Origin: Thermococcus profundus
Lineage (GTDB): Archaea > Methanobacteriota_B > Thermococci > Thermococcales > Thermococcaceae
NCBI RefSeq assembly: GCF_002214585.1
Contig: NZ_CP014862.1
Coordinates: forward strand, 1,798,001-1,862,000
DNA: 64,000 nt
Direction of reading: 5' to 3'
Shown one piece after another: positions 1 through 64,000 of this stretch; position 1 is the first letter of the stretch; every line of letters starts with the position of its first letter. The position numbers were made by a program, and so were the translations under genes. Below the pieces are notes generated by a model. It did not search any database and was not told the origin of the DNA. It saw nothing but the letters and a program-made list of their open reading frames with translations.

Positions 1-753
1 AGCTTAAGGGGTGCGAACCTCACGAGGGCTGATTTGAGGGGGACAGAACTCTACGGGGCGGAGCTTGAAAGCTCAAACCTGCTCGGTGCAGACCTCAGAG
101 GAGCGAGGCTCCACGGAGTTTCGTTCAAGGGAGTCAGGAACATCGAGCACGCGCGCCTCGACGCTAAGGTTATCGAAGAGGTTGAAGGGGACCAGCTGAG
201 AAAGGAAAATCCTCAGAGGGCCATCGAGTCCTACCTCAAGGCCCTCTCGGTCTACCTTGAATTAAAGGAAACCTTCCGCTCACGGGGCCTCTATGACAGG
301 GCGAGTGCCTATACAGTAGGAGAGTGGAGGGTAAGGGGGAAGGTACAGAGCATCGCCCACAGGGCTGAAAGTCCCGCCGAACTAGAGGAGTTCGTGCCCT
401 TAACAGCCAGGAGCGGAAAGCGGTGGCTCATTGCATTGGAAGGAAAGACGAGATGGCTTTTGAACGTCATCTACCGCTTAACGTCAAGCTACGGGGAGAG
501 CGCCTCAAGGGTGCTCATAACAACGATAGCAATTGTGTTCGTCTACGCAGTTATTTACTGGCTCGCCGGCGCCCTAGGGAATTCTTCCTTCGCCGAGAGC
601 CTCTACTTCAGCCTCGTTACCTTCACGACGGTCGGCTACGGCGACATAGTGCCCAAAGAAAGCTACCGCCTGCTCGCTGCCAGCGAAGCCTTCGTCGGCG
701 CGTTCCTGATGGCGTTTTTCGTTGTTGTGATAAGCAGAAAGCTTATTAGGTAG
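1..753 (+). CDS. Pentapeptide-repeat potassium-type ion channel, 5' end missing
   Basis: The frame is open from base 1, so the N-terminus lies outside the window. The visible N-terminal 45 or so residues are A(D/N)LRG-type pentapeptide repeats, which fold as a right-handed beta helix. A helical linker follows, then two hydrophobic helices flanking a pore loop with the selectivity filter TTVGYGD, so the C-terminal 75 residues form a 2TM potassium-channel pore. The likely role is a K+ channel with a cytoplasmic pentapeptide module; the ligand or gating partner is unknown. It ends 46 bases before the MIT-AAA ATPase on the same strand and may be the upstream member of that gene group. Channel identity is firm from the filter; the physiological role is inference. 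Confidence 0.85.
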   Translation, partial: SLRGANLTRADLRGTELYGAELESSNLLGADLRGARLHGVSFKGVRNIEHARLDAKVIEEVEGDQLRKENPQRAIESYLKALSVYLELKETFRSRGLYDRASAYTVGEWRVRGKVQSIAHRAESPAELEEFVPLTARSGKRWLIALEGKTRWLLNVIYRLTSSYGESASRVLITTIAIVFVYAVIYWLAGALGNSSFAESLYFSLVTFTTVGYGDIVPKESYRLLAASEAFVGAFLMAFFVVVISRKLIR

Positions 754-799
754 AATGAGAATTTAGTTCATCCTGAAACGGTGTAAGGAGGTATAAAAG

Positions 800-2005
800 A
801 TGCCGGTTGACCTTTCCGGACCCCTGCTGTCCGCATTCAAGAAGGCGAAGAGAGAATACGAAGAAGCCATGAAGAAAGGCGACATGGAGACCGCTAAGAA
901 GAAGGCCCTTGAGTGCTCCAGGATTCTGAAGCAGCTATCGAAATACGACGAGTTCAACCGCGAGAGCTACCTCAAAAAGGCCAAGAAGTGGGAGAGCCTG
1001 GCCAAAGACATTGAGAGTGGCAAGATAGCCCGCAAAACGCAACCAAAGCCTATGCGCGAGGGATCTTCGAGGCCAGACAGGGGGGAGAGCGAAGTAGAGA
1101 GCGAGGAGGAGAAGTTCAAGGCCTACGTCAGGAACAATCTCATAGCCAAGTCAAAGGTCAAGTGGGATGATATAGGCGGTCTGGATGAAGTCAAGAGGCT
1201 CATGATGGAGACAGTCGTAATAGCGGCCCTCCAGAGGCCGGAGTCGATCCAGCCATGGAAAGGCATCCTCCTCTTCGGGCCACCGGGGACGGGTAAAACT
1301 TTACTTGCTTCAGCCGCCGCCGGGAGCTTAAACGCCACCTTCTTCAGCGTCAAGGCCTCGAACGTTCTCAGCAAGTATTTCGGCGAGTCGGCGAAGATAA
1401 TAACCGCCCTCTATGAAGTAGCGAGGGAGGAGGCGCCGAGCATAGTCTTCCTCGACGAGATTGATTCGCTGACGACGAAGAGGAGCGGGGAGCAGAGCGA
1501 GGCGAGCAGGAGAATGCTGGCGACGCTTCTGACGGAGTTGGATGGCTTCCAGGACAAAAAGAGCGACAAGCTCATTCTAACGCTCGCGGCCACGAATACA
1601 CCCTGGGACTTGGACGAAGCAGTTCTCTCAAGGTTCCCACGCAGGATTTACGTGCCTTTACCAGATGAGAAAGCCACGAAGGAGATTATCAAGATCAACA
1701 CGCGCGGGCTGGACATATCAAGGCTTGATCTCGACGCAATAGCGGAGGAGAGCGTGAGGAGGCTTTATTCAGGTAGAGACCTGAGGAACCTCTGCCAGGA
1801 GGCAATCTGGAACATGATACGGGAGGAAAACAGGGATCTGCACAAGCTTGCTTCCCTGCCCTTCGAGGAACTGAGGAAGCGCTCTTTGAGGACGAGACCG
1901 CTTGAGATGAGGGATTTTGAGGAGGCGTTCAAGAAGATCAAGAGCCCGCTGACGAGGAAGGATATTGAGCGCTATGAGAAGTGGGCCGAGGAGTTCGGGG
2001 GATGA
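800..2005 (+). CDS. MIT-domain AAA ATPase, Vps4/CdvC-like (paralogue 1)
   Basis: 401-residue AAA ATPase. Residues 1-80 are a charged three-helix segment resembling a MIT domain, followed by a low-complexity linker and one AAA module (about 110-345). Walker A GPPGTGKT lies near residue 160, Walker B IVFLDEID near 215, and the second-region arginines SRFPRR near 278. The C-terminal helix ends KWAEEFGG, recalling the Vps4 C-terminal helix. Single-AAA plus MIT architecture is that of Vps4/CdvC, which disassembles ESCRT-III polymers. The start follows a GGAGGT ribosome site nine bases upstream. A close paralogue lies at 16902, next to an ESCRT-III-like gene, and shares long near-identical DNA tracts. 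ATPase identity is certain; a membrane-remodelling role is inferred from architecture and neighbours. Confidence 0.88.
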   Translation: MPVDLSGPLLSAFKKAKREYEEAMKKGDMETAKKKALECSRILKQLSKYDEFNRESYLKKAKKWESLAKDIESGKIARKTQPKPMREGSSRPDRGESEVESEEEKFKAYVRNNLIAKSKVKWDDIGGLDEVKRLMMETVVIAALQRPESIQPWKGILLFGPPGTGKTLLASAAAGSLNATFFSVKASNVLSKYFGESAKIITALYEVAREEAPSIVFLDEIDSLTTKRSGEQSEASRRMLATLLTELDGFQDKKSDKLILTLAATNTPWDLDEAVLSRFPRRIYVPLPDEKATKEIIKINTRGLDISRLDLDAIAEESVRRLYSGRDLRNLCQEAIWNMIREENRDLHKLASLPFEELRKRSLRTRPLEMRDFEEAFKKIKSPLTRKDIERYEKWAEEFGG

Positions 2006-2068
2006 TGAGGATGAAGTGGTGGAGAATAAGGCTGATCTACCTCTCAAAGGGAAGAGGAGGGATATGAT

Positions 2069-5000
2069 ATGAACAAGATTGGAGCCGAATTGGCTCTCTT
2101 GATTGTGGCGTTGTTCCTCGTGCTACCAGTAGTAAACGCAGGTTTACAGACCCCCACGAACAATGATGAGAACGATACATTATCCACTGCAACGCCCCAT
2201 GTGAAAATAACTATCAGCAAAAAAGAAGCCATAAACATTGGGACTCAACCTCACCCCGTTACAGAAGGAGGTGGGACATACTACAAGTACGTCTTTCCCT
2301 TGGCGTATCTCAAGCTATACTGGGGAACTGATTGGTACGGAAGCGGAGTTGAGATAACTGCTGTGGAACCCGAAACTCAGGTGATAGTGGACGAGGCTTT
2401 TAATGGCCCCGATGATGACCAGCATTACTCTTTATCTCCTGGAGAAAGACTATACGTGGGGGATTTCCCAGATCTCTCTTCGGAGTACAAAAAAGTCGAA
2501 TGGAAAAAGAATCCCTTAGTAATATACTCCAACAAGCCACTATTAATCACTTACCGTTATAACACAGATGACTGGGGAGACTATGACGATTCTAGCTTTA
2601 GGTACAGCGCTCCCCAGCCAGGAACCAAACTGCTTGGAGCAAACGTTAGGTGGCTCTACATTGCCCCGTACAAAAATGAGGCGGACGTTTACATCAACGG
2701 GGAATACGCTGGTCACGTTAATTATGGGGAAGTTTTGGTCAAGCAGTATTCAAGTCCAGAAAACGTTGTAGTAACCGCAGATTCGCCCATAGTGGCCGTT
2801 GCAGCATACGTTGATCCAAACGTAAGGAGTAGGACTTACGCATTCCCACTAATGCCTCCGATGAGCGGAGAATTCCTAATTCCAAACTCTGTGGAGAGCT
2901 TTGCAAGAGATAAAAACGCCCTCGATGTTAATGAGTATTATGTTATCATGAACTCAAATGGAAACATTATCCAAAACGAGACCTTACCATCAGAACCACG
3001 GGTTTTATCATTAACAGACTCAGCAGTTTTTGTGTTCAGAACTTTTTACTATCTTGATCCCTGGGGAAACGACGCTCCAAGATACGCTATGAGTGCCTAT
3101 GCAGTTAAGCCTGCAGAGAACTCCACATTAGCAGGATGGATATATCCTGTTAACACGCACACTGTAACCCACCAGCTTAGGTTCTATGCTACGGGTAAGG
3201 CCACAATTTACTTTGACTATGGGGATGATGGAACTATAGACAAAACTGAGGAGGTGAAAGCAGGCCAGATTTATGAGTTCTCAGATCAAGAAACAAACCC
3301 AGATGAAAGAACTGGGATATACGTTAGGGGTAATATAACCGGATACTACATTGGTGTTGGTGGATGGAGTGGGCATATAGAGGGATCTGCAGAGTGGGGA
3401 ATGTCCGCAATCACTTCACAGGAACAGACATCACAAACGCCTCAACCTAAGACCGTCCAGTACCTCCCCCCCGAAGACCTCTCCAAGTGGAAGTACTACC
3501 GCGAAGTCACGGTTAAGGAACAATCCGGCCAGACCCTCGAGAACTTCCAAGTTCTCATCAAGCTCGACTCTTCAAACTTCGACTTTTCTAAAGCCCAGCC
3601 GGATGGGAGCGACGTTAGAATAGTTGACGAGAACGGGAACTTCCTCCCATACTGGATTGAGGAATGGAACGTGAGCGCCAAAAAGGCCAAGATATGGACG
3701 ATACTCCCAGAGATTCCTGCAAATGGTGAGGTTAAGGTTAGGCTCTATTACGGCAATCCAAACGCGGTAAGTAGGAGTGACGGAGACAAAGTCTTCGAGT
3801 TCTTTGACGACTTCAATGACGACTCGTATACAGACAAATGGATCCTCGATAATGCGAATGGAAGCTATAATTTTCAAGCGACTCAAGAAAATGGTGTATT
3901 ACACTTAAATTCCACCGACCGAGGAGCTCTTTTCGCGAAAGGTTTCTACACTTCCAACAGCTTTCCAGTTGTTATAGAGTACAGCTGGGAACCAGTATCA
4001 GAAGGTGAACACCATTTACACGGATTGGTGTGGCACAGTTCTCCTGTCTCCGATTGGTACAACAGCGGATACTACAGGACATACGAGTATGGAGGGACGT
4101 GGAGAATATGGTACAAAGACACAACTCTCAACAACACAAATATTGCCGTTGAAACAGGAATATGGCACAGAGTTGTCGTCAAAATTGAAGGGGATGGGGT
4201 GTTTGAGTCAAGCATAGACGGACACAGCATCAGGGCCGTGGATAACAACAAATCAGAGGGCTTTGTTGGGTTTGGTGGTTGTTGTTGGGACAGCGAGGCA
4301 GAGCACTCCCTATTCGACAACTTTTTAATCCGCAAATATGCCCCGACTGATCCAGTGACGATAGTTGGAGGAGAAAAGATAGCTTCTCCAGCAACACTCT
4401 CCATTAGCTCTGACCCCTCCGGAGCCGAAGTTTATATCAACGAAACTTACGAGGGGGTAACACCGCTAACATTAACCCTTGACCCAGGAACGTATCAAGT
4501 TAAGCTCTCCAAAGAAGGATACGAGGATTACACAACCACAATAACCCTCAGTCCGGGAGAAAACAAGACCCTATCCGTAACGTTAAACCCCGCCTACGGA
4601 TACTTAACGGTCATATCCGATCCAACGGGGGCAAGGGTTTATATAGACGGCCTGTATGTGGGTACAACCCCCATATGGGATTACGAGCTCCCAGCCGGCC
4701 AGCACACTGTAAAAGTGTCCAAAGCAGGGTACCACGATTATACCACGACGGTGAATATAAAGCCGGGAGAAACCACCGTGGTCAGAGCCACCCTGTCCCT
4801 GCTACCGGCGGAGCTCACAATAAACTCGGATCCCAGCGGGGCGGCGGTATACATAGACGATGAGTACAAAGGAGTCACCCCCATAACCTTAAACGTAACC
4901 CCCGGGACGCACAAGGTAAGGCTCACAAAGGTGGGGTATCAGACCTACACCACGACGGTGACGTTAAATCCTGGAGAAAGCAAAACGCTTGATATCAAGC

Positions 5001-6820
5001 TAAACCCGCTCTTTGGATATCTAACGGTTTACTCAGATCCCCCTGGAGCTAAAGTGTACGTGGATGACTCTTACGTTGGGGACACTCCCCTGGAGAACCA
5101 TCAAATCTCACTGGGAACCCACACCATCAAGGTTACCAAGGAAGGATACCACGATTACATAACAACTGTAACAATAGGCCCCGGAGACTCCAAGGTGCTC
5201 AACGTAAAGTTAACACCAGATGTCGGCTACTTAACGGTATATTCAGACCCATCAGGAGCCAAAGTCTACGTTAACGGAAGCTACATACAAAAAACCCCAG
5301 TTGTGGGGTATGAGCTCTCGCCGGGTAAATATCATGTAACTGTAGTGATGGAGAACTATCAGAGCTACACCACAACGGTGACCATAAGCCCGGGGAAGAC
5401 CACGGTAATCAACGCCGAACTCACACCACTACCCGTAAAACTCAGCATTAATTCAAACCCTCCAGGGGCTAGTGTCTACATCAACGGAACATACAAAGGG
5501 AAAACCCCCATTACCCTCAGCCTGAATCCGGGGGTTTACCAGATCAATCTCGTTAAGTCGGAATACGACAATTACACCACGATGGTGACGCTCAATCCTG
5601 GAGAAGACAGGACACTAAACGTTAATCTAACACCCACCTTTGGATACCTGACGGTCAGCTCCGATCCCTCTGGAGCTATGGTATACGTTGACGGATCATA
5701 CATCGGAAACACGCCCCTAGAGACCTACAAACTCCCCACTGGCCAGCACTCCATAAAACTCTCAAAGGAAGGCTACCATGATTACACTACAACGGTAACC
5801 ATAGAGCCCGGGAAAACCGAGAACGTATACGCCCCATTAACCCCCTCCGTAGGATACCTAACAGTCCACTCAGATCCCAGTGGCGCTACTGTTCTAGTGG
5901 ATGGGAAAGAAATAGGAACAACCCCCATCGAAAAGTATGAACTAACCCCCGGAACCCACGAGATAACCATCGCAAAAAGTGGGTACAGGACGGAGACGTT
6001 CAACGTTTCAATCAAAGAGGGCAAGGAGCTTTCGGTGCCGGTTGAGCTTCAGCCGCTTACTGGCACTCTAACCCTGACTTCGGATCCTAGTTGGGCAACC
6101 GTCATCATAGACGGAAAGGAAGTTGGAACCACTCCTCTTGAGAAGTACATCCTGACCGTTGGAACCCACAGAGTCATCGTCAGGAAGGAGGGCTACAAGG
6201 AGCAGAGGTTCACCGTAACTATCGAGGCCGGCAAGGAGACTGCCAAGAACGTCAAGCTCGAGAAAATCCAGATAGCCACGACCACAACTACAACAACCAC
6301 AACTACCACTACCACAACCACCACAACAGAGAACAGGGTATCAACGACAGATACTCCCAGCAAAGAATCTCCTTCCCAAACGAAAGAGTCAGATAGTCCC
6401 TCCTACACTCCGAGTAGCAACAGCCTTGGAGGATCCAGGAACCCGATCGTCCCTTACATCCCGTATGCGCTTGGAGGAGTGCTTCTCTTTGCGGGCCTTT
6501 TCGTTGGGGTTAGGGGATACAGGGAGAGGAAGGCAATAAAATCACTGAGAATGGAACTTGAAAGCATAGACGAGAGGGAAGTACCAGACGAAGGCAGAAG
6601 TTTGTACAATGAGATACGGGAAATACTTGAAAAGATTTCAGCAACGAAGGATAGAAGGGAGAGGGGAGAACTCATTAAGACCGGCGCCTTCAAACTAAAC
6701 AGCCTGAAAGACATCGTTTCGGAATACAACAAGCTGAAGGAAGCGGTTACAGGAGAGATACGGGATCTAGTATCCCCCCCAACAAAGAGGAGCGGAACGG
6801 GTGGTAGAGATGAGGAATGA
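2069..6820 (+). CDS. Giant surface protein: DUF2341, lectin-like domain, nine PEGA repeats, one TM helix
   Basis: 1583 residues with an N-terminal signal sequence. Residues 30-470 form an extracellular beta-rich region I do not recognise. About 473-580 is a DUF2341 domain, followed by a concanavalin/LamG-like region to about 770. Nine PEGA repeats of about 69 residues (core DPSGAxVYxDG, TTPL, GYxDYTTTVTI) fill about 775-1398. Then come a run of threonines, a Ser/Pro-rich linker, a single TM helix near 1461-1485 (YIPYALGGVLLF) and about 95 cytoplasmic residues predicted as helical coiled coil. It has no enzyme domain of its own. It is probably an envelope-spanning receptor or scaffold whose cytoplasmic tail meets the kinases, phosphatase or AAA ATPases next door. 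GGAGGGAT lies just upstream of the ATG. Confidence 0.82.
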   Translation: MNKIGAELALLIVALFLVLPVVNAGLQTPTNNDENDTLSTATPHVKITISKKEAINIGTQPHPVTEGGGTYYKYVFPLAYLKLYWGTDWYGSGVEITAVEPETQVIVDEAFNGPDDDQHYSLSPGERLYVGDFPDLSSEYKKVEWKKNPLVIYSNKPLLITYRYNTDDWGDYDDSSFRYSAPQPGTKLLGANVRWLYIAPYKNEADVYINGEYAGHVNYGEVLVKQYSSPENVVVTADSPIVAVAAYVDPNVRSRTYAFPLMPPMSGEFLIPNSVESFARDKNALDVNEYYVIMNSNGNIIQNETLPSEPRVLSLTDSAVFVFRTFYYLDPWGNDAPRYAMSAYAVKPAENSTLAGWIYPVNTHTVTHQLRFYATGKATIYFDYGDDGTIDKTEEVKAGQIYEFSDQETNPDERTGIYVRGNITGYYIGVGGWSGHIEGSAEWGMSAITSQEQTSQTPQPKTVQYLPPEDLSKWKYYREVTVKEQSGQTLENFQVLIKLDSSNFDFSKAQPDGSDVRIVDENGNFLPYWIEEWNVSAKKAKIWTILPEIPANGEVKVRLYYGNPNAVSRSDGDKVFEFFDDFNDDSYTDKWILDNANGSYNFQATQENGVLHLNSTDRGALFAKGFYTSNSFPVVIEYSWEPVSEGEHHLHGLVWHSSPVSDWYNSGYYRTYEYGGTWRIWYKDTTLNNTNIAVETGIWHRVVVKIEGDGVFESSIDGHSIRAVDNNKSEGFVGFGGCCWDSEAEHSLFDNFLIRKYAPTDPVTIVGGEKIASPATLSISSDPSGAEVYINETYEGVTPLTLTLDPGTYQVKLSKEGYEDYTTTITLSPGENKTLSVTLNPAYGYLTVISDPTGARVYIDGLYVGTTPIWDYELPAGQHTVKVSKAGYHDYTTTVNIKPGETTVVRATLSLLPAELTINSDPSGAAVYIDDEYKGVTPITLNVTPGTHKVRLTKVGYQTYTTTVTLNPGESKTLDIKLNPLFGYLTVYSDPPGAKVYVDDSYVGDTPLENHQISLGTHTIKVTKEGYHDYITTVTIGPGDSKVLNVKLTPDVGYLTVYSDPSGAKVYVNGSYIQKTPVVGYELSPGKYHVTVVMENYQSYTTTVTISPGKTTVINAELTPLPVKLSINSNPPGASVYINGTYKGKTPITLSLNPGVYQINLVKSEYDNYTTMVTLNPGEDRTLNVNLTPTFGYLTVSSDPSGAMVYVDGSYIGNTPLETYKLPTGQHSIKLSKEGYHDYTTTVTIEPGKTENVYAPLTPSVGYLTVHSDPSGATVLVDGKEIGTTPIEKYELTPGTHEITIAKSGYRTETFNVSIKEGKELSVPVELQPLTGTLTLTSDPSWATVIIDGKEVGTTPLEKYILTVGTHRVIVRKEGYKEQRFTVTIEAGKETAKNVKLEKIQIATTTTTTTTTTTTTTTTTENRVSTTDTPSKESPSQTKESDSPSYTPSSNSLGGSRNPIVPYIPYALGGVLLFAGLFVGVRGYRERKAIKSLRMELESIDEREVPDEGRSLYNEIREILEKISATKDRRERGELIKTGAFKLNSLKDIVSEYNKLKEAVTGEIRDLVSPPTKRSGTGGRDEE

Positions 6821-6906
6821 AAACTCCACCGGGGTAAGATTTTGGAGAAGAACGTTAATAAGACCCTGGGAGAAAGAGGGGATGTTCCCCATCGGGGGTG
6901 TTTGAG

Positions 6907-8871
6907 TTGGGAAAAATCTCAGATTTAAAGCAGATCCAGACTTATCTCCCCAAAATTTCAACGTATCTTCCCCAAGGACTTCCTGGGTCCGATGCGGAGA
7001 GAGCCCGGTCCCTTCTGCAGGAGGCGTTGAGGGACATTGAGAGGGGGGACACCACAACCGCCCTGGAGAAAGTTAAAAACGCACTTCTTGCCGCGGTCCC
7101 AGAAACCGACTTCATTCTAAGCAACGCCCTCCGGCTGAGGCACGATGGAGAGAAGCTCCTTAAGGCGAAGAAGTTTAACGAGGCAATATCCAAGTTCGGG
7201 GAGGCACTTGAAAAGTACAGACAGGCCATATCAGTTCTGGAGATAATGCAGAGCGACGATGAGACCATGAAAAAGGTCAGAAACACAATAGACACCACAG
7301 AGAACCTCAAGAAAATAGCCAACTTCCGCAGAATATACCAGAAGATAAAAGATGCACAGACCGAAAAGGAACTGTGGGATGCAATAAGGGAGCTGGAGCA
7401 CGCTGAGGTTCCCATGGAAGACGACAGGTTCGATGCAATGGTAACAGCCCACAGGAAGATAATATACATGCAACTTCAGACGATAGCCGACATGATGACG
7501 AACGCCGCCGAGATGTACAAAAAGGAGGACTGGTTCTCAGCAAAGAAGACCCTGGAGAGCGCAAAGAGGGGACTTGAGAACCTCCTCACCACGGCGAAGA
7601 AATACGATCTGGTAGAAGAAGTGGGCATTATAAGTGAGCTCATAAAGGCGTGTGACAACAACATCTACGGAATAACCGAACTGCTGTACACAGGAGAGGT
7701 TCCAAAGGGCTGGAAGTTACAGATACCCGACAAGAGCAACCTCGTCCTCCAGGAGGAGAGCCTTGAGGAGGAAACCCTCGACCTCTCGGTTAACTTTGAG
7801 ACGAGGATGGAACAGATAAAGGAGAAGTACCGGATAGTCAAGATCATAGGGGAAGGGGCCTTCTCCTATGTTTACGAGGCCAAGAACCCACAGGGACACA
7901 GGATAGCCTTAAAAGTCCTAAAGTACCTGGACAAAGAGTCAACCTCTTCATTCATGCGCGAGTTCGCTGCATCCCAGAAGCTTGACCACGAAAACATAGT
8001 AAAGGTGTACCGCGCGGATCCCAGATTGGGGTTCCTTGAGATGGAGCTCGCAAGCGGCAACTTAGAGGAGGTCAAAAAGCCCATAGCCCCCGCGATCGCT
8101 GGGAAAATAATATTCGAAGTCGGGCGTGCACTGCACCACGCCCACGTCCAGAAGATCTACCACAGGGACATAAAACCGAGCAACATACTGATTTTTGGAA
8201 GCCTTGAAAAAGTAAAGCTCGGTGACTGGGGCCTTGCAAGACTGGCGGCAAAAGCGACCAGGAAGTCATCGCTGGTGAGACACAAAACGATACTGTACTC
8301 ATCCCCGGAGCAGATAAAGGATCCTGAACACCTGGACGAGCGCAGCGATATATTCCAGCTGGGCATCGTCTTCTACGAGATACTAACCGGGAAACACCCC
8401 TTCATGGCCGAATACGAAGGTACGATAATCAACAATATCCTCACAAAGAACCCGGATCCCCCATCAACCCTTAACCCCGAGGCGAAACCCTTCGATGATA
8501 TAGTCCTGAAAATGCTGGAGAAAGACCCCAGTAAGAGGTACCAGACAGTCAGAGAGCTCCAAAACGATATTAAAGACGTCCTGATTCAGATGGGAATACA
8601 CGTAAAGGACAGCGTCAGCTCGAGGGACAGGGTAAAGATCCTTGCAGAGAACGCCTACCTGCACCTGAAAAGCGTGGTGGATGGAATCGCAAGGAACATC
8701 TCATCAGAGCTCTCGTATCTGGCCAAAGACCTTGAGTCACTTTATCTGGAAACCGGACACACGGATCTCAGGGGGCTGGCAAAACAAATAGAGATGATGG
8801 CCGCCGAAAACGTAAAACCCACGGAGGACACGGCAAGAAAGATTGAGAGCATACTTAAGAAATGGATGTGA
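6907..8871 (+). CDS. Hanks-type Ser/Thr protein kinase with helical N-terminal domain
   Basis: Residues 1-290 are all-helical with TPR/MIT-like repeats and no membrane segment. About 310-575 is a eukaryotic-type kinase domain: glycine loop GEGAFSYVY, ATP lysine in IALKV, catalytic loop YHRDIKPSN, metal motif DWG in place of DFG, activation segment ending SSPEQ, and the FQLGIVFYE helix. A helical tail of about 80 residues follows. I chose the TTG at 6907 because GGGGGTG (6894-6900) sits six bases before it; an in-frame GTG at 6898 would leave no ribosome site. It lies between two PEGA membrane proteins, one carrying the opposing PP2C activity. It probably phosphorylates proteins of this locus; substrates are unknown. 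Confidence 0.85.
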   Translation: MGKISDLKQIQTYLPKISTYLPQGLPGSDAERARSLLQEALRDIERGDTTTALEKVKNALLAAVPETDFILSNALRLRHDGEKLLKAKKFNEAISKFGEALEKYRQAISVLEIMQSDDETMKKVRNTIDTTENLKKIANFRRIYQKIKDAQTEKELWDAIRELEHAEVPMEDDRFDAMVTAHRKIIYMQLQTIADMMTNAAEMYKKEDWFSAKKTLESAKRGLENLLTTAKKYDLVEEVGIISELIKACDNNIYGITELLYTGEVPKGWKLQIPDKSNLVLQEESLEEETLDLSVNFETRMEQIKEKYRIVKIIGEGAFSYVYEAKNPQGHRIALKVLKYLDKESTSSFMREFAASQKLDHENIVKVYRADPRLGFLEMELASGNLEEVKKPIAPAIAGKIIFEVGRALHHAHVQKIYHRDIKPSNILIFGSLEKVKLGDWGLARLAAKATRKSSLVRHKTILYSSPEQIKDPEHLDERSDIFQLGIVFYEILTGKHPFMAEYEGTIINNILTKNPDPPSTLNPEAKPFDDIVLKMLEKDPSKRYQTVRELQNDIKDVLIQMGIHVKDSVSSRDRVKILAENAYLHLKSVVDGIARNISSELSYLAKDLESLYLETGHTDLRGLAKQIEMMAAENVKPTEDTARKIESILKKWM

Positions 8872-8880
8872 GGGATCGAA

Positions 8881-11592
8881 ATGACAAGGCTTCGGTATGT
8901 TGGTGCAATCTTTGTCCTCTTCCTGTTGACGTTTAGTCTGGCAGGTGTGCTTGCAGATGAAGGCATCCCCCAGGACTCGCACGGAACAGGAACCAATGCA
9001 ACTCTAATCATAATTTCCGCTCCCCCAAACGCAACGGTTTACATCAACGGAACCCCCTACGGAAACACTCCGCTTAACATAACACTCCAACCCGGCATCT
9101 ACCAGATCAACGTCACAAAAGAAGGCTACCAGGCCAACGGAACGGTGGTATCACTGGGACAAAACGAGACCAGGGTATTGAATATAACCCTCACACCCAC
9201 ATGGGGGTACCTGACCATAAACTCCACACCGAGCAACGCTACCGTTTACATAGATGGAAAAGAGGCCGGAAGGACTCCCTTAATAAACTACACCCTCGTC
9301 CCTGGAAACCACAGCATCACACTGGTCAAACCCGGATACGAAGAATATAGAGAAAACGTGACTATAACACCCGGAGAGACGATTTCAATCGTTGCCAGCT
9401 TATCCCCCCAACCGGCGGAGCTCGGGGTAAACTCAAACCCAAGCGGGGCGGCTGTTTACATAAACGACGAATACAAAGGAGCCACCCCAATCAGCCTCAC
9501 GCTCAAACCGGGCAGCTACACTGTAAAACTATCGCTTGAAGGATATGCCAACATAACAAAAAACCTAACCCTCGGCCCAGGGGAAAACAAAACATTGAAC
9601 TTCAATCTAACCCCATTGCCCTCTCTGGGGTATCTCACCATAAATTCCACTCCGGCCAATGCAACGGTCTACCTGGACGGAGATTACATTGGAACAACAC
9701 CCCTCGAAAACTACCCCCTCCCCCCCGGAAACCACACCATCACAATAGTCAAGCGGGGATATGAAAACTACACAGAGACAATACAAGTTGAAGGGAATAC
9801 CCCGCTCTTCGTAAACGTGACCCTAAAGCCGCTCACAGCCACAGTTAAAGTTCTCTCGACCCCCATTGGAGCGGAGGTCTACCTAGACGGAGAATCCATC
9901 GGAAAAACCCCCGGCAACTTCACCATCCCTTCGGGTAGCCACACCATAACACTCCACCTGGACGGGTACTTGAACTACACCACCGCGGTAACTGTAAGTC
10001 CCGGAGAGACTAAGGTTGTCAACGCCACACTCATCCCGATTCCAGCGAAGCTCAGCATTAACTCAACTCCCTCCGGAGCTAGTGTTTACATTAATGGAAG
10101 TTACAAAGGGGAAACTCCGCTCACCCTCAACCTAACTCCAGGAGTTTACAACGTAACGATCAGCAAACAAGGCTATGACAATTATACAACCACAATAACC
10201 CTAAATCCTGGAGAAAACAGAAGGATAAAGGCCAAACTAACCCACCTCACCGGATACATAACGGTTTACACTACACCCGGCAACGCAACCGTTTACATAG
10301 ACGGCAAAGAAGTCGGAAAAACCCCGCTGATAAAGTACAACATCACCCCCGGAAAACACAGGCTGACGATCAAGCTCAATGGGTACAAAGAGTACGACAA
10401 AAACATAACGATAAATCCGGGGGAAAATCCTCCCCTCAACGTCACCCTAACAAAGGTCAGCGGCAAGGGAGGCATACTCGACACCCTGAAGGGCCTGCTC
10501 AAGATCATTGGGCTGATAATCATCGCAATAATAATCCTTATTTTCGTCATCCGCGCGGGCAGTACTGGATATGCAAAGCTCTCAGAAGCCAAGAAGAGAA
10601 GTGAAGCGGAGAACGCTGTAAAACTGATGAGAGAGATCCTCCGTGACCTGGAAATTGAGCTCGAACGTCTCAATTTGGCAGACGACGAGAGCGTGCAAGA
10701 TTCCCTCATCAGGATAAGAAACGCACTCAGGGACGCGGAGGCCGCCCTCAGAAGAAACGACTATAGGACACCCCTAACCCTCAAGAAGAGGTTCATAACC
10801 GAAGTAGAATCGCTCAACTCCAGGATAAAGCCGTACAAGAAGAGCATGGAAAAGGATCTGACAAAGCACGCAGTCGGGAGGACGTACCTCGGCCGCAGGG
10901 AGAACAACGAGGATGCCTACACCGTGGAGAAGATAGGCGGCAACATCCTTCTGGCAGTAGCCGACGGTATGGGCGGTCATCTGGCAGGTGAAGTCGCCAG
11001 TAAAACGGCCATAGACACCCTAAGAGAGATCCTGCAGAGGAAAAAGCTCGCCGATCCAGCGGAAGTGCTGAGGGATGCTATCATAGAGGCAAACAGAAAG
11101 ATCTATGAGATGGGACACGACCCGGCCCACCCGGAGAGGTACAACATGGGCACCACCCTAACGGCGGCGGTAGTGAGGGGAGACACCGCCACGGTCGCCA
11201 ACATAGGGGACAGCAGGACCTACCTCATAAAGCCGGGCGGGACAATACAGCGGCTCACAAAAGACCACTCCCTCGTCCAGGAGCTCGTGGACAAGGGTGA
11301 GATAACAGAGGAAGAGGCCAGGAGACACCCCCAGAAGAACGTCATAACCAAGGCCCTTGGAATAGAACCCGAGATAAAGATCGACGAGGGGGACATAAAG
11401 AAAGTGAACCTCCAGGAAGGGGACTACCTGCTCCTCTGCTCGGACGGTCTGACGGACGCCCTCAGAGACGAAGAGATAGCCAGCACCCTGCTTGCGGCGC
11501 CGTCGCTTGAAGAGGCCGCCAAAATGCTGATAGAGAAAGCATACGCCTACGGAAGCAACGACAACATAACGGTGGTCATATACAGACATTGA
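8881..11592 (+). CDS. Transmembrane PP2C-family protein phosphatase with seven external PEGA repeats
   Basis: Signal sequence (residues 1-25), seven PEGA repeats with many N-glycosylation sequons (about 39-525), one TM helix (about 534-560), a cytoplasmic helical segment (about 560-660), then a PP2C/PPM domain (about 663-903). PP2C metal and catalytic motifs are intact: RRENNEDAY, VADGMGGH, GTTLTAAVV, NIGDSRTYL, CSDGLTDAL and NDNITVVIY. It should remove phosphate from Ser/Thr in the cytoplasm while sensing the envelope outside. Upstream lies a kinase (9-base gap) and downstream a PEGA kinase whose first possible start overlaps this stop. The arrangement matches bacterial kinase/PP2C operons such as PknB/Stp, but the PEGA ectodomain is unusual. 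The ATG follows GAGGGAT. Confidence 0.9.
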   Translation: MTRLRYVGAIFVLFLLTFSLAGVLADEGIPQDSHGTGTNATLIIISAPPNATVYINGTPYGNTPLNITLQPGIYQINVTKEGYQANGTVVSLGQNETRVLNITLTPTWGYLTINSTPSNATVYIDGKEAGRTPLINYTLVPGNHSITLVKPGYEEYRENVTITPGETISIVASLSPQPAELGVNSNPSGAAVYINDEYKGATPISLTLKPGSYTVKLSLEGYANITKNLTLGPGENKTLNFNLTPLPSLGYLTINSTPANATVYLDGDYIGTTPLENYPLPPGNHTITIVKRGYENYTETIQVEGNTPLFVNVTLKPLTATVKVLSTPIGAEVYLDGESIGKTPGNFTIPSGSHTITLHLDGYLNYTTAVTVSPGETKVVNATLIPIPAKLSINSTPSGASVYINGSYKGETPLTLNLTPGVYNVTISKQGYDNYTTTITLNPGENRRIKAKLTHLTGYITVYTTPGNATVYIDGKEVGKTPLIKYNITPGKHRLTIKLNGYKEYDKNITINPGENPPLNVTLTKVSGKGGILDTLKGLLKIIGLIIIAIIILIFVIRAGSTGYAKLSEAKKRSEAENAVKLMREILRDLEIELERLNLADDESVQDSLIRIRNALRDAEAALRRNDYRTPLTLKKRFITEVESLNSRIKPYKKSMEKDLTKHAVGRTYLGRRENNEDAYTVEKIGGNILLAVADGMGGHLAGEVASKTAIDTLREILQRKKLADPAEVLRDAIIEANRKIYEMGHDPAHPERYNMGTTLTAAVVRGDTATVANIGDSRTYLIKPGGTIQRLTKDHSLVQELVDKGEITEEEARRHPQKNVITKALGIEPEIKIDEGDIKKVNLQEGDYLLLCSDGLTDALRDEEIASTLLAAPSLEEAAKMLIEKAYAYGSNDNITVVIYRH

Positions 11593-11603
11593 GGCGGTCC
11601 GGA

Positions 11604-14600
11604 ATGGCCCATCTCAAAACGAACACATCGATAGAAGCCAGCGACATTCCATTTCCCCACTATCTCTCGACCCCTCTCAGAGAGACGAATAAAAGGCTAG
11701 GATGCAGAGCGATGATTTTAGTAGCAACTTCTTTATTATTTTTACTAGTTCTTGTTTCTGCTCCAAAAGTAACAGCCCCTAACTCAGAATATATCCCCGG
11801 GAATTACCTTCTATGGGAGTACAACACGACAGAAAAAATATTCTCAACAGAGATAAGTAACGATGGAAGTTATATTGCAATTGGAACTTGGGCTGATAAA
11901 AACGGAGATAACCTACTACAATCAAATGATGGCGGCTCACTGTTTTTATTAAGTAAAAATGGTAGCCTTCTGTGGAAAAAAACATTCAACAGCCCAGTAA
12001 CCTCCACAGCAATGACTCCCAGCGGAGATTACATAGCAATAGCATGCTACGGAGCAGGAGTAATGTTATTCAACAAAGAAGGGGACCTAATATGGCAAGA
12101 TCACACATCACTGTTTCCACGGACGGTCAAAATATCCCCCGATGGACGCTATGTGGTAGCAGGGAGTACTGATAATCTATTATACGCTATCAATAAGAAT
12201 GGGGATTTAATATGGAAAACTAATATAGCAATGAAAACTAGAGCAATTGATCTATCATCTAATGGATACATTACGGTAGCTCACGGGAACTGGTTCTACA
12301 AAGGGGAAGAAGACTATAATTACCTCTATCTTTTCGACAAGGATGGGAACAAGATATGGACAAAGAGCTTCAATGATACAACCAACACAGTATCTATAAA
12401 TGAAGACGGAGAGTACATAGCAGTTGGCACTGGGACTCACTGGACTTCAGATGACAAGTGGACCGGGAGTGGAAATTACTATGTTTACTATTATTCCAAG
12501 AATGGAAGCTTGTTATGGAAGTATGAAATCAATGGGGAGATAACACATGTCTTAGTTTCCCCAACAGGGACTTATGTCATAGCAGGAGACGGGGTAGGAT
12601 ATACATACCTGTTTTCAAAAGACGGAAAGATTCAATGGTCCAGATACAGCGGCTGTTACATTGACTCGCTAAGTGCTACTGAAAACTTCTCCTTGATAAT
12701 TACTGGGGATTCCTGTGGGAATGTTAATGTTCTTAGCAGGAACGGAGAAGTACTAGCATCTTTCAACATCCAAGGGAGGGTTTATGGAAACTCCATTTCA
12801 CAGGAATACACAGCTGTCATAGGAAGCACTGAAGGAAGCGCATATTTGGTAGCACTCGACAAATTTATCAAGGCGACCCTTCAGATATCCTCCATCCCAT
12901 CCGAAGCAAAAGTCTACATCAATGGAACTTACAGAGGATTGACCCCATTAACCTTAACTCTCCAACCAGGGACATACCTACTCAAAATCTCCAAGGATGG
13001 GTACAGAGACTATTTCTCCACAATAACCCTTGGGCCAGGAGATAGTAAAAACCTATTGGTGAGGTTAACTCCAATGTTTGGGTACTTGACAGTTTATTCT
13101 ACTCCTTCTGCGGCCGATGTGTATATTGATGACTCACTGATTGGAACCACACCACTAAAAAACTATAAACTCTCTGCCGGGCAACACAAATTAAAAGTCA
13201 GTAAGGAGGGATACATCAACTACACAACAAACATAACAATAAGTCCCGGACAAAATAGGACTATCGATGTTAAATTAAAGCCCAAACAGGCAATACTCAT
13301 AATAAATTCAAAGCCTTCTGGGGCTAAAGTTTACATTAATGGGACTTACAAAGGATTAACGGCCTTAAATGTGACACTTGACCCTGGAACTTATCAAGTT
13401 AAACTTTCCAAAGAGGAGTACAAAGACTACACTACCATCATAATCCTAGGCCCTGGAGAGAATAAAACGCTCTCAGTAAATTTAACACCAGCTTTCGGAT
13501 ACTTGGCAGTTTACTCCACGCCCGCAGGTGCCAATGTGTACATTGATGGTTCACTCATCGGAACAACCCCTCTGGAAAGTTACAAGCTCTCGACTGGACA
13601 GCATGAGTTAAAACTAACTAAAGAAGGATATGACGATTACACAACAACCTTGACAATAGATCCTGGGAAAACAACAGCAATAAACATTGAATTAGTTCCA
13701 AAGGCATCAATGCTATCAATTAACTCTGATCCAGGTGAGACCAAAGTTTACATTAATGGCACATACAAAGGGATAACACCATTAACTCTAACTCTCGCGC
13801 CTGGAACTTACGAACTCAAGCTCACAAAGGAAGATTACGAAGATTACACAACCACAATAACCCTAGAACCCGGGGAGAACAAGACAATAAAAATCCAGCT
13901 AACACCAAAACCCGCGAGAATTTCAATAACCTCTAATCCATCCGGAGCTAAGGTTTACGTTAACGGGAATTACAGAGGAACAACACCATTAAATTTCACC
14001 CTCAACCCTGCAACTTATCAGATTAAACTCTCAGAGCAAGATTATGAAGATTACACGACAACAATAACTCTCGGCCCAGGAGAGAGTAAAACCCTCTCAG
14101 TGACCCTGATCCCAGCCTTCGGCTACCTTACCATCACTTCAACTCCTTCAAACGCTGAAGTTTACGTCGATGGTTTTTACATGGGAAAAACTCCTCTGGA
14201 GAACTACAAACTGTCAACAGGAAAACACAAGCTCAAAATCAAGAAAAACAACTATCAGGAGTACGTAACCACAATAACAATAAAACCAAACAAAACAACC
14301 ACCGTGAAAGTCACCCTAACTCCAAAACCAGTAACCATTTCAATAAACTCCGATCCTTCTGGAGCGAAAGTTTACGTCAACAGTTCTTACAGGGGGACAA
14401 CACCGTTAAACCTCACGCTCAATCCTGGAACGTACCAAATAAAACTCTCAAAGGAGGATTATGAAGAGTACACCACAATAATAACACTCAACCCAGGAGA
14501 AAACAAGACACTCTCCCCAGCACTGTCCCCGACTTTTGGTTACTTATCAATAACTTCCCCGGAGGGAGCCAAAGTTTACATGGATGGTTCCCTCATTGGC

Positions 14601-16328
14601 ACGACTCCGATCATGAATTACAAGCTCTCGAAGGGCAAGCACGAGTTAAGGCTCGTCAAGGAGGGCTACGAGGATTATTCCGCGAACATTACAATAACGG
14701 CTGGAAGAACTCTCTCGCTTACTCCACAATTGAAGCCTATAATCACGACAACCAGCACGCCAAGCAGTACAACGGCCACTACAACATCTTCTCTGCCCAT
14801 TACGACAACTACTGGCACAACAACGACCCCGACTACGACAACGTCAAACTCCCAGTTATCATCCACCTCTCCCACATCAACAACTCCCATGAATTCATCT
14901 CCAACAGGCTCCTCAAAACTCCCCTACGCCCTCGGAGCCCTCATCCTCCTAGCAATCTTCGGAGGAGTAGCGGCAAAAGCCCACAAAGGGCAGAAGAACT
15001 CACCGACTGAAACAGGATACAAACCACCCGAAGAGAAACCCAGACTAAAGCCCCCAGAAACTCCGAAACCTACCAAAAAAGAGGAAACACACCTTCCAAA
15101 ACCAACTCCACAACAGACTCCTGCTTCAGCTCCTTCGAAAGAAACCCCCCCAGGATTCCCACCAGAGTTACTTGAGAAGTATGAACCATTGGAATTTCTC
15201 GGCGAGGGTGGTTTCGCCAAGGTCTTCAAGGTTAAACGCAAGTCCGATGGCAAAATCGTCGCTGTGAAAATCCCGCGCATTGATAAGAAGACCAGCAAGA
15301 CCTTCATAAGAGAGGTCTCAATCTGGCTCCAGCTTAATCACCCCAACATCGTGAAGCTCTATGACGTCGATATTCTCCCGATTCCCCATCTTGAGATGGA
15401 GTACGTGGAGGGAGTTAAAATAGATGAAGAGACTGTGAGGGATCTTGAAGGCTATCCAAAGCCCGTTAATGAAAAGACTGCCTTAAATCTCATTAAATGC
15501 ATTGCCGAAGGACTGAAGCACGCCCACTCAAAGGGCATTTACCACCGTGATCTTAAACCCCTCAACGTCCTCTTGAAGAGCGATTTAACCCCAAAAATAA
15601 CTGATTGGGGTCTCGCAAAGATAGGAACCATGAGTTCAAGCAGGAGTGTTATGGGTTACACTCCCCTCTACGCGGCTCCCGAACACTTATTGCCCGGAAA
15701 GTATGGGCACACTGACGCGAGAACCGACATTTGGCAGCTGGGAGTAATCTTCTACGAGCTGCTAACCGGCAGGCTTCCCTTCGAGGGCTACACCTATGAA
15801 GAGGTCTTCGGAAAGATAGTTGACGAGACCTATAAGTTTACCCCACCCTCAGAACTTAACCCTGAACTAGCAAAGTACGACGGAATCTTTGAGAAGCTCC
15901 TCGCAAAGAGGAAGGAAAACCGCTATGGAAGCGTTGAAGAGTTCTTAAGAGATCTTGAAAAGCTGAAAGAGTCAGAGAAAAGGAAAGCAGAACTGGAAAA
16001 AGAGGTTGAGGAGCTTAAAAAGTCCTTATCCAGGAGCGTTGAGGCGTTAAAGCAAAGCAAAAGCGCCGAAGAGGCCATCAAGAACAGAAGGATGGTCGTA
16101 GAGACTCTTGGCAAGCTAGCCTTAGCCTACACCGAACTCAACAGGAAGACCGAGCTCCTCAACACGCTCAACGACCTCAAGTTCTACACGGTGCAGAATC
16201 TAAGCGATCTCCTTAACGCTATAAACACAGTTGAAGTCCTCTTAAAGGAAAACCTGCCTGTAAAGGAGGAGTTCATCGAAAGGTTAAAGGTTCTGATCCA
16301 CAACATAGAGAGGGAAAACGGGGTGTGA
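11604..16328 (+). CDS. Beta-propeller/PEGA transmembrane Ser/Thr kinase (paralogue A)
   Basis: About 1574 residues. A hydrophobic export segment (around residues 37-58) is followed by WD/PQQ-like propeller blades (repeated DGxxLWKxx and YIAIG strands, to about 425). Then come nine PEGA repeats (about 425-1045), a Ser/Thr-rich stalk, one TM helix (LPYALGALILL) and a cytoplasmic kinase domain (about 1195-1450). The kinase shows GEGGFAKVF, VAVKI, YHRDLKP, DWG instead of DFG, and AAPEH. A coiled coil and helical tail finish the protein. The ATG at 11604 has GAGGCGGT upstream; a TTG at 11589 overlapping the previous stop is the alternative. The propeller-PEGA half looks more A+T-rich than the kinase half. 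It is probably an envelope sensor kinase; ligand and targets are unknown. Confidence 0.87.
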   Translation: MAHLKTNTSIEASDIPFPHYLSTPLRETNKRLGCRAMILVATSLLFLLVLVSAPKVTAPNSEYIPGNYLLWEYNTTEKIFSTEISNDGSYIAIGTWADKNGDNLLQSNDGGSLFLLSKNGSLLWKKTFNSPVTSTAMTPSGDYIAIACYGAGVMLFNKEGDLIWQDHTSLFPRTVKISPDGRYVVAGSTDNLLYAINKNGDLIWKTNIAMKTRAIDLSSNGYITVAHGNWFYKGEEDYNYLYLFDKDGNKIWTKSFNDTTNTVSINEDGEYIAVGTGTHWTSDDKWTGSGNYYVYYYSKNGSLLWKYEINGEITHVLVSPTGTYVIAGDGVGYTYLFSKDGKIQWSRYSGCYIDSLSATENFSLIITGDSCGNVNVLSRNGEVLASFNIQGRVYGNSISQEYTAVIGSTEGSAYLVALDKFIKATLQISSIPSEAKVYINGTYRGLTPLTLTLQPGTYLLKISKDGYRDYFSTITLGPGDSKNLLVRLTPMFGYLTVYSTPSAADVYIDDSLIGTTPLKNYKLSAGQHKLKVSKEGYINYTTNITISPGQNRTIDVKLKPKQAILIINSKPSGAKVYINGTYKGLTALNVTLDPGTYQVKLSKEEYKDYTTIIILGPGENKTLSVNLTPAFGYLAVYSTPAGANVYIDGSLIGTTPLESYKLSTGQHELKLTKEGYDDYTTTLTIDPGKTTAINIELVPKASMLSINSDPGETKVYINGTYKGITPLTLTLAPGTYELKLTKEDYEDYTTTITLEPGENKTIKIQLTPKPARISITSNPSGAKVYVNGNYRGTTPLNFTLNPATYQIKLSEQDYEDYTTTITLGPGESKTLSVTLIPAFGYLTITSTPSNAEVYVDGFYMGKTPLENYKLSTGKHKLKIKKNNYQEYVTTITIKPNKTTTVKVTLTPKPVTISINSDPSGAKVYVNSSYRGTTPLNLTLNPGTYQIKLSKEDYEEYTTIITLNPGENKTLSPALSPTFGYLSITSPEGAKVYMDGSLIGTTPIMNYKLSKGKHELRLVKEGYEDYSANITITAGRTLSLTPQLKPIITTTSTPSSTTATTTSSLPITTTTGTTTTPTTTTSNSQLSSTSPTSTTPMNSSPTGSSKLPYALGALILLAIFGGVAAKAHKGQKNSPTETGYKPPEEKPRLKPPETPKPTKKEETHLPKPTPQQTPASAPSKETPPGFPPELLEKYEPLEFLGEGGFAKVFKVKRKSDGKIVAVKIPRIDKKTSKTFIREVSIWLQLNHPNIVKLYDVDILPIPHLEMEYVEGVKIDEETVRDLEGYPKPVNEKTALNLIKCIAEGLKHAHSKGIYHRDLKPLNVLLKSDLTPKITDWGLAKIGTMSSSRSVMGYTPLYAAPEHLLPGKYGHTDARTDIWQLGVIFYELLTGRLPFEGYTYEEVFGKIVDETYKFTPPSELNPELAKYDGIFEKLLAKRKENRYGSVEEFLRDLEKLKESEKRKAELEKEVEELKKSLSRSVEALKQSKSAEEAIKNRRMVVETLGKLALAYTELNRKTELLNTLNDLKFYTVQNLSDLLNAINTVEVLLKENLPVKEEFIERLKVLIHNIERENGV

Positions 16329-16332
16329 TTAT

Positions 16333-16899
16333 ATGGTCAAGTTCTGGAAATCCAAAGAGGATAAGGAGATAGAGCGGAAAATACGAATGAGAAAGGCCAA
16401 GATGGCCCTGAAGCAGTACATAAACAACCTCGAGAACCTAAAGAGGAAGATATTCTTCCAGGGGAAGGAGGCTGCGAAGCTCGGGGACGAAGCATTATTG
16501 AAGAGAAGCGCCGTGAAATACCTCGCCCTTGAGGAGAGGATAAAGCAGGCCAAAAGGCTGCTCCTTCTGATGGAGGAAGCCGAAGTCCAGAGGGAGCTCG
16601 TGAAGGTCTCGGCGAACTTTATACAGTTCAGCCAGGACATCGTCGAAAGCATAGCTGAAGGGCCGGGGGCGCAGGACATTGCCAAGATGCAGGTGGAGTT
16701 CGAAAAGGCTATGGGAAGGGTGGAAGAGCTCGACGACGCCCTCGCTTCGATGCTCGATCTGACAAGCGAGAGCATCTTAACCGGGGACTTCGACGCCGAG
16801 ACGATAGAGGAAGCGGCCTCGATTTTCGAGGAGTCGGCATCATCAGACTTGGCCCCGAAGGACAGGCTCAAGGCGATTGAAGACGCCATGAGGGGCTGA
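16333..16899 (+). CDS. ESCRT-III (Snf7)-like coiled-coil protein
   Basis: 188 residues, almost entirely helical. The N-terminal two thirds is strongly basic and forms a long helical hairpin (KIRMRKAKMALKQYI ... AVKYLALEERIKQAKRL). The C-terminal third is acidic (EELDDALASMLDL ... TIEEAASIFEESA). This basic-core/acidic-tail layout and length match the Snf7/CdvB family. The last residues, KDRLKAIEDAMRG, resemble a MIM1 motif (LxxRLxxL near the C-terminus), the element that docks on MIT domains of Vps4. It sits 5 bases after the kinase stop and 2 bases before a MIT-AAA ATPase gene, so it is surely co-expressed with its likely disassembly ATPase. No catalytic motif. A generic coiled-coil protein of the PspA/Vipp1 type is the main alternative. 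Confidence 0.68.
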   Translation: MVKFWKSKEDKEIERKIRMRKAKMALKQYINNLENLKRKIFFQGKEAAKLGDEALLKRSAVKYLALEERIKQAKRLLLLMEEAEVQRELVKVSANFIQFSQDIVESIAEGPGAQDIAKMQVEFEKAMGRVEELDDALASMLDLTSESILTGDFDAETIEEAASIFEESASSDLAPKDRLKAIEDAMRG

Positions 16900-16901
16900 G
16901 C

Positions 16902-18059
16902 ATGAAGACTGCGGAGCTCTACATGAGTCTCTTTGAAGAATGCAGGGGAGAGTACGAGAAGGCCGTAAGGGCGGGGAGGAGGAACGAGGCTCATGCCCTC
17001 GCCCTTCGCTGCGCCTCGATACTCCTCAATCTGGCCGGGAAGAACCCGAGGATGGCGGAGCTCTACATGGCGAGGGCAGAAGAATGGGAGAGGAAAGCGG
17101 AGGAGCTAGAAAAGAAGCCAGAGGTTGAAAAGAGGGAAACACTGCCAGCAGGAAAAGGAAGCACTCCCACATCGACCAACCCATATCTGGAGTACGTCGA
17201 GGGGCTGATAGCGCGCTCAACGGTGACCTGGAAGGATATAGGTGGGCTTGAGGAGGTAAAGAAGCTGATAGCGAGGAATGTGGCGCTGGCCTTAGCTGAA
17301 AAACCGGCGCCCATAAAGCCGTGGAAGGGCATCCTCCTCTTCGGGCCGCCGGGAACGGGCAAGACTTTACTCGCCTCTGCCGCCGCCGGGAGCTTAAACG
17401 CCACCTTCTTCAGCGTCAAGGCCTCGGACGTTCTTAGCAAGTACTACGGCGAGAGCTCCAAGATAGTCTCGGCATTATACGCGCTGGCGAGGGAGAAAGC
17501 TCCAAGCATCGTTTTCATAGACGAGATAGACGCCCTGACCGTTAAGAGGGAAGGTGCACACGAGGCCACGCGGAGGACTCTGGCGACCCTGTTGAGTGAG
17601 CTTGATGGCTTCAAGGGACAGGGGGACGTTCCAGTCCTGACGCTGGCCTCCACCAACACCCCCTGGGATTTGGACGAGGCCGTTCTCTCAAGATTCCCGC
17701 TCCGGGTTTACGTTCCACTTCCCGATAAAGAGGCCACTAAGGAAATTATCAAGACAAACACTCGTGGGCTTGACATCTCAAGGCTTGACTTGGACGCGAT
17801 AGCGGAGGAGAGCGTAAGGAGGCTCTACTCCGGAAGGGAAATAGCGAGCCTGTGCAATTTAGCCATTCACAACATGCTCGACGAGATGAACCCCGAGCTT
17901 TCCGACCTCGATGCGATCTCAAAGAGCGAGAGGCTGAAGCTGAAGGTGAGGCCGCTTGAGATGGGGGACTTTGAGGAGGCGTTCAAGAAGATCAAGAGCC
18001 CGCTCACGAGGAAGGACATTGAGCGCTATGAGAAATGGGCAGAGGAGTTTGGGGCATGA
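16902..18059 (+). CDS. MIT-domain AAA ATPase, Vps4/CdvC-like (paralogue 2)
   Basis: 385 residues, same plan as the gene at 800: helical MIT-like N-terminus (1-75, starting KTAELYMSLFEECRGEY), linker, AAA module with Walker A GPPGTGKT (about 147), Walker B IVFIDEID (about 203) and second-region arginine SRFPLR, then a C-terminal helix ending KWAEEFGA. It starts two bases after the stop of the ESCRT-III-like gene, the typical setting for a polymer subunit and its ATPase. Several blocks are nearly identical at DNA level to paralogue 1, including about 47 identical bases after Walker A (17379 on, versus 1313 on), which points to recent duplication or gene conversion. The linker regions are unrelated, so the two enzymes may bind different partners. 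Confidence 0.88.
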   Translation: MKTAELYMSLFEECRGEYEKAVRAGRRNEAHALALRCASILLNLAGKNPRMAELYMARAEEWERKAEELEKKPEVEKRETLPAGKGSTPTSTNPYLEYVEGLIARSTVTWKDIGGLEEVKKLIARNVALALAEKPAPIKPWKGILLFGPPGTGKTLLASAAAGSLNATFFSVKASDVLSKYYGESSKIVSALYALAREKAPSIVFIDEIDALTVKREGAHEATRRTLATLLSELDGFKGQGDVPVLTLASTNTPWDLDEAVLSRFPLRVYVPLPDKEATKEIIKTNTRGLDISRLDLDAIAEESVRRLYSGREIASLCNLAIHNMLDEMNPELSDLDAISKSERLKLKVRPLEMGDFEEAFKKIKSPLTRKDIERYEKWAEEFGA

Positions 18060-18067
18060 CCTCTGCG

Positions 18068-18077
18068 CTTTTATACC
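18068..18077 (+). promoter_or_regulatory. Candidate TATA box upstream of the second PEGA kinase
   Basis: GCTTTTATAC just after the stop of the second AAA ATPase is the only good TATA-like element in the 212-base gap before the next gene. It would give a transcript with a leader of roughly 170 bases for the kinase at 18272. Position and sequence only. Confidence 0.4.
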
Positions 18078-18271
18078 TGGGAGGCATAACACACAGTCGA
18101 GTGTAACAAGGATGGTCATGGGTTCCACACCGAGAAGATGGTTGAACTCCCAGGAAGGCCTTGAGGGAATCTACGACCTCCAGAATATGGAGTCACTTTT
18201 GGGGAGGAAAAGGGAGATGGTGGGCAAAAACTCCCATATTGAAAAGAACGAACGTCGGGAGGGTATGAAAC

Positions 18272-21200
18272 GTGGGTGGGAGAACCCAAAACATGCTTCT
18301 AATTACGGTGTTTATGATAGGTATGATGCTGGTCTCTATGGTATCACCTCCCGTTAACGGATATACGGTTTCAAAAACTGTTAATGTACCCGACCCCGTT
18401 AAGCCGATACTGCACGGATCAGAGGGTGGAAATCTGTTCGCTCTGGCATCCAACCAGAGCGTAATAGTCTACACTTTCAGTGGAGAGGTTCTATGGGAGC
18501 TAAGCGAAACTTCCACGATTACCGCAATCTCCATCTCTCCCGATGGTACTCTGCTCGCGGTTGGGACTAAGAGCAAAGTCAAGGTATACAACTTGACCTC
18601 AAAGAGCCTTTCTAGAATACTCTACACTCCTTCCCAGTACGTCAGGGGCATATCCATCACCAACGACTTTATTGCCGTTGGAAGTGGCGATTATCTGGTA
18701 GTGTACACGTTGGGAGGAGACGTTTTATGGTCACGAAACGGTTTTGGATACATCTACACAGTGGTCTCCACAAACGATAAAATTGTGGTCGGGTCGCAGT
18801 ACTCCCCTCATGGCAACCTGTACTGCTACTCGATAAACGGCAGCCTAATCTGGAGGAAAACCCTCAGCAAAGGAAACGTTGAACTCCTTGCGATATCATC
18901 TTCTGAGAAAATTGGGGCTTTTGTTGACTATAAAAACTCCTCTGGAGAGTTGGTGGGAGAAGCGTACCTGCTTGACTCCAATGGAAACGTCATAACCGGC
19001 GTCAAATGGCCAGAACCCATCTACTACGGACACATTCAGTTCATAAACTCCAGCGAACTTGCAGTGCCAGACTACAACGGCTTCATTGGGGTTCTGTCAC
19101 CCACGGGCATCAATACCCTCTACGTTCCGTCAACATTCGGAGTGTTTTACAATGGCAGCTCTCTAGTGTCGGTGGCATCTGAGATATATTTCCTGAACCT
19201 TCGGGATGAAACCCCTAACAAGGAAAGCCCCTCTAACTGGACGCTCCGCTTAAACATCACTCCAAGATCCGTATTGGTGACCGGACGTGGAGAGGTGATG
19301 GTAGGTACCGACTATCCACAATCCTGGGTCTACATCCTGAAGGACGGGGCCGTTACTAAGCGTGTCCCCACGGTTTCGACGGTCTACGCCCTTGCCCCCG
19401 CCAAGGACGGCGTGTATGTGAGTGATGACGATCTCGTTAAGCTAGATTTCTCCGGGAATCGTCTGTGGACTGTACAGGTGCCTTCAACTATAACTGACTT
19501 GGACAGCAAAGGAGATAACGTGGCTGTGGTAACTTCAAGAGGCCAGATATCGCTGGTAACCCCCACAGGGAGCATTTTGTGGAGTGTCTACCTACCAGAG
19601 AGCAACGTATACCCGGTCGTCGCATTAAGCAATGATTCGATCGTATACACAGCGTTTACCGATCACTACGGGAGTTGGATGTGGGCTGTAGAAAATGGAG
19701 AAGTCCTCTGGAAAGTCCGCCTTCCCGACGGTAGTATGGTGCGCTCTATAGCCTCTACCAGGGAGGGAGACTACATTGCTGTAGGGCTCGAGGATGGAAT
19801 GGTTTACTTACTCTCATCCAATGGGAGCATTGTAAACCAGAAGAGGATTGGAAACAATGTTATGGACGTGGTTCTGATACAGCGCGGTATGAGAACATAC
19901 CTCCTCATCAGAAACGAGGAGGGCCTGGAAATCCGTACTGTCCCCGATTTCACAGAACTCCACTCTATCCCTCTGGGAGAGCCCCCATCAAAACCGGGCA
20001 CGTCATTATCCGCCTCTTCGGATGGGGCGTACATAGCCACCATTGACATGGACGGAACGGTAAGATACATGGAAATCAATGGGGTATTCCGTCAAGGTAT
20101 ACTTTTAATTAATTCAAACCCAACGGGGGCAAGCGTGTACATAGATGGGGAATACAAAGGAAAAACTCCGCTGAACGTGACTTTAATTCCCGGTGACTAC
20201 ATTCTGAAGGTAACATTGGAAAACTACGCGACAGTTACCAGACAGATAACGCTCCTCCCAGGCCAAAATCTGACGATAACAATAAGCCTAACTCCAAAAT
20301 TTGGTTACCTCAATGTGTACTCAACACCAAACGAGGCCGAAGTCTACGTGGACGGACATATTGTTGGAACAACCCCACTAGCAGGATATATCATCTCTAC
20401 TGGGGAGCACACGATAAAACTGAGCAAGGAAGGATACGAGGATTACACTGAGACAGTCTTTATCACTCCAGGAGAAACGAAGGAAGTGCACGCAATCCTC
20501 ACAGAAAAGAAAGGAACCCTTCAGATATCCTCGACTCCAGAGGGTGCAAGCATTTACATAGACGGAAACTACATGGGCAAAACTCCCCAGACCCTTCAAG
20601 TCCTCCCCGGAACCCACACCGTAACGATCGCGATGCAGGATTACCAGAATTACACGACAACAATCACAGTGAGAGCAGGAGAATCAGAGAGGATCACCGC
20701 CATCCTCCAGCCGGTTTTTGGCTATCTCAGCGTTACAACCGAACCCTCGGGTGCAAAGGTTTACATCGACGGTTCCTACGCTGGAGAGACCCCATTGAAC
20801 GAGTATAAACTCCACACTGGTTCCCACACAGTCAGCATAATAAAAGAAGGATACCAGAATTACACAGAGACCGTAATCATAACCTCAGGAAAGACCACAA
20901 TGCTTAACTTGAACCTAACTAAGGCCAGCCCTACCTCCAGTTCAGAGATAGCTGAGCAAACAACCACCACGACTCTACCAACCAGGACAACCTCAAACCC
21001 TCCAACCACATCACCAACGACTACAACGACGTATAATCATGCTCAGTCTTCGATTCCTACCTCTTCATCCCCTACAACATCACAATCCCTAACTCCACCA
21101 TCGAACTCCGCTCCCCCGACAAGTTCATCAAAACTTCCCTACGCTCTCGGAGCGCTCATCCTCCTCATGCTCGTTGGTGGAGTTGCGACAAAAGTCCGTG

Positions 21201-22435
21201 GAGGAAAACACTCTCCTGCATCTACGCCTGCCTCTTCCTCCATTAACCCTCACCTCGCGGGTTTTCCATCAGAGCTTCTCTCCCGTTATGAACCGTTGGA
21301 ATTCCTCGGCAAGGGCGGCTTCGCCAAAGTATTCAAGGTTAAACGCAAGTCCGACGGAAAAATTGTCGCCGTGAAAATCCCGCGCATAGACGAGAAGACG
21401 AGCAAGACCTTCCTCAGAGAGGTATCCACGTGGTTACAGCTCGATCATCCTAACATTGTAAAGCTATACGATGCTGACATCCTCCCAGTCCCGCATCTTG
21501 AAATGGAGTACGTTGAAGGCTTCAAACTGAACGGAAAGACTATCAGAGACCTGGAAAATTACCCGAAGCCCGCCGATGAAAGCACTGCACTGAGACTCGT
21601 CAGGGAAATTGCAGAAGGATTAAAACACGCCCACTCAAAGGGAATCTACCACCGCGACCTAAAGCCTCAAAACGTCCTCCTCAAGAGCGACCTAACCCCT
21701 AAAATAACCGACTGGGGCCTGGCAAAAATTGGAACAATGAGTTCAAGCAGGAGCGTAATGGGTTACACTCCCCTCTACGCTGCTCCAGAGCATCTAATGC
21801 CAAGCAGGTACGGGCACACAGACTCTAGAACTGATATCTTCCAGCTCGGCATCATGTTCTATGAGCTCCTAACCGGAAGGCTTCCCTTCGAGGGCTATAC
21901 TTACGAGGAAGTCTTCGGAAAGATAACGGATGAGAACTACCGTCCAAAGAAGCCATCGGAGATCAATCCAGAGTTGGTAAAGTACAATGGGATTTTCGAG
22001 AAGCTCTTGGCCAAGAAAAAGGAAGACCGCTATCAGAGCGTTGATGAATTCCTGAGAGACCTTGAAAAACTTGAAGAGGCTGAGAAGAGGAAAGAAGAGC
22101 TAGAAACCGAAGTCCAGGAGCTCAAAAAGACCCTCAGCCAAAGCATTTCAGCCATGAAGAAGAGCACGACAGCGGAGGAAATTCGGAGGAATAGACTCAT
22201 GGTCGTCGATACTCTCGGGAAGCTGGCCCTCGCGTACGCGCAACTCAACAACAAAGCCGAACTCCTCAACACCCTCAACGACCTCAAGTTCTACACATCC
22301 CAAAACATTGAAGACCTCGGAAGGGCCATAGAAACCGTCGAGACACTCATCAAGGAGAATCTATCCATAGGCGAGGACTTCATAGAGAGGCTGAGGGTTC
22401 TGATCCACAACATCAAACGGGAAAACGGTGCTTAG
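18272..22435 (+). CDS. Beta-propeller/PEGA transmembrane Ser/Thr kinase (paralogue B)
   Basis: 1387 residues. Short signal sequence (LLITVFMIGMMLVSMV), a long WD/PQQ-like propeller (about 30-605), four PEGA repeats (about 609-890), a Ser/Thr/Pro stalk, one TM helix (LPYALGALILLMLVGG, about 955) and a cytoplasmic kinase (about 1005-1260) with GKGGFAKVF, VAVKI, YHRDLKP, DWG and AAPEH, then a coiled-coil helical tail. The kinase and tail are nearly identical to paralogue A, whereas the propeller is different and the PEGA array is shorter; the pair may read different external signals into one output. The GTG start has GGGAGGGT eight bases upstream; an in-frame ATG at 18293 is the alternative. It closes the signalling locus; the next gene has its own promoter. 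Confidence 0.87.
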   Translation: MGGRTQNMLLITVFMIGMMLVSMVSPPVNGYTVSKTVNVPDPVKPILHGSEGGNLFALASNQSVIVYTFSGEVLWELSETSTITAISISPDGTLLAVGTKSKVKVYNLTSKSLSRILYTPSQYVRGISITNDFIAVGSGDYLVVYTLGGDVLWSRNGFGYIYTVVSTNDKIVVGSQYSPHGNLYCYSINGSLIWRKTLSKGNVELLAISSSEKIGAFVDYKNSSGELVGEAYLLDSNGNVITGVKWPEPIYYGHIQFINSSELAVPDYNGFIGVLSPTGINTLYVPSTFGVFYNGSSLVSVASEIYFLNLRDETPNKESPSNWTLRLNITPRSVLVTGRGEVMVGTDYPQSWVYILKDGAVTKRVPTVSTVYALAPAKDGVYVSDDDLVKLDFSGNRLWTVQVPSTITDLDSKGDNVAVVTSRGQISLVTPTGSILWSVYLPESNVYPVVALSNDSIVYTAFTDHYGSWMWAVENGEVLWKVRLPDGSMVRSIASTREGDYIAVGLEDGMVYLLSSNGSIVNQKRIGNNVMDVVLIQRGMRTYLLIRNEEGLEIRTVPDFTELHSIPLGEPPSKPGTSLSASSDGAYIATIDMDGTVRYMEINGVFRQGILLINSNPTGASVYIDGEYKGKTPLNVTLIPGDYILKVTLENYATVTRQITLLPGQNLTITISLTPKFGYLNVYSTPNEAEVYVDGHIVGTTPLAGYIISTGEHTIKLSKEGYEDYTETVFITPGETKEVHAILTEKKGTLQISSTPEGASIYIDGNYMGKTPQTLQVLPGTHTVTIAMQDYQNYTTTITVRAGESERITAILQPVFGYLSVTTEPSGAKVYIDGSYAGETPLNEYKLHTGSHTVSIIKEGYQNYTETVIITSGKTTMLNLNLTKASPTSSSEIAEQTTTTTLPTRTTSNPPTTSPTTTTTYNHAQSSIPTSSSPTTSQSLTPPSNSAPPTSSSKLPYALGALILLMLVGGVATKVRGGKHSPASTPASSSINPHLAGFPSELLSRYEPLEFLGKGGFAKVFKVKRKSDGKIVAVKIPRIDEKTSKTFLREVSTWLQLDHPNIVKLYDADILPVPHLEMEYVEGFKLNGKTIRDLENYPKPADESTALRLVREIAEGLKHAHSKGIYHRDLKPQNVLLKSDLTPKITDWGLAKIGTMSSSRSVMGYTPLYAAPEHLMPSRYGHTDSRTDIFQLGIMFYELLTGRLPFEGYTYEEVFGKITDENYRPKKPSEINPELVKYNGIFEKLLAKKKEDRYQSVDEFLRDLEKLEEAEKRKEELETEVQELKKTLSQSISAMKKSTTAEEIRRNRLMVVDTLGKLALAYAQLNNKAELLNTLNDLKFYTSQNIEDLGRAIETVETLIKENLSIGEDFIERLRVLIHNIKRENGA

Positions 22436-22509
22436 TCAGAGATACCTCCTTAGTTTTTGTTTACCCATTTTTAAAGTCCCATCCAGCCCTCTTATTAAGC
22501 AACCCTAAC

Positions 22510-22521
22510 AAAAATCTTATA
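22510..22521 (+). promoter_or_regulatory. Promoter of the slipin/NfeD pair
   Basis: AAAAATCTTATAAG contains a clear BRE/TATA (CTTATAAG) about 50 bases before the slipin start, consistent with initiation near 22543 and a short leader. It separates this pair from the kinase locus transcriptionally. Confidence 0.6.
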
Positions 22522-22567
22522 AGAAGAAAAACCAAAGCGAGTTTGACAATTCCCGGTGGTGATAGTA

Positions 22568-23524
22568 ATGGGCTTCGCGGCCGTGGCTCTCGTCGTGCTG
22601 GGGCTTTTTCTCCTGCTACTCCTGCTCCTGGGAGTGAAGGTGATAAGGCCCTACCAGCGCGGACTCGTTGAGAGGTTGGGAAAGTTCAACAGGATCCTCG
22701 ATCCAGGAATACACTTCATAATCCCCTTCATGGAGCGCGTTAAGAAGGTGGACATGCGCGAGCACGTCATCGACGTGCCGCCACAGGAGGTCATCTGTAA
22801 GGACAACGTCGTCGTCACCGTTGATGCGGTCGTCTACTACCAGATACTCGACCCAGTTAAGGTGGTCTACAACGTCAGCAACTTCCTCATGGCGATAATC
22901 AAGCTCGCCCAGACGAACCTCCGTGCCATAATCGGCGAGATGGAGCTAGACGAGACCCTCTCCGGGAGGGACATAATCAACGCCCGCCTGAGGGAGGAGC
23001 TCGACAAGATAACCGACCGCTGGGGAGTCAAGATAACCCGCGTCGAGATCCAGAGGATAGACCCACCGAAGGACATCCAGGAGGCAATGGCCAAGCAGAT
23101 GACGGCCGAGAGGGAGAAGAGGGCTATGATACTCCTCGCGGAGGGCAAAAAGGAGGCGGCCGTGAGGGAGGCCGAGGGACAGAAGCAGGCGGCTATTTTA
23201 AAGGCCGAGGGTGAAAAGCAGAGGCAGATACTCATCGCCGAGGGCCAAGCGCAGGCCATTAGGAAGGTACTCGAAGCCCTCAGGATGGCGGACGAGAAGT
23301 ACCTCACACTCCAGTACATTGAGAAGCTTCCTGACCTCGCCAAGTACGGCAACCTCATAGTCCCGTACGACACCGAGTCGCTGATAGGCCTCCTGAGAAT
23401 CCTTCAGAAGGTCCGGGAAAAGCCCGTCCCCCCCGCCCCTCCAAGTGAGGCGGAGGAGCCAGAGGGGACCTCGGGAAACGTAAACCCCGAGGATCTTGAA
23501 AAACTCAAAAAGATGATGGAGTGA
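22568..23524 (+). CDS. Slipin/stomatin-like SPFH protein
   Basis: 318 residues: one N-terminal hydrophobic helix ([17 protein letters not shown]), then an SPFH domain ([38 protein letters not shown]) and a long Ala/Glu/Gln-rich coiled coil ([19 protein letters not shown]). Stomatin-type proteins oligomerise on the inner face of the membrane and organise microdomains. The GTG codons at 22556/22559 are part of the GGTGGTGAT ribosome site, so I start at the ATG at 22568, four bases after it. It overlaps or abuts the NfeD gene, the classic stomatin-NfeD pairing. The short partner resembles the Pyrococcus horikoshii PH0470/PH0471-type pair rather than the protease-bearing one. Confidence 0.92.
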
Positions 23525-23529
23525 GGGAG

Positions 23530-23955
23530 ATGGAAACCCTCGCCCTTTCCCTCTTAATTTTGGGACTCCTCATAATACTCCTGGATATGATGGTCACAGC
23601 GTTCATAACACCTATAGGCGTGGCTTTTGCAACGCTGGGTCTGCTCCTCGGTTTTGGGCTCAACTTCACCGAGAGTTTTGTGCTTTCGCTCATCGCCGCG
23701 GTCGTGGCTTACATACTCATCGGGAGGTACATCAGGAAGGACGTCGAAGACCTAGGGGAGAAGGAGAAGAAGTACACCTTCGATCCAGTGGGGAAGATGG
23801 GAAGGGTAGTCAAGGCGGGCGAGGATCACTACCTAGTGGAGCTCGAAGGTGACAGGTGGATAGCCATAAGCGACGAGAAGCTGGAAGTTGGGGACACAGT
23901 TGAGGTCGTTAATGTTGACGGTGTTAAGCTCATCGTGAGAAAGGTCCAACGGTAA
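23530..23955 (+). CDS. Short NfeD-family membrane protein
   Basis: 141 residues: three or so hydrophobic helices in the first 80 residues, then a C-terminal beta-barrel (OB-fold) of the NfeD type ([20 protein letters not shown] ... [14 protein letters not shown]). The ClpP-like serine protease domain of long NfeD proteins is absent. It forms a two-gene unit with the slipin; the short NfeD OB domain is thought to bind the slipin coiled coil. The ATG at 23530 is chosen over a GTG at 23521 that overlaps the previous stop, because GGAGTGAGGG then serves as ribosome site. Confidence 0.87.
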
Positions 23956-23994
23956 AGTTTTAACCCCCTGCCTCAGAGATCCCCCGGTGATAGA

Positions 23995-24579
23995 ATGCAT
24001 CCTGGGGGATTTCTTGAGGTCATAACGGGTCCCATGTTCGCCGGAAAGACGACGGAGCTCATCAAGAGGGTTGAGAGACAGATTTTCGCCAAGAAAAAGG
24101 CGGCGCTCTTTAAACCCGCCATAGACAACCGCTATTCGGAGAGAGACGTTGTTGCCCACAATGGACTTAGATACGAGGCCTTCGTTGTCCCAACTACCGA
24201 GGAAGGTGTTGAAAGGATAGCGGAGATAACGCTCAGCGAGGGGTATGAGGTTATAGGGATAGATGAAGTCCAGTTCTTCCCGCTTTCGATTGTTAAAACC
24301 CTAAACGAGCTGGCCGATCAAGGGATCTACGTCATAGCAAGCGGACTGAACCTCGACTTTAAAGCCGATCCATTCCCGGTTACAAAGGAGCTTCTCGTTA
24401 GAGCAGACAACATAGTTTATCTAACGGCAGTTTGCACCGTCTGCGGGAAGCCTGCAACGAGGAGTCAGAGGTTAATAGATGGAAAACCAGCACCCAGGAA
24501 CTCGCCGGTCATACAGGTTGGGGGGAGGGAGAGCTATGAGGCGAGGTGCAGGGAGCACCACATCGTCCCTGAGGGGTGA
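23995..24579 (+). CDS. tdk: Thymidine kinase, type II
   Basis: 194 residues. P-loop GPMFAGKTTEL near residue 13, Walker B-like IGIDEVQFF near 90, and a zinc-binding lasso with CTVCG and a C-terminal CREHH, all typical of type II thymidine kinases (tetrameric, human TK1-like). It phosphorylates thymidine to dTMP with ATP in the salvage pathway. GGTGAT lies four bases before the ATG. The following DUF371 gene starts 5 bases downstream, so the two are co-transcribed. Confidence 0.93.
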   Translation: MHPGGFLEVITGPMFAGKTTELIKRVERQIFAKKKAALFKPAIDNRYSERDVVAHNGLRYEAFVVPTTEEGVERIAEITLSEGYEVIGIDEVQFFPLSIVKTLNELADQGIYVIASGLNLDFKADPFPVTKELLVRADNIVYLTAVCTVCGKPATRSQRLIDGKPAPRNSPVIQVGGRESYEARCREHHIVPEG

Positions 24580-24583
24580 GCTG

Positions 24584-24997
24584 GTGGAGGTAATCCACTG
24601 CCGAGGACACCCGAACGTGAAGGCCACCCACCGCTCGACGCTGGAGTTCACGAAGGAGGACTATTTAACCCCAAGGGGTGACTGTATCATATGCATTGAA
24701 GCTGACAGGGGCATCAACGACCTGAGCGAGGAATTCAAAAAAGCCCTAAGGGAAGGAAAAAGGCTCCAGATAAGAATAAGGGTCGGCGATCTAACAGACG
24801 AAGTTATCGCAGAGGGGAGCGAAGATCTGATACTTGACCACCCGTACTCCATGGTGATCAGAAAGAGCGACTACATCGATGCCAGAACCCTAGCGGTCCG
24901 GGCCAACAAGGCCGCCAGGGACATAGACAGGAGGATAGTCGAGATGCTGAAAAAACCTGAAACAGAGGCAGAGGTGGAGCTGAGGATCCTGGACTAG
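24584..24997 (+). CDS. DUF371 family protein
   Basis: 137 residues beginning VEVIHCRGHPNVKATHRST, with a conserved LTPRGDCIICIEADR block and an AxRANKAARDI segment; this is the pattern of the archaeal DUF371 family, whose function is not established. I start at the GTG at 24584 because GGGGTG precedes it by a few bases; a longer frame into the thymidine kinase gene is a reading-frame shadow. Its 3' end overlaps the convergent gene by four bases. Confidence 0.82.
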   Translation: MEVIHCRGHPNVKATHRSTLEFTKEDYLTPRGDCIICIEADRGINDLSEEFKKALREGKRLQIRIRVGDLTDEVIAEGSEDLILDHPYSMVIRKSDYIDARTLAVRANKAARDIDRRIVEMLKKPETEAEVELRILD

Positions 24998-25863
24998 GAA
25001 TCCCCTTCAGGCTTCTCTTCTTCCTCCGCTTCCAGAGTCTCCTTGCTGAGAGCGCCGAATAGGGCCCTCTCCTCCGCCCTGCTTAAAAGACCCTCAACTT
25101 CAAGCTCGGGAAACTCCCGTCTAAGGACTGAAAACTCCCTTCTGCCCAGAGTCTCTTCGTCGATAACGACCACAAGGAGTGAGTTTGAGAGAAGCACGTA
25201 ATCCTTGAGGGAGGCGAGGAACTTCATGACGCCCTTGAAGTCGTTGTGAAGGAGGAGGTACTCGAGTCCGTCCAAGATTATGAGGCAGTTGCCACCTTTC
25301 TCGGAGACAAAGCGCATGATATGCTCCATGATCACGTGAAGTTTGGCTGGATCAGTTGCGTTAGGCGCGTCCACCCGGCTGAGCCAGATCGTCTTATCCG
25401 CTTTACTGCATCCCACTGGTTTTTGTTTTCTGCCCACATAGACAACACCGTTTACAAGCTTACATAGGGGGGCTATTTTGGATAAATCGTCTGAGCTTAT
25501 GCTGAAACCACCCACAACGGCCCCCTTTCCAGGTTTTTTCTCGAAGGGAGATTGAGACGCTTCCCTTCCGAACAGCTGAACCGAAAGTTTGAGATAGTGG
25601 AGGGCGGCAGTCATTATAATGAGATAAGACGTGAGGAACATGGAGGCCATTATCCACCAGAGCGGCTTTGGGGACAGCGAGTCTATGATCACGCCCAAGC
25701 TCCCGGCCACGGAGAAAAGACTGGAGAGCAGTATCCTGAAAGCCAACCCCTTGGAGGCAGGGGTGGTTAGACGCTGGTAGTATAAATATGCAGAGATGGT
25801 AAATACAAGCGAGATCAAAAGTGCAATCACACCAGCAACAGCGCCAAGGATATCAGCAGGCAC
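24994..25863 (-). CDS. DUF835 membrane protein
   Basis: 289 residues. Three or four hydrophobic helices occupy the first 100 residues, followed by a cytoplasmic DUF835 domain with the block NCLIILDGLEYLLLHNDF and LLVVVIDEETL, which resembles a degenerate P-loop/RecA-like fold without a clear Walker A. The tail is acidic. DUF835 proteins are common in Thermococcales and their role is unknown; a signalling or chemosensory role has been suggested by the domain's company elsewhere. It is convergent with DUF371 and divergent from the biotin-enzyme gene. Confidence 0.8.
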   Translation of the reverse strand: MPADILGAVAGVIALLISLVFTISAYLYYQRLTTPASKGLAFRILLSSLFSVAGSLGVIIDSLSPKPLWWIMASMFLTSYLIIMTAALHYLKLSVQLFGREASQSPFEKKPGKGAVVGGFSISSDDLSKIAPLCKLVNGVVYVGRKQKPVGCSKADKTIWLSRVDAPNATDPAKLHVIMEHIMRFVSEKGGNCLIILDGLEYLLLHNDFKGVMKFLASLKDYVLLSNSLLVVVIDEETLGRREFSVLRREFPELEVEGLLSRAEERALFGALSKETLEAEEEEKPEGDS

Positions 25864-26071
25864 GGCTCTTCCCCAAAGCCATTAGAATTAGAACGTACTT
25901 AAGCTTTTTCTAAGGTGGATCGACGTTCTAAGAAAGCGGGGGATCACAAGGGGACATGGCTCGCTCTCAGTCCACTGCTGTACCATTGTGTTCGTTTTTT
26001 GCCTTAATTAGACTCGTCACAAGACGATAAACCTAAAAAGGAGTGTGAGAACAATCAACTAGGTGAGAGAA

Positions 26072-27898
26072 ATGGCAAGGGTTGACATCATAGACACGAC
26101 CTTTAGGGACGCTCATCAGTCCCTTATAGCGACTCGCCTTCAAACGGAGGACATGCTCGCGATAGCGGAGAAGATGGACAGGATAGGCTTCTATTCCATG
26201 GAGGTCTGGGGAGGGGCCACCTTCGACGTGGCTATACGATACCTCAACGAAGATCCCTGGGAGAGGCTTCGCCTCCTTAGAGAGCACATAAGCAATACCA
26301 AGCTCCAAATGCTCCTCCGCGGCCAGAACATCGTCGGATACAAGCACTATCCAGATGACGTCGTCGAGAAGTTCGTCGAGCTGGCCCACAAGAACGGGGT
26401 AGACATCTTCCGCGTCTTCGATGCCCTAAACGACGTCAGGAACATGGAGGTTGCCATAAGGAAGGCCAAGGAAGTCGGGGCTGAGGTTCAGGGGGCGATA
26501 GCATACACGACCGGGAAGGTGTTCACACTCGAATACTACATGAAAAAAGTAGAGGAGCTTCTCAAGCTGGACGTCGACGTCATAACCATTAAGGACATGG
26601 CAGGCCTCTTAACACCATGGAAGGCCTACGAACTGGTCAGCGAGATAAAGGAGACCTACGGCGTTCCCGTCGATGTTCACACCCACTCCACGACGGGAAT
26701 GGCGGTTGCGACGTACATGAAGGCCGTGGAAGCCGGGGCCGACTTCATAGACACTGCCATAAGTCCGCTCGCCTTCGGAACGGCCCAGCCGGGCATACAG
26801 ACCATATGGCACGCCCTTCCGGAGGCCGTTGGAAGTCACCTAGACCGCGAGCTGATTCACGGGGTATCACGCTATCTTAGGAAACTGCTTGAGGAGAAAT
26901 ACTGGGGATTGCTCCACAAGGAGGCCCTTATGGTAAACCCCTATGTCCTCAAGTACCAGGTTCCCGGAGGAATGTACTCCAACCTCATAAGCCAGCTTAA
27001 GGAGATGAAGGCTCTGGACAGGCTCCAGGAGGTTCTCGAGGAGATACCGCGCGTTAGGGAAGACCTCGGCTGGCCACCGCTGGTAACGCCAACGAGCCAA
27101 ATAGTAGGGACACAGGCTGTCCTCAACGTCCTGTTCGGAAGGTACGAGAGGATAACGCAGGAGGTCAAGAACTACATCAAGGGGCTCTACGGCAGGCCGC
27201 CGGCGGAGATAAACCCGGAACTCAAGAAGAAGGTTCTGGGAGACGATGAGCCGATAACGGTAAGGCCGGGAGAGCTCCTCGAACCGATGCTGGAGAAATG
27301 CAGGGAGGAGCTTGAGAAGCTGGGAATTGAGAAGGAAGAGGACATCCTAACCTACTGCCTCTTCCCACAGGTGGCGAAAGAGTTCTTCGAGGCGAGAAAG
27401 GCAGGAAGGAAAGGACCGAAGATGCCGCCGGGTGCTCAAAAATTCAAGCTCTACGTGAACGGCGTTGAATTCGAGGTCGGACTTGAAGGAGTTGACCTGA
27501 GCGCGCTGAATTACCTGCCCCAGATAGCGAGCGCTGGAGCAGCAGCCCCGACAGCACAAGTGGTTTCTACCCCAAGTGCCCCAGCGGCCCCGGTTTCGGT
27601 TCCGAGTGCTCCAACTGCACCCACTCTGACTCCTGTTGCTTCTGCTGCACCGGCTACTCCTTCACCAGCTCCAGCCACCACTGGCGAGGGAGTTGTTACT
27701 GCTCCAATGCCCGGAAAAATCCTCAGAATACTAGTCAAAGAAGGCGAGCAGGTCAAAACAGGCCAAGGACTACTCATTCTCGAAGCAATGAAAATGGAAA
27801 ACGAAATCCCAGCACCAAAAGACGGCACAATAAAGAAAATCCTAGTAAAAGAAGGCGACACCGTAAACACCGGCGACCCACTAATAGAAATCGGGTAG
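26072..27898 (+). CDS. Biotin-dependent decarboxylase/carboxylase alpha subunit (OadA/PycB-like)
   Basis: 608 residues. The N-terminal carboxyltransferase TIM barrel shows DTTFRDAHQSL, DVHTHSTTGMA (metal ligands) and KDMAGLLTP. A conserved carboxylase middle domain follows, then a Pro/Ala-rich linker and a C-terminal biotinyl domain with the biotin-accepting lysine in EAMKMEN. Such subunits transfer CO2 between oxaloacetate and biotin, acting either in a Na+-pumping oxaloacetate decarboxylase or as pyruvate carboxylase subunit B. No beta/gamma pump subunits or biotin carboxylase lie next to it, so the sequence does not settle which. AGGTGAG precedes the ATG at 26072 by five bases; a GTG nine bases upstream is part of that site. 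Confidence 0.88.
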   Translation: MARVDIIDTTFRDAHQSLIATRLQTEDMLAIAEKMDRIGFYSMEVWGGATFDVAIRYLNEDPWERLRLLREHISNTKLQMLLRGQNIVGYKHYPDDVVEKFVELAHKNGVDIFRVFDALNDVRNMEVAIRKAKEVGAEVQGAIAYTTGKVFTLEYYMKKVEELLKLDVDVITIKDMAGLLTPWKAYELVSEIKETYGVPVDVHTHSTTGMAVATYMKAVEAGADFIDTAISPLAFGTAQPGIQTIWHALPEAVGSHLDRELIHGVSRYLRKLLEEKYWGLLHKEALMVNPYVLKYQVPGGMYSNLISQLKEMKALDRLQEVLEEIPRVREDLGWPPLVTPTSQIVGTQAVLNVLFGRYERITQEVKNYIKGLYGRPPAEINPELKKKVLGDDEPITVRPGELLEPMLEKCREELEKLGIEKEEDILTYCLFPQVAKEFFEARKAGRKGPKMPPGAQKFKLYVNGVEFEVGLEGVDLSALNYLPQIASAGAAAPTAQVVSTPSAPAAPVSVPSAPTAPTLTPVASAAPATPSPAPATTGEGVVTAPMPGKILRILVKEGEQVKTGQGLLILEAMKMENEIPAPKDGTIKKILVKEGDTVNTGDPLIEIG

Positions 27899-27914
27899 TG
27901 ACATTGTACGTCCT

Positions 27915-28499
27915 TTATTCCATTTTCTTTGCGTTTATAATCACGATATCCTCGAAGAATACGTGCCTTCTGGCGACGACTTTCCCCAAAAGATCAACCT
28001 CTTCGAGCCGTTTGAGGGTCTCCTCAATCCCAGTTATCGAGCTCTGAACTATCTGGACGACTCCGCTTGGTTTTAGATAGTTGGGAACCTCTTCTATGAA
28101 CCTGTCGAGTACTTCCCTACCAGTTTTCCCACCCACAAGGGCGAGGTCTATCGGCTCTTCTGGTTCGCCGGGGAGGTAAGGGGCGTTGAAGGTTATAACG
28201 TCAAATTTACCAGAGATATTCTCAAAGAGGTCGCTGAGTCTAAATTCGACGTTGGTTACGCTGTTCAGCTCTGCGTTTTCCCTTGCCAGCTCAACGGCCA
28301 TGGGGTTTATGTCAACACCGAGAACGTAGCGGGCCTTTCTGGCCATCAAAAGGGCTATTATTCCAGTCCCAGTGCCCACATCCAGGGCGATGTCACCTTC
28401 CTTGATCTCAAGGTTCTCGGCGAGGAGAAAGGTGTCCTCTGCAGGTTCGTAGACCTGGGGATGGAGCTTTATTCTGAGGCCTTGATATTCGAGGAACAT
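27915..28499 (-). CDS. HemK-like class I methyltransferase (release-factor glutamine methylase type)
   Basis: 194 residues. SAM-binding motif I is LDVGTGTGIIALL, motif II VLGVDINPMAVELA, and the catalytic motif is NAPYLPG, the HemK/Mtq2 (N/D)PPY variant typical of archaeal homologues that methylate the GGQ glutamine of aRF1. The N-terminus MFLEYQGLRIKL begins at the ATG at 28497-28499; the frame is open further upstream, but the extra residues look non-coding. No strong ribosome site precedes it, so the mRNA may be leaderless. The substrate is inferred from the family only. Confidence 0.82.
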   Translation of the reverse strand: MFLEYQGLRIKLHPQVYEPAEDTFLLAENLEIKEGDIALDVGTGTGIIALLMARKARYVLGVDINPMAVELARENAELNSVTNVEFRLSDLFENISGKFDVITFNAPYLPGEPEEPIDLALVGGKTGREVLDRFIEEVPNYLKPSGVVQIVQSSITGIEETLKRLEEVDLLGKVVARRHVFFEDIVIINAKKME

Positions 28500-28586
28500 A
28501 GAGAGAGATCGGGAAAGGAAGTTAAAGCCTTTCCTATGTACCGGCCAAAAGTTCCAAGTCAAGAAAGGCACGGAAAAGAAAGGAAA

Positions 28587-28772
28587 TCACTTCTTCTTCC
28601 ACTCGGTGTAGCCGCACCTTCCGCAGCTCCAGCGGTCGCCGTGGTCGGCCATGAAGACACCCGGACCACAGCGCGGGCAGAACCTGTTCTTCCTCTTGAC
28701 CTTGCCACCCTGAACCTCGTAGAGCTTCCACTTCTGGCTGGTCTTCTTCTTTCCACCCTTACCCTTGGCCAT
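28587..28772 (-). CDS. rps27ae: 30S ribosomal protein S27ae
   Basis: 61 residues, very basic N-terminus ([14 protein letters not shown]) and a zinc ribbon with CPRCGPG and CGRCGYTEW. This matches archaeal S27ae, the ribosomal half of the eukaryotic ubiquitin-S27a fusion. It follows S24e in the same operon, with GGTGGTT upstream of the ATG. Confidence 0.97.
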
Positions 28773-28782
28773 CTAAACCACC

Positions 28783-29079
28783 TCACTCCTCCTCTTTCTG
28801 AATGAGCCCGTCGCGAAGGAGGATGTACTCCGGCTCTATGTAGAGCATCCTCTCTCTGGTCTCGTAGGCCTTTGCGTAGCCCTTCGAAACGCTGCTTCCG
28901 AAGTAGCTCCTGATGTACTGAACTACCATCGTGTTCGGGTCTAGGTCGAGCATGGCCGCGAGCTTACCCTTCACCGCTTCCCTGCTCGGGGTAGGCTCAC
29001 CCTCATGGAGGACGTCGAAGTGTATCTCCTTCCTCCCGAGGAGCTTGTTCTCCTTAATCTCGGTAACCTTAATCTCCAT
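28783..29079 (-). CDS. rps24e: 30S ribosomal protein S24e
   Basis: 98 residues beginning [18 protein letters not shown], with [14 protein letters not shown] and [16 protein letters not shown], the archaeal/eukaryotic S24e pattern. The start is the ATG at 29077-29079, preceded by GGAGGTGGTT; the gene overlaps the end of the upstream dephospho-CoA kinase by about ten bases, indicating translational coupling. Confidence 0.96.
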
Positions 29080-29611
29080 CACGAACCACCTCCATTCTTG
29101 AGAGCAACTTCGCACACCTGCGCTTGCATTCGGGTGTTACCTTTATAAGCACTACCCCCTCGTCCGGCTGGCCGTAGAGCACCACCGAGCCCAGGGGGGC
29201 GTACAGCACGGCGGGGATCGCCGCGAGATCCTCCTCACCGTTGACTTTGATATAAACTCTCCTGCCCCTGAGGGCGATCTCAACCCCCTTTCTGATGGCG
29301 TTTAATAAAGCTTTCGTTATCGTTCCGGGGGGATTTTTAACCGTTAAAAAAACTGCGTTTGAATCAACGGATGGGGTGTACTCTCGTCTCTTGGTTCTGA
29401 GGTCGTATATAGCCACGTCCGGAAAAAGTCCCACGTTGAGGACGTTTTCTGTTACAACATCCCCTACGGTGATCACGAAGTCAGAGGACTTGAGAAGTGG
29501 GGCAAGCTTCACGTACGGCTCTGGAATCTCCCCCCTAACCAAGTCGCCGAGGGGTTCCTTCAGCTCACCCCGCAGTTCTGGAGTTAAAAGGAAGTAGAAG
29601 TCCGGACACAT
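29069..29611 (-). CDS. GTP-dependent dephospho-CoA kinase (DUF359 family)
   Basis: 180 residues with the family blocks [30 protein letters not shown] and a C-terminal [14 protein letters not shown]. This family (formerly DUF359) is the archaeal dephospho-CoA kinase characterised in Thermococcus kodakarensis, which performs the last step of CoA synthesis with GTP and is unrelated to bacterial CoaE. Two start codons lie close together (29617 and 29611); the second has better spacing from GCGTGAG. It lies between spt4 and rps24e, the usual neighbourhood. Confidence 0.88.
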
Positions 29612-29613
29612 GG

Positions 29614-29802
29614 TCATCTCACGCGGATCGCGTACTTACCCGGGACCTTCACCCCGAGCTTCTGGGCTATCATGCTCTTCTCAGGGTCGGTGATTATCAC
29701 CAGGTCAAACCACTCGTCGCTGAGGTCTCTGCTACCGCAGATTGGACAGCGGTCCTCGGTGGTTATGTAGTGGCAGTGCCTGCAGGCGCGCTCCTTCACC
29801 AT
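29614..29802 (-). CDS. spt4: Transcription elongation factor Spt4 (RpoE'')
   Basis: 62 residues with one zinc ribbon, ACRHCHYITTEDRCPICGS, followed by DEWFDLVIITDPEKS and a C-terminal GKYAIRVR. This is archaeal Spt4, which pairs with the NGN domain of Spt5 (encoded at 41021) to close the clamp of RNA polymerase. It directly follows rpo7 with a one-base overlap. Confidence 0.96.
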   Translation of the reverse strand: MVKERACRHCHYITTEDRCPICGSRDLSDEWFDLVIITDPEKSMIAQKLGVKVPGKYAIRVR

Positions 29803-30365
29803 TACTCCTCAGCCCCCTCCTTGCGCTTCTCCTTCTCTATCCAGTCCCTCTTTCCAAGGCCCGGCTGGCGCATGGTGAGACCTATCTTGTTCTCACGGAT
29901 GACCCTGCTCTTGACGCTGATGGCTATTACTCTTGCCCTTGCCTCGTCGCCGAGTTTTAGTATCCTCTTGGTCTCCTTTCCAAGGAACTGCTTGTTCTTC
30001 TCATCGAAGACAACGTAGTCGTCCATGAGCTGGCTGATGTGAACGAGACCGTCCATTGGGCCTATCCTGATGAAGGCACCGTAGGGAGCAACATCGATTA
30101 CCTCGCCCTCGACTACCTCGTGCATGTACGGCTGCCAGACGAGAACGCTGAAGACTACCTCGTGATAGGTCGCACCATCTCCCGGGACTATGACGCCCTC
30201 GCTGATATCTTCCACATCGAGGACGGCGAGAACAACACCCTCATCCCTGTCGTAGATTCCCTCGTACGTCTCGCGGAGGACTATCTTTGCCGCTTCCTTT
30301 GGATCCATCGTGAACATTCTTGGGGGGATCCTCACGACATCCTTAACCTTCAGGAGCTTGTACAT
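29802..30365 (-). CDS. rpo7: DNA-directed RNA polymerase subunit Rpo7 (RpoE')
   Basis: 187 residues. The N-terminal RNP-like domain (MYKLLKVKDVVRIPPRMF) is followed by an S1 RNA-binding domain (VDVAPYGAFIRIGPMDGLVHIS). It forms the stalk with Rpo4 and helps open-complex formation. GGAGGTTGAGGC precedes the ATG. It heads a tight run with spt4, dephospho-CoA kinase, S24e and S27ae. Confidence 0.96.
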   Translation of the reverse strand: MYKLLKVKDVVRIPPRMFTMDPKEAAKIVLRETYEGIYDRDEGVVLAVLDVEDISEGVIVPGDGATYHEVVFSVLVWQPYMHEVVEGEVIDVAPYGAFIRIGPMDGLVHISQLMDDYVVFDEKNKQFLGKETKRILKLGDEARARVIAISVKSRVIRENKIGLTMRQPGLGKRDWIEKEKRKEGAEE

Positions 30366-30401
30366 GCCTCAACCTCCTTGGGAATGAGAGAGAAAAAGAA
30401 A

Positions 30402-30938
30402 TCACTCCTTCTTCCCGAACTTTTCCTTGTAGAGCTCGATTGCCCTGAGGATTTCCTTCTTGGCCTCCTCGGCGTTGCCCCAGCCCTCTATCTTGGTGAC
30501 CTTGCCCTGGAGCTCCTTGTACCTCTGGAAGAAGTGGGCTATCTCGTCGAGGAAGGCCTTTGGAACGTCGTCGATGTCCTTCCAGTCCTTGAAGTACGGG
30601 TCCTCGACCGGAACGGCCAGAACCTTCCAGTCCTTGTCTCCGCTGTCTTCCATCTTCATTATGCCTATCGGTCTGGCCTCGATGAGGGTGAGCGGGTAGA
30701 CCGGCTCGCGCATTATCACCATTATGTCGAAGGGGTCGCCGTCGTCGTACCAGGTCTGCGGGATGATACCGTAGTCAACCGGGTAGAAGAACGGGCTGTA
30801 GAGGACGCGGTCGAGCTTTATAAGTCCGGTCTTCTTGTCAAGCTCGTACTTGTTCCTGCTCCCCTTCGGTATCTCTATAAGTGCGTAAACGACCTCCGGA
30901 ACCTCCGGTCCTGGCTCAAGCTCGTGGAACGGGTTCAT
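30402..30938 (-). CDS. ppa: Inorganic pyrophosphatase, family I
   Basis: 178 residues with the soluble family I signature: metal-binding [24 protein letters not shown] and [11 protein letters not shown]. It hydrolyses pyrophosphate released by biosynthesis. GGTGGTTAGAG precedes the ATG, and a TATA box (30993-31003) lies about 55 bases upstream, so it likely starts the transcript that reads on into rpo7. Confidence 0.96.
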
Positions 30939-30992
30939 CTCTAACCACCTCTAACCTTTTTGCAGAACTTCTAGCTTAGGCTTTCGGATAGT

Positions 30993-31003
30993 GCTTTTAA
31001 AGT
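30993..31003 (-). promoter_or_regulatory. Promoter of ppa
   Basis: On the minus strand ACTTTAAAAGC forms a good TATA element, about 55 bases from the ppa ATG and preceded by an A-rich BRE-like stretch. Confidence 0.55.
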
Positions 31004-31041
31004 TGTTGGTTAAGGAAACCTAAAAACCCGAGAAGAGAGGG

Positions 31042-32046
31042 CTAGTTAGCCTTCTTCTTTCCCCGGCGGGACACTTCCCTGTACTCGTAGATAACCCCAC
31101 CGTCGACTATTGCGTAGACGTCCTGATCCCCCTCAACGTAGTGAACTATGGGCTTGTCCACCAGGTCAAATACCTTCCCAAGATCCCCGGCCGATTCAAG
31201 GGTCACGGGATCGATTGACCCTACCTCGCTTGGGACACCGTCCACGATGAACTTCCTCAGGCCCTTCATCTCATCCCCGGGCTTTTTCTCCCTGCGGGTG
31301 TAGGCAAATCCCAGAGGGGGCACTAAGAAGAGGAGCGCCATCGCCGGAAAAAGCGTCCTGCCCTCTGACACGGTCATCTCCCTACCGGCAAAGTCCATTT
31401 TGTTGATGGTGGTGTTGGTGTGCCTTTCCACCTTCTTATAATCCTTCGCGGGGTTGGAAAACCTCAGCATGCCCGAAGTGTCCGTGGTCAGGGAGACTTT
31501 CTGCGTGAACGGCTCCCTTCCAGGCACATTCACTTCAACCATCAGGTAAGTGTCTCCGCTGGCGCGGTAGAGGCCCGTTCCCCCCTGAACCTCTTTAAGG
31601 TCGTTCTCCAGCTCCCCGACATCGAAAGTCACCGGGATGGAAAAGGAACCCGAGAACTCCCCGCTCCATGATTCCCGCGTCGTGTTCGTTATATAGATGC
31701 GCTTCTTGTTGGAGGTAACGTAGTAGTCGGTCCTAAGAACCGCCTTATACTTACCCTCCGCTCCTGGGGTCGTAGCGTACATGTAGTTGCCGGTTATAAT
31801 CCGGGTTATCTTGCCGGGGTAATAGCTTAAGCTCGTCCCGTTCTGATAGACCGATTCGTTGGAGAAGAACCCCATATGAGTCAGCTCTCCCCGCTCAACG
31901 TAGCTAGTTTTGTATTCCACACGGGTTGTACTCGGGCTGGTCCGATAAGCCGCCACAGAGTACGTCCCAAAAAGGGCTGCGATCCCAATGAAAACTGCCA
32001 ACATGACCTTGATAGCCTTGCCCTTATCTACAGAAATCTTTCTCAT
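31042..32046 (-). CDS. DUF5305 family membrane protein
   Basis: 334 residues: N-terminal TM helix (VMLAVFIGIAALFGTYSV), a large outside beta-rich domain with ERGELTHMG and SFSIPVTFDV, a second TM helix (ALLFLVPPLGFAY) near 240 and a basic cytoplasmic tail ending RRGKKKAN. This layout matches DUF5305, a family that commonly travels with archaeal signal peptidases and DUF1102-like secreted proteins. It is the last gene of the minus-strand surface operon and may be an assembly or anchoring factor. GGTGTTGATTT precedes the ATG. Function unknown. Confidence 0.78.
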   Translation of the reverse strand: MRKISVDKGKAIKVMLAVFIGIAALFGTYSVAAYRTSPSTTRVEYKTSYVERGELTHMGFFSNESVYQNGTSLSYYPGKITRIITGNYMYATTPGAEGKYKAVLRTDYYVTSNKKRIYITNTTRESWSGEFSGSFSIPVTFDVGELENDLKEVQGGTGLYRASGDTYLMVEVNVPGREPFTQKVSLTTDTSGMLRFSNPAKDYKKVERHTNTTINKMDFAGREMTVSEGRTLFPAMALLFLVPPLGFAYTRREKKPGDEMKGLRKFIVDGVPSEVGSIDPVTLESAGDLGKVFDLVDKPIVHYVEGDQDVYAIVDGGVIYEYREVSRRGKKKAN

Positions 32047-32092
32047 AAATCAACACCTTCCTCCGCGTGTAAAAATAATAAAAACTCCATGA

Positions 32093-33067
32093 TCAATCTC
32101 CATCTCCCCCGCATCCGCAGTTACCACAGCATCCTCCGCACGCCACTGACACCCAGAGACCGTTGCTGACAATGCCGTACCCTTTGATTTCTGCCCCGTC
32201 GTTCAGGGAGTGGGGTCCGCACGATGTGAACTCCTGCTGGCCGCCCCTGTTTACCCTCGTAAATATCGTCACGTTCATGTGCTCGCTTCCGCCCGCTGGA
32301 ACCGTCACGTTCCACTCCATCTTGGTTGCTGGTGTTCCGTGACCTCCGCCGCAGCCGTGGTGACAGCCTCCCGCGCTGGCCGGCCAGAACCTGTAGGTGC
32401 CCGCGCTCGCGCCCGTTCCCGGCAGGCTCACGTTGAACTCCGCTGGAATGGTGTCGGTTATCGTCAGGTCAAGGTTTTCGTCGGTCGGGTTCGTCACCAC
32501 TATCTGGAAGACCCACTCCTGGTACGTCTTCATGGGGATGCCCGTAGTGTTCCCAGAGAGCAGTATCTTTCTTATCGTGGGGGTTCCCCTCACGATCAGC
32601 CTTACTGGACACGTGGATATCGATGCTCCTCCCCCTTCCCAGGTCGCGTACATCGTCATTGGAATTACGTACTCCCCGGGGGCCACACATCCAGCTATGT
32701 AGTACCCCATGAACTCGTGGCTCTCGCCGGGAGAAAGCGTTACCGGTATTCCCGTGTCGCTCTCGATGAGAACCCCGAGCTGGGCCGGAAGGCCCGAGTA
32801 GTCCGGGTAAAGGGCCACCTGAACCTCTGAATCCGTGGGCAGGTTGTTGGTCACGTTTATCGCGCTGAAGTATCCAGCCGAGAACCTATCCACCACAACG
32901 GTTGCCGCGTATCCGTCCTCGCAGCCAAAACCCATGTACTCATCATCGTGGGGCACGATGCTGACCGTTATCTCCCTTGTAGACTCGTACTTCCTAAAGT
33001 TCCCACTTGAACCGACAATGAGGAGGGCCCCCAGAACCAGTGCGGCGAGAATGAAAGTCATTTTCAT
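32093..33067 (-). CDS. Secreted Cys/Gly-rich surface protein
   Basis: About 324 residues. A signal sequence ends in VGSSGNFRKYESTRE, echoing the NFRxYxxxR motif of the two DUF1102 proteins upstream in the operon. Two beta-sandwich-like halves follow (a DUF11/NEW3-like adhesion fold: VTNPTDENLDLTITDTIP). A His/Cys/Gly-rich loop (GGCHHGCGGGHG) and a terminal ACGGCCGNCGCGGDGD cluster are striking and could bind metal or form disulfides. The start is at the second in-frame ATG (33067), after GGTTGAT; it overlaps the signal peptidase gene. It is probably a minor pilus or surface component; function unproven. Confidence 0.7.
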   Translation of the reverse strand: MKMTFILAALVLGALLIVGSSGNFRKYESTREITVSIVPHDDEYMGFGCEDGYAATVVVDRFSAGYFSAINVTNNLPTDSEVQVALYPDYSGLPAQLGVLIESDTGIPVTLSPGESHEFMGYYIAGCVAPGEYVIPMTMYATWEGGGASISTCPVRLIVRGTPTIRKILLSGNTTGIPMKTYQEWVFQIVVTNPTDENLDLTITDTIPAEFNVSLPGTGASAGTYRFWPASAGGCHHGCGGGHGTPATKMEWNVTVPAGGSEHMNVTIFTRVNRGGQQEFTSCGPHSLNDGAEIKGYGIVSNGLWVSVACGGCCGNCGCGGDGD

Positions 33068-33068
33068 A

Positions 33069-34139
33069 TCAACCATCTCCCATTAGTTTGGTGAGGAGGC
33101 TTCTCCTCCCAAGTCTGATTCTTAGGACGTCCCCCCTGCCGATCTCGGCCAGATAGTAAAACGCTATCAGTACTGCCGTCAGCTCCAGGGCATACGCGGA
33201 GAGCGGAAGGTAGGGGTTAAGATCGTAAAGCGGCATGATAACCTTCACGGGGAGCAGAGCCGGATAGGCACGAACCTGGATTTCCTCCCGGTAAACCCTC
33301 GTATCTTTCGGGACGGAGACCCTCATGTCAACTCTATGTTTGCCCCCACCATTCACGGTGAACTCACGCGCTTCCAGAAGAATCAACCTGCCTCCCTTCG
33401 GCTCGATGAAGTAGTGGAACGGGTAAACAGCATGGTTCTCAACGCTGAGGTTTTTCTCAAAGGTCGTCCCGGGCAGATACCATCCCTCCCTCTGTCCCCC
33501 TGCAAGAGTGGAGGAGTACGAGAAGGTCAGCGTTCCCCACGAGGCGACCGTCACGAACAGAAAGCCTGCCACTATGAGCACCGAGATGGCCGCGTAGACT
33601 GTCCTTGCCCTGATCCTCAGGAATCTCTTCCTATGCCCACGGTGTTTTCGCTCCTTTCCTCCACTGGAGAAAGTTATGAGAACCCCGAGGAGAAGCATGA
33701 TCCCGATGGCATACAAGTTGGTTAGCTTGCTTCTCACGGACTCTATGAAGGTTCCCCCTCCACGGATAACCAAGGGATGCCCCATAAAGGTTACAACCTT
33801 CCCCACTACGTCCTCTTTCCGAACCAAAGGATAAGCCCCGTCCTGCTGGTCCGTCGCCACGTTATTGTCCCCCTTTGTGACGTATCCTCCGTCGACTACC
33901 GTGAATATTCTGTGAACCGTCCAGCCGTCCCTCCTGTGGAAGACTATGATATCGCCAACTTCACCGCCCTTTGAGAGAGGGTTCATGAAGAAGAGATCCC
34001 CCTTGTTAATCGTGGGGGTCATGCTCTCGGAATAAGCGTAAGATACGAGAATCGGCCTGTCAAGGATGAAGCCCACTACCGAGGCCACGAGAACAATTAA
34101 GACTAGGGCTGTGATTGTGCCTTCAAGCAGTTTTTTCAT
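33069..34139 (-). CDS. Signal peptidase I (SipW/Sec11-like) with extra membrane domain
   Basis: About 356 residues. An N-terminal TM helix is followed by the peptidase core: catalytic serine in SESMTPTI, then GDIIVFHRRDG, a histidine in WTVHRIF (the archaeal/ER-type catalytic His replacing Lys) and GDNNVATDQQDG. This core of about 140 residues is the usual size; here a second membrane region, an outside beta domain and a final TM helix add about 200 residues. Position between DUF1102 subunits and two other exported proteins suggests a dedicated processing enzyme, as SipW is for TasA. The start could be nine bases further upstream. Confidence 0.85.
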   Translation of the reverse strand: MKKLLEGTITALVLIVLVASVVGFILDRPILVSYAYSESMTPTINKGDLFFMNPLSKGGEVGDIIVFHRRDGWTVHRIFTVVDGGYVTKGDNNVATDQQDGAYPLVRKEDVVGKVVTFMGHPLVIRGGGTFIESVRSKLTNLYAIGIMLLLGVLITFSSGGKERKHRGHRKRFLRIRARTVYAAISVLIVAGFLFVTVASWGTLTFSYSSTLAGGQREGWYLPGTTFEKNLSVENHAVYPFHYFIEPKGGRLILLEAREFTVNGGGKHRVDMRVSVPKDTRVYREEIQVRAYPALLPVKVIMPLYDLNPYLPLSAYALELTAVLIAFYYLAEIGRGDVLRIRLGRRSLLTKLMGDG

Positions 34140-34206
34140 CCTCAACATCCCGCATTCTTACGGATAAACAAAGACACGAAATTGGGGCAAAGGCCCCGAA
34201 AGGAAA

Positions 34207-34743
34207 TCACTGAGTGCAGGCTCCGGCAACGGCCTCAAAGCTGAGCTGGAACTGGTCGAGTCCGAGGGTTGCATTGGTGTTGTCGAAGATCATGCCAACC
34301 GGTACCGGGTTGTTGTGGTAGACGGTGAACTCGAGGTTCTGTGAGGGTCCGGCTATCGGGTTCGTGTAGTTACCTGCAAAGAGCAGGACGTTGTCGTGGT
34401 TGCTCTTTATGTCAACACAGATCGGGTAGTCGGTCCCGTTGTTCTCCCACAGCTCGTTGCTTACGTGGAACATCTCCTCAAAGACGTAGGTTGTGTTCGG
34501 GCTCATACCGTTCCCGCCCCAGTCTGGGTGGTTTGGGTTAAGGTCACTAATGTCAACGTAGAGCTTTCCAGCGTCGTAGGTCACGTAGGGCTGAAGGGCG
34601 GTAAGGTCAATCAGCTCGTTGTCGTCGGCGACGACGTTGAAGGAGGCGCTCCTGTCAGCGGAGTAGTACCGGAAGTTGGCACCCGCCCCAACCGCTAGGA
34701 GCATTCCAACCATTAACAATGCCAGTCCAAATAGTTTGTTCAT
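34207..34743 (-). CDS. Secreted DUF1102 (possibly TasA/AbpA-like) subunit, copy 2
   Basis: 178 residues: signal sequence (LFGLALLMVGMLLAVGAGA) then NFRYYSADRSASFNVVADD and a beta-sandwich-like region with NELIDLTALQPYV and a C-terminal QFQLSFEAVAGACTQ. The paralogue upstream shares the NFRxYxADRS start and DDNELIDLT. The family name DUF1102 follows from these motifs. A conserved strand right after the cleavage site plus a dedicated signal peptidase is the layout of TasA/camelysin/AbpA filament subunits, where that strand inserts into the next subunit. Filament formation here is inference. The gap to the peptidase gene is 67 bases. Confidence 0.75.
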   Translation of the reverse strand: MNKLFGLALLMVGMLLAVGAGANFRYYSADRSASFNVVADDNELIDLTALQPYVTYDAGKLYVDISDLNPNHPDWGGNGMSPNTTYVFEEMFHVSNELWENNGTDYPICVDIKSNHDNVLLFAGNYTNPIAGPSQNLEFTVYHNNPVPVGMIFDNTNATLGLDQFQLSFEAVAGACTQ

Positions 34744-34757
34744 CTTTCATTCCTCCT

Positions 34758-35351
34758 TCACTGACCGCACTTGCCGCTTAGATCAGCCGGCTCTGTGCCT
34801 AGCCTGTAGGCTTCAATGTGTATCGGAGTGTCCTGAACGGTTCCAGGTGCGTCGTTGCCAACGGTGAAGTCCATGCCAACACTAACTGCGTCCCCGTTGT
34901 TCACAACGAAGCAGACGTCGTTCTTTGCCATGTCGCTGGCGTAAACTGTCTGGCCGGTTGCACTGTCATGTATATTCTCATCTGCGCCGTAGAACTGGAT
35001 CGCGGTGTTGTCGCTGGTTATCCTGACGACTATGGCCATCCCATCTTCCCAGAGGTCGTTGCTCACGTTGAACACTTCGTCAAAGTTGTACTCCGAGTTC
35101 GGGCTTAGACCCATTCCGTAGCCGGGGTAGTTCGGGTTGTTCGGGCTGATATCCACAACCAGGACGCCGCCACTGTTTATGTACGCGTAGGGCTGCACCG
35201 GGGTCAGATCGATGAGCTCGTTGTCATCGGTCACGATCTTCCAATGCACACTCCTGTCCGCGTTGTAGTCCCTGAAGTTAGCTCCAGCCCCTAAAACAAG
35301 GCCAAATGCCACCAACAGGCCAAAAATGCCTAAAGCAAGATTCTTTCTCAA
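34758..35351 (-). CDS. Secreted DUF1102 (possibly TasA/AbpA-like) subunit, copy 1
   Basis: 197 residues from a TTG start (35349-35351), giving RKNLALGIFGLLVAFGLVL as signal sequence and GAGANFRDYNADRSVHW after it, then DDNELIDLTPVQPYAYI as in copy 2. The TTG is six bases after GGAGGCG. That ribosome site is itself the 3' arm of a perfect hairpin, GCCTCC-AAAA-GGAGGC. The frame stays open upstream to 35519, but those residues lie in the structured leader and do not look like protein. It is the first structural gene of the operon and likely the main subunit. Promoter and leader are listed separately. Confidence 0.75.
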   Translation of the reverse strand: MRKNLALGIFGLLVAFGLVLGAGANFRDYNADRSVHWKIVTDDNELIDLTPVQPYAYINSGGVLVVDISPNNPNYPGYGMGLSPNSEYNFDEVFNVSNDLWEDGMAIVVRITSDNTAIQFYGADENIHDSATGQTVYASDMAKNDVCFVVNNGDAVSVGMDFTVGNDAPGTVQDTPIHIEAYRLGTEPADLSGKCGQ

Positions 35352-35506
35352 TTTTTTCGCCTCCTTTTGGAGGCACTGTGGAAACAGGCTCAAACCATTC
35401 GTGAGTGCAGGATCTTTAGAAAGATCCGCTGCCTTTCCACAAACACTCAGGATGCAATCCTCTGCAACCATCGCAGTGCCCCTTGGCGGGCAACCATTAC
35501 GGTCGC
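35352..35506 (-). ncRNA. Structured 5' leader of the DUF1102 operon (candidate riboregulator)
   Basis: The region between the predicted start of transcription and the TTG start folds into several perfect stems. GCCTCC (35359-35364) pairs with GGAGGC (35369-35374) across an AAAA loop and buries the ribosome site. GGATCTTT/AAAGATCC (35410-35427) is a two-base-loop hairpin. TGTGGAAA plus GGC (35377-35389) pairs with GCCTTTCCACA (35431-35441), enclosing that hairpin. GAGTG/CACTC and AGGAT/ATCCT pairings are possible alternatives. A leader of this kind could gate translation by temperature, ligand or protein. The ends are approximate. Confidence 0.45.
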
Positions 35507-35530
35507 TCCACACTCTCATAGTTCCCCGGG

Positions 35531-35539
35531 ATATATATG
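35531..35539 (-). promoter_or_regulatory. Promoter of the DUF1102 operon
   Basis: ATATATAT on the minus strand, following TTC, is the best TATA element upstream of the surface operon; transcription would begin near 35506. Confidence 0.5.
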
Positions 35540-35547
35540 AAGTTGGG

Positions 35548-35565
35548 AGTTACTGAGGAGTAACT
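35548..35565. promoter_or_regulatory. Perfect inverted repeat upstream of the DUF1102 promoter (operator candidate)
   Basis: AGTTACT-GAGG-AGTAACT, 7-base arms, lies about 10 bases upstream of the TATA box and just after the stop of the winged-helix gene. Position suits an activator or repressor site for one of the two adjacent regulators; a terminator hairpin is less likely because no T-run follows on the minus strand. Confidence 0.4.
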
Positions 35566-35570
35566 TGCCA

Positions 35571-36074
35571 TTACCGGCCATTATCCCGAAGTTTTTCCGG
35601 CTTTTTCCCGTCCTGAGGCTGTACTATGCGGTAAGTTCTCTTATGCTGGATCCCTGCGATCAGAAGATACGTCAGCGAGGCTATGAGAAGGAGGAGATTC
35701 CCAAACCAGAGGGCGGTTACGGCAAAGATGAATGAGATGCCAGCGTAGAAGGCGCTCCAGCTTATGTCGTTCCTCTGAACTACTTCCATATAGAGGGTGA
35801 CGTTGTCCGGAACCCGAAGCAGGGTTATGACGCCGCGTTCGAAGGTAAGGATGCCCTCCCTTTCCAATTTGGGGATGTGGGTCTGCATGAGACTGACGTA
35901 AACGCTCTTCCTGTGCTTTCTGTCGGTGTTGCCCTCCCTCTCCGCGATGTAGTCAACTATGTCCCTGAGCTCCGCTTTTCCGTTCCGCATCTGGAGGAAC
36001 TCAATCAGGAGCATCCTCCTTTCGTTTCCAAGGATCATATTGGAAGAGGCGTTATTGTTGATCAACAGGCTCAC
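35571..36074 (-). CDS. Membrane-bound winged-helix regulator
   Basis: 167 residues. An N-terminal winged helix (ERRMLLIEFLQMRNGKAELRD, KLEREGILTFERGVITL) resembles the DUF7344-type archaeal regulators, and two TM helices follow (WSAFYAGISFIFAVTALWFG, LLLLIASLTYLLIAG), then a basic tail. A one-component, membrane-tethered DNA-binding protein fits. It ends 6 bases from the inverted repeat upstream of the DUF1102 promoter and is probably its regulator. Several in-frame ATGs occur early; the shorter start at MILGNERR is possible. Confidence 0.72.
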   Translation of the reverse strand: MSLLINNNASSNMILGNERRMLLIEFLQMRNGKAELRDIVDYIAEREGNTDRKHRKSVYVSLMQTHIPKLEREGILTFERGVITLLRVPDNVTLYMEVVQRNDISWSAFYAGISFIFAVTALWFGNLLLLIASLTYLLIAGIQHKRTYRIVQPQDGKKPEKLRDNGR

Positions 36075-36292
36075 CTCAACCGATAATGCTTTCTGCGGTT
36101 GTACCTGCCCCCGTTGTAAAAGGCCTCGACGATACCCCTAAGAACCATGTTCCGGAGAATCCTCTCAACCTTCTGCCGGTTGCAGTCAACACCCATTTCG
36201 TTCAGAAACCTTGTGATAAAAGCAACGCTCAGCGGCCCCCTTTTCCGGAGGAGGGCTTTTATCTCACACTCTAGATTTACGGTTCCGTTCAT
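36071..36292 (-). CDS. Small winged-helix DNA-binding protein
   Basis: About 73 residues: NLECEIKALLRKRGPLSVAF, then a recognition-helix-like QKVERILRNMVLRGIVEAF and a basic end (GGRYNRRKHYRLR). The ATG at 36290-36292 is picked because GGAGTGTGA lies four bases upstream; longer starts exist. It overlaps the next regulator by four bases, so both are co-translated. A role in controlling the surface operon is inferred from position. Confidence 0.65.
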   Translation of the reverse strand: MNGTVNLECEIKALLRKRGPLSVAFITRFLNEMGVDCNRQKVERILRNMVLRGIVEAFYNGGRYNRRKHYRLR

Positions 36293-36352
36293 TTTCTCAC
36301 ACTCCATTATGACCATTAACTGCTGATTAAAACCGGCAAAAACACCAAACAA

Positions 36353-36699
36353 GTTACGCGAATCTTACCTAACTCTACTTGGCCACACTCCTTAAAAGGG
36401 TTCCTGAAAAGTTCGATTCTCCAGCCTTCTGTAGCGAAAAACAAATCTCTCAAAGGATTATTTAAAGAAAAATCCAACTTAAAACCGGCCAATGGGGCCC
36501 TTTAAACCATCCTCAAAAAACCGAGCTGAAGGGTTTAAATCTGATTTCCACATCGCACAAATCCCCCAGCAAACTCCACAAATCAACAAGGCATAGGATA
36601 TTACCCAAAGAGGGCTTGAATAACCAAGCCATTACCAAAAGAGCAGTTATGATGAAAAGTAGAATATGGGGTTCGAAGTTCGTCTGGAGCCCAGTTGAA
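36353..36699. other. Intergenic region between regulator genes and tRNA-Gln
   Basis: A+T-rich, no convincing gene. The part near 36330-36350 (GGTTTTAATC on the minus strand) may be the promoter of the small regulator. Several TTTAAA-type motifs occur, but none is well placed for another gene. Confidence 0.5.
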
Positions 36700-36775
36700 T
36701 GGTAGCCCCGCGGGGATTCGAACCCCGGTCGCGGGATCCAGAGTCCCGCATGCTTGGCCGCTACACCACGGGGCT
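36700..36775 (-). tRNA. tRNA-Gln (CTG)
   Basis: Minus-strand cloverleaf of 76 bases with encoded CCA. Acceptor AGCCCCG/CGGGGCT, anticodon stem CGGGA/TCCCG around loop CTCTGGA, so anticodon CTG reading CAG; T arm with TTCGAAT. No intron. Confidence 0.95.
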
Positions 36776-36802
36776 GTGCCCGTTGATAGCTGTTTTGCAG
36801 GA

Positions 36803-36810
36803 TTTATAAA
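36803..36810 (-). promoter_or_regulatory. Promoter of tRNA-Gln
   Basis: TTTATAAA on the minus strand, about 28 bases before the mature 5' end of the tRNA. Confidence 0.6.
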
Positions 36811-37192
36811 TTTTACTCTCCTTCCCCAATAAAAGTATGGCTCAAAAAAAAACATAGGGCTAAAAAGGGAGAGGACGATCAATCATCACTTAAGGAGCAT
36901 CCATTTTGGGGGTGCAGGGGCGTAGCCCCACTCCAGGGGTTTGAGAGTACAGGAAACTTTGCTTGCAAAGTTTCATCAAAGTTCGTGGTTCTTTGTTAAA
37001 GAGCTGATTTTAACAGGGATTTTCTTTAGAAGCCTCATCTCTCATTGGGAATTCCAGTTTTAGCGAGCTTGTTCTCTACGAGTTTGTTTTATAATCGACG
37101 CCCGAAGGGCGTCAAGGAGAGATAAACTCTTTTTAGTAGGCCGAATTTTGGAATTCATGCCTTTTTAGCCTGTGTATTACGAAAATCATTGT

Positions 37193-37329
37193 AGAAGGGC
37201 AATTTTAGAAAGAACCACAAACCTTGATCAAACTCAAAGGGACTACCGTCCCGTGCGTTGAAGCAGAGCTTCAACGTCGCGCAGGCGAATAAAGTTTGCG
37301 GGATAAAGTTTAATCAAAAATGCCCTTCT
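37193..37329. mobile_element. MITE-like element with terminal inverted repeats (candidate)
   Basis: 137 bases bounded by AGAAGGGCAATTTT and its inverted near-copy (13 of 14 bases, ending TGCCCTTCT). Internal hairpins at 37240-37253 and 37256-37276. No coding capacity and no clear target-site duplication, so the call is tentative. Confidence 0.35.
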
Positions 37330-37559
37330 CACAAGAATGCCCAAAACATCAAGCGTGCATTTTTCATATCTCTAAACTAAGAGGGTTTAACATTTAAAAG
37401 TAGCCTTTCAAGAGGTTTGCTTTTTGTTCTGGCGTCCGAAGGACGCCTTGTGAGGAGCAAACGCTCAAAAACAAAAATTGGTGAGTAAACCCCTTGAGAA
37501 CTCGTATTTCCAAAAGAGCACATTTTCTTCCGCCAGCGCTTGCGCAAGCAAGGGCTGAA

Positions 37560-37635
<76 letters not shown>

Positions 37636-37682
37636 TCAAAACCGTTTTAAGCTGGCCAAAAATAAACCTTGCGGTGGTCTTA

Positions 37683-38159
37683 ATGATGCTACCCGACTGG
37701 AAGATCGAGAAGGAGATTCTAATAGAACCGTTCAACGAAAAGTCCCTCCAGCCTGCTGGCTATGATCTCAGGGTTGGAAAGGAAGCGTACATCAACGGCG
37801 AACTGATAGACGTGGAGAGGGAGGGAGGCATTGTAATTCCCCCGAAGACTCATGCCCTTATCCTAACCCTAGAAAGGGTTAAGCTCCCCGACGATGTGAT
37901 GGGAGACATGAAGATAAGGAGCAGTCTAGCTAGGGAAGGTCTCCTCGGCTCCTTTGCCTGGGTTGATCCCGGGTGGGACGGAAACCTAACGTTGATGGTG
38001 TTCAACGCCTCGAATAAACCAGCTGAGCTTGAATACGGGGAGAGGTTTGTTCAAATAGCCTTCATAAGACTTGAGGGGCCCGCGAGAAATCCGTACCGCG
38101 GAAACTACCAGGGGAGCACGAGGATAGCGCTCTCTAAGAGAAAGAAGAAATCTCAGTGA
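37683..38159 (+). CDS. dcd: dCTP deaminase (possibly bifunctional with dUTPase)
   Basis: 158 residues with the family blocks EPFNEKSLQPAGYDLRVG, the catalytic-region motif RSSLAREGLLGSFAWVDPGW and the C-terminal GNYQGSTR. It deaminates dCTP; in some archaea the same fold also hydrolyses dUTP to dUMP, and the sequence does not tell which applies here. Start at ATG 37683 (or 37686) after GGTGGTC; the frame extends upstream through the tRNA but that is not coding. Confidence 0.92.
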   Translation: MMLPDWKIEKEILIEPFNEKSLQPAGYDLRVGKEAYINGELIDVEREGGIVIPPKTHALILTLERVKLPDDVMGDMKIRSSLAREGLLGSFAWVDPGWDGNLTLMVFNASNKPAELEYGERFVQIAFIRLEGPARNPYRGNYQGSTRIALSKRKKKSQ

Positions 38160-38284
38160 AAAACGTTCGAATGAGAATCCTCTTTCTCTTTTCATGACCA
38201 CCGTTTTAACAGGGAAGGTAAATTTTGGTACATTTGTCTGGATCATAAACCACACAAGAAGACGGACAACCGAACGAATGAACC

Positions 38285-38315
38285 CAAAAGAAAAGTTGGT
38301 GAAAATAAAGGGAAG
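38285..38315 (-). terminator. T-rich terminator after the L12 operon
   Basis: Directly after the L12 stop the minus strand reads CCTTTATTTTCACC then CTTTTCTTTTGGG, two pyrimidine/T-rich runs typical of archaeal termination. Confidence 0.35.
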
Positions 38316-38321
38316 AGGAGT

Positions 38322-38642
38322 TCAGCCGAAGAGGGCGCCGAGACCGGCGAGGGCCTCCTCCTCGCTGGCCTCCTCTTCCTCTTCCTCCTCTTCCTCCTGA
38401 GCGGCCTCAGCGGCGCCGCCCTCAGCGACCGGAGCGGCGGCAACGGCAACCGGAGCGGCAACCGGCATGGCGGCCTTCTCGATGACCTCGTCGATGTTGA
38501 CGCCCTCGAGAGCGGCAACGAGGGCCTTTATCCTGGCATCGTCGGCGCTAACACCGGCGGCCTCAAGGACCTTCTTGAGGTTCTCCTCGTTTATCTCCTT
38601 ACCAGCGGCGTGGAGCAGCAGAGCGGCATACACGTACTCCAT
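38322..38642 (-). CDS. rpl12: 50S ribosomal protein L12 (P1)
   Basis: 106 residues: [20 protein letters not shown], an Ala-rich hinge, an acidic run and the terminal [12 protein letters not shown] that docks translation factors. The stalk protein end is shared with L10 (P0), its partner encoded just upstream. GGAGGTGTG precedes the ATG. Confidence 0.97.
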
Positions 38643-38707
38643 TTTTCACACCTCCAATCATCTTCATCTTTTTTGTTTCACACAGATAGGGGAAAGTTGA
38701 AACGAGA

Positions 38708-39727
38708 TCAGCCGAAGAGAGCACCCAGTCCTGCAAGGGCCTCCTCTTCGGACGCCTCCTCTTCTTCCTCTTCCTCCTCAGCCTCTTCCACCTTCTCCTC
38801 CTGGGACGGCTGGGAGGCTACAACCATCTGCGCCTGAGCGTTTAAAAGCTCTTTGGTCTTCTCGTCAAGCAGCTCCTCCGGAAGGTTCTGGGCTATGAGC
38901 AGGACTGCACGAAGGGCCCTGCCAAAGACGTCCTCGACGGTCTCCTTGGTGATGTAGCCAGCCTCGACAGCGACGTTCTTCGCTCCGAGGAACGCCTTCT
39001 GGATGATCGCCTCGATGGTCTGGCTGGTCGGGTAGGCCGTGTTAACTGACAGGTTGAACGCGTGCATGTAAGCCTGCTGGAGCATGTTGATGTACTCGCT
39101 CTCGTCGATTGCAAGGACTTCCGGAGTGTAGACGAGCCCGTCCTCGTAGGCCGCGAGCAGATTGAGACCGACCTCGAGCGGCTCGATGCCGAGCGCGTTG
39201 AGGATCCTCGCGAGCTGGTCGGTTATGACCTCACCGGCCTTGAGGACGGTGTAGTCCTTCTGGATGCTGACCTTACCCTTCTCGATCCTAGCGGGGATTC
39301 CGAGGGCCTGCATCTCACCGACGAGCGGGCCCGGAGCGAGTGAGGTAGGTCCGGCTGGGATGACGACATCGTGCGGAACCGGCACACCGGGCTTGGCCGG
39401 GGCCGGAGTTTTGCTCTCCTCAAGGAGCTTGTAGAGCTTGAATGGATTCATCTCGGTGGCGAGTATTGCCGCACCGCCCTCTATGTGGTCGATGAGCTTC
39501 TCAAGCTCCGGCTTTCCGAGCTCCTGGGCGGCCCTCTTTATGGCGAGCTCTATGAGGGTGTTCCTGCTCACACGGAGGAGTGCCTTTCCACGGAGCTTGT
39601 CACGCATCTTCGAGAGTGGGTACGCTGGGACGCCGGCCACGTCGACGAGGGCTATCACTGGGTAGCTCTTGAGAACGTTGGTGAGCTCTTCCACTTCCTT
39701 CTTCTTCCACTCAGCTACGTGGGCCAT
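38708..39727 (-). CDS. rpl10: 50S ribosomal protein L10 (P0)
   Basis: 339 residues beginning [21 protein letters not shown]-binding core with [16 protein letters not shown], and a C-terminal acidic tail ending [12 protein letters not shown] like L12. GGTGAGGAAG precedes the ATG at 39725-39727. It anchors L12 dimers at the ribosomal stalk base. Confidence 0.97.
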
Positions 39728-39732
39728 CTTCC

Positions 39733-40383
39733 TCACCTCTCAACCTTAACGGCCGGGCCCATTGTCGTCTTGACGTACACTGACCTCACCTGGTTCTCGC
39801 CGCGCTCAAGCTTGTTGATAATGGCGTTCAGTACTGCCTCGGCGTTTTCAGCGAGCTTCTCGTCGTCCATGTTCTCGGTTCCCACCCTGGCATGGACAAC
39901 GGGGTTGTTCTTCAGCTGTATCCTGACGGTTCTCTTGAGCTTCTCTACGATCGGCTCGAGGTTGGTCATTGTCGGCGGAACGACCTGCGGCATCTTGTTC
40001 CTCGGACCGAGGTACCTACCGAGGTACCTACCGATCTTCGGCATCAGCGGAGCCGCGGCAATGAAGAAGTCGTACTTCTTGGCTATCTTCCTGGCTTCCC
40101 TTGGACTTTTAGCAAGCTCTTCGAGCTGCTCTCCACTAATCACATCAAGCCCGAGCTTCTTAGCCGCCTCGGCAACGGCACCATCAGCGATGACCGCGAT
40201 CTTCGGTTCCTTCCCACGACCGTGGGGCAGCACAACCTCAAGCTTGAACCTGTTCTCGGGTTTCTTCAGGTCTATGTCCTTGAGGTTGACTGCCAGCTCG
40301 ACGGTCTGTGTGAAGTTGCGCGGCTTAGCCCGGGCCTTCGCCTCCTTCACCGCTTCCACGATTTTCTGTCTATCGAAGGCCAC
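39733..40383 (-). CDS. rpl1: 50S ribosomal protein L1
   Basis: 216 residues with [20 protein letters not shown] and the repeated [13 protein letters not shown] motif of archaeal L1. GTG start after GGAGGGCTGTAAA. L1 forms the mobile stalk and in archaea can repress its own operon by binding the mRNA. A TATA element 70 bases upstream suggests its own promoter within the operon. Confidence 0.97.
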
Positions 40384-40452
40384 TTTACAGCCCTCCTTTT
40401 CTTTTTTGATTTTAGCAACTACGAAGAATCAAAGATGCGTAAAGGGAGGTAT

Positions 40453-40462
40453 TTTTAAACTT
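40453..40462 (-). promoter_or_regulatory. Internal promoter before L1
   Basis: AAAGTTTAAAAATACC on the minus strand between L11 and L1 is a strong TATA-like element; the 111-base gap is long for this operon, so an additional promoter is plausible. Confidence 0.45.
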
Positions 40463-40494
40463 TTCCCCGACGATTAAATGCGGAAAAAGAGGCC

Positions 40495-40992
40495 TCACTC
40501 GGCCTCCTCAGCCTTGGCAAAGACCTCGTCATAAACCCCTTCGTCGATCTCCCTCTGGACTTCCCTGGGATCCTTGCCCTCAACGGTAACGCCCATGCTG
40601 AGGGCGGTTCCAATGACCTCCTTGGCGGCGGCCTTGATGTTCGGTGCAAGCATCTGGTCGATCTTGGCCTTGGCGATCCTGATAACGGCGTCCATGCTGA
40701 GGTCCCCGACTGGGCTGTGGCCGGGCTCGCTTGAGCCTTTGGGAGCGCCGATCTCTTTCTTGATGAGCTGGCTGACCGGCGGGACACCGACTTCGATCTC
40801 AAAGGTCTTCTTCTTGGGGTCCGTAACGATGATCTTGACCGGAACCTGCATTCCCTCGAAGTCCTTCGTGGCCTTGTTTATCTCATCGACGACCTGTTTA
40901 ACGTTAAGTCCGAGCGGACCGATGGCCGGACCGAGCGGTGGTCCAGGTGAAGCCTTTCCTCCCTCAACGAGAACTTCAACGACCTGTGGCAT
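40495..40992 (-). CDS. rpl11: 50S ribosomal protein L11
   Basis: 165 residues starting [20 protein letters not shown], with [18 protein letters not shown], the rRNA- and factor-binding N-terminal domain. Start at the ATG at 40990-40992, four residues inside the longest frame, where GGTGAG is well spaced. Part of the spt5-L11-L1-L10-L12 run. Confidence 0.97.
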
Positions 40993-41020
40993 CTTTCTCA
41001 CCTCTCAACCTGTAAACCGT

Positions 41021-41479
41021 TCACTCCTTTTGGTGTTTGCTTATAAGTCTAACGTATTCTCCCCTCACTGTGACGGGGATCGGGACTATCGCACCTATGA
41101 GCTCAACGACGATCTCGTCCTTCGACTCGTCCACCCTGACGACCTTAGCCTTCTCGCCCTTGAACGGGCCGGATATCAGCTCAACGATGTCTCCAGGTTC
41201 GAAGCCGCTAACCGCTGGCTTCTCTTCAAGGAAGTGCTCTATCTCCTCGAATCTGACCTCGCCGGGGAGAGTACCCTTGGCGTGCCTTATGCCCTTTATG
41301 GCCTCGTCCACGGCGCTCTTGTTGGGCGCCTCAACGAAGATGTAGCCCTTGACCTTGGATGGTGCCAGTATGGCGTAAACAGGAAGATTGTAGGTCTTTA
41401 CTTTGCTGTAGATCAGCTTTGCGGTGGTCTCCTCCTGCCCCACCGTGACCCTCACTGTGAATATCTTGCTCCCGTCCAT
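41021..41479 (-). CDS. spt5: Transcription elongation factor Spt5 (NusG)
   Basis: 152 residues: NGN domain ([18 protein letters not shown] ... KGYIFVEA) followed by one KOW domain ([20 protein letters not shown]). It binds RNA polymerase with Spt4 (29614). GGTGATCTCC just before the ATG at 41477-41479 fixes the start. Confidence 0.96.
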
Positions 41480-41495
41480 GGAGATCACCCGGACT

Positions 41496-41696
41496 TCAGA
41501 GGCCAGAATTTCCCATAATCAGATAGCCGATCATGGTTATCAGCAGGCCGATGGTTCCGATGATAATCATTCCTATACCGGTGATCTTGGCTGCCATCTT
41601 ATACTCCTTCCAGCTCGGCTTCCTCGTGACCAGCAGTACCCTCCTGGATTCTGAGAGGAAGTTCTTGATCTTATCACTAAAGCTCTCGGCCATCAT
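41496..41696 (-). CDS. secE: Preprotein translocase subunit SecE/Sec61-gamma
   Basis: 66 residues: an amphipathic helix ([21 protein letters not shown]), the conserved KPSWKEY and one TM helix ([20 protein letters not shown]). It clamps SecY in the translocon. Two adjacent ATGs follow GGGGTG; either could start translation. It follows ftsZ by 63 bases. Confidence 0.95.
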
Positions 41697-41759
41697 GAAC
41701 ACCCCTTTCTGCACTTAGTTAAGCCCAGATTAAAAGCAAATAAAAAGGTAACGGTTGGA

Positions 41760-42881
41760 TCAGAACTCCTCAAGGTCGAGTCTAACTACTCTCCGCTCCT
41801 CCTCGTAGGACGGGGTCTCCTCCTCAGCAACCGCGTAGGGAGAGCTGACCCCAGTAACAACGAGGAGAATCCTTATCATCTTTCCAAGCTCCTCATCGAG
41901 CTGGATACCCCAGATGACCTGGGCCTCGGGGTCGAGCTTGCTCGTGACGAGCTCGATTATCTGCTGGGCCTCTTCGAGCTTGACGTCGCTTCCGCTGATG
42001 CTTATCAAAGCGCCCTTGGCGCCGCTTATGTCAACGTCGAGGAGCGGGCTGTTCAAAGCCTGCTGGGCGGCCTCCAAGGCTCTCTTCTCGCTGTCGCTCT
42101 CGCCGATACCAATCATTGCAACGCCGCCGTCCTTCATGACCGCCCTTACGTCGTTGAAGTCGAGGTTGACGAGACCCGGCTTGGTAATGAGTTCGGTTAT
42201 GCCCTTGACTGCCTGGACGAGTATCTCGTCGGCTACCTTAAAGGCCATGTGAATCGGCAGGTTCGGGGCAACCTCCATTAGCTTGTCGTTCGGGATGACT
42301 ATGACCGTGTCGCTGGCCTTCCTTAGCCTCTCAAGACCGTATTCGGCGTTCTTGATTCTCCTTATTCCCTCAACGGTGAAGGGAAGCGTAACCACCGAAA
42401 CGGTGAGGGCCCCCATCTTCTTGGCCATCTCCGCTATTACCGGGGCGGCTCCAGTACCGGTTCCACCGCCGAGACCGCAGGTAACGAAGATCATGTCGGC
42501 ACCTTCGAGGGATTCCCTTATGTCCCTCTCGCTCTCCTTGGCGGCCTCTTCACCAACCTTCGGGTTGTTTCCAGCGCCAAGGCCCCTTGTGAGCTCCTTG
42601 CCTATGAGGATCTTTTTGTGGGCCCTTATCTTCAGGAGATCCTGGGCATCGGTGTTAACGGCTATTATCTTCGCCCCCTGGATGCCGACCTGCATCATCC
42701 GGTTTATGGTGTTACATCCGGCCCCACCAACGCCAACAACGTATATCTTGGCCTGAATCTGCTCAAGAAGCTTCTTAAGCTCCTCGTCAACATCGCTCTG
42801 GGGAACTGAAACATCGGGCACTGCCTTTGATCCAGCGGCGGCCGTCGTTTTATCAATAGCATCCTCAATCAGTTTCAACAT
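41760..42881 (-). CDS. ftsZ: Cell division GTPase FtsZ
   Basis: 373 residues. GTP-binding blocks [14 protein letters not shown], the tubulin signature [11 protein letters not shown] and the T7 synergy loop [11 protein letters not shown] are intact. FtsZ polymerises at midcell to direct division in euryarchaea. The start is the ATG at 42879-42881, after GGAGGGT; an upstream GTG in the same frame is inside the leader. It heads the secE-spt5-ribosomal run. A perfect palindrome and TATA box lie just upstream. Its presence makes it unlikely that the ESCRT-like genes at 16-18 kb are the main division system. Confidence 0.96.
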
Positions 42882-42907
42882 CTTCCGACCCTCCGGGTGC
42901 AATTTAA

Positions 42908-42929
42908 CACCTGCAACCAATTGCAGGTG
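42908..42929. promoter_or_regulatory. Perfect inverted repeat at the ftsZ transcription start
   Basis: CACCTGCAA, a 4-base CCAA centre, then TTGCAGGTG: nine-base perfect arms, beginning 3 bases downstream of the ftsZ TATA box. A repressor bound here would block initiation; alternatively it is a hairpin at the mRNA 5' end. Confidence 0.5.
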
Positions 42930-42932
42930 GAA

Positions 42933-42942
42933 AGTATATAAA
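42933..42942 (-). promoter_or_regulatory. Promoter of ftsZ
   Basis: CTTTATATAC on the minus strand, a strong TATA element, about 55 bases before the ftsZ start. Confidence 0.65.
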
Positions 42943-43009
42943 GTTAGCTACATAGTCCTCCAATGCTGGGTTATGTTGATTTTGAAGTCTTTAAACCTTT
43001 CGTCACGTT

Positions 43010-43840
43010 TCAATCCCTGATGAACTCAAGGCCGAGCTTCGATGCCAGTTCTCTTGCCATCTGCCGGGTTTCTCCCCTCGTGCCCTTCCAGTCCACGTAT
43101 ACAGCCTCGATTCCACCGTGGGTCCTTTCTATAGCCTTCAAGAGCATGGCCTCATCAACGGGCTGGGCGTACTTCGGGAGGATGTGACCGAACGCAAGAT
43201 CCCCTTCGATGGCCCTTTTGGTCTGCTTCGGGGCGTAGTGGCCGCCGCCGATCCCGAGGGCCGGCACAAATTTTCTCTCGGAACTTCCCCTGTCCAGCTC
43301 GCGGAGGATATAAACTATGGTCTCGGCCAGTATCTCGCCGGCACGGTCGTTTACCCACTCCTCCTCGCTCGATCCTATCTCGATAAACAGACTGGGAACA
43401 TCCAGCTCGCTCGGACCGTGGTGGGTCGCCTCGTAGCAGACCGTCCAGCCCAAATCGTTGAGCTCGTTAAGCTTCAGCAAAGCTAGCTTCATGGCATATG
43501 GATGGGCAACTGCAAGGCTCTCGTCCTTTCCCCCGTACATGGCTTTCCCCCAGTTTCCTGTAACGTGGGTGGTAAGAGCCGGCATCTTGGCCTTGCTGGA
43601 GTGCCTCGATGCGAAAATTATGAGCTTTGGCTGGGTTCCAAGCTGCTCCTCGATGGCCAGGTCAAGGTTGTCGTAGTAGATCATCTCCTCGTTGGTTGTC
43701 AGTATGACGTCACCACCCCTTCCAAAAACGGGGTTTCCGTCAAAAGCCTCCCCCAGTTCTTCAAAACCGAAGTGCTCGATGAGCTTCTCTTTAATGTTCA
43801 TCGAAGCAAGATCAACCTTAGTCGTCATTATTACCCTCAT
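43010..43840 (-). CDS. dtdA: D-aminoacyl-tRNA deacylase (DtdA/GEK1 type)
   Basis: 276 residues with the signature blocks [41 protein letters not shown] and [10 protein letters not shown], characteristic of the archaeal/plant zinc-dependent deacylase DTD2. It releases D-amino acids from mischarged tRNA. Start ATG 43838-43840 follows GGGATGG; a longer frame exists. Transcribed convergently with nothing; it precedes ftsZ's promoter region on the same strand. Confidence 0.93.
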
Positions 43841-43900
43841 TTTCCATCCCAAAGCAGGGATAAGAAGAGAACTTATAACGTTTATTGAAAAAAGGAAAAC

Positions 43901-44815
43901 TCAGCTGAGGGCCATGTTGATTATGGTCTCCCCTATGTTCTCAAGGTACTCCATAATCCTGCGGTAGCTCTCCTTAGCGCTCGATTCCTTTGAATCCGTG
44001 GCCCTTATGAGATCCTTGAGCTCAAGCATCAGTTTGTCAATCATCTTCAGATCCCTGTCCGAGATCCTGTCTAAAACTGATGTGAAAAGTTCCTTAAGCC
44101 TGGAAAAGTCGAGGGGCTCCGGATTTTCGGAGATGCGGATTATATGATCCCCGATCCTCTCGATGTTCCTGACTATGAAGAGGATCCCGATGAGATCGAA
44201 GTGCCTCTTTATGATGCCGCTCTCCTCGGAAACTGCCCTCTGGGAGAGCAACCTGTTGACCGTTCTTATCGTGAGGAAGTAGAACCTGTCAAGCTCGTTT
44301 TCGAGGTCGTTCAGGTCTCTGAGCACCTCCACCTCTCCCGGGCTCTCGGCCAGGAGCTCAAGGTCCCCGATCATCGAGAGCACTATGGAGCGTATTCTCA
44401 TGAGTATCTCCGAGAGGTTTACCTCCCTCTCGTCCAGGAGGCTCTTCGCTATTATCCTCTGGGGCTCGTCGAGTATTATCTCCACACCAGGAAGACCCTG
44501 GAGGATCTTTCGTATCTTGACCTTGTAAAAAGGCATCTCGTCTGAGAAAGTTATCTCCAGCGCATCGTATCCTTGGATGTAGGCTGAGATAACAAGTCTG
44601 GCGGCCATGTCGGGAGAGTACTCCTTCGAGATTTCAAGCTTCTTTTGCTCCCCGATGTCCTTCGGCTCCTTTGGAAATATCGTGATGCTCCCATCGGGAT
44701 TGATGATCAGCGGAACAACATCACCCTGCCGCAGGTTGTTCTCAAGAACCCACTTCTTCGGAAGAGACACTATGTATGAGCTCCTGCCGGTAAATTGTAT
44801 CTTGCGGAATTCCAT
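43901..44815 (-). CDS. PhoU-family regulator with AbrB-like N-terminus
   Basis: 304 residues. The first 50 (FRKIQFTGRSSYIVSLPKKW) form an AbrB/SpoVT-like swapped-hairpin DNA-binding domain. The rest is a PhoU helical bundle with two repeats (e.g. LNDLENELDRFYFLTIRT, RNIERIGDHIIRISENPEP). Archaeal proteins of this plan are thought to link phosphate or metal status to transcription. No phosphate transporter is adjacent, so the target is open. Confidence 0.87.
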   Translation of the reverse strand: MEFRKIQFTGRSSYIVSLPKKWVLENNLRQGDVVPLIINPDGSITIFPKEPKDIGEQKKLEISKEYSPDMAARLVISAYIQGYDALEITFSDEMPFYKVKIRKILQGLPGVEIILDEPQRIIAKSLLDEREVNLSEILMRIRSIVLSMIGDLELLAESPGEVEVLRDLNDLENELDRFYFLTIRTVNRLLSQRAVSEESGIIKRHFDLIGILFIVRNIERIGDHIIRISENPEPLDFSRLKELFTSVLDRISDRDLKMIDKLMLELKDLIRATDSKESSAKESYRRIMEYLENIGETIINMALS

Positions 44816-44890
44816 ACCCAGCTCACCACTATATAGAAAAGCCGCCGAGTTAAATAGATTTCGGAGAAGGATAAAATCAAAAAATAAGAC

Positions 44891-46765
44891 TCAAGGGGCA
44901 GAGACAGCTTGGCATGCCTGCGTGCTGGGGCTGACTCCAAAAGCCTCGGGGTGAAGGAACTCGGCCATCTCCTTTATGGCAACGACTATCCTTGGGCTGG
45001 GCCTCTGGTAGGCGTTTGAATCGGTGGCGGTGTAGACCCTTCCTGATTTCACGGCCTCCGTGGATGCAAAGGGCCCACTGCAGAGCTCGGTGGCATTGAT
45101 GCCAGCGGTTGGGAGGACGACGATCACATCCGGATCCCTGGCGATCACCTGCTCTTCGCTCACCTTCACCCAGCCGTTCGTGTCGTTGAAGACGTTAACT
45201 CCTCCGGCGAGGGTTATGACGCTGTCCATGAAAGTACCCTTACCCGCTGTCCAGTAGCCCTGGTAGTAGCTGAGGATGAAGAAGACCTTGGGCTTGGTGA
45301 GGTTGGAAACCTTCGATGAAACGTACTCTATCTCACCCTTCATGTCCCCGATGACGAGCCTGGCTCCCTCCTCCCTGTTGGTGATCTTCCCGAGAAGTTC
45401 TATCTGCCTGTATATCCCGTCAACGCTTTTAGGTGCAACGATAACGACGGGGGCGATTTCCTCAAGCTTGTCCAGGATCGAGAGGGAGTAATCGTCCGCG
45501 ATTATGAGGTCCGGCTTGAGGCTCGCTATGATCTCAAGGTTGGCGTACTTGCCGTATCCACCAACCTTCGTTATGTTCTTCACGGGAGCCGGCCAGTCGG
45601 CCCACTGGGTAACACCGACGAGCTTGTCCCCAGCACCTATGTAGAACAGCGTCTCCGTTATGCTTGGCGCCAGCGAGACTATTCTCTGGGGTTCCTTCTC
45701 TATAGTGACCGTCCTGTTTTCAAAGTCCGTAATGGTCATAGGATACTTCTCGGCAAAGGCATCGGGGTGGAGAAGTCTGGCCAGTATCTCAAGGCCGTTG
45801 ACCAGCCTGGGGCTCGGATGAATGAGGTCGTTCTCGTTCTCTATCATGTATATCCTGCCGTCCCTAGCCGCTGTCGTTCCCGAGAACTCGTGGTAGGCGT
45901 CCTCTACGTCCATACCGCAGTGGGGCGTGAGGATGATAACCTGGGGATCCCTAACAAGGACCTGTTCCCTGCTGACGGTCGGCCAGCCGTTCGTGTCGTT
46001 GAAGATGTTAACGCCCCCGGCAAGGTGTATGAGCGTGCTTATGAAAGAGTCCCCACCAGCGGTCTGCAGGGGGTTGTTCCAGACCACGTAGAAAACCTTA
46101 ACCCTCTGTTCGGAGGCAACGGCAGAGCTTATCTCATCCAGCTGGGACTGGAAAGTCGAGACAGCTTCCTCCGCCTTATTCTGGGCATTGAAGACCTTGC
46201 CGAGGAGGATAAGATTGCCCTTTATGTCATCAACGGTATGGGCCCTGAGGACAACGACTGGGGCGATCTCCTCAAGCTTATCAAGGATGGCCTGCGAGTA
46301 GGTGTCCGCGATTATGAGGTCCGGCTTGAGACTCGCTATGATCTCAAGGTTGGCGTACTTACCGTAGCCGCCTATCCGAGTCACGTTGTTCACAGCCCGG
46401 GGGAAGTCGTCGTAGTCTGTAACGCCAACGACCCTGTCAAACAGACCCAGATAGTAGAGATCCCCAGTTATGAAAGGTGCTAGGGTGACGACCCTCCGGG
46501 GTTCTTTCTTGATTTCAACTGTCCGGTTGAGATAGTCGGTAACGTTCAGCGGATAATAAGGCCTTTCTGTGGCAGTGGTCGTTGTTGTAGTTACTGCAGT
46601 CGTGGTAGAGCTTGAAGAGGTAGTGGTGGTAGTTTCGGAGTTTGGTGTTGCGGTTTTAGCCGGGGTGGGGCTTGAAGTGGCCGAGCCGCCCCCACCGATA
46701 CAGCCGGCGGCAAAGACCGCGCCCAGGAGAAGGAAAACCAGCAGGAATATGGACGCTCTCCTCAT
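44891..46765 (-). CDS. Tandem BtuF-like substrate-binding lipoprotein
   Basis: 624 residues. A lipobox (FAAGC) follows the signal sequence, then a Ser/Thr-rich stalk and two full periplasmic-binding domains of the BtuF/FhuD type in tandem (about 95-350 and 365-610). Each has RTV(E/T)I(K/E)KEP, GGYGKYANLEIIASLKPDL, TNGW, and PSPR. The shared block is almost identical also at DNA level (45527 on and 46328 on), a recent internal duplication. Such proteins deliver cobalamin or siderophore-like ligands to an ABC importer, but no permease or ATPase lies beside it. GGTGGTGAAA precedes the ATG. Promoter and palindrome are listed separately. Confidence 0.88.
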   Translation of the reverse strand: MRRASIFLLVFLLLGAVFAAGCIGGGGSATSSPTPAKTATPNSETTTTTSSSSTTTAVTTTTTTATERPYYPLNVTDYLNRTVEIKKEPRRVVTLAPFITGDLYYLGLFDRVVGVTDYDDFPRAVNNVTRIGGYGKYANLEIIASLKPDLIIADTYSQAILDKLEEIAPVVVLRAHTVDDIKGNLILLGKVFNAQNKAEEAVSTFQSQLDEISSAVASEQRVKVFYVVWNNPLQTAGGDSFISTLIHLAGGVNIFNDTNGWPTVSREQVLVRDPQVIILTPHCGMDVEDAYHEFSGTTAARDGRIYMIENENDLIHPSPRLVNGLEILARLLHPDAFAEKYPMTITDFENRTVTIEKEPQRIVSLAPSITETLFYIGAGDKLVGVTQWADWPAPVKNITKVGGYGKYANLEIIASLKPDLIIADDYSLSILDKLEEIAPVVIVAPKSVDGIYRQIELLGKITNREEGARLVIGDMKGEIEYVSSKVSNLTKPKVFFILSYYQGYWTAGKGTFMDSVITLAGGVNVFNDTNGWVKVSEEQVIARDPDVIVVLPTAGINATELCSGPFASTEAVKSGRVYTATDSNAYQRPSPRIVVAIKEMAEFLHPEAFGVSPSTQACQAVSAP

Positions 46766-46810
46766 TTTCACCACCTGGATTATTTGTCCACTGGGAGAAC
46801 AGTGTACCAG

Positions 46811-46818
46811 TATATAAA
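46811..46818 (-). promoter_or_regulatory. Promoter of the BtuF-like gene
   Basis: TTTATATA on the minus strand, about 46 bases from the ATG at 46765. Confidence 0.6.
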
Positions 46819-46821
46819 CGT

Positions 46822-46838
46822 TTGGATAAACTATCCAA
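46822..46838. promoter_or_regulatory. Inverted repeat next to the BtuF-like promoter (operator candidate)
   Basis: TTGGATA-AAC-TATCCAA, perfect 7-base arms, directly upstream of the TATA box where it would overlap the BRE. A metal- or cofactor-responsive regulator is the natural guess, given the predicted substrate. Confidence 0.45.
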
Positions 46839-46941
46839 TAAAACCCGAAGAAGGAATCCACCGGAGTTCAGAGTATCCACGTGCCTAATACCGGACAACC
46901 AAGCAACCCAGAAGAGCTGTAGGACAAACAGAATACCAGGT

Positions 46942-47019
46942 TGGTGGGGCCGCCGAGATTTGAACTCGGGTCCCCGGCTCCCGAAGCCGGAAGGATAGGC
47001 CAAGCTACCCCACGGCCCC
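46942..47019 (-). tRNA. tRNA-Pro (CGG)
   Basis: 78 bases, minus strand, CCA encoded. Acceptor GGGGCCG/CGGCCCC, anticodon stem CCGGC/GCCGG around TTCGGGA, anticodon CGG reading CCG. No obvious TATA box upstream. Confidence 0.95.
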
Positions 47020-47373
47020 ATGCAAAGCAGAGCTAATGCTCAAATCGCCCAAGAGAGGGCGCTTAAGACTTCCACAGCGCTCAGCGCTGTGCAATACTCC
47101 CCTACTGCATTTCCCGCGTGATCACGCCCAACGGCATATGACCATCACCAACCCAACTTTAAAAACCTTATGGTTAAACAAAATAGTTCAACAGACACAA
47201 GAAGAGAAACTTCCCAGGTTGGGCCCATTGTTAAATGAAGTTACCCATTGATTAAATCCGCACGTTTGCTTTTTAGCAAGTCCTTCAAGATAAGAGTGTG
47301 TATTATCAGATTCAAAAAACTTAATATTTTCAAATCCCAATACAAAATAATTGGTTTCCCTGGAGGGTAAGTC
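47020..47373. other. Intergenic region between tRNA-Pro and the PEGA surface protein
   Basis: 354 bases, no gene seen. Contains two perfect palindromes, CACAGCGCT-C-AGCGCTGTG (47073-47091) and GCGTGATCACGC (47116-47127). AAAACTTAATATT near 47316-47329 is the likely promoter of the gene at 47374, whose ATG follows GGAGGGTAAGTC. Confidence 0.5.
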
Positions 47374-50300
47374 ATGAGCCGGAGAATATTCATCCTGCTG
47401 TTCCTTGTTACAATTCTATTTGGAAGCAATATCCCGCGTTTAGGGGTAGCTTCATCGGAAGAGGGCGTACGCTACGTTATTACAATTGACAACACCAGTG
47501 AAGTCATTACAGTCGAAGCGTACTTCTCAGGTGTTGATGACCCACAGCTAACCTTCACACTTCGAGCGGCAGACTACTTTGAAAGGAAAGGAGTGCCCTT
47601 AACCGTCACATTGCTGGAGACCGACGGTAATGTTTTGGAGGGCGAGAAGTATGGATGGACGGTACAACCAAACGGAAATTCTGTGTACTTGAAATACAAA
47701 ATCGAGGGGTATACCTTGGAGAGAATAGCCGGGGTTCCAGGGGATATCAAACATAGCGGAGTCAGTACCACAATGGCCATAATTAACATGGAGGCGATAC
47801 TCGCCGTCCCGTACGACAAAAGGAGCTACCAGCCCATAGATGAATACTTAAGAAAACCTGCCACTGTGGAGTTCAATATACCCGATAACTGGGAGATTTT
47901 TGCTCCCTTCCACGTGAGCAGTTCGAACGTGATCAGAGTGAACATGGTTTATGACATCCTGAGGTCCTTCATTGAAATGGGAGAAGTTTCGATTGAGTAC
48001 ACCGGAGAATTTTATGGAGTTAAAACAAATTATGTGCTCTTCAAACGCCCCAACCTCCCGAGAAACGCCCCCAATAGACCCGCTCAAATGCCGTATCTCT
48101 TTAGCGATATGGACAGGAGAAAAGAAGCGGAGAGGTTAATGCGGGATACTGCACACCACTTTCACGTGCTCTCTCAACTCCTTGATTACGTCCCCGCCGA
48201 AGAGATAACAATTACGCCAGCGGCCAGCGGTTGGATCTATGGAGGAGGTTGGTGGCAGATAGATGACGGATTTAGGCAGGATCAAATTGCCCATCATGTT
48301 GTTCACGAGTGGTGTCCCCCAGTAATTACAATATCACAGTCCCTCAATGGCGTGACATGGGTTTTCTGTGAGGGACCTGCCGTGTATTATGGGTTCAAAC
48401 TAGCATACAATTATACCCACGATAAGCGATTTTTGGGAAAATACTATGCGTTGTACCTTATGTACAAAAGAGGGATTCAAGAGAGGCTTAGTAGTGGGAA
48501 TGATCCCCTCTACCAGCCTACGTTAAGTTATGGGTATACCCCACTACTGCTCTGGTATTTTGATGAGGAGATTAGGAAGCAAACCAACAACCAGAGCAGT
48601 CTGGATACAGTATTTCGGTATCTAGTCCGCACTCCTTACAAGGACATAAACGTTGACGAGTTCATTACGGCCATCAAAGAGTCAACGGGAGTTGATTTTT
48701 TAGAATTCTATCACAACCATGCAATAGTTGATTTTAGCCTTCCGCTGGACGCCTACGCCGAGAAATACAGGGACGATTTCTCCTACCTACTGGACTTCCA
48801 GAGAAAAAACAATGAGGCCCCAGATATCCTGTATTATGCGCTCCTCGAAATGGAAGCAAAGTATGGAAACCCAGACTTGACGCCAATTCTGCCTCACTCT
48901 TATCTAAAAGGGGACTACCTGGTAACGGGCCCACGGTATCTCAGCTTCATAAGGGAGCTAGCAAACAATTACCCTTTAACTGAGTCCAAGTTCGTTGAGA
49001 TATTGAACAAGTACACGGAGGACAGATCCTCTGATTTCTTCGAGTTCTACACCAAATACGGCCCACGGCCGCCCAGTATAGAGTCGCTCAATCTGTGGAT
49101 TACCGGTGACTACAGCAGACTCGTCCGGAAAAGCGTGTACATTGACACTCTGATCAACAGGCTGGCCCAAGTAGTGCCAAAAGACTCCGAGTACTACAAT
49201 CTCCTCTCAACTGCAAATTCAAGTTATCTGAAGGGAATAGCGTTCCTCGACACCAATAAGTTCAACGAGGCGGAGGAAGAGTTTAACGAGAGTATCCGAG
49301 CCCTCGACGAGTTATACACCTTAGATTTGGACAACGATGGTGCCAGGGACGTTTCAGAGTTGTTCCTCGGGCTCAGCACAACCTCCCATGACTCTGATAG
49401 AGACGGAACTCCCGATAAGGACGAGGTTGCGGGGAAGTTCTCGGTGGATGGTGTTGGGGACGAGTGGGACAGTCATGGGGTAGCGAAAAGGCTTAGCGTA
49501 ACGTGGGGTTCCCGGGAGTACGTTGAGGACGCGAGGCTCTACAGGGACGGCGCTTACATCTACGGAAAAATTGAGCTTTCAAAACCCGTTTACGATATCG
49601 AACGGTATGCCATCGTATTCCGTCTGGACTTTGACGGTGACTGGGGCACGTTTGATGATACGGTGTTCTTTCCATTGTTTACGGAGTTCTCCTTCTGGGG
49701 GACTGAATTCAATTATGGGGGGCCATACTACACTTGGGGGTGCATGAACGAGTACGAGGTTATCCACAATAACACGATCGAGTTCAAGATCCCAGTAAAA
49801 ACCGTCGAGGAGTACTACGACTATTTCTCATCATACATCCCCAACGTATCCTCTAGCATCCCTGCATCTATTGTGTTTGTCAAATTGGACGCCTATCTGA
49901 ATACCGATTGGGGCAAAACCGCTGGTATGGATTTCAATTTAGAACTGCATCCAGCAACTCTTTCAATAAATTCTGACCCATCCGGAGCCGAAGTTTACGT
50001 TGATGGAGCTTACGGAGGAGCAACACCGTTAACCCTAACCCTGGATCCGGGAACTTATCAGATAAAACTCTCCAAAGAGGATTACGAAGACTACACGACC
50101 ACAGTAACACTTGAGCCGGGCGAGAACAGGACTCTCTCGGTGAATTTAACACCGGCATTTGGCTACCTAACGGTTTACTCCAGCCCACCCGGAGCCGATG
50201 TTTATGTTGACGGGGCATTCGTTGGAGCAACACCGTTAGAGGATTATAAACTCTCAACAGGGCAACACGAGTTAAAGCTCGTTAAGCAGGGTTATGCTGA

Positions 50301-51450
50301 TTACATTAAAACAATAACAATCAATCCCGGCCAGACTACGGTAATAAACGCGGAACTGAGTGCAAACCCTGCAACACTAACAATAACTTCAAACCCTCCT
50401 GGAGCTAAAGTTTACATTAACGGAACCTACCTGGGGGTAACACCGCTAACTCTAACTCTTGACCCTGGGACTTATCAGATAAAACTCTCCAAAGAGGATT
50501 ACAGGGAGTACACGATCACAGTAACACTTGGCCCGGGGAAGAATAGGACTATTAACACTGACCTCCAGCCCCTGTTTGGTTATCTTACCATTACTTCATC
50601 CCCACCAAACGCGGGAGTTTACGTTAATGGTTCCTACGTAGGCAAAACCCCCTTAACGGGCTACAAGCTTCCGACGGGGGAACACACAATCAACGTCAGA
50701 AAAGACGGCTATTATGACTACTTAACCACTGTAACCATTGAAGCGGGCAGTACGACAGCCATCAACGTGACTCTGACGCCCAGACCAGTGACATTTGCAA
50801 TTAATTCTGACCCATCTGGAGCTAAAGTTTACGTTAACGGAACTTACAAAGGCGCAACACCCTTAAACATTACCCTCAATCCCGGAACTTACAGGGTTGA
50901 ACTCTCCACGGAAGACTATGAAGATTATATCATCACAATAACCCTTAACCCAGGAGAAAATAAGACAATCTCTCCAAAGCTATCCCCTCTTTTCGGTTAC
51001 CTGTCAATACCTTCGCCTGAAGGGGCGAAAGTTTACGTGGATGGTTCTCCCATTGGCACGACTCCGATTACGGGCTACAAGATCTCGAAGGGTGAACACG
51101 AGTTAAAAATCGTCAAGGAGGGTTATGAAGAATACTCTGCGAACATTACGATAACCGCCGGAAAAACACTCTCTTTGACCCCCAGGCTGAAATCAATATC
51201 CACAACAACCACAACATCCAAACCGAGCTCTACAACCACTAGAACTACTAAAACTCCAGCCCACACTTCAACTGCTACTGGACGAACCACTACTACTCCT
51301 CAAACAGCCCCATCTGAGACAAGTAGCGTGCCCATGACCAGCTCTAGCTCAGAATCAGCGGGTACTAAGTCCAGTGGCTCCATCTGCGGCCCAGGACTCT
51401 TCTTAGGTGGGGCAATACTGGCCTCAATGCTAAGAAAAAGGGAGAAGTAA
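47374..51450 (+). CDS. CGP-CTERM surface protein: pseudo-peptidase, CBM9-like domain, six PEGA repeats
   Basis: 1358 residues with a signal sequence. The first 480 residues contain an M1/M61-like gluzincin fold: HHVVHEWCPP where active enzymes have HExxH, and EGPAVYYGF matching the downstream glutamate block. The second zinc histidine is missing, so it is probably inactive. A helical region and calcium-loop segments (DLDNDGARDVSE, DSDRDGTPDKDE) follow, then a CBM9-like domain (about 685-855), six PEGA repeats (about 860-1268), a Ser/Thr stalk and the C-terminal CGPGLFLGGAIL...RKREK tripartite CGP-CTERM anchor. It is exported and cell-wall or membrane anchored. Its last PEGA repeat closely matches that of the kinase at 11604. 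Confidence 0.83.
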   Translation: MSRRIFILLFLVTILFGSNIPRLGVASSEEGVRYVITIDNTSEVITVEAYFSGVDDPQLTFTLRAADYFERKGVPLTVTLLETDGNVLEGEKYGWTVQPNGNSVYLKYKIEGYTLERIAGVPGDIKHSGVSTTMAIINMEAILAVPYDKRSYQPIDEYLRKPATVEFNIPDNWEIFAPFHVSSSNVIRVNMVYDILRSFIEMGEVSIEYTGEFYGVKTNYVLFKRPNLPRNAPNRPAQMPYLFSDMDRRKEAERLMRDTAHHFHVLSQLLDYVPAEEITITPAASGWIYGGGWWQIDDGFRQDQIAHHVVHEWCPPVITISQSLNGVTWVFCEGPAVYYGFKLAYNYTHDKRFLGKYYALYLMYKRGIQERLSSGNDPLYQPTLSYGYTPLLLWYFDEEIRKQTNNQSSLDTVFRYLVRTPYKDINVDEFITAIKESTGVDFLEFYHNHAIVDFSLPLDAYAEKYRDDFSYLLDFQRKNNEAPDILYYALLEMEAKYGNPDLTPILPHSYLKGDYLVTGPRYLSFIRELANNYPLTESKFVEILNKYTEDRSSDFFEFYTKYGPRPPSIESLNLWITGDYSRLVRKSVYIDTLINRLAQVVPKDSEYYNLLSTANSSYLKGIAFLDTNKFNEAEEEFNESIRALDELYTLDLDNDGARDVSELFLGLSTTSHDSDRDGTPDKDEVAGKFSVDGVGDEWDSHGVAKRLSVTWGSREYVEDARLYRDGAYIYGKIELSKPVYDIERYAIVFRLDFDGDWGTFDDTVFFPLFTEFSFWGTEFNYGGPYYTWGCMNEYEVIHNNTIEFKIPVKTVEEYYDYFSSYIPNVSSSIPASIVFVKLDAYLNTDWGKTAGMDFNLELHPATLSINSDPSGAEVYVDGAYGGATPLTLTLDPGTYQIKLSKEDYEDYTTTVTLEPGENRTLSVNLTPAFGYLTVYSSPPGADVYVDGAFVGATPLEDYKLSTGQHELKLVKQGYADYIKTITINPGQTTVINAELSANPATLTITSNPPGAKVYINGTYLGVTPLTLTLDPGTYQIKLSKEDYREYTITVTLGPGKNRTINTDLQPLFGYLTITSSPPNAGVYVNGSYVGKTPLTGYKLPTGEHTINVRKDGYYDYLTTVTIEAGSTTAINVTLTPRPVTFAINSDPSGAKVYVNGTYKGATPLNITLNPGTYRVELSTEDYEDYIITITLNPGENKTISPKLSPLFGYLSIPSPEGAKVYVDGSPIGTTPITGYKISKGEHELKIVKEGYEEYSANITITAGKTLSLTPRLKSISTTTTTSKPSSTTTRTTKTPAHTSTATGRTTTTPQTAPSETSSVPMTSSSSESAGTKSSGSICGPGLFLGGAILASMLRKREK

Positions 51451-51524
51451 TTTTCTTCCTTATTTTCATTCCACCAGTCGGGCTTTTCCAACCGAGTCAT
51501 TGAAAAAAAAGAAAAACAAACGGT

Positions 51525-54194
51525 TCACTTTCTTAGCTTCCTCATAAGGAGCGGGGGAAGCGATAAGAGTATGAGCACTCCAGGGCCACAGACGCCTCTC
51601 CTTTCCGAACTCGAAGTCGTTTGAACCGATTCTAGAGTCACATTTACCGTTTGAGTCTCGCCCGGCTTAATAGCTACTGCCTGCATGAAATCCCGATGCC
51701 CAGCTTTCTTCACCTTAACCGTGTGCTCCCCGGCTGGCAGTTTGTAGCCTTCCAAAGGAGTTTCCCCAACCTTCACGTTATCAACGTACACTTCAGCCCC
51801 CTCCACGTTGCAATAAACTCTCAAGAAGCCAAAGAGCGGAGTAAGAGTGACGTTGAGGGTTGTACTCTCCCCGGGGTTAAGTGCCACCGTTTGAGTCAGG
51901 GCCTCATACTCGTCCTTTGCAATCTTGACTTCATACGTACCCGGGAACAAACTCAACTTCAACGGAGTTACCCCCTGGTATTCATTGTTAACGTATACTA
52001 CTGCCATCTCTGGAGTGGCTGTTATTGAGAGAGTTACGGGAAGCGGCTCGAGCTTGAGGTCAAGGCTCCTTGATTCCCCCGGGTTTAGAGTTAGTGCCTC
52101 CTGAACTCCCTTGTACCCGTCTTTTTCAAGCCTCAACTCGTGGATTCCGTGAGTCAAGTTCAGTGTTAGTGGGGTTGCCCCTTTGTAAGAACCATCAATA
52201 TACACCGAGGTTCCCGAGGGTTCTGAGAGTATTGTCAACGTGGCCGGTTTGGGTGTCAGGGTCACATTAATGGTTGGTGCACTTCCAGGTGTAATGGTGA
52301 TCGTGGTTGAGTAGCTCCAGTAGCCTTCTTTGGAGAGGTCTATCCGATAAGTCCCAGGGTTGAGAGACAGAGATAACGGGGTTGTTCCCCTGTGAGTCCC
52401 GTTAACGTAAACTTTAGCTTCAGATGGGTCAGAATTAATTGCAAATGTCACTGGTTTGGCTCTTAGTTCTGCCTTTATCACTGCAGTTTGAAGGGGCTTG
52501 ATTGTCACTATTTTAATGTAGTCAGCGTAACCTTGCTTAGAGAGCTTTATATGATAAGTCCCAGGGTAAATGGTCAGGTTTAGAGGTGTTGTTCCAATAT
52601 AAGTTCCATTAATATGAACCTTAGCCCCTGATAGGTCAGAGGTTATTGAAAGAGTTGCAGGTTTTGGTGTTAGCTGAGCTATTATTGTCGCTGTCTTCAA
52701 TGGGGCAAGAGTTACTGTTCTTGTGTAGTTCTCATACTTTTCCTCAGAGAGCATTATCTGATAAGTTCCCGGTGTCAACGTGAGATTCAATGGAGTTACT
52801 CCTTGATAGGTTTCATTAACGTAAACTTCAGCTCCCTGGGGAAAAGATGTAACCTGAAGATAACTCTCGTCCCAGTATTGTACCTGGACTTGCGCGTTTG
52901 AATCGACGATTTGCGCGTTTGAGTCTGTAATTTGTGCGTCTGTTGTTTCAACGTTAGGCGTCGGTGTCGTTATTTGGGCAGTGGTTGTCCGGGGTTCAGC
53001 GTTTGTATCCCTGCAAAAGTCACAACCGGGCAACTCCCCACTGAGAGGCAACCGGAGAACCCAGACATCATGGTTGCTACCGTAGCTATGAGTAGAGCCA
53101 GATGTAATAATGTCCCCATTCGGGGCTAAAGAAACCCCATAAGCCTCCTCCCAGTCCCATCCCCCATAGTTTTTTTGCCATTTTATATTGCCCATCTCAT
53201 CAAGATCGAGAACCCAAACATCCATACTACTGGCCTCGAAGCTTCCAGTTCCACCCGCGATCACGATATCCCCATTGTCAGCTAAGGCAACCGCACGAGC
53301 CTCTTCGCCACCCCAAGCTCCATAGGATTTTTGCCACTTTATATTTCCGTCCTCATCAAGCCTAAGAACCCAAACATCTGAGTAACCAGCGCTAAAACTT
53401 TCAGTGTAGCCTGCAACGATAATGTCTTCGTTGGGAGCTAAAGCAACTGCATAAGCTCTCTCCCAGCCGTCTCCACCTAAAGTCTTTTCCCATTTTACAT
53501 TACCATTTTCGTCAAGCCTTAAAACCCAGATATCACCCTTGTAGGAACCTGCAACAATAATATCTCCGTTTAATGCAACAACAATTGCATTAGCAACACA
53601 GCTTTCTCTTTCGTTATAAGCCCTCTGCCATTTTATGTTACCACTCCCATCGAGCCTAAGAACCCAAGAATCGACTTTGCCCGTGCTAAAGCTGTAAGTG
53701 TATCCAGCAACAATAATGTCACCATTGTCAGCGATAGCAACCGCGTAAGCACCATCTCTTTCGTTTCCCCCATAAGTTTTTTGCCACTTAACATTACCCT
53801 TCTCGTCAAGCCTGAGAACCCAAACATCAACATCACCAGCGCCAAAGCTTATAGTGTGCCCTATTATGACAATGTCCCCATTAGGGGCTATAGCAACCAT
53901 ATAAGCCTCATCTCTTTCATTCCCTCCGTAAGTTTTCTGCCACTTTATATTTCCATCTTCATCAAGCCTAAGAACCCAAGCATCAACGTTGCTTATACCA
54001 AAGCTGTAAGTCCAACCAGCAAGAACAATATCCCCATTGTCAGCCAAAGCAACCGCGCGAGCTCCATCTTGATTGCTTCCCCCGTAGCTCTTCACCCAGT
54101 GGTGGGTGCTTTCAGCGGCAACTTCTGTTTGGGATGATACAAGAGAACCCATCAAAAACGTAGCCAATATCAAGATAATAACTTTCTTGCGCAT
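51525..54194 (-). CDS. CGP-CTERM surface protein: beta-propeller plus six PEGA repeats
   Basis: 889 residues. Signal sequence (KVIILILATFLMGSLV), then about seven or eight propeller blades of the form SYGGxxxDGAxAVA, NGDIVxAG, WVLRLDxxGNIKWQK (about 30-390), a linker with repeated SNAQI units, six PEGA repeats (about 450-855), a short linker and a CGP-CTERM anchor (VCGPGVLILLSL...RKLRK). Start ATG at 54192-54194 after GGGGGAG. The propeller is closely related to the gene at 54667. There is no cytoplasmic domain, unlike the kinase/phosphatase PEGA proteins. Surface adhesion or sensing is likely; ligand unknown. Confidence 0.83.
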   Translation of the reverse strand: MRKKVIILILATFLMGSLVSSQTEVAAESTHHWVKSYGGSNQDGARAVALADNGDIVLAGWTYSFGISNVDAWVLRLDEDGNIKWQKTYGGNERDEAYMVAIAPNGDIVIIGHTISFGAGDVDVWVLRLDEKGNVKWQKTYGGNERDGAYAVAIADNGDIIVAGYTYSFSTGKVDSWVLRLDGSGNIKWQRAYNERESCVANAIVVALNGDIIVAGSYKGDIWVLRLDENGNVKWEKTLGGDGWERAYAVALAPNEDIIVAGYTESFSAGYSDVWVLRLDEDGNIKWQKSYGAWGGEEARAVALADNGDIVIAGGTGSFEASSMDVWVLDLDEMGNIKWQKNYGGWDWEEAYGVSLAPNGDIITSGSTHSYGSNHDVWVLRLPLSGELPGCDFCRDTNAEPRTTTAQITTPTPNVETTDAQITDSNAQIVDSNAQVQVQYWDESYLQVTSFPQGAEVYVNETYQGVTPLNLTLTPGTYQIMLSEEKYENYTRTVTLAPLKTATIIAQLTPKPATLSITSDLSGAKVHINGTYIGTTPLNLTIYPGTYHIKLSKQGYADYIKIVTIKPLQTAVIKAELRAKPVTFAINSDPSEAKVYVNGTHRGTTPLSLSLNPGTYRIDLSKEGYWSYSTTITITPGSAPTINVTLTPKPATLTILSEPSGTSVYIDGSYKGATPLTLNLTHGIHELRLEKDGYKGVQEALTLNPGESRSLDLKLEPLPVTLSITATPEMAVVYVNNEYQGVTPLKLSLFPGTYEVKIAKDEYEALTQTVALNPGESTTLNVTLTPLFGFLRVYCNVEGAEVYVDNVKVGETPLEGYKLPAGEHTVKVKKAGHRDFMQAVAIKPGETQTVNVTLESVQTTSSSERRGVCGPGVLILLSLPPLLMRKLRK

Positions 54195-54666
54195 TTTCTC
54201 TCCCCCTTCACACAGCAAAATCCACGAAGAAGCTTTTTCAGCTCCTCTCCGCTTTTTTCCATCTGCCCCTTCCTAAGAAACGTTAGGGTGACCATTGCCA
54301 AAAGCAAATTCCGCTGGATCAATAAGAGGCCTGCTCTCACCCTAAACGCCCTACTAGCTCAATCTGTAACTATCACCACTTCATTCCTTTTATAGATTCC
54401 TATTCAAGGGATCTATCGCCGATTCGAGACTAACAACTTTCGAAGGCCACCTATGAACTGGATACCACCATGACCATAATTCAGGATCATAGCAACCATT
54501 TTGCTCTCCATGAGCCGCACAAAGATGCACTATAATTAATGCATTCATAACCGGCCATTTTTAAAATTACAAAATCCTTATAACAACCTATGTACTATAA
54601 CTTTAGGAATCCAACAAGAACTTCAAATAATAAATAGTGGACTCCAAAAAGTTAGGAGGTAGCGCC
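54195..54666. other. Divergent intergenic region between two propeller surface-protein genes
   Basis: 472 bases, no gene. On the minus strand TCTATAAAAG (54387-54396) is a good TATA box for the gene ending at 51525, which would then have a leader of about 170 bases. TCCTTATAAC near 54575-54584 is the best candidate for the + strand gene at 54667. Confidence 0.45.
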
Positions 54667-56112
54667 ATGAGGAGAGCCGGTATCCTGGGGCTTGTTCTCG
54701 TCCTGGCTTTGGCCACTTACCCCACTGTTGGGGCCGTGATGGAGCACTACTGGGCAAAGACCTTTGGGTGGCAGGGAACGGACTACCTTGTAGATTCAAA
54801 GATACTTGAAAACGGGGACATAATTCTGGTGGGGAGTACACGGCCTTCAAAAATTGACTATTACGACATCTGGGTAATGAGGCTAGACAAGAACGGAAGC
54901 GTCAAATGGGCAAATAAATATGTTGGATATGAGGATTCCAGGACTTATTCAGTCGCAACAGATGGAAGAGATATAATAGTGGCTGGAGGCGTCGGAACCT
55001 CCGGTTTGAGGGGCGTAGACGGAAGTATCCTCAGGCTGGACGAGCAGGGAAATATAAAGTGGCAGAGAACTTACGGAGGAAGGGGCGACGACTGGATACT
55101 CCGTATCACTCTAGCACCCAACGGGGACATAATAGCGGTGGGAAAGACGTCCAGTTTTGATGCAAAAAAGTGGGACGCGTGGGTTATGAGACTGGACGGC
55201 AACGGGAACGTGAAGTGGCAGAAGACCTTCGGGAGCGAGTACGATGATCAGTTCAACGATGTTACGGTGGCTGATAATGGAGATATAATTATAGTCGGAG
55301 ACTACAGAGCCACAGGCGCGGACGGAGGCGGCGCCTCAGTGTGGGTGGTCAGGCTCGATGGCAACGGGAACGTGAGATGGCAGAAGACCTACGGGGGAAA
55401 CCGTACGGATTCTGCCACGGCAGTTTCCACGACACCAGACGGGGAAATTTTAGTTGCAGGGATTACCCTGAACTTCGGCGCGGGGGGATACGACTTCTGG
55501 GTGCTCCGCCTGGACAAAAACGGAAAGATCAAATGGCAGAAGACTTACGGGGACATCCATGACGATAGCGCATATTCCATTGTTCCAGTAGAAAACGGCG
55601 ACATCCTCGTAGGGGGAACCTACGGATCCATAGGTGACCGTTCAGACGCAGATATCTGGATCCTCAGACTGGACAGGGATGGAAACGTGAAATGGCAGAA
55701 AGCTCTTGGAGGCAGCATGAGGGAAGAGGCCCGGCTCATCGCAGGCAACATGGGTATAGTGGCGGTCGGGTACACGAAAAGCTTTGGAGCCGGAGGTTAC
55801 GATGGACTGGCTCTCCGCCTTCCCCCAACGGGGGAACTCAGAGATTGTAGCTTCTGTAGGGAAGCCAACTTCACCTCAACGGTCTCAAAGGCCAAAGTGA
55901 AAACACCCGAGGTCACCATAAAAGACGTGAAGGCGGTCGTTGACAGGACATACGCATATTCCAAAAGCGTCACCCCGGAGAGCAAACTTCTCTGGTCAGA
56001 GACCATGAACGTTACAAGCTCACCAGAAAAGAACCAGAGGGAGGACAAGATATGTGGGCCAGGGGCGTTTGTTGGGGTAGCGATGCTGGCTTTACTGATG
56101 AAAAAACGCTGA
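54667..56112 (+). CDS. CGP-CTERM beta-propeller surface protein
   Basis: 481 residues: signal sequence (RRAGILGLVLVLALATYP), seven or so blades with WVMRLDGNGNVKWQKTFG and NGDIIxVG motifs (about 25-395), a linker with FTSTVSKAKVKTPEVT, and the anchor KICGPGAFVGVAMLALLMKKR. It is the PEGA-less relative of the gene at 51525, transcribed divergently from it. GGAGGTAGCGCC fixes the ATG at 54667. Surface location is secure; function is not known. Confidence 0.83.
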   Translation: MRRAGILGLVLVLALATYPTVGAVMEHYWAKTFGWQGTDYLVDSKILENGDIILVGSTRPSKIDYYDIWVMRLDKNGSVKWANKYVGYEDSRTYSVATDGRDIIVAGGVGTSGLRGVDGSILRLDEQGNIKWQRTYGGRGDDWILRITLAPNGDIIAVGKTSSFDAKKWDAWVMRLDGNGNVKWQKTFGSEYDDQFNDVTVADNGDIIIVGDYRATGADGGGASVWVVRLDGNGNVRWQKTYGGNRTDSATAVSTTPDGEILVAGITLNFGAGGYDFWVLRLDKNGKIKWQKTYGDIHDDSAYSIVPVENGDILVGGTYGSIGDRSDADIWILRLDRDGNVKWQKALGGSMREEARLIAGNMGIVAVGYTKSFGAGGYDGLALRLPPTGELRDCSFCREANFTSTVSKAKVKTPEVTIKDVKAVVDRTYAYSKSVTPESKLLWSETMNVTSSPEKNQREDKICGPGAFVGVAMLALLMKKR

Positions 56113-56214
56113 TTCATTATCAATTTTTTATTTTGAATGAGCAAGCCTTTCAGAAGCTCCAAAATTGATCTTAACGTGCGCTCGGGATTCATGAATTTCC
56201 AGAAAAGTTTCTTG

Positions 56215-56291
56215 TGGAGCCCCGGGCGGGGTTTGAACCCGCGACCTGCCGCTTACCAAGCGGCCGCTCCACCAGGCTGAGCCACCGGGGC
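56215..56291 (-). tRNA. tRNA-Thr (GGT)
   Basis: 77 bases, minus strand, CCA encoded. Acceptor GCCCCGG/CCGGGGC, anticodon stem GCCGC/GCGGC around TTGGTAA, anticodon GGT reading ACC. TTTATAAAT (56316-56324, minus) is its promoter and overlaps the 3' end of the upstream PIN gene. Confidence 0.95.
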
Positions 56292-56317
56292 GTCGATGAT
56301 ACGATGAAGACGACCAT

Positions 56318-56917
56318 TTATAAATTTTTCTCTTGCTTGAACTTCTCGACCAAGCCCTCAAGGACGTCCTTGAACTTGGCCGCGTCGATCCACTTTATAC
56401 CCATCTTCTGGGCCCACGTCAGTATACCCACGTCAGCCGAAACGATGGTGGCATCAAGCTCCTTGGCAAGCAGAATGAGCTCAAAGTCCTCCTTGCTGTC
56501 GACGATGCCCTCCCTGAGGGCCTTTCTGTAGTTTCTCCTGAGCTTTTGGATAATCTTATCCACGTTGTCAGTCTCAATCACGCTCTCCCTCACTGCCTTC
56601 TCGGCCACGCGGAGCCCCTTGTCTATCCTCCTGCGCACGTCATCTATCAGCTCGTAGACCACAAAAGCAGGGATTTTAATGTCATGAACGTCGGGGGGCT
56701 TTCTCACAACGTACAGCTCGAACTCAGGGGAAACCTCATCCTCCTCAACGAAGTTCATGATTTCCCTGTAGATTCCGGGGGGCATGTAGAACTCAACCTT
56801 ACCGAAAAGCTTCGCAGCGTAGGTCAGAAACGACTTAAGGGCCTCTGTGGGTGTGTCCCCGAAGGAAGAGCGTATCTCCGGATTGACGAAAATGCTGGTG
56901 TCAAGGACGAACCTCAT
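56318..56917 (-). CDS. RNA-ligase partner protein, PIN domain (UPF0278)
   Basis: 199 residues starting RFVLDTSIFVNPEIRSSFG, with the PIN acidic residues D in LDTS, E in YELIDDV, and D in DFELILLAKELDATIVSAD. This matches the archaeal 'RNA ligase partner' family, usually encoded near an archaeal RNA ligase; no ligase gene is nearby here. GTGAT four bases before the ATG at 56915-56917 fixes the start. Ribonuclease activity is likely from the fold but unproven. Confidence 0.85.
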   Translation of the reverse strand: MRFVLDTSIFVNPEIRSSFGDTPTEALKSFLTYAAKLFGKVEFYMPPGIYREIMNFVEEDEVSPEFELYVVRKPPDVHDIKIPAFVVYELIDDVRRRIDKGLRVAEKAVRESVIETDNVDKIIQKLRRNYRKALREGIVDSKEDFELILLAKELDATIVSADVGILTWAQKMGIKWIDAAKFKDVLEGLVEKFKQEKNL

Positions 56918-57027
56918 CGCCATCACGTTAATACTACAGTTCCAAGGTTTAAAACGGTTGGCAGGTTTCACGAAACATTCCAAAATCTTAAGTATGGGAA
57001 TGTCCAAGATGTTACGGAGGTGAGGGA

Positions 57028-57210
57028 ATGAGAAGGGGACAGGCGGCTATAGAATATCTCCTGATGATAGCGGTCGCTCTTACAATGGTACTAATTGTGA
57101 TACGATTCATAAGACAGGCCGCTGAGCAGGCAGGAAAAACCATAAACGATACAGCCAAGACCATATCCGAGTACCTGAACGAAGGGGTAAGCAACGCTGG
57201 GGAGGGTTAG
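57028..57210 (+). CDS. Class III signal peptide (pilin-like) small protein
   Basis: 60 residues, MRRGQAAIEYLLMIAVALTM. The G|QAAIEYLL site is the archaeal class III signal peptide, cut by an EppA-type peptidase and followed by a hydrophobic helix, as in DUF361 pilins. The remainder is a short amphipathic tail, so it may be a minor pilin. GGAGGTGAGGGA precedes the ATG. No pilus assembly genes are next to it. Confidence 0.85.
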   Translation: MRRGQAAIEYLLMIAVALTMVLIVIRFIRQAAEQAGKTINDTAKTISEYLNEGVSNAGEG

Positions 57211-57343
57211 CGTTTCAATCCATAGGATATGCCAGAAGCTTTTCCCAAACATAGCCAATGGACAAGACCCAATTTCGGCAATTCCAACACTGGGGATAGG
57301 ATATCCCGAATTTAAGGATGGGAAAGGGGCCGTTTCCGAAAAC

Positions 57344-57351
57344 TTTATATA
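57344..57351 (+). promoter_or_regulatory. Histone promoter
   Basis: CCGAAAACTTTATATATC holds a strong BRE (CGAAAA) and TATA (TTTATATA), with initiation expected near 57375 and the histone ATG at 57413. Confidence 0.75.
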
Positions 57352-57412
57352 TCTCCGCATGCTTAAAATAAAGTGCAGTGACAATTCAAACCAATGGATG
57401 GAGGTGTAAGAA

Positions 57413-57616
57413 ATGGCTGAGTTGCCGATTGCCCCGGTTGACAGGCTTATAAGGAAGGCCGGTGCCCCGCGCGTTAGCGAGGAGGCCGCCAAGGTTCTCG
57501 CCGAGCACCTTGAGGAGAAGGCCATCGAGATAGCCAAGAAGGCCGTTGAGCTCGCTCACCACGCGGGCAGGAAGACAGTCAAGGCCGAGGACATCAAGCT
57601 CGCTATAAGGAGCTGA
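57413..57616 (+). CDS. Archaeal histone
   Basis: 67 residues, a single histone fold with [38 protein letters not shown] and [14 protein letters not shown], matching HPk/HMf-type histones that form extended hypernucleosomes. GGAGGTGTAAGA precedes the ATG, and it has its own strong promoter. A T-rich run follows the stop. Confidence 0.97.
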
Positions 57617-57617
57617 T

Positions 57618-57640
57618 GTCTCTTCTTTCCTTTCTCTTGA
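57618..57640 (+). terminator. Pyrimidine-rich terminator of the histone gene
   Basis: TCTCTTCTTTCCTTTCTCTT directly after the histone stop is the T-rich tract expected at archaeal 3' ends. Confidence 0.5.
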
Positions 57641-57662
57641 CTTAAATTAAAAATTTAAAAAT

Positions 57663-58157
57663 TCAATAAAGGACGATCCTTTTGACATCAATCCCTTCTC
57701 CGCTCACACCTAGAACCGCAAAAGATGGATCATCGTACCTCGGAAAAGTCGGGGATCCCGGGTTAACAAGCCATACTCTTCTCCCGTGAAGGGAAACGAT
57801 GTCGCTGTAGAACCTGTGAGTGTGTCCAAAGACGAGGACGTCTGCACCTGCCTCAAGGGCTTTCAGGGCAAGGAAATGAGCGTTGAGAGTGAAGAACTGA
57901 TGCCCGTGAAGGAGGAGCACCCTAATTCCTTCGACTTCAACGACCTTCTCCTCCGGAAGGGTAAGCTTGTCCACGTTCCCCCTCACCGCCAGGGTTGGCG
58001 CCATTTTTTCAAGCTCCTCAAGAACGGCAGGATCCGTAACGTCTCCTGCATGGAGTATTAAATCCGGCTTTTCCGCTGAAATCCGTTCCAAAAGAAGTGG
58101 TGGAAGGACCCTGGCTTTATCTCCCACGTGGGTATCGCTCAGGAGAACCACCCTCAA
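57663..58157 (-). CDS. YfcE-type metallophosphoesterase
   Basis: 164 residues with the calcineurin-like motifs SDTHVGD, HAGDVTD, RGNVD, LLHGHQF and FGHTHRF, the MJ0936/YfcE phosphodiesterase pattern that binds two metals. Natural substrate unknown. TTG start after GGAGGTTTCG. Same strand and 12 bases downstream of tfb, so it may be co-transcribed with it. Confidence 0.93.
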   Translation of the reverse strand: MRVVLLSDTHVGDKARVLPPLLLERISAEKPDLILHAGDVTDPAVLEELEKMAPTLAVRGNVDKLTLPEEKVVEVEGIRVLLLHGHQFFTLNAHFLALKALEAGADVLVFGHTHRFYSDIVSLHGRRVWLVNPGSPTFPRYDDPSFAVLGVSGEGIDVKRIVLY

Positions 58158-58169
58158 AACGAAACCTCC

Positions 58170-59081
58170 TCAGAGCGGAACCTTTATGTTGAGCTTCTCG
58201 ACGAGCTCCTTGTACCGGTTCCTAACGGTGACCTCAGTGACGTGGGCCACCTCCGCGACTTCTCTTTGGGTCTTCTTCTCCCCCTCGAGGAGAGACGCCA
58301 CGTAGAGCGCCGCCGCCGCAAGACCAGTGGGGCCCTTTCCGCTGGTTATCCCCCTTCTTATGGCCTCCTGAAGGATTTCCTTGGCCCGCTTTTTAGTTTT
58401 AGAGCTCACCGCAAGGGCATCGCCAAAGCGGTCAACGTAGTCTATGGGACTTGTTGGACGGAGGTTGAGGCCAAGACCCCTGGCCATGAAGCGATAGCTC
58501 CTGCCTATCTCCTTCTTCGTCACTTTGGAGACCCTCGCTATCTCATCGAGCGTTCTCGGTATGCCCTCCATCCTGCAGGCGGCGTAGAGTGCCGCAGAAA
58601 CCATACCCTCTATCGACCGCCCCCTTATGAGCTTCTTCATAACCGCCTTCCTGTAGAGTGCTGCCGCGGCCTCCTTCACCCTCCTCGGAAGGCGCATCTG
58701 TGCCGCCATCCTGTCGAGCTCGCTTAAAGCGAAGGCGAGGTTACGCTCAGCGGCATCGTTTATGCGCATCCTCCTCTGCCACATGCGGAGCCTTCTCAGC
58801 TTGTTCCGGTACATGCCGGTTATCTGGTTCCCGTGTATGTCCCTATCGCGCCAGTCGATATCGGTGGAGAGACCCTTGTCGTGTATCATAAGTGTCATCG
58901 GCGCGCCGGTTCTGGCGCGTCTTGCGCGCTGGTCGGGATCGAACGCACGCCACTCAGGCCCATCGTCGACAATATTCTCCTCAAGAACATAGCCGCAGAC
59001 CCTACAGACGAGTTCTCCCCTCGTTCGGTCATAGAAAAACTCGGTTGAACCACAAACGGGACAAACCCTCTTATCAGCCAA
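58170..59081 (-). CDS. tfb: Transcription initiation factor B
   Basis: 303 residues: zinc ribbon ([11 protein letters not shown] ... [10 protein letters not shown]), B-finger/reader region ([17 protein letters not shown]) and two cyclin folds with [16 protein letters not shown] and the C-terminal [14 protein letters not shown] helix-turn-helix that reads the BRE. It recruits RNA polymerase to TATA promoters. TTG start after GGGGTGAG. Follows gar1 closely. Confidence 0.96.
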
Positions 59082-59087
59082 AGGTTC

Positions 59088-59390
59088 TCACCCCCTCTTC
59101 TTGGGGGCGGGGCGCCTGCCGCGTTTTCCCCTGCGGGAACGCGTTCCACTCTTCGCTTTCTTCTTTCTTGTATCAACGTATAGAGGGGCACCAACGTAGC
59201 TCTCCGGGCTTCTGACCCGGGGCTTCACGGCAACATAGGGAGCCTTAACCGGACCAAAAACATCCTTAACAACGCCCACAAAGTTGAGATCCTTGTCAAC
59301 AACACGATCGTTAAGGTTGGGTACCCACTGGGTTCTCAGTATGAGAAACCCCTGCTTTGCATAGTGAGAAACTTTCCCAAGCTTCTTCAT
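59088..59390 (-). CDS. gar1: H/ACA RNP protein Gar1
   Basis: 100 residues with KLGKVSHYAKQGFLILRTQW, DLNFVGVVKDVFGPVKAPYV and a basic Arg/Lys/Gly tail. Gar1 binds Cbf5 in the pseudouridylation guide-RNA complex and helps product release. GGGGTGGGGCT precedes the ATG at 59388-59390. It precedes tfb with a 6-base gap. Confidence 0.94.
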   Translation of the reverse strand: MKKLGKVSHYAKQGFLILRTQWVPNLNDRVVDKDLNFVGVVKDVFGPVKAPYVAVKPRVRSPESYVGAPLYVDTRKKKAKSGTRSRRGKRGRRPAPKKRG

Positions 59391-59580
59391 AGCCCCACCC
59401 CAAAAGGACATATCCTTTTAAAGTTTTCGCCCATACCGTTTATAAGCTTTTCGGTCATTTCCGAAAGGCTTTTATGGAGAAGCACTCTATATGTTAAATT
59501 TTGTAGTGCATTTCCCCGAAAGGAAAAGAAGCCATTCTCTCAGAGATCAACCGTTGTTAAACTAATTTGTGTCAAAAAAA

Positions 59581-59592
59581 GATTTAAAAATC
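59581..59592 (+). promoter_or_regulatory. Promoter of the purine permease gene
   Basis: GATTTAAAAATC about 45 bases before the ATG at 59634 is a suitable TATA element; it is also a perfect short palindrome. Confidence 0.45.
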
Positions 59593-59633
59593 ACATATTT
59601 CACCAGGAATCAGTCAATACCGGAGGTGTCACG

Positions 59634-60968
59634 ATGAGCTGGTTTGAAAACTACTTCGAGTTCGAGAAATACGGGACGAATATGAGAACTGAAATCCTGG
59701 CAGGAATCACGACCTTCATGACGATGGCCTACATCCTCTTCGTGAACCCTCTGATACTCAGCGATGCCATGGGTCAAAATGCATTCAACTCGCTCGTTGC
59801 CGTGACGGCCCTCTCCGCAGGCATAACAACAATAATAATGGGCCTCTACGCCAAGAAACCCTTCGCCCTCGCGCCGGGAATGGGTCTCAACGGTTACTTC
59901 ACCTACAGCGTCGTCATCGGAATGGGCTACAGCTGGCAGGTGGCGCTCGCGGCGGTGTTCGTCGAGGGGCTCATCTTCATAGTCCTCAGCGTTACAAAGG
60001 TGAGGAGCGCCGTTATACACGCAATTCCAATAAGCCAGAAGTACGCTGTCGGAGCTGGAATAGGCCTCTTCTTGACGTTCATCGGTCTCAACGATGTCGG
60101 CTTTATAAAAGCCACTACCACAAACGGTGTTCTCCAGTTCACGGAGCTCAACTACTCCGCAATGGTCAGCAAACCCGGACTTCTCTTCCTCTTCGGACTG
60201 CTCTTCACGGCCATACTCATATCGTACCGCGTAAAGGGTGCACTGCTTATATCCATCCTGACGACATCCATCCTGGGCTGGATAACCGGGGCGGCCCCAT
60301 GGCCCCACCACCTATTCTCCACCCCTGACATAAGCTACACCTTCCTCAAGCTCGACCTCAAAGGGCTCCTCAACGTCGGGGCCCTCGGGGTAATATTCGC
60401 CTTCTTCATGGTCGACTTCTTCGACACCCTGGGCACGGTGACCGGGCTGAGCGCCAAGGCCGGCTACCTAACCAAGGAAGGGAAGGTTCCCGATGCAGAA
60501 AAGGTCCTCCTCACCGACGCTATAGGAACCACCCTCGGGGCACTCCTAGGAACATCCACAGTAACCACCTACATCGAGAGCGCAGCCGGAATAGAGGAAG
60601 GAGGAAGGACTGGAATGACCGCCCTGGTCGTAGGGCTCCTCTTCCTCGCAATAGGACTCTTCATAGCCCCATTGGCACAGTCGATTCCGGCCTTCGCAAC
60701 GGCCCCGGCGCTCGTGATAGTGGGCTACTACATGATGAGCACGATAAGGGAAGTGGACTTCGGCGACCCAGCCGAGGCGATCCCGGCTTTCCTTGTCGTG
60801 ATGTCAATACCCTTCACATATTCCATATCGGCTGGAATAGGCCTCGGCTTCATAAGCTACACTGTGATAAAAGCATTCAAGGGAGAATGGATGGAGGTGC
60901 ACCCGCTTATGTGGGTGCTGGCGGGGATCTTCGCGGCGTACTTTGCCTACCTCGGAGGAGCGTTTTGA
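59634..60968 (+). CDS. AzgA-type purine permease (NCS2 family)
   Basis: 444 residues, about 12-14 hydrophobic helices. Motifs: FMTMAYILFVNPLIL, APGMGLNGYFTY, DFFDTLGTVTGLS and TVTTYIESAAGIEEGGRTG, the AzgA/PbuG subset of NCS2 carriers that import adenine, guanine or hypoxanthine with protons. GGAGGTGTCACG precedes the ATG; the longer frame upstream is not coding. Divergent from gar1. Confidence 0.93.
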   Translation: MSWFENYFEFEKYGTNMRTEILAGITTFMTMAYILFVNPLILSDAMGQNAFNSLVAVTALSAGITTIIMGLYAKKPFALAPGMGLNGYFTYSVVIGMGYSWQVALAAVFVEGLIFIVLSVTKVRSAVIHAIPISQKYAVGAGIGLFLTFIGLNDVGFIKATTTNGVLQFTELNYSAMVSKPGLLFLFGLLFTAILISYRVKGALLISILTTSILGWITGAAPWPHHLFSTPDISYTFLKLDLKGLLNVGALGVIFAFFMVDFFDTLGTVTGLSAKAGYLTKEGKVPDAEKVLLTDAIGTTLGALLGTSTVTTYIESAAGIEEGGRTGMTALVVGLLFLAIGLFIAPLAQSIPAFATAPALVIVGYYMMSTIREVDFGDPAEAIPAFLVVMSIPFTYSISAGIGLGFISYTVIKAFKGEWMEVHPLMWVLAGIFAAYFAYLGGAF

Positions 60969-61001
60969 TTTAGAATCAGGGATCAAATTGAGGGGGTTAA
61001 A

Positions 61002-61433
61002 TCATTCCCCCCGTTCCTCCAGTTTCCCTTTTACGAACTGTTTTATGACGTAGGGACACTGGCTCTGAACGAACTCGGCGAACTCCTTCATGCGCTTTAC
61101 GGTTATCTCGTGAACGTAGTGCTCGAACTGACACGCGTCCTGCTCGGCAACCTCGGGTGGTATCCCGAGTATTTCAACGAAGAACTTAGTGAGGAGCTGG
61201 TGCTTTGCGTAGGTCTTTTCCGCTATCTCCCTTCCTTTCTCGGTCAAAAGAATTCTGTCGTACTTCTCGTACTCCACAAGACCCTTTTCGCTGAGCTTCT
61301 TAAGGGCGTCCACAACGCTGGGAGGCTTTACCTTCATCATCTTGGCTATGTCTTTGACCCTTATGACGCCTTTGTTCTTGTGGAGCAGGTACATGGTCTC
61401 AAGGTACTCCTCCTCGCGCTTGCTTACCTCCAA
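61002..61433 (-). CDS. DtxR/MntR-family metal-dependent regulator
   Basis: 143 residues: winged helix (SKREEEYLETMYLLHKNKG, VKPPSVVDALKKLSEKGLVEY) and a dimerisation/metal domain with AEQDACQFEHYVHE, whose Glu, Cys and His residues are the usual metal ligands. It likely controls iron or manganese uptake genes. I start at the TTG at 61431-61433 because AGGTGAG precedes it by four bases; the frame continues to 61460. A CTTAAACA TATA element lies just upstream. Confidence 0.9.
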   Translation of the reverse strand: MEVSKREEEYLETMYLLHKNKGVIRVKDIAKMMKVKPPSVVDALKKLSEKGLVEYEKYDRILLTEKGREIAEKTYAKHQLLTKFFVEILGIPPEVAEQDACQFEHYVHEITVKRMKEFAEFVQSQCPYVIKQFVKGKLEERGE

Positions 61434-61484
61434 CGGCCTCACCTGTGTTAGGATAGCCAAAAATGTTTAAGTAGTTTTCGGAGA

Positions 61485-61859
61485 TCACGGAACAACGTCG
61501 ATCTCCAGCGGGTTGCCCTCACTGTCGTAGGCCACTACATCCGCAGCGGAATAGGGGTAGCATATTATCAGATGAACGCCACCGAATTTTGAGAAGAACC
61601 AAAGATCCTGGGGGGAAGGAGAGCATACATGGTCAGGATGGGAGTGAACGGTTCCCTTTATCTCCTCATCGAGGGGGAGCATCCAGGTATTAAAAAAAGC
61701 AGAAGTCCGTCCGAAGTGTCCCCCAGGGGCTATTAAGACCTCCTCAAAAACTCCGCCCTTCTCACGGAGGAAACCCGCGAATTCGTTTGGGTAGAAGTCC
61801 CTCGCCAGTTCGAGGAGGTACTCCAGAAGCTCCTCCCGTATTCTAACTCTCTCGATCAC
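61485..61859 (-). CDS. JAMM/MPN+ metalloprotease (desampylase type)
   Basis: 124 residues with the full JAMM motif: catalytic Glu in NEFAGFL, then HSHPDHVCSPSPQDL (HxH...D zinc ligands). Closest in plan to the archaeal JAMM1 proteins that cleave SAMP/Urm1-like modifiers from proteins. The GTG at 61866 belongs to the GAGGTG ribosome site, so the start is set at the GTG at 61859. Confidence 0.9.
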   Translation of the reverse strand: MIERVRIREELLEYLLELARDFYPNEFAGFLREKGGVFEEVLIAPGGHFGRTSAFFNTWMLPLDEEIKGTVHSHPDHVCSPSPQDLWFFSKFGGVHLIICYPYSAADVVAYDSEGNPLEIDVVP

Positions 61860-61884
61860 GAAGTTCACCTCAAAAATTAAATGG

Positions 61885-62268
61885 TCAGAGGACCGCTATG
61901 CACTCCACCTCCAAGTCGACTCCCTTGGGAAGGTTTGAGACCTCCACAACGGCCCTGGCGGGCTTGGATTCAGTGAAGAACTCGGAGTAGACCCTGTTGA
62001 ACTCCCCATACTTCCCAATGTCCCTGAGATAAACCGTCACCTTGACAACGTTCTCGGCACTCCCTCCAGCACCTTCAACGACCGAGAGGAGATTTTCAAG
62101 GGTTCTCCTGACTTTCTCCTCAAAGGTCCCCTCGATGAGCTCCCCCGTTTCAGGGTCAACGGGTATCTGGCCAGAGACGAAGAGGAACCTGCCGGAGGCC
62201 AGTATGCCGGGACTGTACGGTCCAATCGGGGCGGGGGCCCCTTTAGGGGTTACGGTTTTCTTCTCCAT
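61885..62268 (-). CDS. ridA: RidA family enamine/imine deaminase
   Basis: 127 residues with GPYSPGILASGRFLFVSGQIP, the active-site Arg in KPARAVVEVSNLPKGVDLEVECIA split over the trimer interface, and a family-typical size. It hydrolyses reactive enamines from PLP enzymes. GGTGATGAAA fixes the ATG at 62266-62268. Confidence 0.93.
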   Translation of the reverse strand: MEKKTVTPKGAPAPIGPYSPGILASGRFLFVSGQIPVDPETGELIEGTFEEKVRRTLENLLSVVEGAGGSAENVVKVTVYLRDIGKYGEFNRVYSEFFTESKPARAVVEVSNLPKGVDLEVECIAVL

Positions 62269-62329
62269 TTTCATCACCTCAGCGAAGCGAAGACTCCTCA
62301 TCGGTTGCCCTCAGGTGTCCTCGGCCTCA

Positions 62330-63127
62330 TCATTTCTTTTCCAGGTATTTCTCAAGGCTCTTCGCAGGGACATCAAGGGGCAAGCCTAGCACTTCAAGGG
62401 CCTTTCTGAGGGCGTAGATTCTGGCGTGCCCCTCGAACTCACCGGGGGCAAACGAAGACGGCTGGAAATGGAGGTACTTTTCAACAACCGCTGGAATCTC
62501 GGACTTCTTCACTTTCTTAAAACCAGCGAACCATTCGTTTATTCCATCGATGTCTATGCCAGCGTAGGCGGGTATCTTGAGCGTCGTGGTTTCGTTGATG
62601 CTAGCTAGCAGTCTGGCCACATCGACCATGGGCGTTGCGTCGTCTATTATGAGTCTCTTTACAACTATCCACTTCGCGTGCTTGGCCGTGAAGTTCACGT
62701 GATCGTCCGCGAAGGGAAAGACGATCTTAACCTCCCCCAGCGAACCCTCGGGATAGGAGACAGTTTCGAATTTAGACACCGTCATCCTAACCAGAAGGGC
62801 CTTGGCAGCATCTACCAGGAGCTTCTTGAGCTTCTTATCCTCCTCAAACACAAGCCCACCAAGCTTTCTAGCTGTCCCAGGGGACTTGAGCGCAACTACT
62901 GCCTTCGCAAGGTCGTCCCCCGCGAGCTCCTCGGCGAGGCTCATTATCCCCGCCACGTTCATGACGCCCGTAAGGTATTCCGGGATCTTCGAGTTAACCG
63001 TGTTCGAGATCTGGGCAAGGAAGTGAGCCACCTTTAGGGGATCGTCCATATCAAGGAGCTTGTCAGCGACCTTCCAGTTCCCGTGCTTTGCCGTGAACAT
63101 TATGTGATCTTCCACACCCCTCGGCAT
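62330..63127 (-). CDS. Internally duplicated archaeal protein of unknown function
   Basis: About 265 residues made of two related halves. Half 1 has VEDHIMFTAKHGNWKV and IPEYLTGVMNVAGI; half 2 has ADDHVNFTAKHAKWIVV and IPAYAGIDIDGINEW. The conserved DHxxFTAKHxxW followed by a helical segment marks the repeated unit. No membrane segment, signal peptide or catalytic motif I recognise. GGTGGAGATC sits before the ATG at 63125-63127. The in-frame codons upstream look protein-like for about 20 residues but have no start codon. It is divergent from the LonB gene and probably shares its promoter region. Function unknown. Confidence 0.65.
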   Translation of the reverse strand: MPRGVEDHIMFTAKHGNWKVADKLLDMDDPLKVAHFLAQISNTVNSKIPEYLTGVMNVAGIMSLAEELAGDDLAKAVVALKSPGTARKLGGLVFEEDKKLKKLLVDAAKALLVRMTVSKFETVSYPEGSLGEVKIVFPFADDHVNFTAKHAKWIVVKRLIIDDATPMVDVARLLASINETTTLKIPAYAGIDIDGINEWFAGFKKVKKSEIPAVVEKYLHFQPSSFAPGEFEGHARIYALRKALEVLGLPLDVPAKSLEKYLEKK

Positions 63128-63279
63128 GATCTCCACCGAATTAACATAGATTCCGAGGTATTTTAGCTTTTCCTCGGAAGTCTCAACGGTCCAGCGGAAC
63201 GTTAGAAGAGGAAGATAAAGTTATAAGCCGGCCGGGATATCCACCATCAGAGGGAGAAACAGGAACAAGAGGGATGAGC

Positions 63280-64000
63280 ATGGAGGATGAGAAACCCTTC
63301 ACCTCCAGCCAAAACGGCGAGACGATCGATCTGGGGATCGATTTTTCGACGACGGAGGAGATAAAGGTACCTGAGAAGCTCATAGACCAAGTCATCGGTC
63401 AGGAGCACGCGGTCGAGGTCATAAAAACCGCGGCCGGCCAGAGAAGGCACGTCCTCTTAATAGGCGAGCCCGGAACCGGAAAGTCAATGCTCGGACAGGC
63501 GATGGCTGAGCTCCTGCCGACGGAAAACCTTGAGGACATCCTGGTGTTTCCCAATCCGGAAGACGAGAACATGCCGAAAATAAAGACCGTCCCCGCGTGT
63601 CAGGGCAAGAGGATCGTCGAGAAGTACAGGGAGAAGGCCAAGAGCCAGGAGAGCATCAAATCGTACCTTCTCCTCGCAGTGGTCTTCATGGTAATGATGG
63701 CCGTCATGATAGACTACAACACCACCAACTTTCTCATGGGACTTTTCGTGATAATCCTCACCATGATGGTCCTCTCCAACATGAGGATGAGGACGAGCGT
63801 TCTAGTACCCAAACTCCTCATCGACAACTGCGGAAGGAGAAAGGCACCCTTCGTCGATGCAACGGGCGCACACGCGGGTGCCTTACTGGGCGACGTGAGG
63901 CACGACCCGTTCCAGAGCGGCGGCCTCGGAACACCGGCCCACGAGCGCGTTGAGCCCGGCATGATCCACCGCGCAAACAAGGGAGTTCTCTTCATAGATG
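63280..64000 (+). CDS. lonB: LonB protease, N-terminal part (runs off the window)
   Basis: The frame is open to the last base, so only about 240 of an expected 620-1000 residues are present. Walker [14 protein letters not shown] lies near residue 65. Two TM helices ([18 protein letters not shown] and [16 protein letters not shown], about 130-170) are inserted in the AAA domain, the hallmark of membrane-anchored archaeal LonB; GVLFID at the end is the start of Walker B. It degrades misfolded membrane and soluble proteins. ATG at 63280 with GAGGGATGAGC upstream; an ATG at 63274 is possible. TATA-like AAGTTATAAG near 63218. Confidence 0.92.

Follow-up and report, generated by a model that had tools for sequence, protein, structure and literature searches.

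An ESCRT-III-like protein with a MIM1-like C-terminus beside a Vps4-like ATPase in an archaeon with FtsZ

Described archaeal ESCRT systems and the present locus

The closest described counterparts of the locus considered here are the archaeal ESCRT systems assigned by Makarova et al. 2024 (PMC10936438) to a 'Main' clade, in which the Thermococcales are included. In this clade Vps4 and ESCRT-III are accompanied by arCOG08177, by a coiled-coil protein with a winged helix (arCOG09748), and by phosphatases and membrane kinases, the latter bearing a helical domain at the C-terminus. The same work also records that Thermococcales have solo Vps4 genes. An earlier review, from 2021, credited Thermococcales with Vps4 and no ESCRT-III (PMC10117752), and a domain survey of 2022, in which the proline-rich MIM2 is given as typical of CdvB, reported that no interaction-enabling domains were identifiable in euryarchaeal Cdv proteins (PMC8970359).

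The protein of interest, referred to here as ESC, is encoded within a window of 64,000 nucleotides from Thermococcus profundus (the whole stretch of DNA that was analysed) by an ORF with an ATG start at window positions 16333-16899 (+). A preliminary description of this DNA held that Thermococcales are not known for a Cdv-type module, a claim overtaken by their placement in the 'Main' ESCRT clade in 2024 (PMC10936438). Indeed, the locus fits the description of that clade, and the system is therefore not new in kind. Shared features are Vps4, ESCRT-III, a membrane Ser/Thr kinase with a C-terminal helical domain and a PP2C phosphatase. Additionally, the protein P0001, a coiled coil whose C-terminal end reads like a winged helix, fits arCOG09748, and U175 may be arCOG08177, both being matched by description only; DUF3568 (PF12092), used as a proxy for arCOG08177, gave no match anywhere, the control included, and so carries no information. 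Departures from the 'Main' clade are the presence of two Vps4 genes, one of which (AAA-2) is dedicated to ESC, an expanded set of beta-propeller/PEGA kinases, SPFH/NfeD neighbours, and the extra coiled-coil paralogues P0002 and P0003.

A pentapeptide-repeat ion-channel gene, which starts before the window, has its 3' part at 34..753 (+; Pfam Ion_trans_2, 2.4e-16); a longer ORF of it is present in L067, and similar ORFs in L075 and L077. AAA-1 (800..2005, +; 401 aa) is the other Vps4-like AAA ATPase at this locus, and its N-terminus can be aligned with the AAA-2 MIT domain. Upstream of ESC are a Ser/Thr protein kinase without PEGA repeats (6898..8871, +; Pkinase, 4.5e-44), a membrane protein that combines PEGA repeats with a PP2C phosphatase domain (8881..11592, +; Pfam PEGA, PP2C 3.5e-22) and a beta-propeller/PEGA membrane Ser/Thr kinase (11589..16328, +; Pkinase 3.4e-49, PEGA, PQQ), the stop codon of which is separated from ESC by 4 bases. 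AAA-2 begins 2 bases after ESC, and beyond it lie a second beta-propeller/PEGA membrane Ser/Thr kinase (18272..22435, +; Pkinase, 9.6e-48), an SPFH/stomatin-like protein, whose gene often comes next in related loci as well (22556..23524, +; Band_7, 7.8e-48) and NfeD, the usual SPFH partner (23521..23955, +; 3.1e-12). The PEGA-domain membrane proteins of the window (2069-6820, 8881-11592, 11589-16328 and 18272-22435), some of them with beta-propellers, PP2C or kinase domains, are very repetitive, and their length differs strongly between related genomes, reaching 3037 aa in L075, as in a rapidly changing sensor set.

Across related genomes the neighbourhood of ESC includes Ser/Thr kinases and, usually, PP2C phosphatases too. 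The locus occurs in a compact form, kinase-AAA-PP2C-ESC (L038-L045, L047 and L053), and in an enlarged form, that of the window included, to which the beta-propeller and PEGA membrane kinases are added, followed by SPFH and NfeD. In the genome to which the window belongs, U175, P0001, P0002 and P0003 are encoded some 3-7 kb before the window begins (G000:C1:1791196-1794838), P0002 and P0003 being coiled-coil paralogues of ~205 aa (L067, 9607-10838; G000:C1:1793607-1794838). P0003 starts MSLFSKFFGKK, and a weak Snf7 match was seen in 10 of its 13 members (best 0.0016).

The distribution of these partners was examined also. P0001 is present in all 30 genomes that carry ESC, and about a quarter of the P0001 genomes are without ESC. 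Since P0001 and P0003 are present and ESC absent in several genomes, among them G018 and G042 (where the stretch reads as continuous), ESC is not universal in the system. In genome G020, a 641-aa ORF (L072, 5397-7322) joins P0001-like and P0003-like parts, and neither kinases nor a locus-type Vps4 were seen near it; this ORF is probably either what is left of an ESCRT locus after deletion or a naturally occurring fusion. Judged from sequence, P0002 and P0003 may themselves be further ESCRT-III subunits. When the profile of ESC was compared with those of P0003 and P0002, a common ancestry was not supported (probability 4.9 and 8.3, respectively, with very shallow profiles).

Family membership and predicted fold of ESC

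ESC was found in 30 of 94 Thermococcales genomes, as 32 copies, and is regarded as conserved as a protein because 31 of the copies share 76-95% identity over the full length. The remaining copy (L048 in genome G089, 8372-8935) is frameshifted near its end, with the tail motif readable in another frame; the frameshift may be either an assembly error or recent decay. A phylum-level search returned no ESC homologues outside Thermococcales. In a wider search of 396 genomes a single convincing homologue was obtained outside the order, in G253, a member of another archaeal phylum, and three other matches were at chance level. In G253 the genes for U175, P0001 and ESC are adjacent and in that order (L081, C166, 11362-13891), the ESC protein being 58% identical but only 123 aa long, with both helix 3 and the tail missing. 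At the G253 locus ESC is followed by a beta-propeller gene.

The 188-residue protein has a net charge of +11 over residues 1-100 and of -16 over residues 101-188, and is helical in its AlphaFold2 model, which bears out the basic core and acidic tail ascribed to it earlier. The preliminary description had also called the protein ESCRT-III-like and had named structure prediction and profile searches against Snf7 and PspA as checks. The Pfam Snf7 family matched 25 of 25 ESC homologues scanned, with E-values of 1.1e-5 for the best member and 9.8e-5 for the next, both across residues ~15-155; the copy in the window gave 0.059, which alone is below the cut-off. None of six reversed ESC sequences, included as a control, matched Snf7. 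The best single member reaches 25.6 bits and none passes the curated Snf7 cut-off of 27.3 bits, so ESC can escape profile-based annotation; a family search of the whole T. profundus genome found nothing. Neither PspA_IM30 nor BAR families appeared in the hmmscan lists, up to an E-value of 1, for any of the 25 members, and a PspA/Vipp1 identity for ESC was dropped since there was no Pfam match to PspA_IM30. Sequence-only searches of the PDB with ESC, the ESC profile or the MIT profile returned no ESCRT protein.

The AlphaFold2 model of ESC, which rests on an alignment of five sequences (mean pLDDT 78, pTM 0.65), has the ESCRT-III topology of a helix 1-helix 2 hairpin, further helices and an acidic tail, together with a confident C-terminal helix. 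Helices 1 and 2 (residues 8-50 and 53-107; 16354..16653, +) form the predicted hairpin core, with pLDDT values of 76-94 per 10-residue block, and are followed by an acidic helix 3 (residues 113-150; 16669..16782, +; charge -6), a disordered linker (residues 154-171, pLDDT under 50) and a terminal helix at residues 175-187. When the model was searched by Foldseek against 350,542 PDB chains, the first two places were taken by Sulfolobus islandicus CdvB in the semi-open state (9s9k and 9s9j; probability 0.99, E 0.07, TM about 0.40). With an E-value of 0.07 the resemblance of the predicted fold to CdvB is not significant and is best described as suggestive. Closed CdvB and CdvB2 filaments were also among the matches, and BAR-like folds, which come next, score comparably to CdvB, amphiphysin (3sog) reaching a TMq of 0.53.

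That BAR domains align with similar or higher TM would accord with ESC being a generic helical membrane coat or scaffold, BAR-like or PspA/Vipp1-like rather than true ESCRT-III, with the AAA partner merely extracting it, particularly as helical proteins readily match one another and the alignment behind the model is only five sequences deep. However, Snf7 is named for every ESC member and PspA_IM30 or BAR never, the reversed-sequence control is clean, a MIM-like motif stands at the C-terminus, and the neighbouring gene encodes an ATPase of the MIT-Vps4 type, all of which make a generic coat distinctly unlikely. Sequence and structure, neither of which is proof alone, together indicate that ESC likely belongs to ESCRT-III, as first proposed, on the strength of the Snf7 matches, the predicted hairpin topology and CdvB as the best structural match.

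The C-terminal helix and the Vps4-like ATPases

The tails of Vps2/CHMP-type ESCRT-III proteins carry MIM1, an amphipathic helix with the consensus (D/E)xxLxxRLxxL(K/R). The ESC ORF ends ...SDLAPKDRLKAIEDAMRG, its C-terminus reading KDRLKAIEDAMRG, and the tail of most members conforms to (D/E)LxPxxRLKxIExxM(K/R). Measured against the MIM1 pattern, the D/E at -6, the R, the L at +1 and the I at +4 are kept, whereas P occupies the L position and E the final basic (K/R) position. The earlier comparison of this tail with MIM1 thus holds with deviations at two consensus positions, the predicted helix (residues 175-187, PKDRLKAIEDAMR; 16855..16893, +) having a pLDDT of about 88. In an alignment of 25 homologues, 24 have the motif [RK][LI][KR]xI[EV]xxM[RK], the exception being the frameshifted copy of G089; the linker ahead of the motif is more variable and is shorter in one subgroup. 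Among the 146 ORFs of at least 100 aa in the window, only one has the MIM1-like core pattern near its C-terminus. Like eukaryotic and Asgard ESCRT-III proteins of the Vps2 type, ESC is short and has a predicted C-terminal amphipathic helix that resembles MIM1; the remaining sequence is very distant from theirs.

The product of the gene 2 bases downstream, AAA-2 (16902..18059, +; 385 aa), is a Vps4-like ATPase in which Pfam recognises AAA (residues 144-273, 2.6e-37) and Vps4_C (residues 346-384, 2.7e-8), both over the cut-off, and which matches the NCBIfam CdvC model at 9e-53, below the cut-off of that family. Its MIT domain (residues 2-70; 16905..17111, +) is barely visible by sequence, with a Pfam value of 0.015 in one member only and no PDB profile match. 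It emerges from structure prediction as three helices (pLDDT 93-97 over residues 11-70), for which the top nine PDB matches in Foldseek are all Vps4 MIT domains, and it superposes on the archaeal Vps4 MIT structures 2w2u and 2v6y with a TMt of 0.83 and an rmsd of 1.5-1.6 Å. The MIT-AAA architecture assigned to this gene in the preliminary description is accordingly upheld, in AAA and Vps4_C by Pfam and in MIT by prediction. In the AAA tree, AAA-1 and AAA-2 fall in separate clades with support of 100/100, the outgroup being solo Vps4 on a very long branch, so that the tree speaks to this separation and not to the monophyly of AAA-2. The T. profundus genome has such a third, solo Vps4 (G000:C1:510517-511374), and it shares AAA, Vps4_C and a MIT-like N-terminus with AAA-2 but, as for the solo genes described for the order (PMC10936438), is located away from ESC. 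Conversely, the AAA-2 paralogue is found nowhere but immediately after ESC (12 of 12 loci), for which reason the two are taken to be a dedicated pair.

The locus shares with the Cdv system of TACK archaea a Snf7-type protein and a MIT-AAA-Vps4_C ATPase, with structural matches to CdvB (9s9k, 9s9j) and to archaeal Vps4 MIT (2w2u, 2v6y). In contrast to CdvB, the 188-aa ESC is modelled without a winged-helix domain and lacks the proline-rich MIM2, having the helical MIM1-like tail instead; further differences are the FtsZ of the host and the kinases and phosphatase of the locus.

The C-terminal helix could alternatively be autoinhibitory or structural rather than Vps4-binding, Vps4 being recruited via P0002/P0003 or a kinase tail. 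The departures of the motif from MIM1 would agree with this, as would G018 and G042, whose systems have the Vps4-like AAA-1 and no ESC, from which it follows that something other than ESC can recruit AAA-1. However, a motif kept in 24 of 25 homologues behind a variable linker, predicted as a separate helix and accompanied in 12 loci by an ATPase of its own directly behind ESC, speaks against a helix that does not bind, and this alternative is considered unlikely. Read as a MIM1-like element, the tail is a candidate counter-example, at the level of sequence, to the 2022 statement on euryarchaeal Cdv proteins. Supplementary tables of PMC10936438 aside, the tail and the dedicated AAA-2 paralogue appear undescribed in the literature found.

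Proposed mechanism and biological role

Family membership, the predicted fold, the MIT domain, the tail motif, gene order, and co-occurrence with kinases, PP2C and coiled-coil partners were all computed. ESC probably represents the ESCRT-III subunit of an archaeal ESCRT system of the 'Main' kind that is linked to kinases and a phosphatase, and the following mechanism is proposed for it. ESC would polymerise on the cytoplasmic face of the membrane via its basic helical hairpin, and its flexible acidic linker would present the MIM1-like C-terminal helix, which would in turn be bound by the MIT domain of AAA-2. The AAA-2 hexamer, with ATP, would then pull out ESC subunits, so that the polymer is remodelled or disassembled. 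The beta-propeller/PEGA membrane kinases, with domains that presumably face outward, and PP2C would switch the module on and off; the kinase and phosphatase partners suggest that the ESCRT system is under signalling control. The output would most likely be membrane remodelling or the sorting of proteins, triggered by stress or by cargo, and not the routine division of the cell.

The host was expected from the outset to possess FtsZ, and its genome does contain three tubulin-family genes, one of which is inside the window. This is a tubulin/FtsZ-family gene at 42267-42749 (-), with an E-value of 9.2e-56. Given the presence of tubulin-family genes (FtsZ) and the patchy occurrence of the module, in 30 of 94 genomes, division is unlikely to be its main role. 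An auxiliary function in division, in abscission alongside FtsZ, would draw on the homology to CdvB/CdvC and on the FtsZ-family gene in the same window; yet the module is patchy within the order and its genes sit with sensor kinases and PP2C as opposed to division genes, and such a function is judged highly improbable.

Vesicle budding, the role proposed in the preliminary description, would draw on the many extracellular vesicles that Thermococcus produces and on the release of vesicles by ESCRT in Sulfolobus (PMC10117752). That the module serves this process is nevertheless doubtful, with ESC confined to 30 of 94 Thermococcales genomes and ESCRT judged unlikely to be the sole cause of archaeal vesicles (PMC10936438). 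Disruption of any of three Vps4 homologues of T. kodakarensis left vesicle production unaffected (unpublished, cited in PMC10117752), which also speaks against a vesicle role, but single disruptions are not decisive where there are two or three paralogues. The module is read most economically as serving regulated membrane remodelling or protein sorting, in agreement with PMC10936438.

The original observation is thus sound and the identification largely right, with published work preceding the claim of novelty. The interest that remains lies in the tail-MIT pair and in kinase control. A conserved MIM1-like tail, with a MIT domain predicted in the product of the adjacent gene, speaks against the absence of ESCRT-III (PMC10117752) as well as that of interaction domains (PMC8970359), and the ESC tail and the AAA-2 MIT domain constitute a specific, testable candidate protein pair. 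More tentatively, and as a possibility rather than an expectation, ESC and AAA-2 could make up a second, dedicated level within an archaeal ESCRT machine, in which a MIM1-type ESCRT-III protein with its own Vps4 paralogue is phospho-switched by sensor kinases and PP2C, alongside AAA-1 and the coiled coils P0002/P0003, in an organism whose division relies on FtsZ. If true, signal-gated ESCRT action in a prokaryote would become testable in the genetically tractable Thermococcus.
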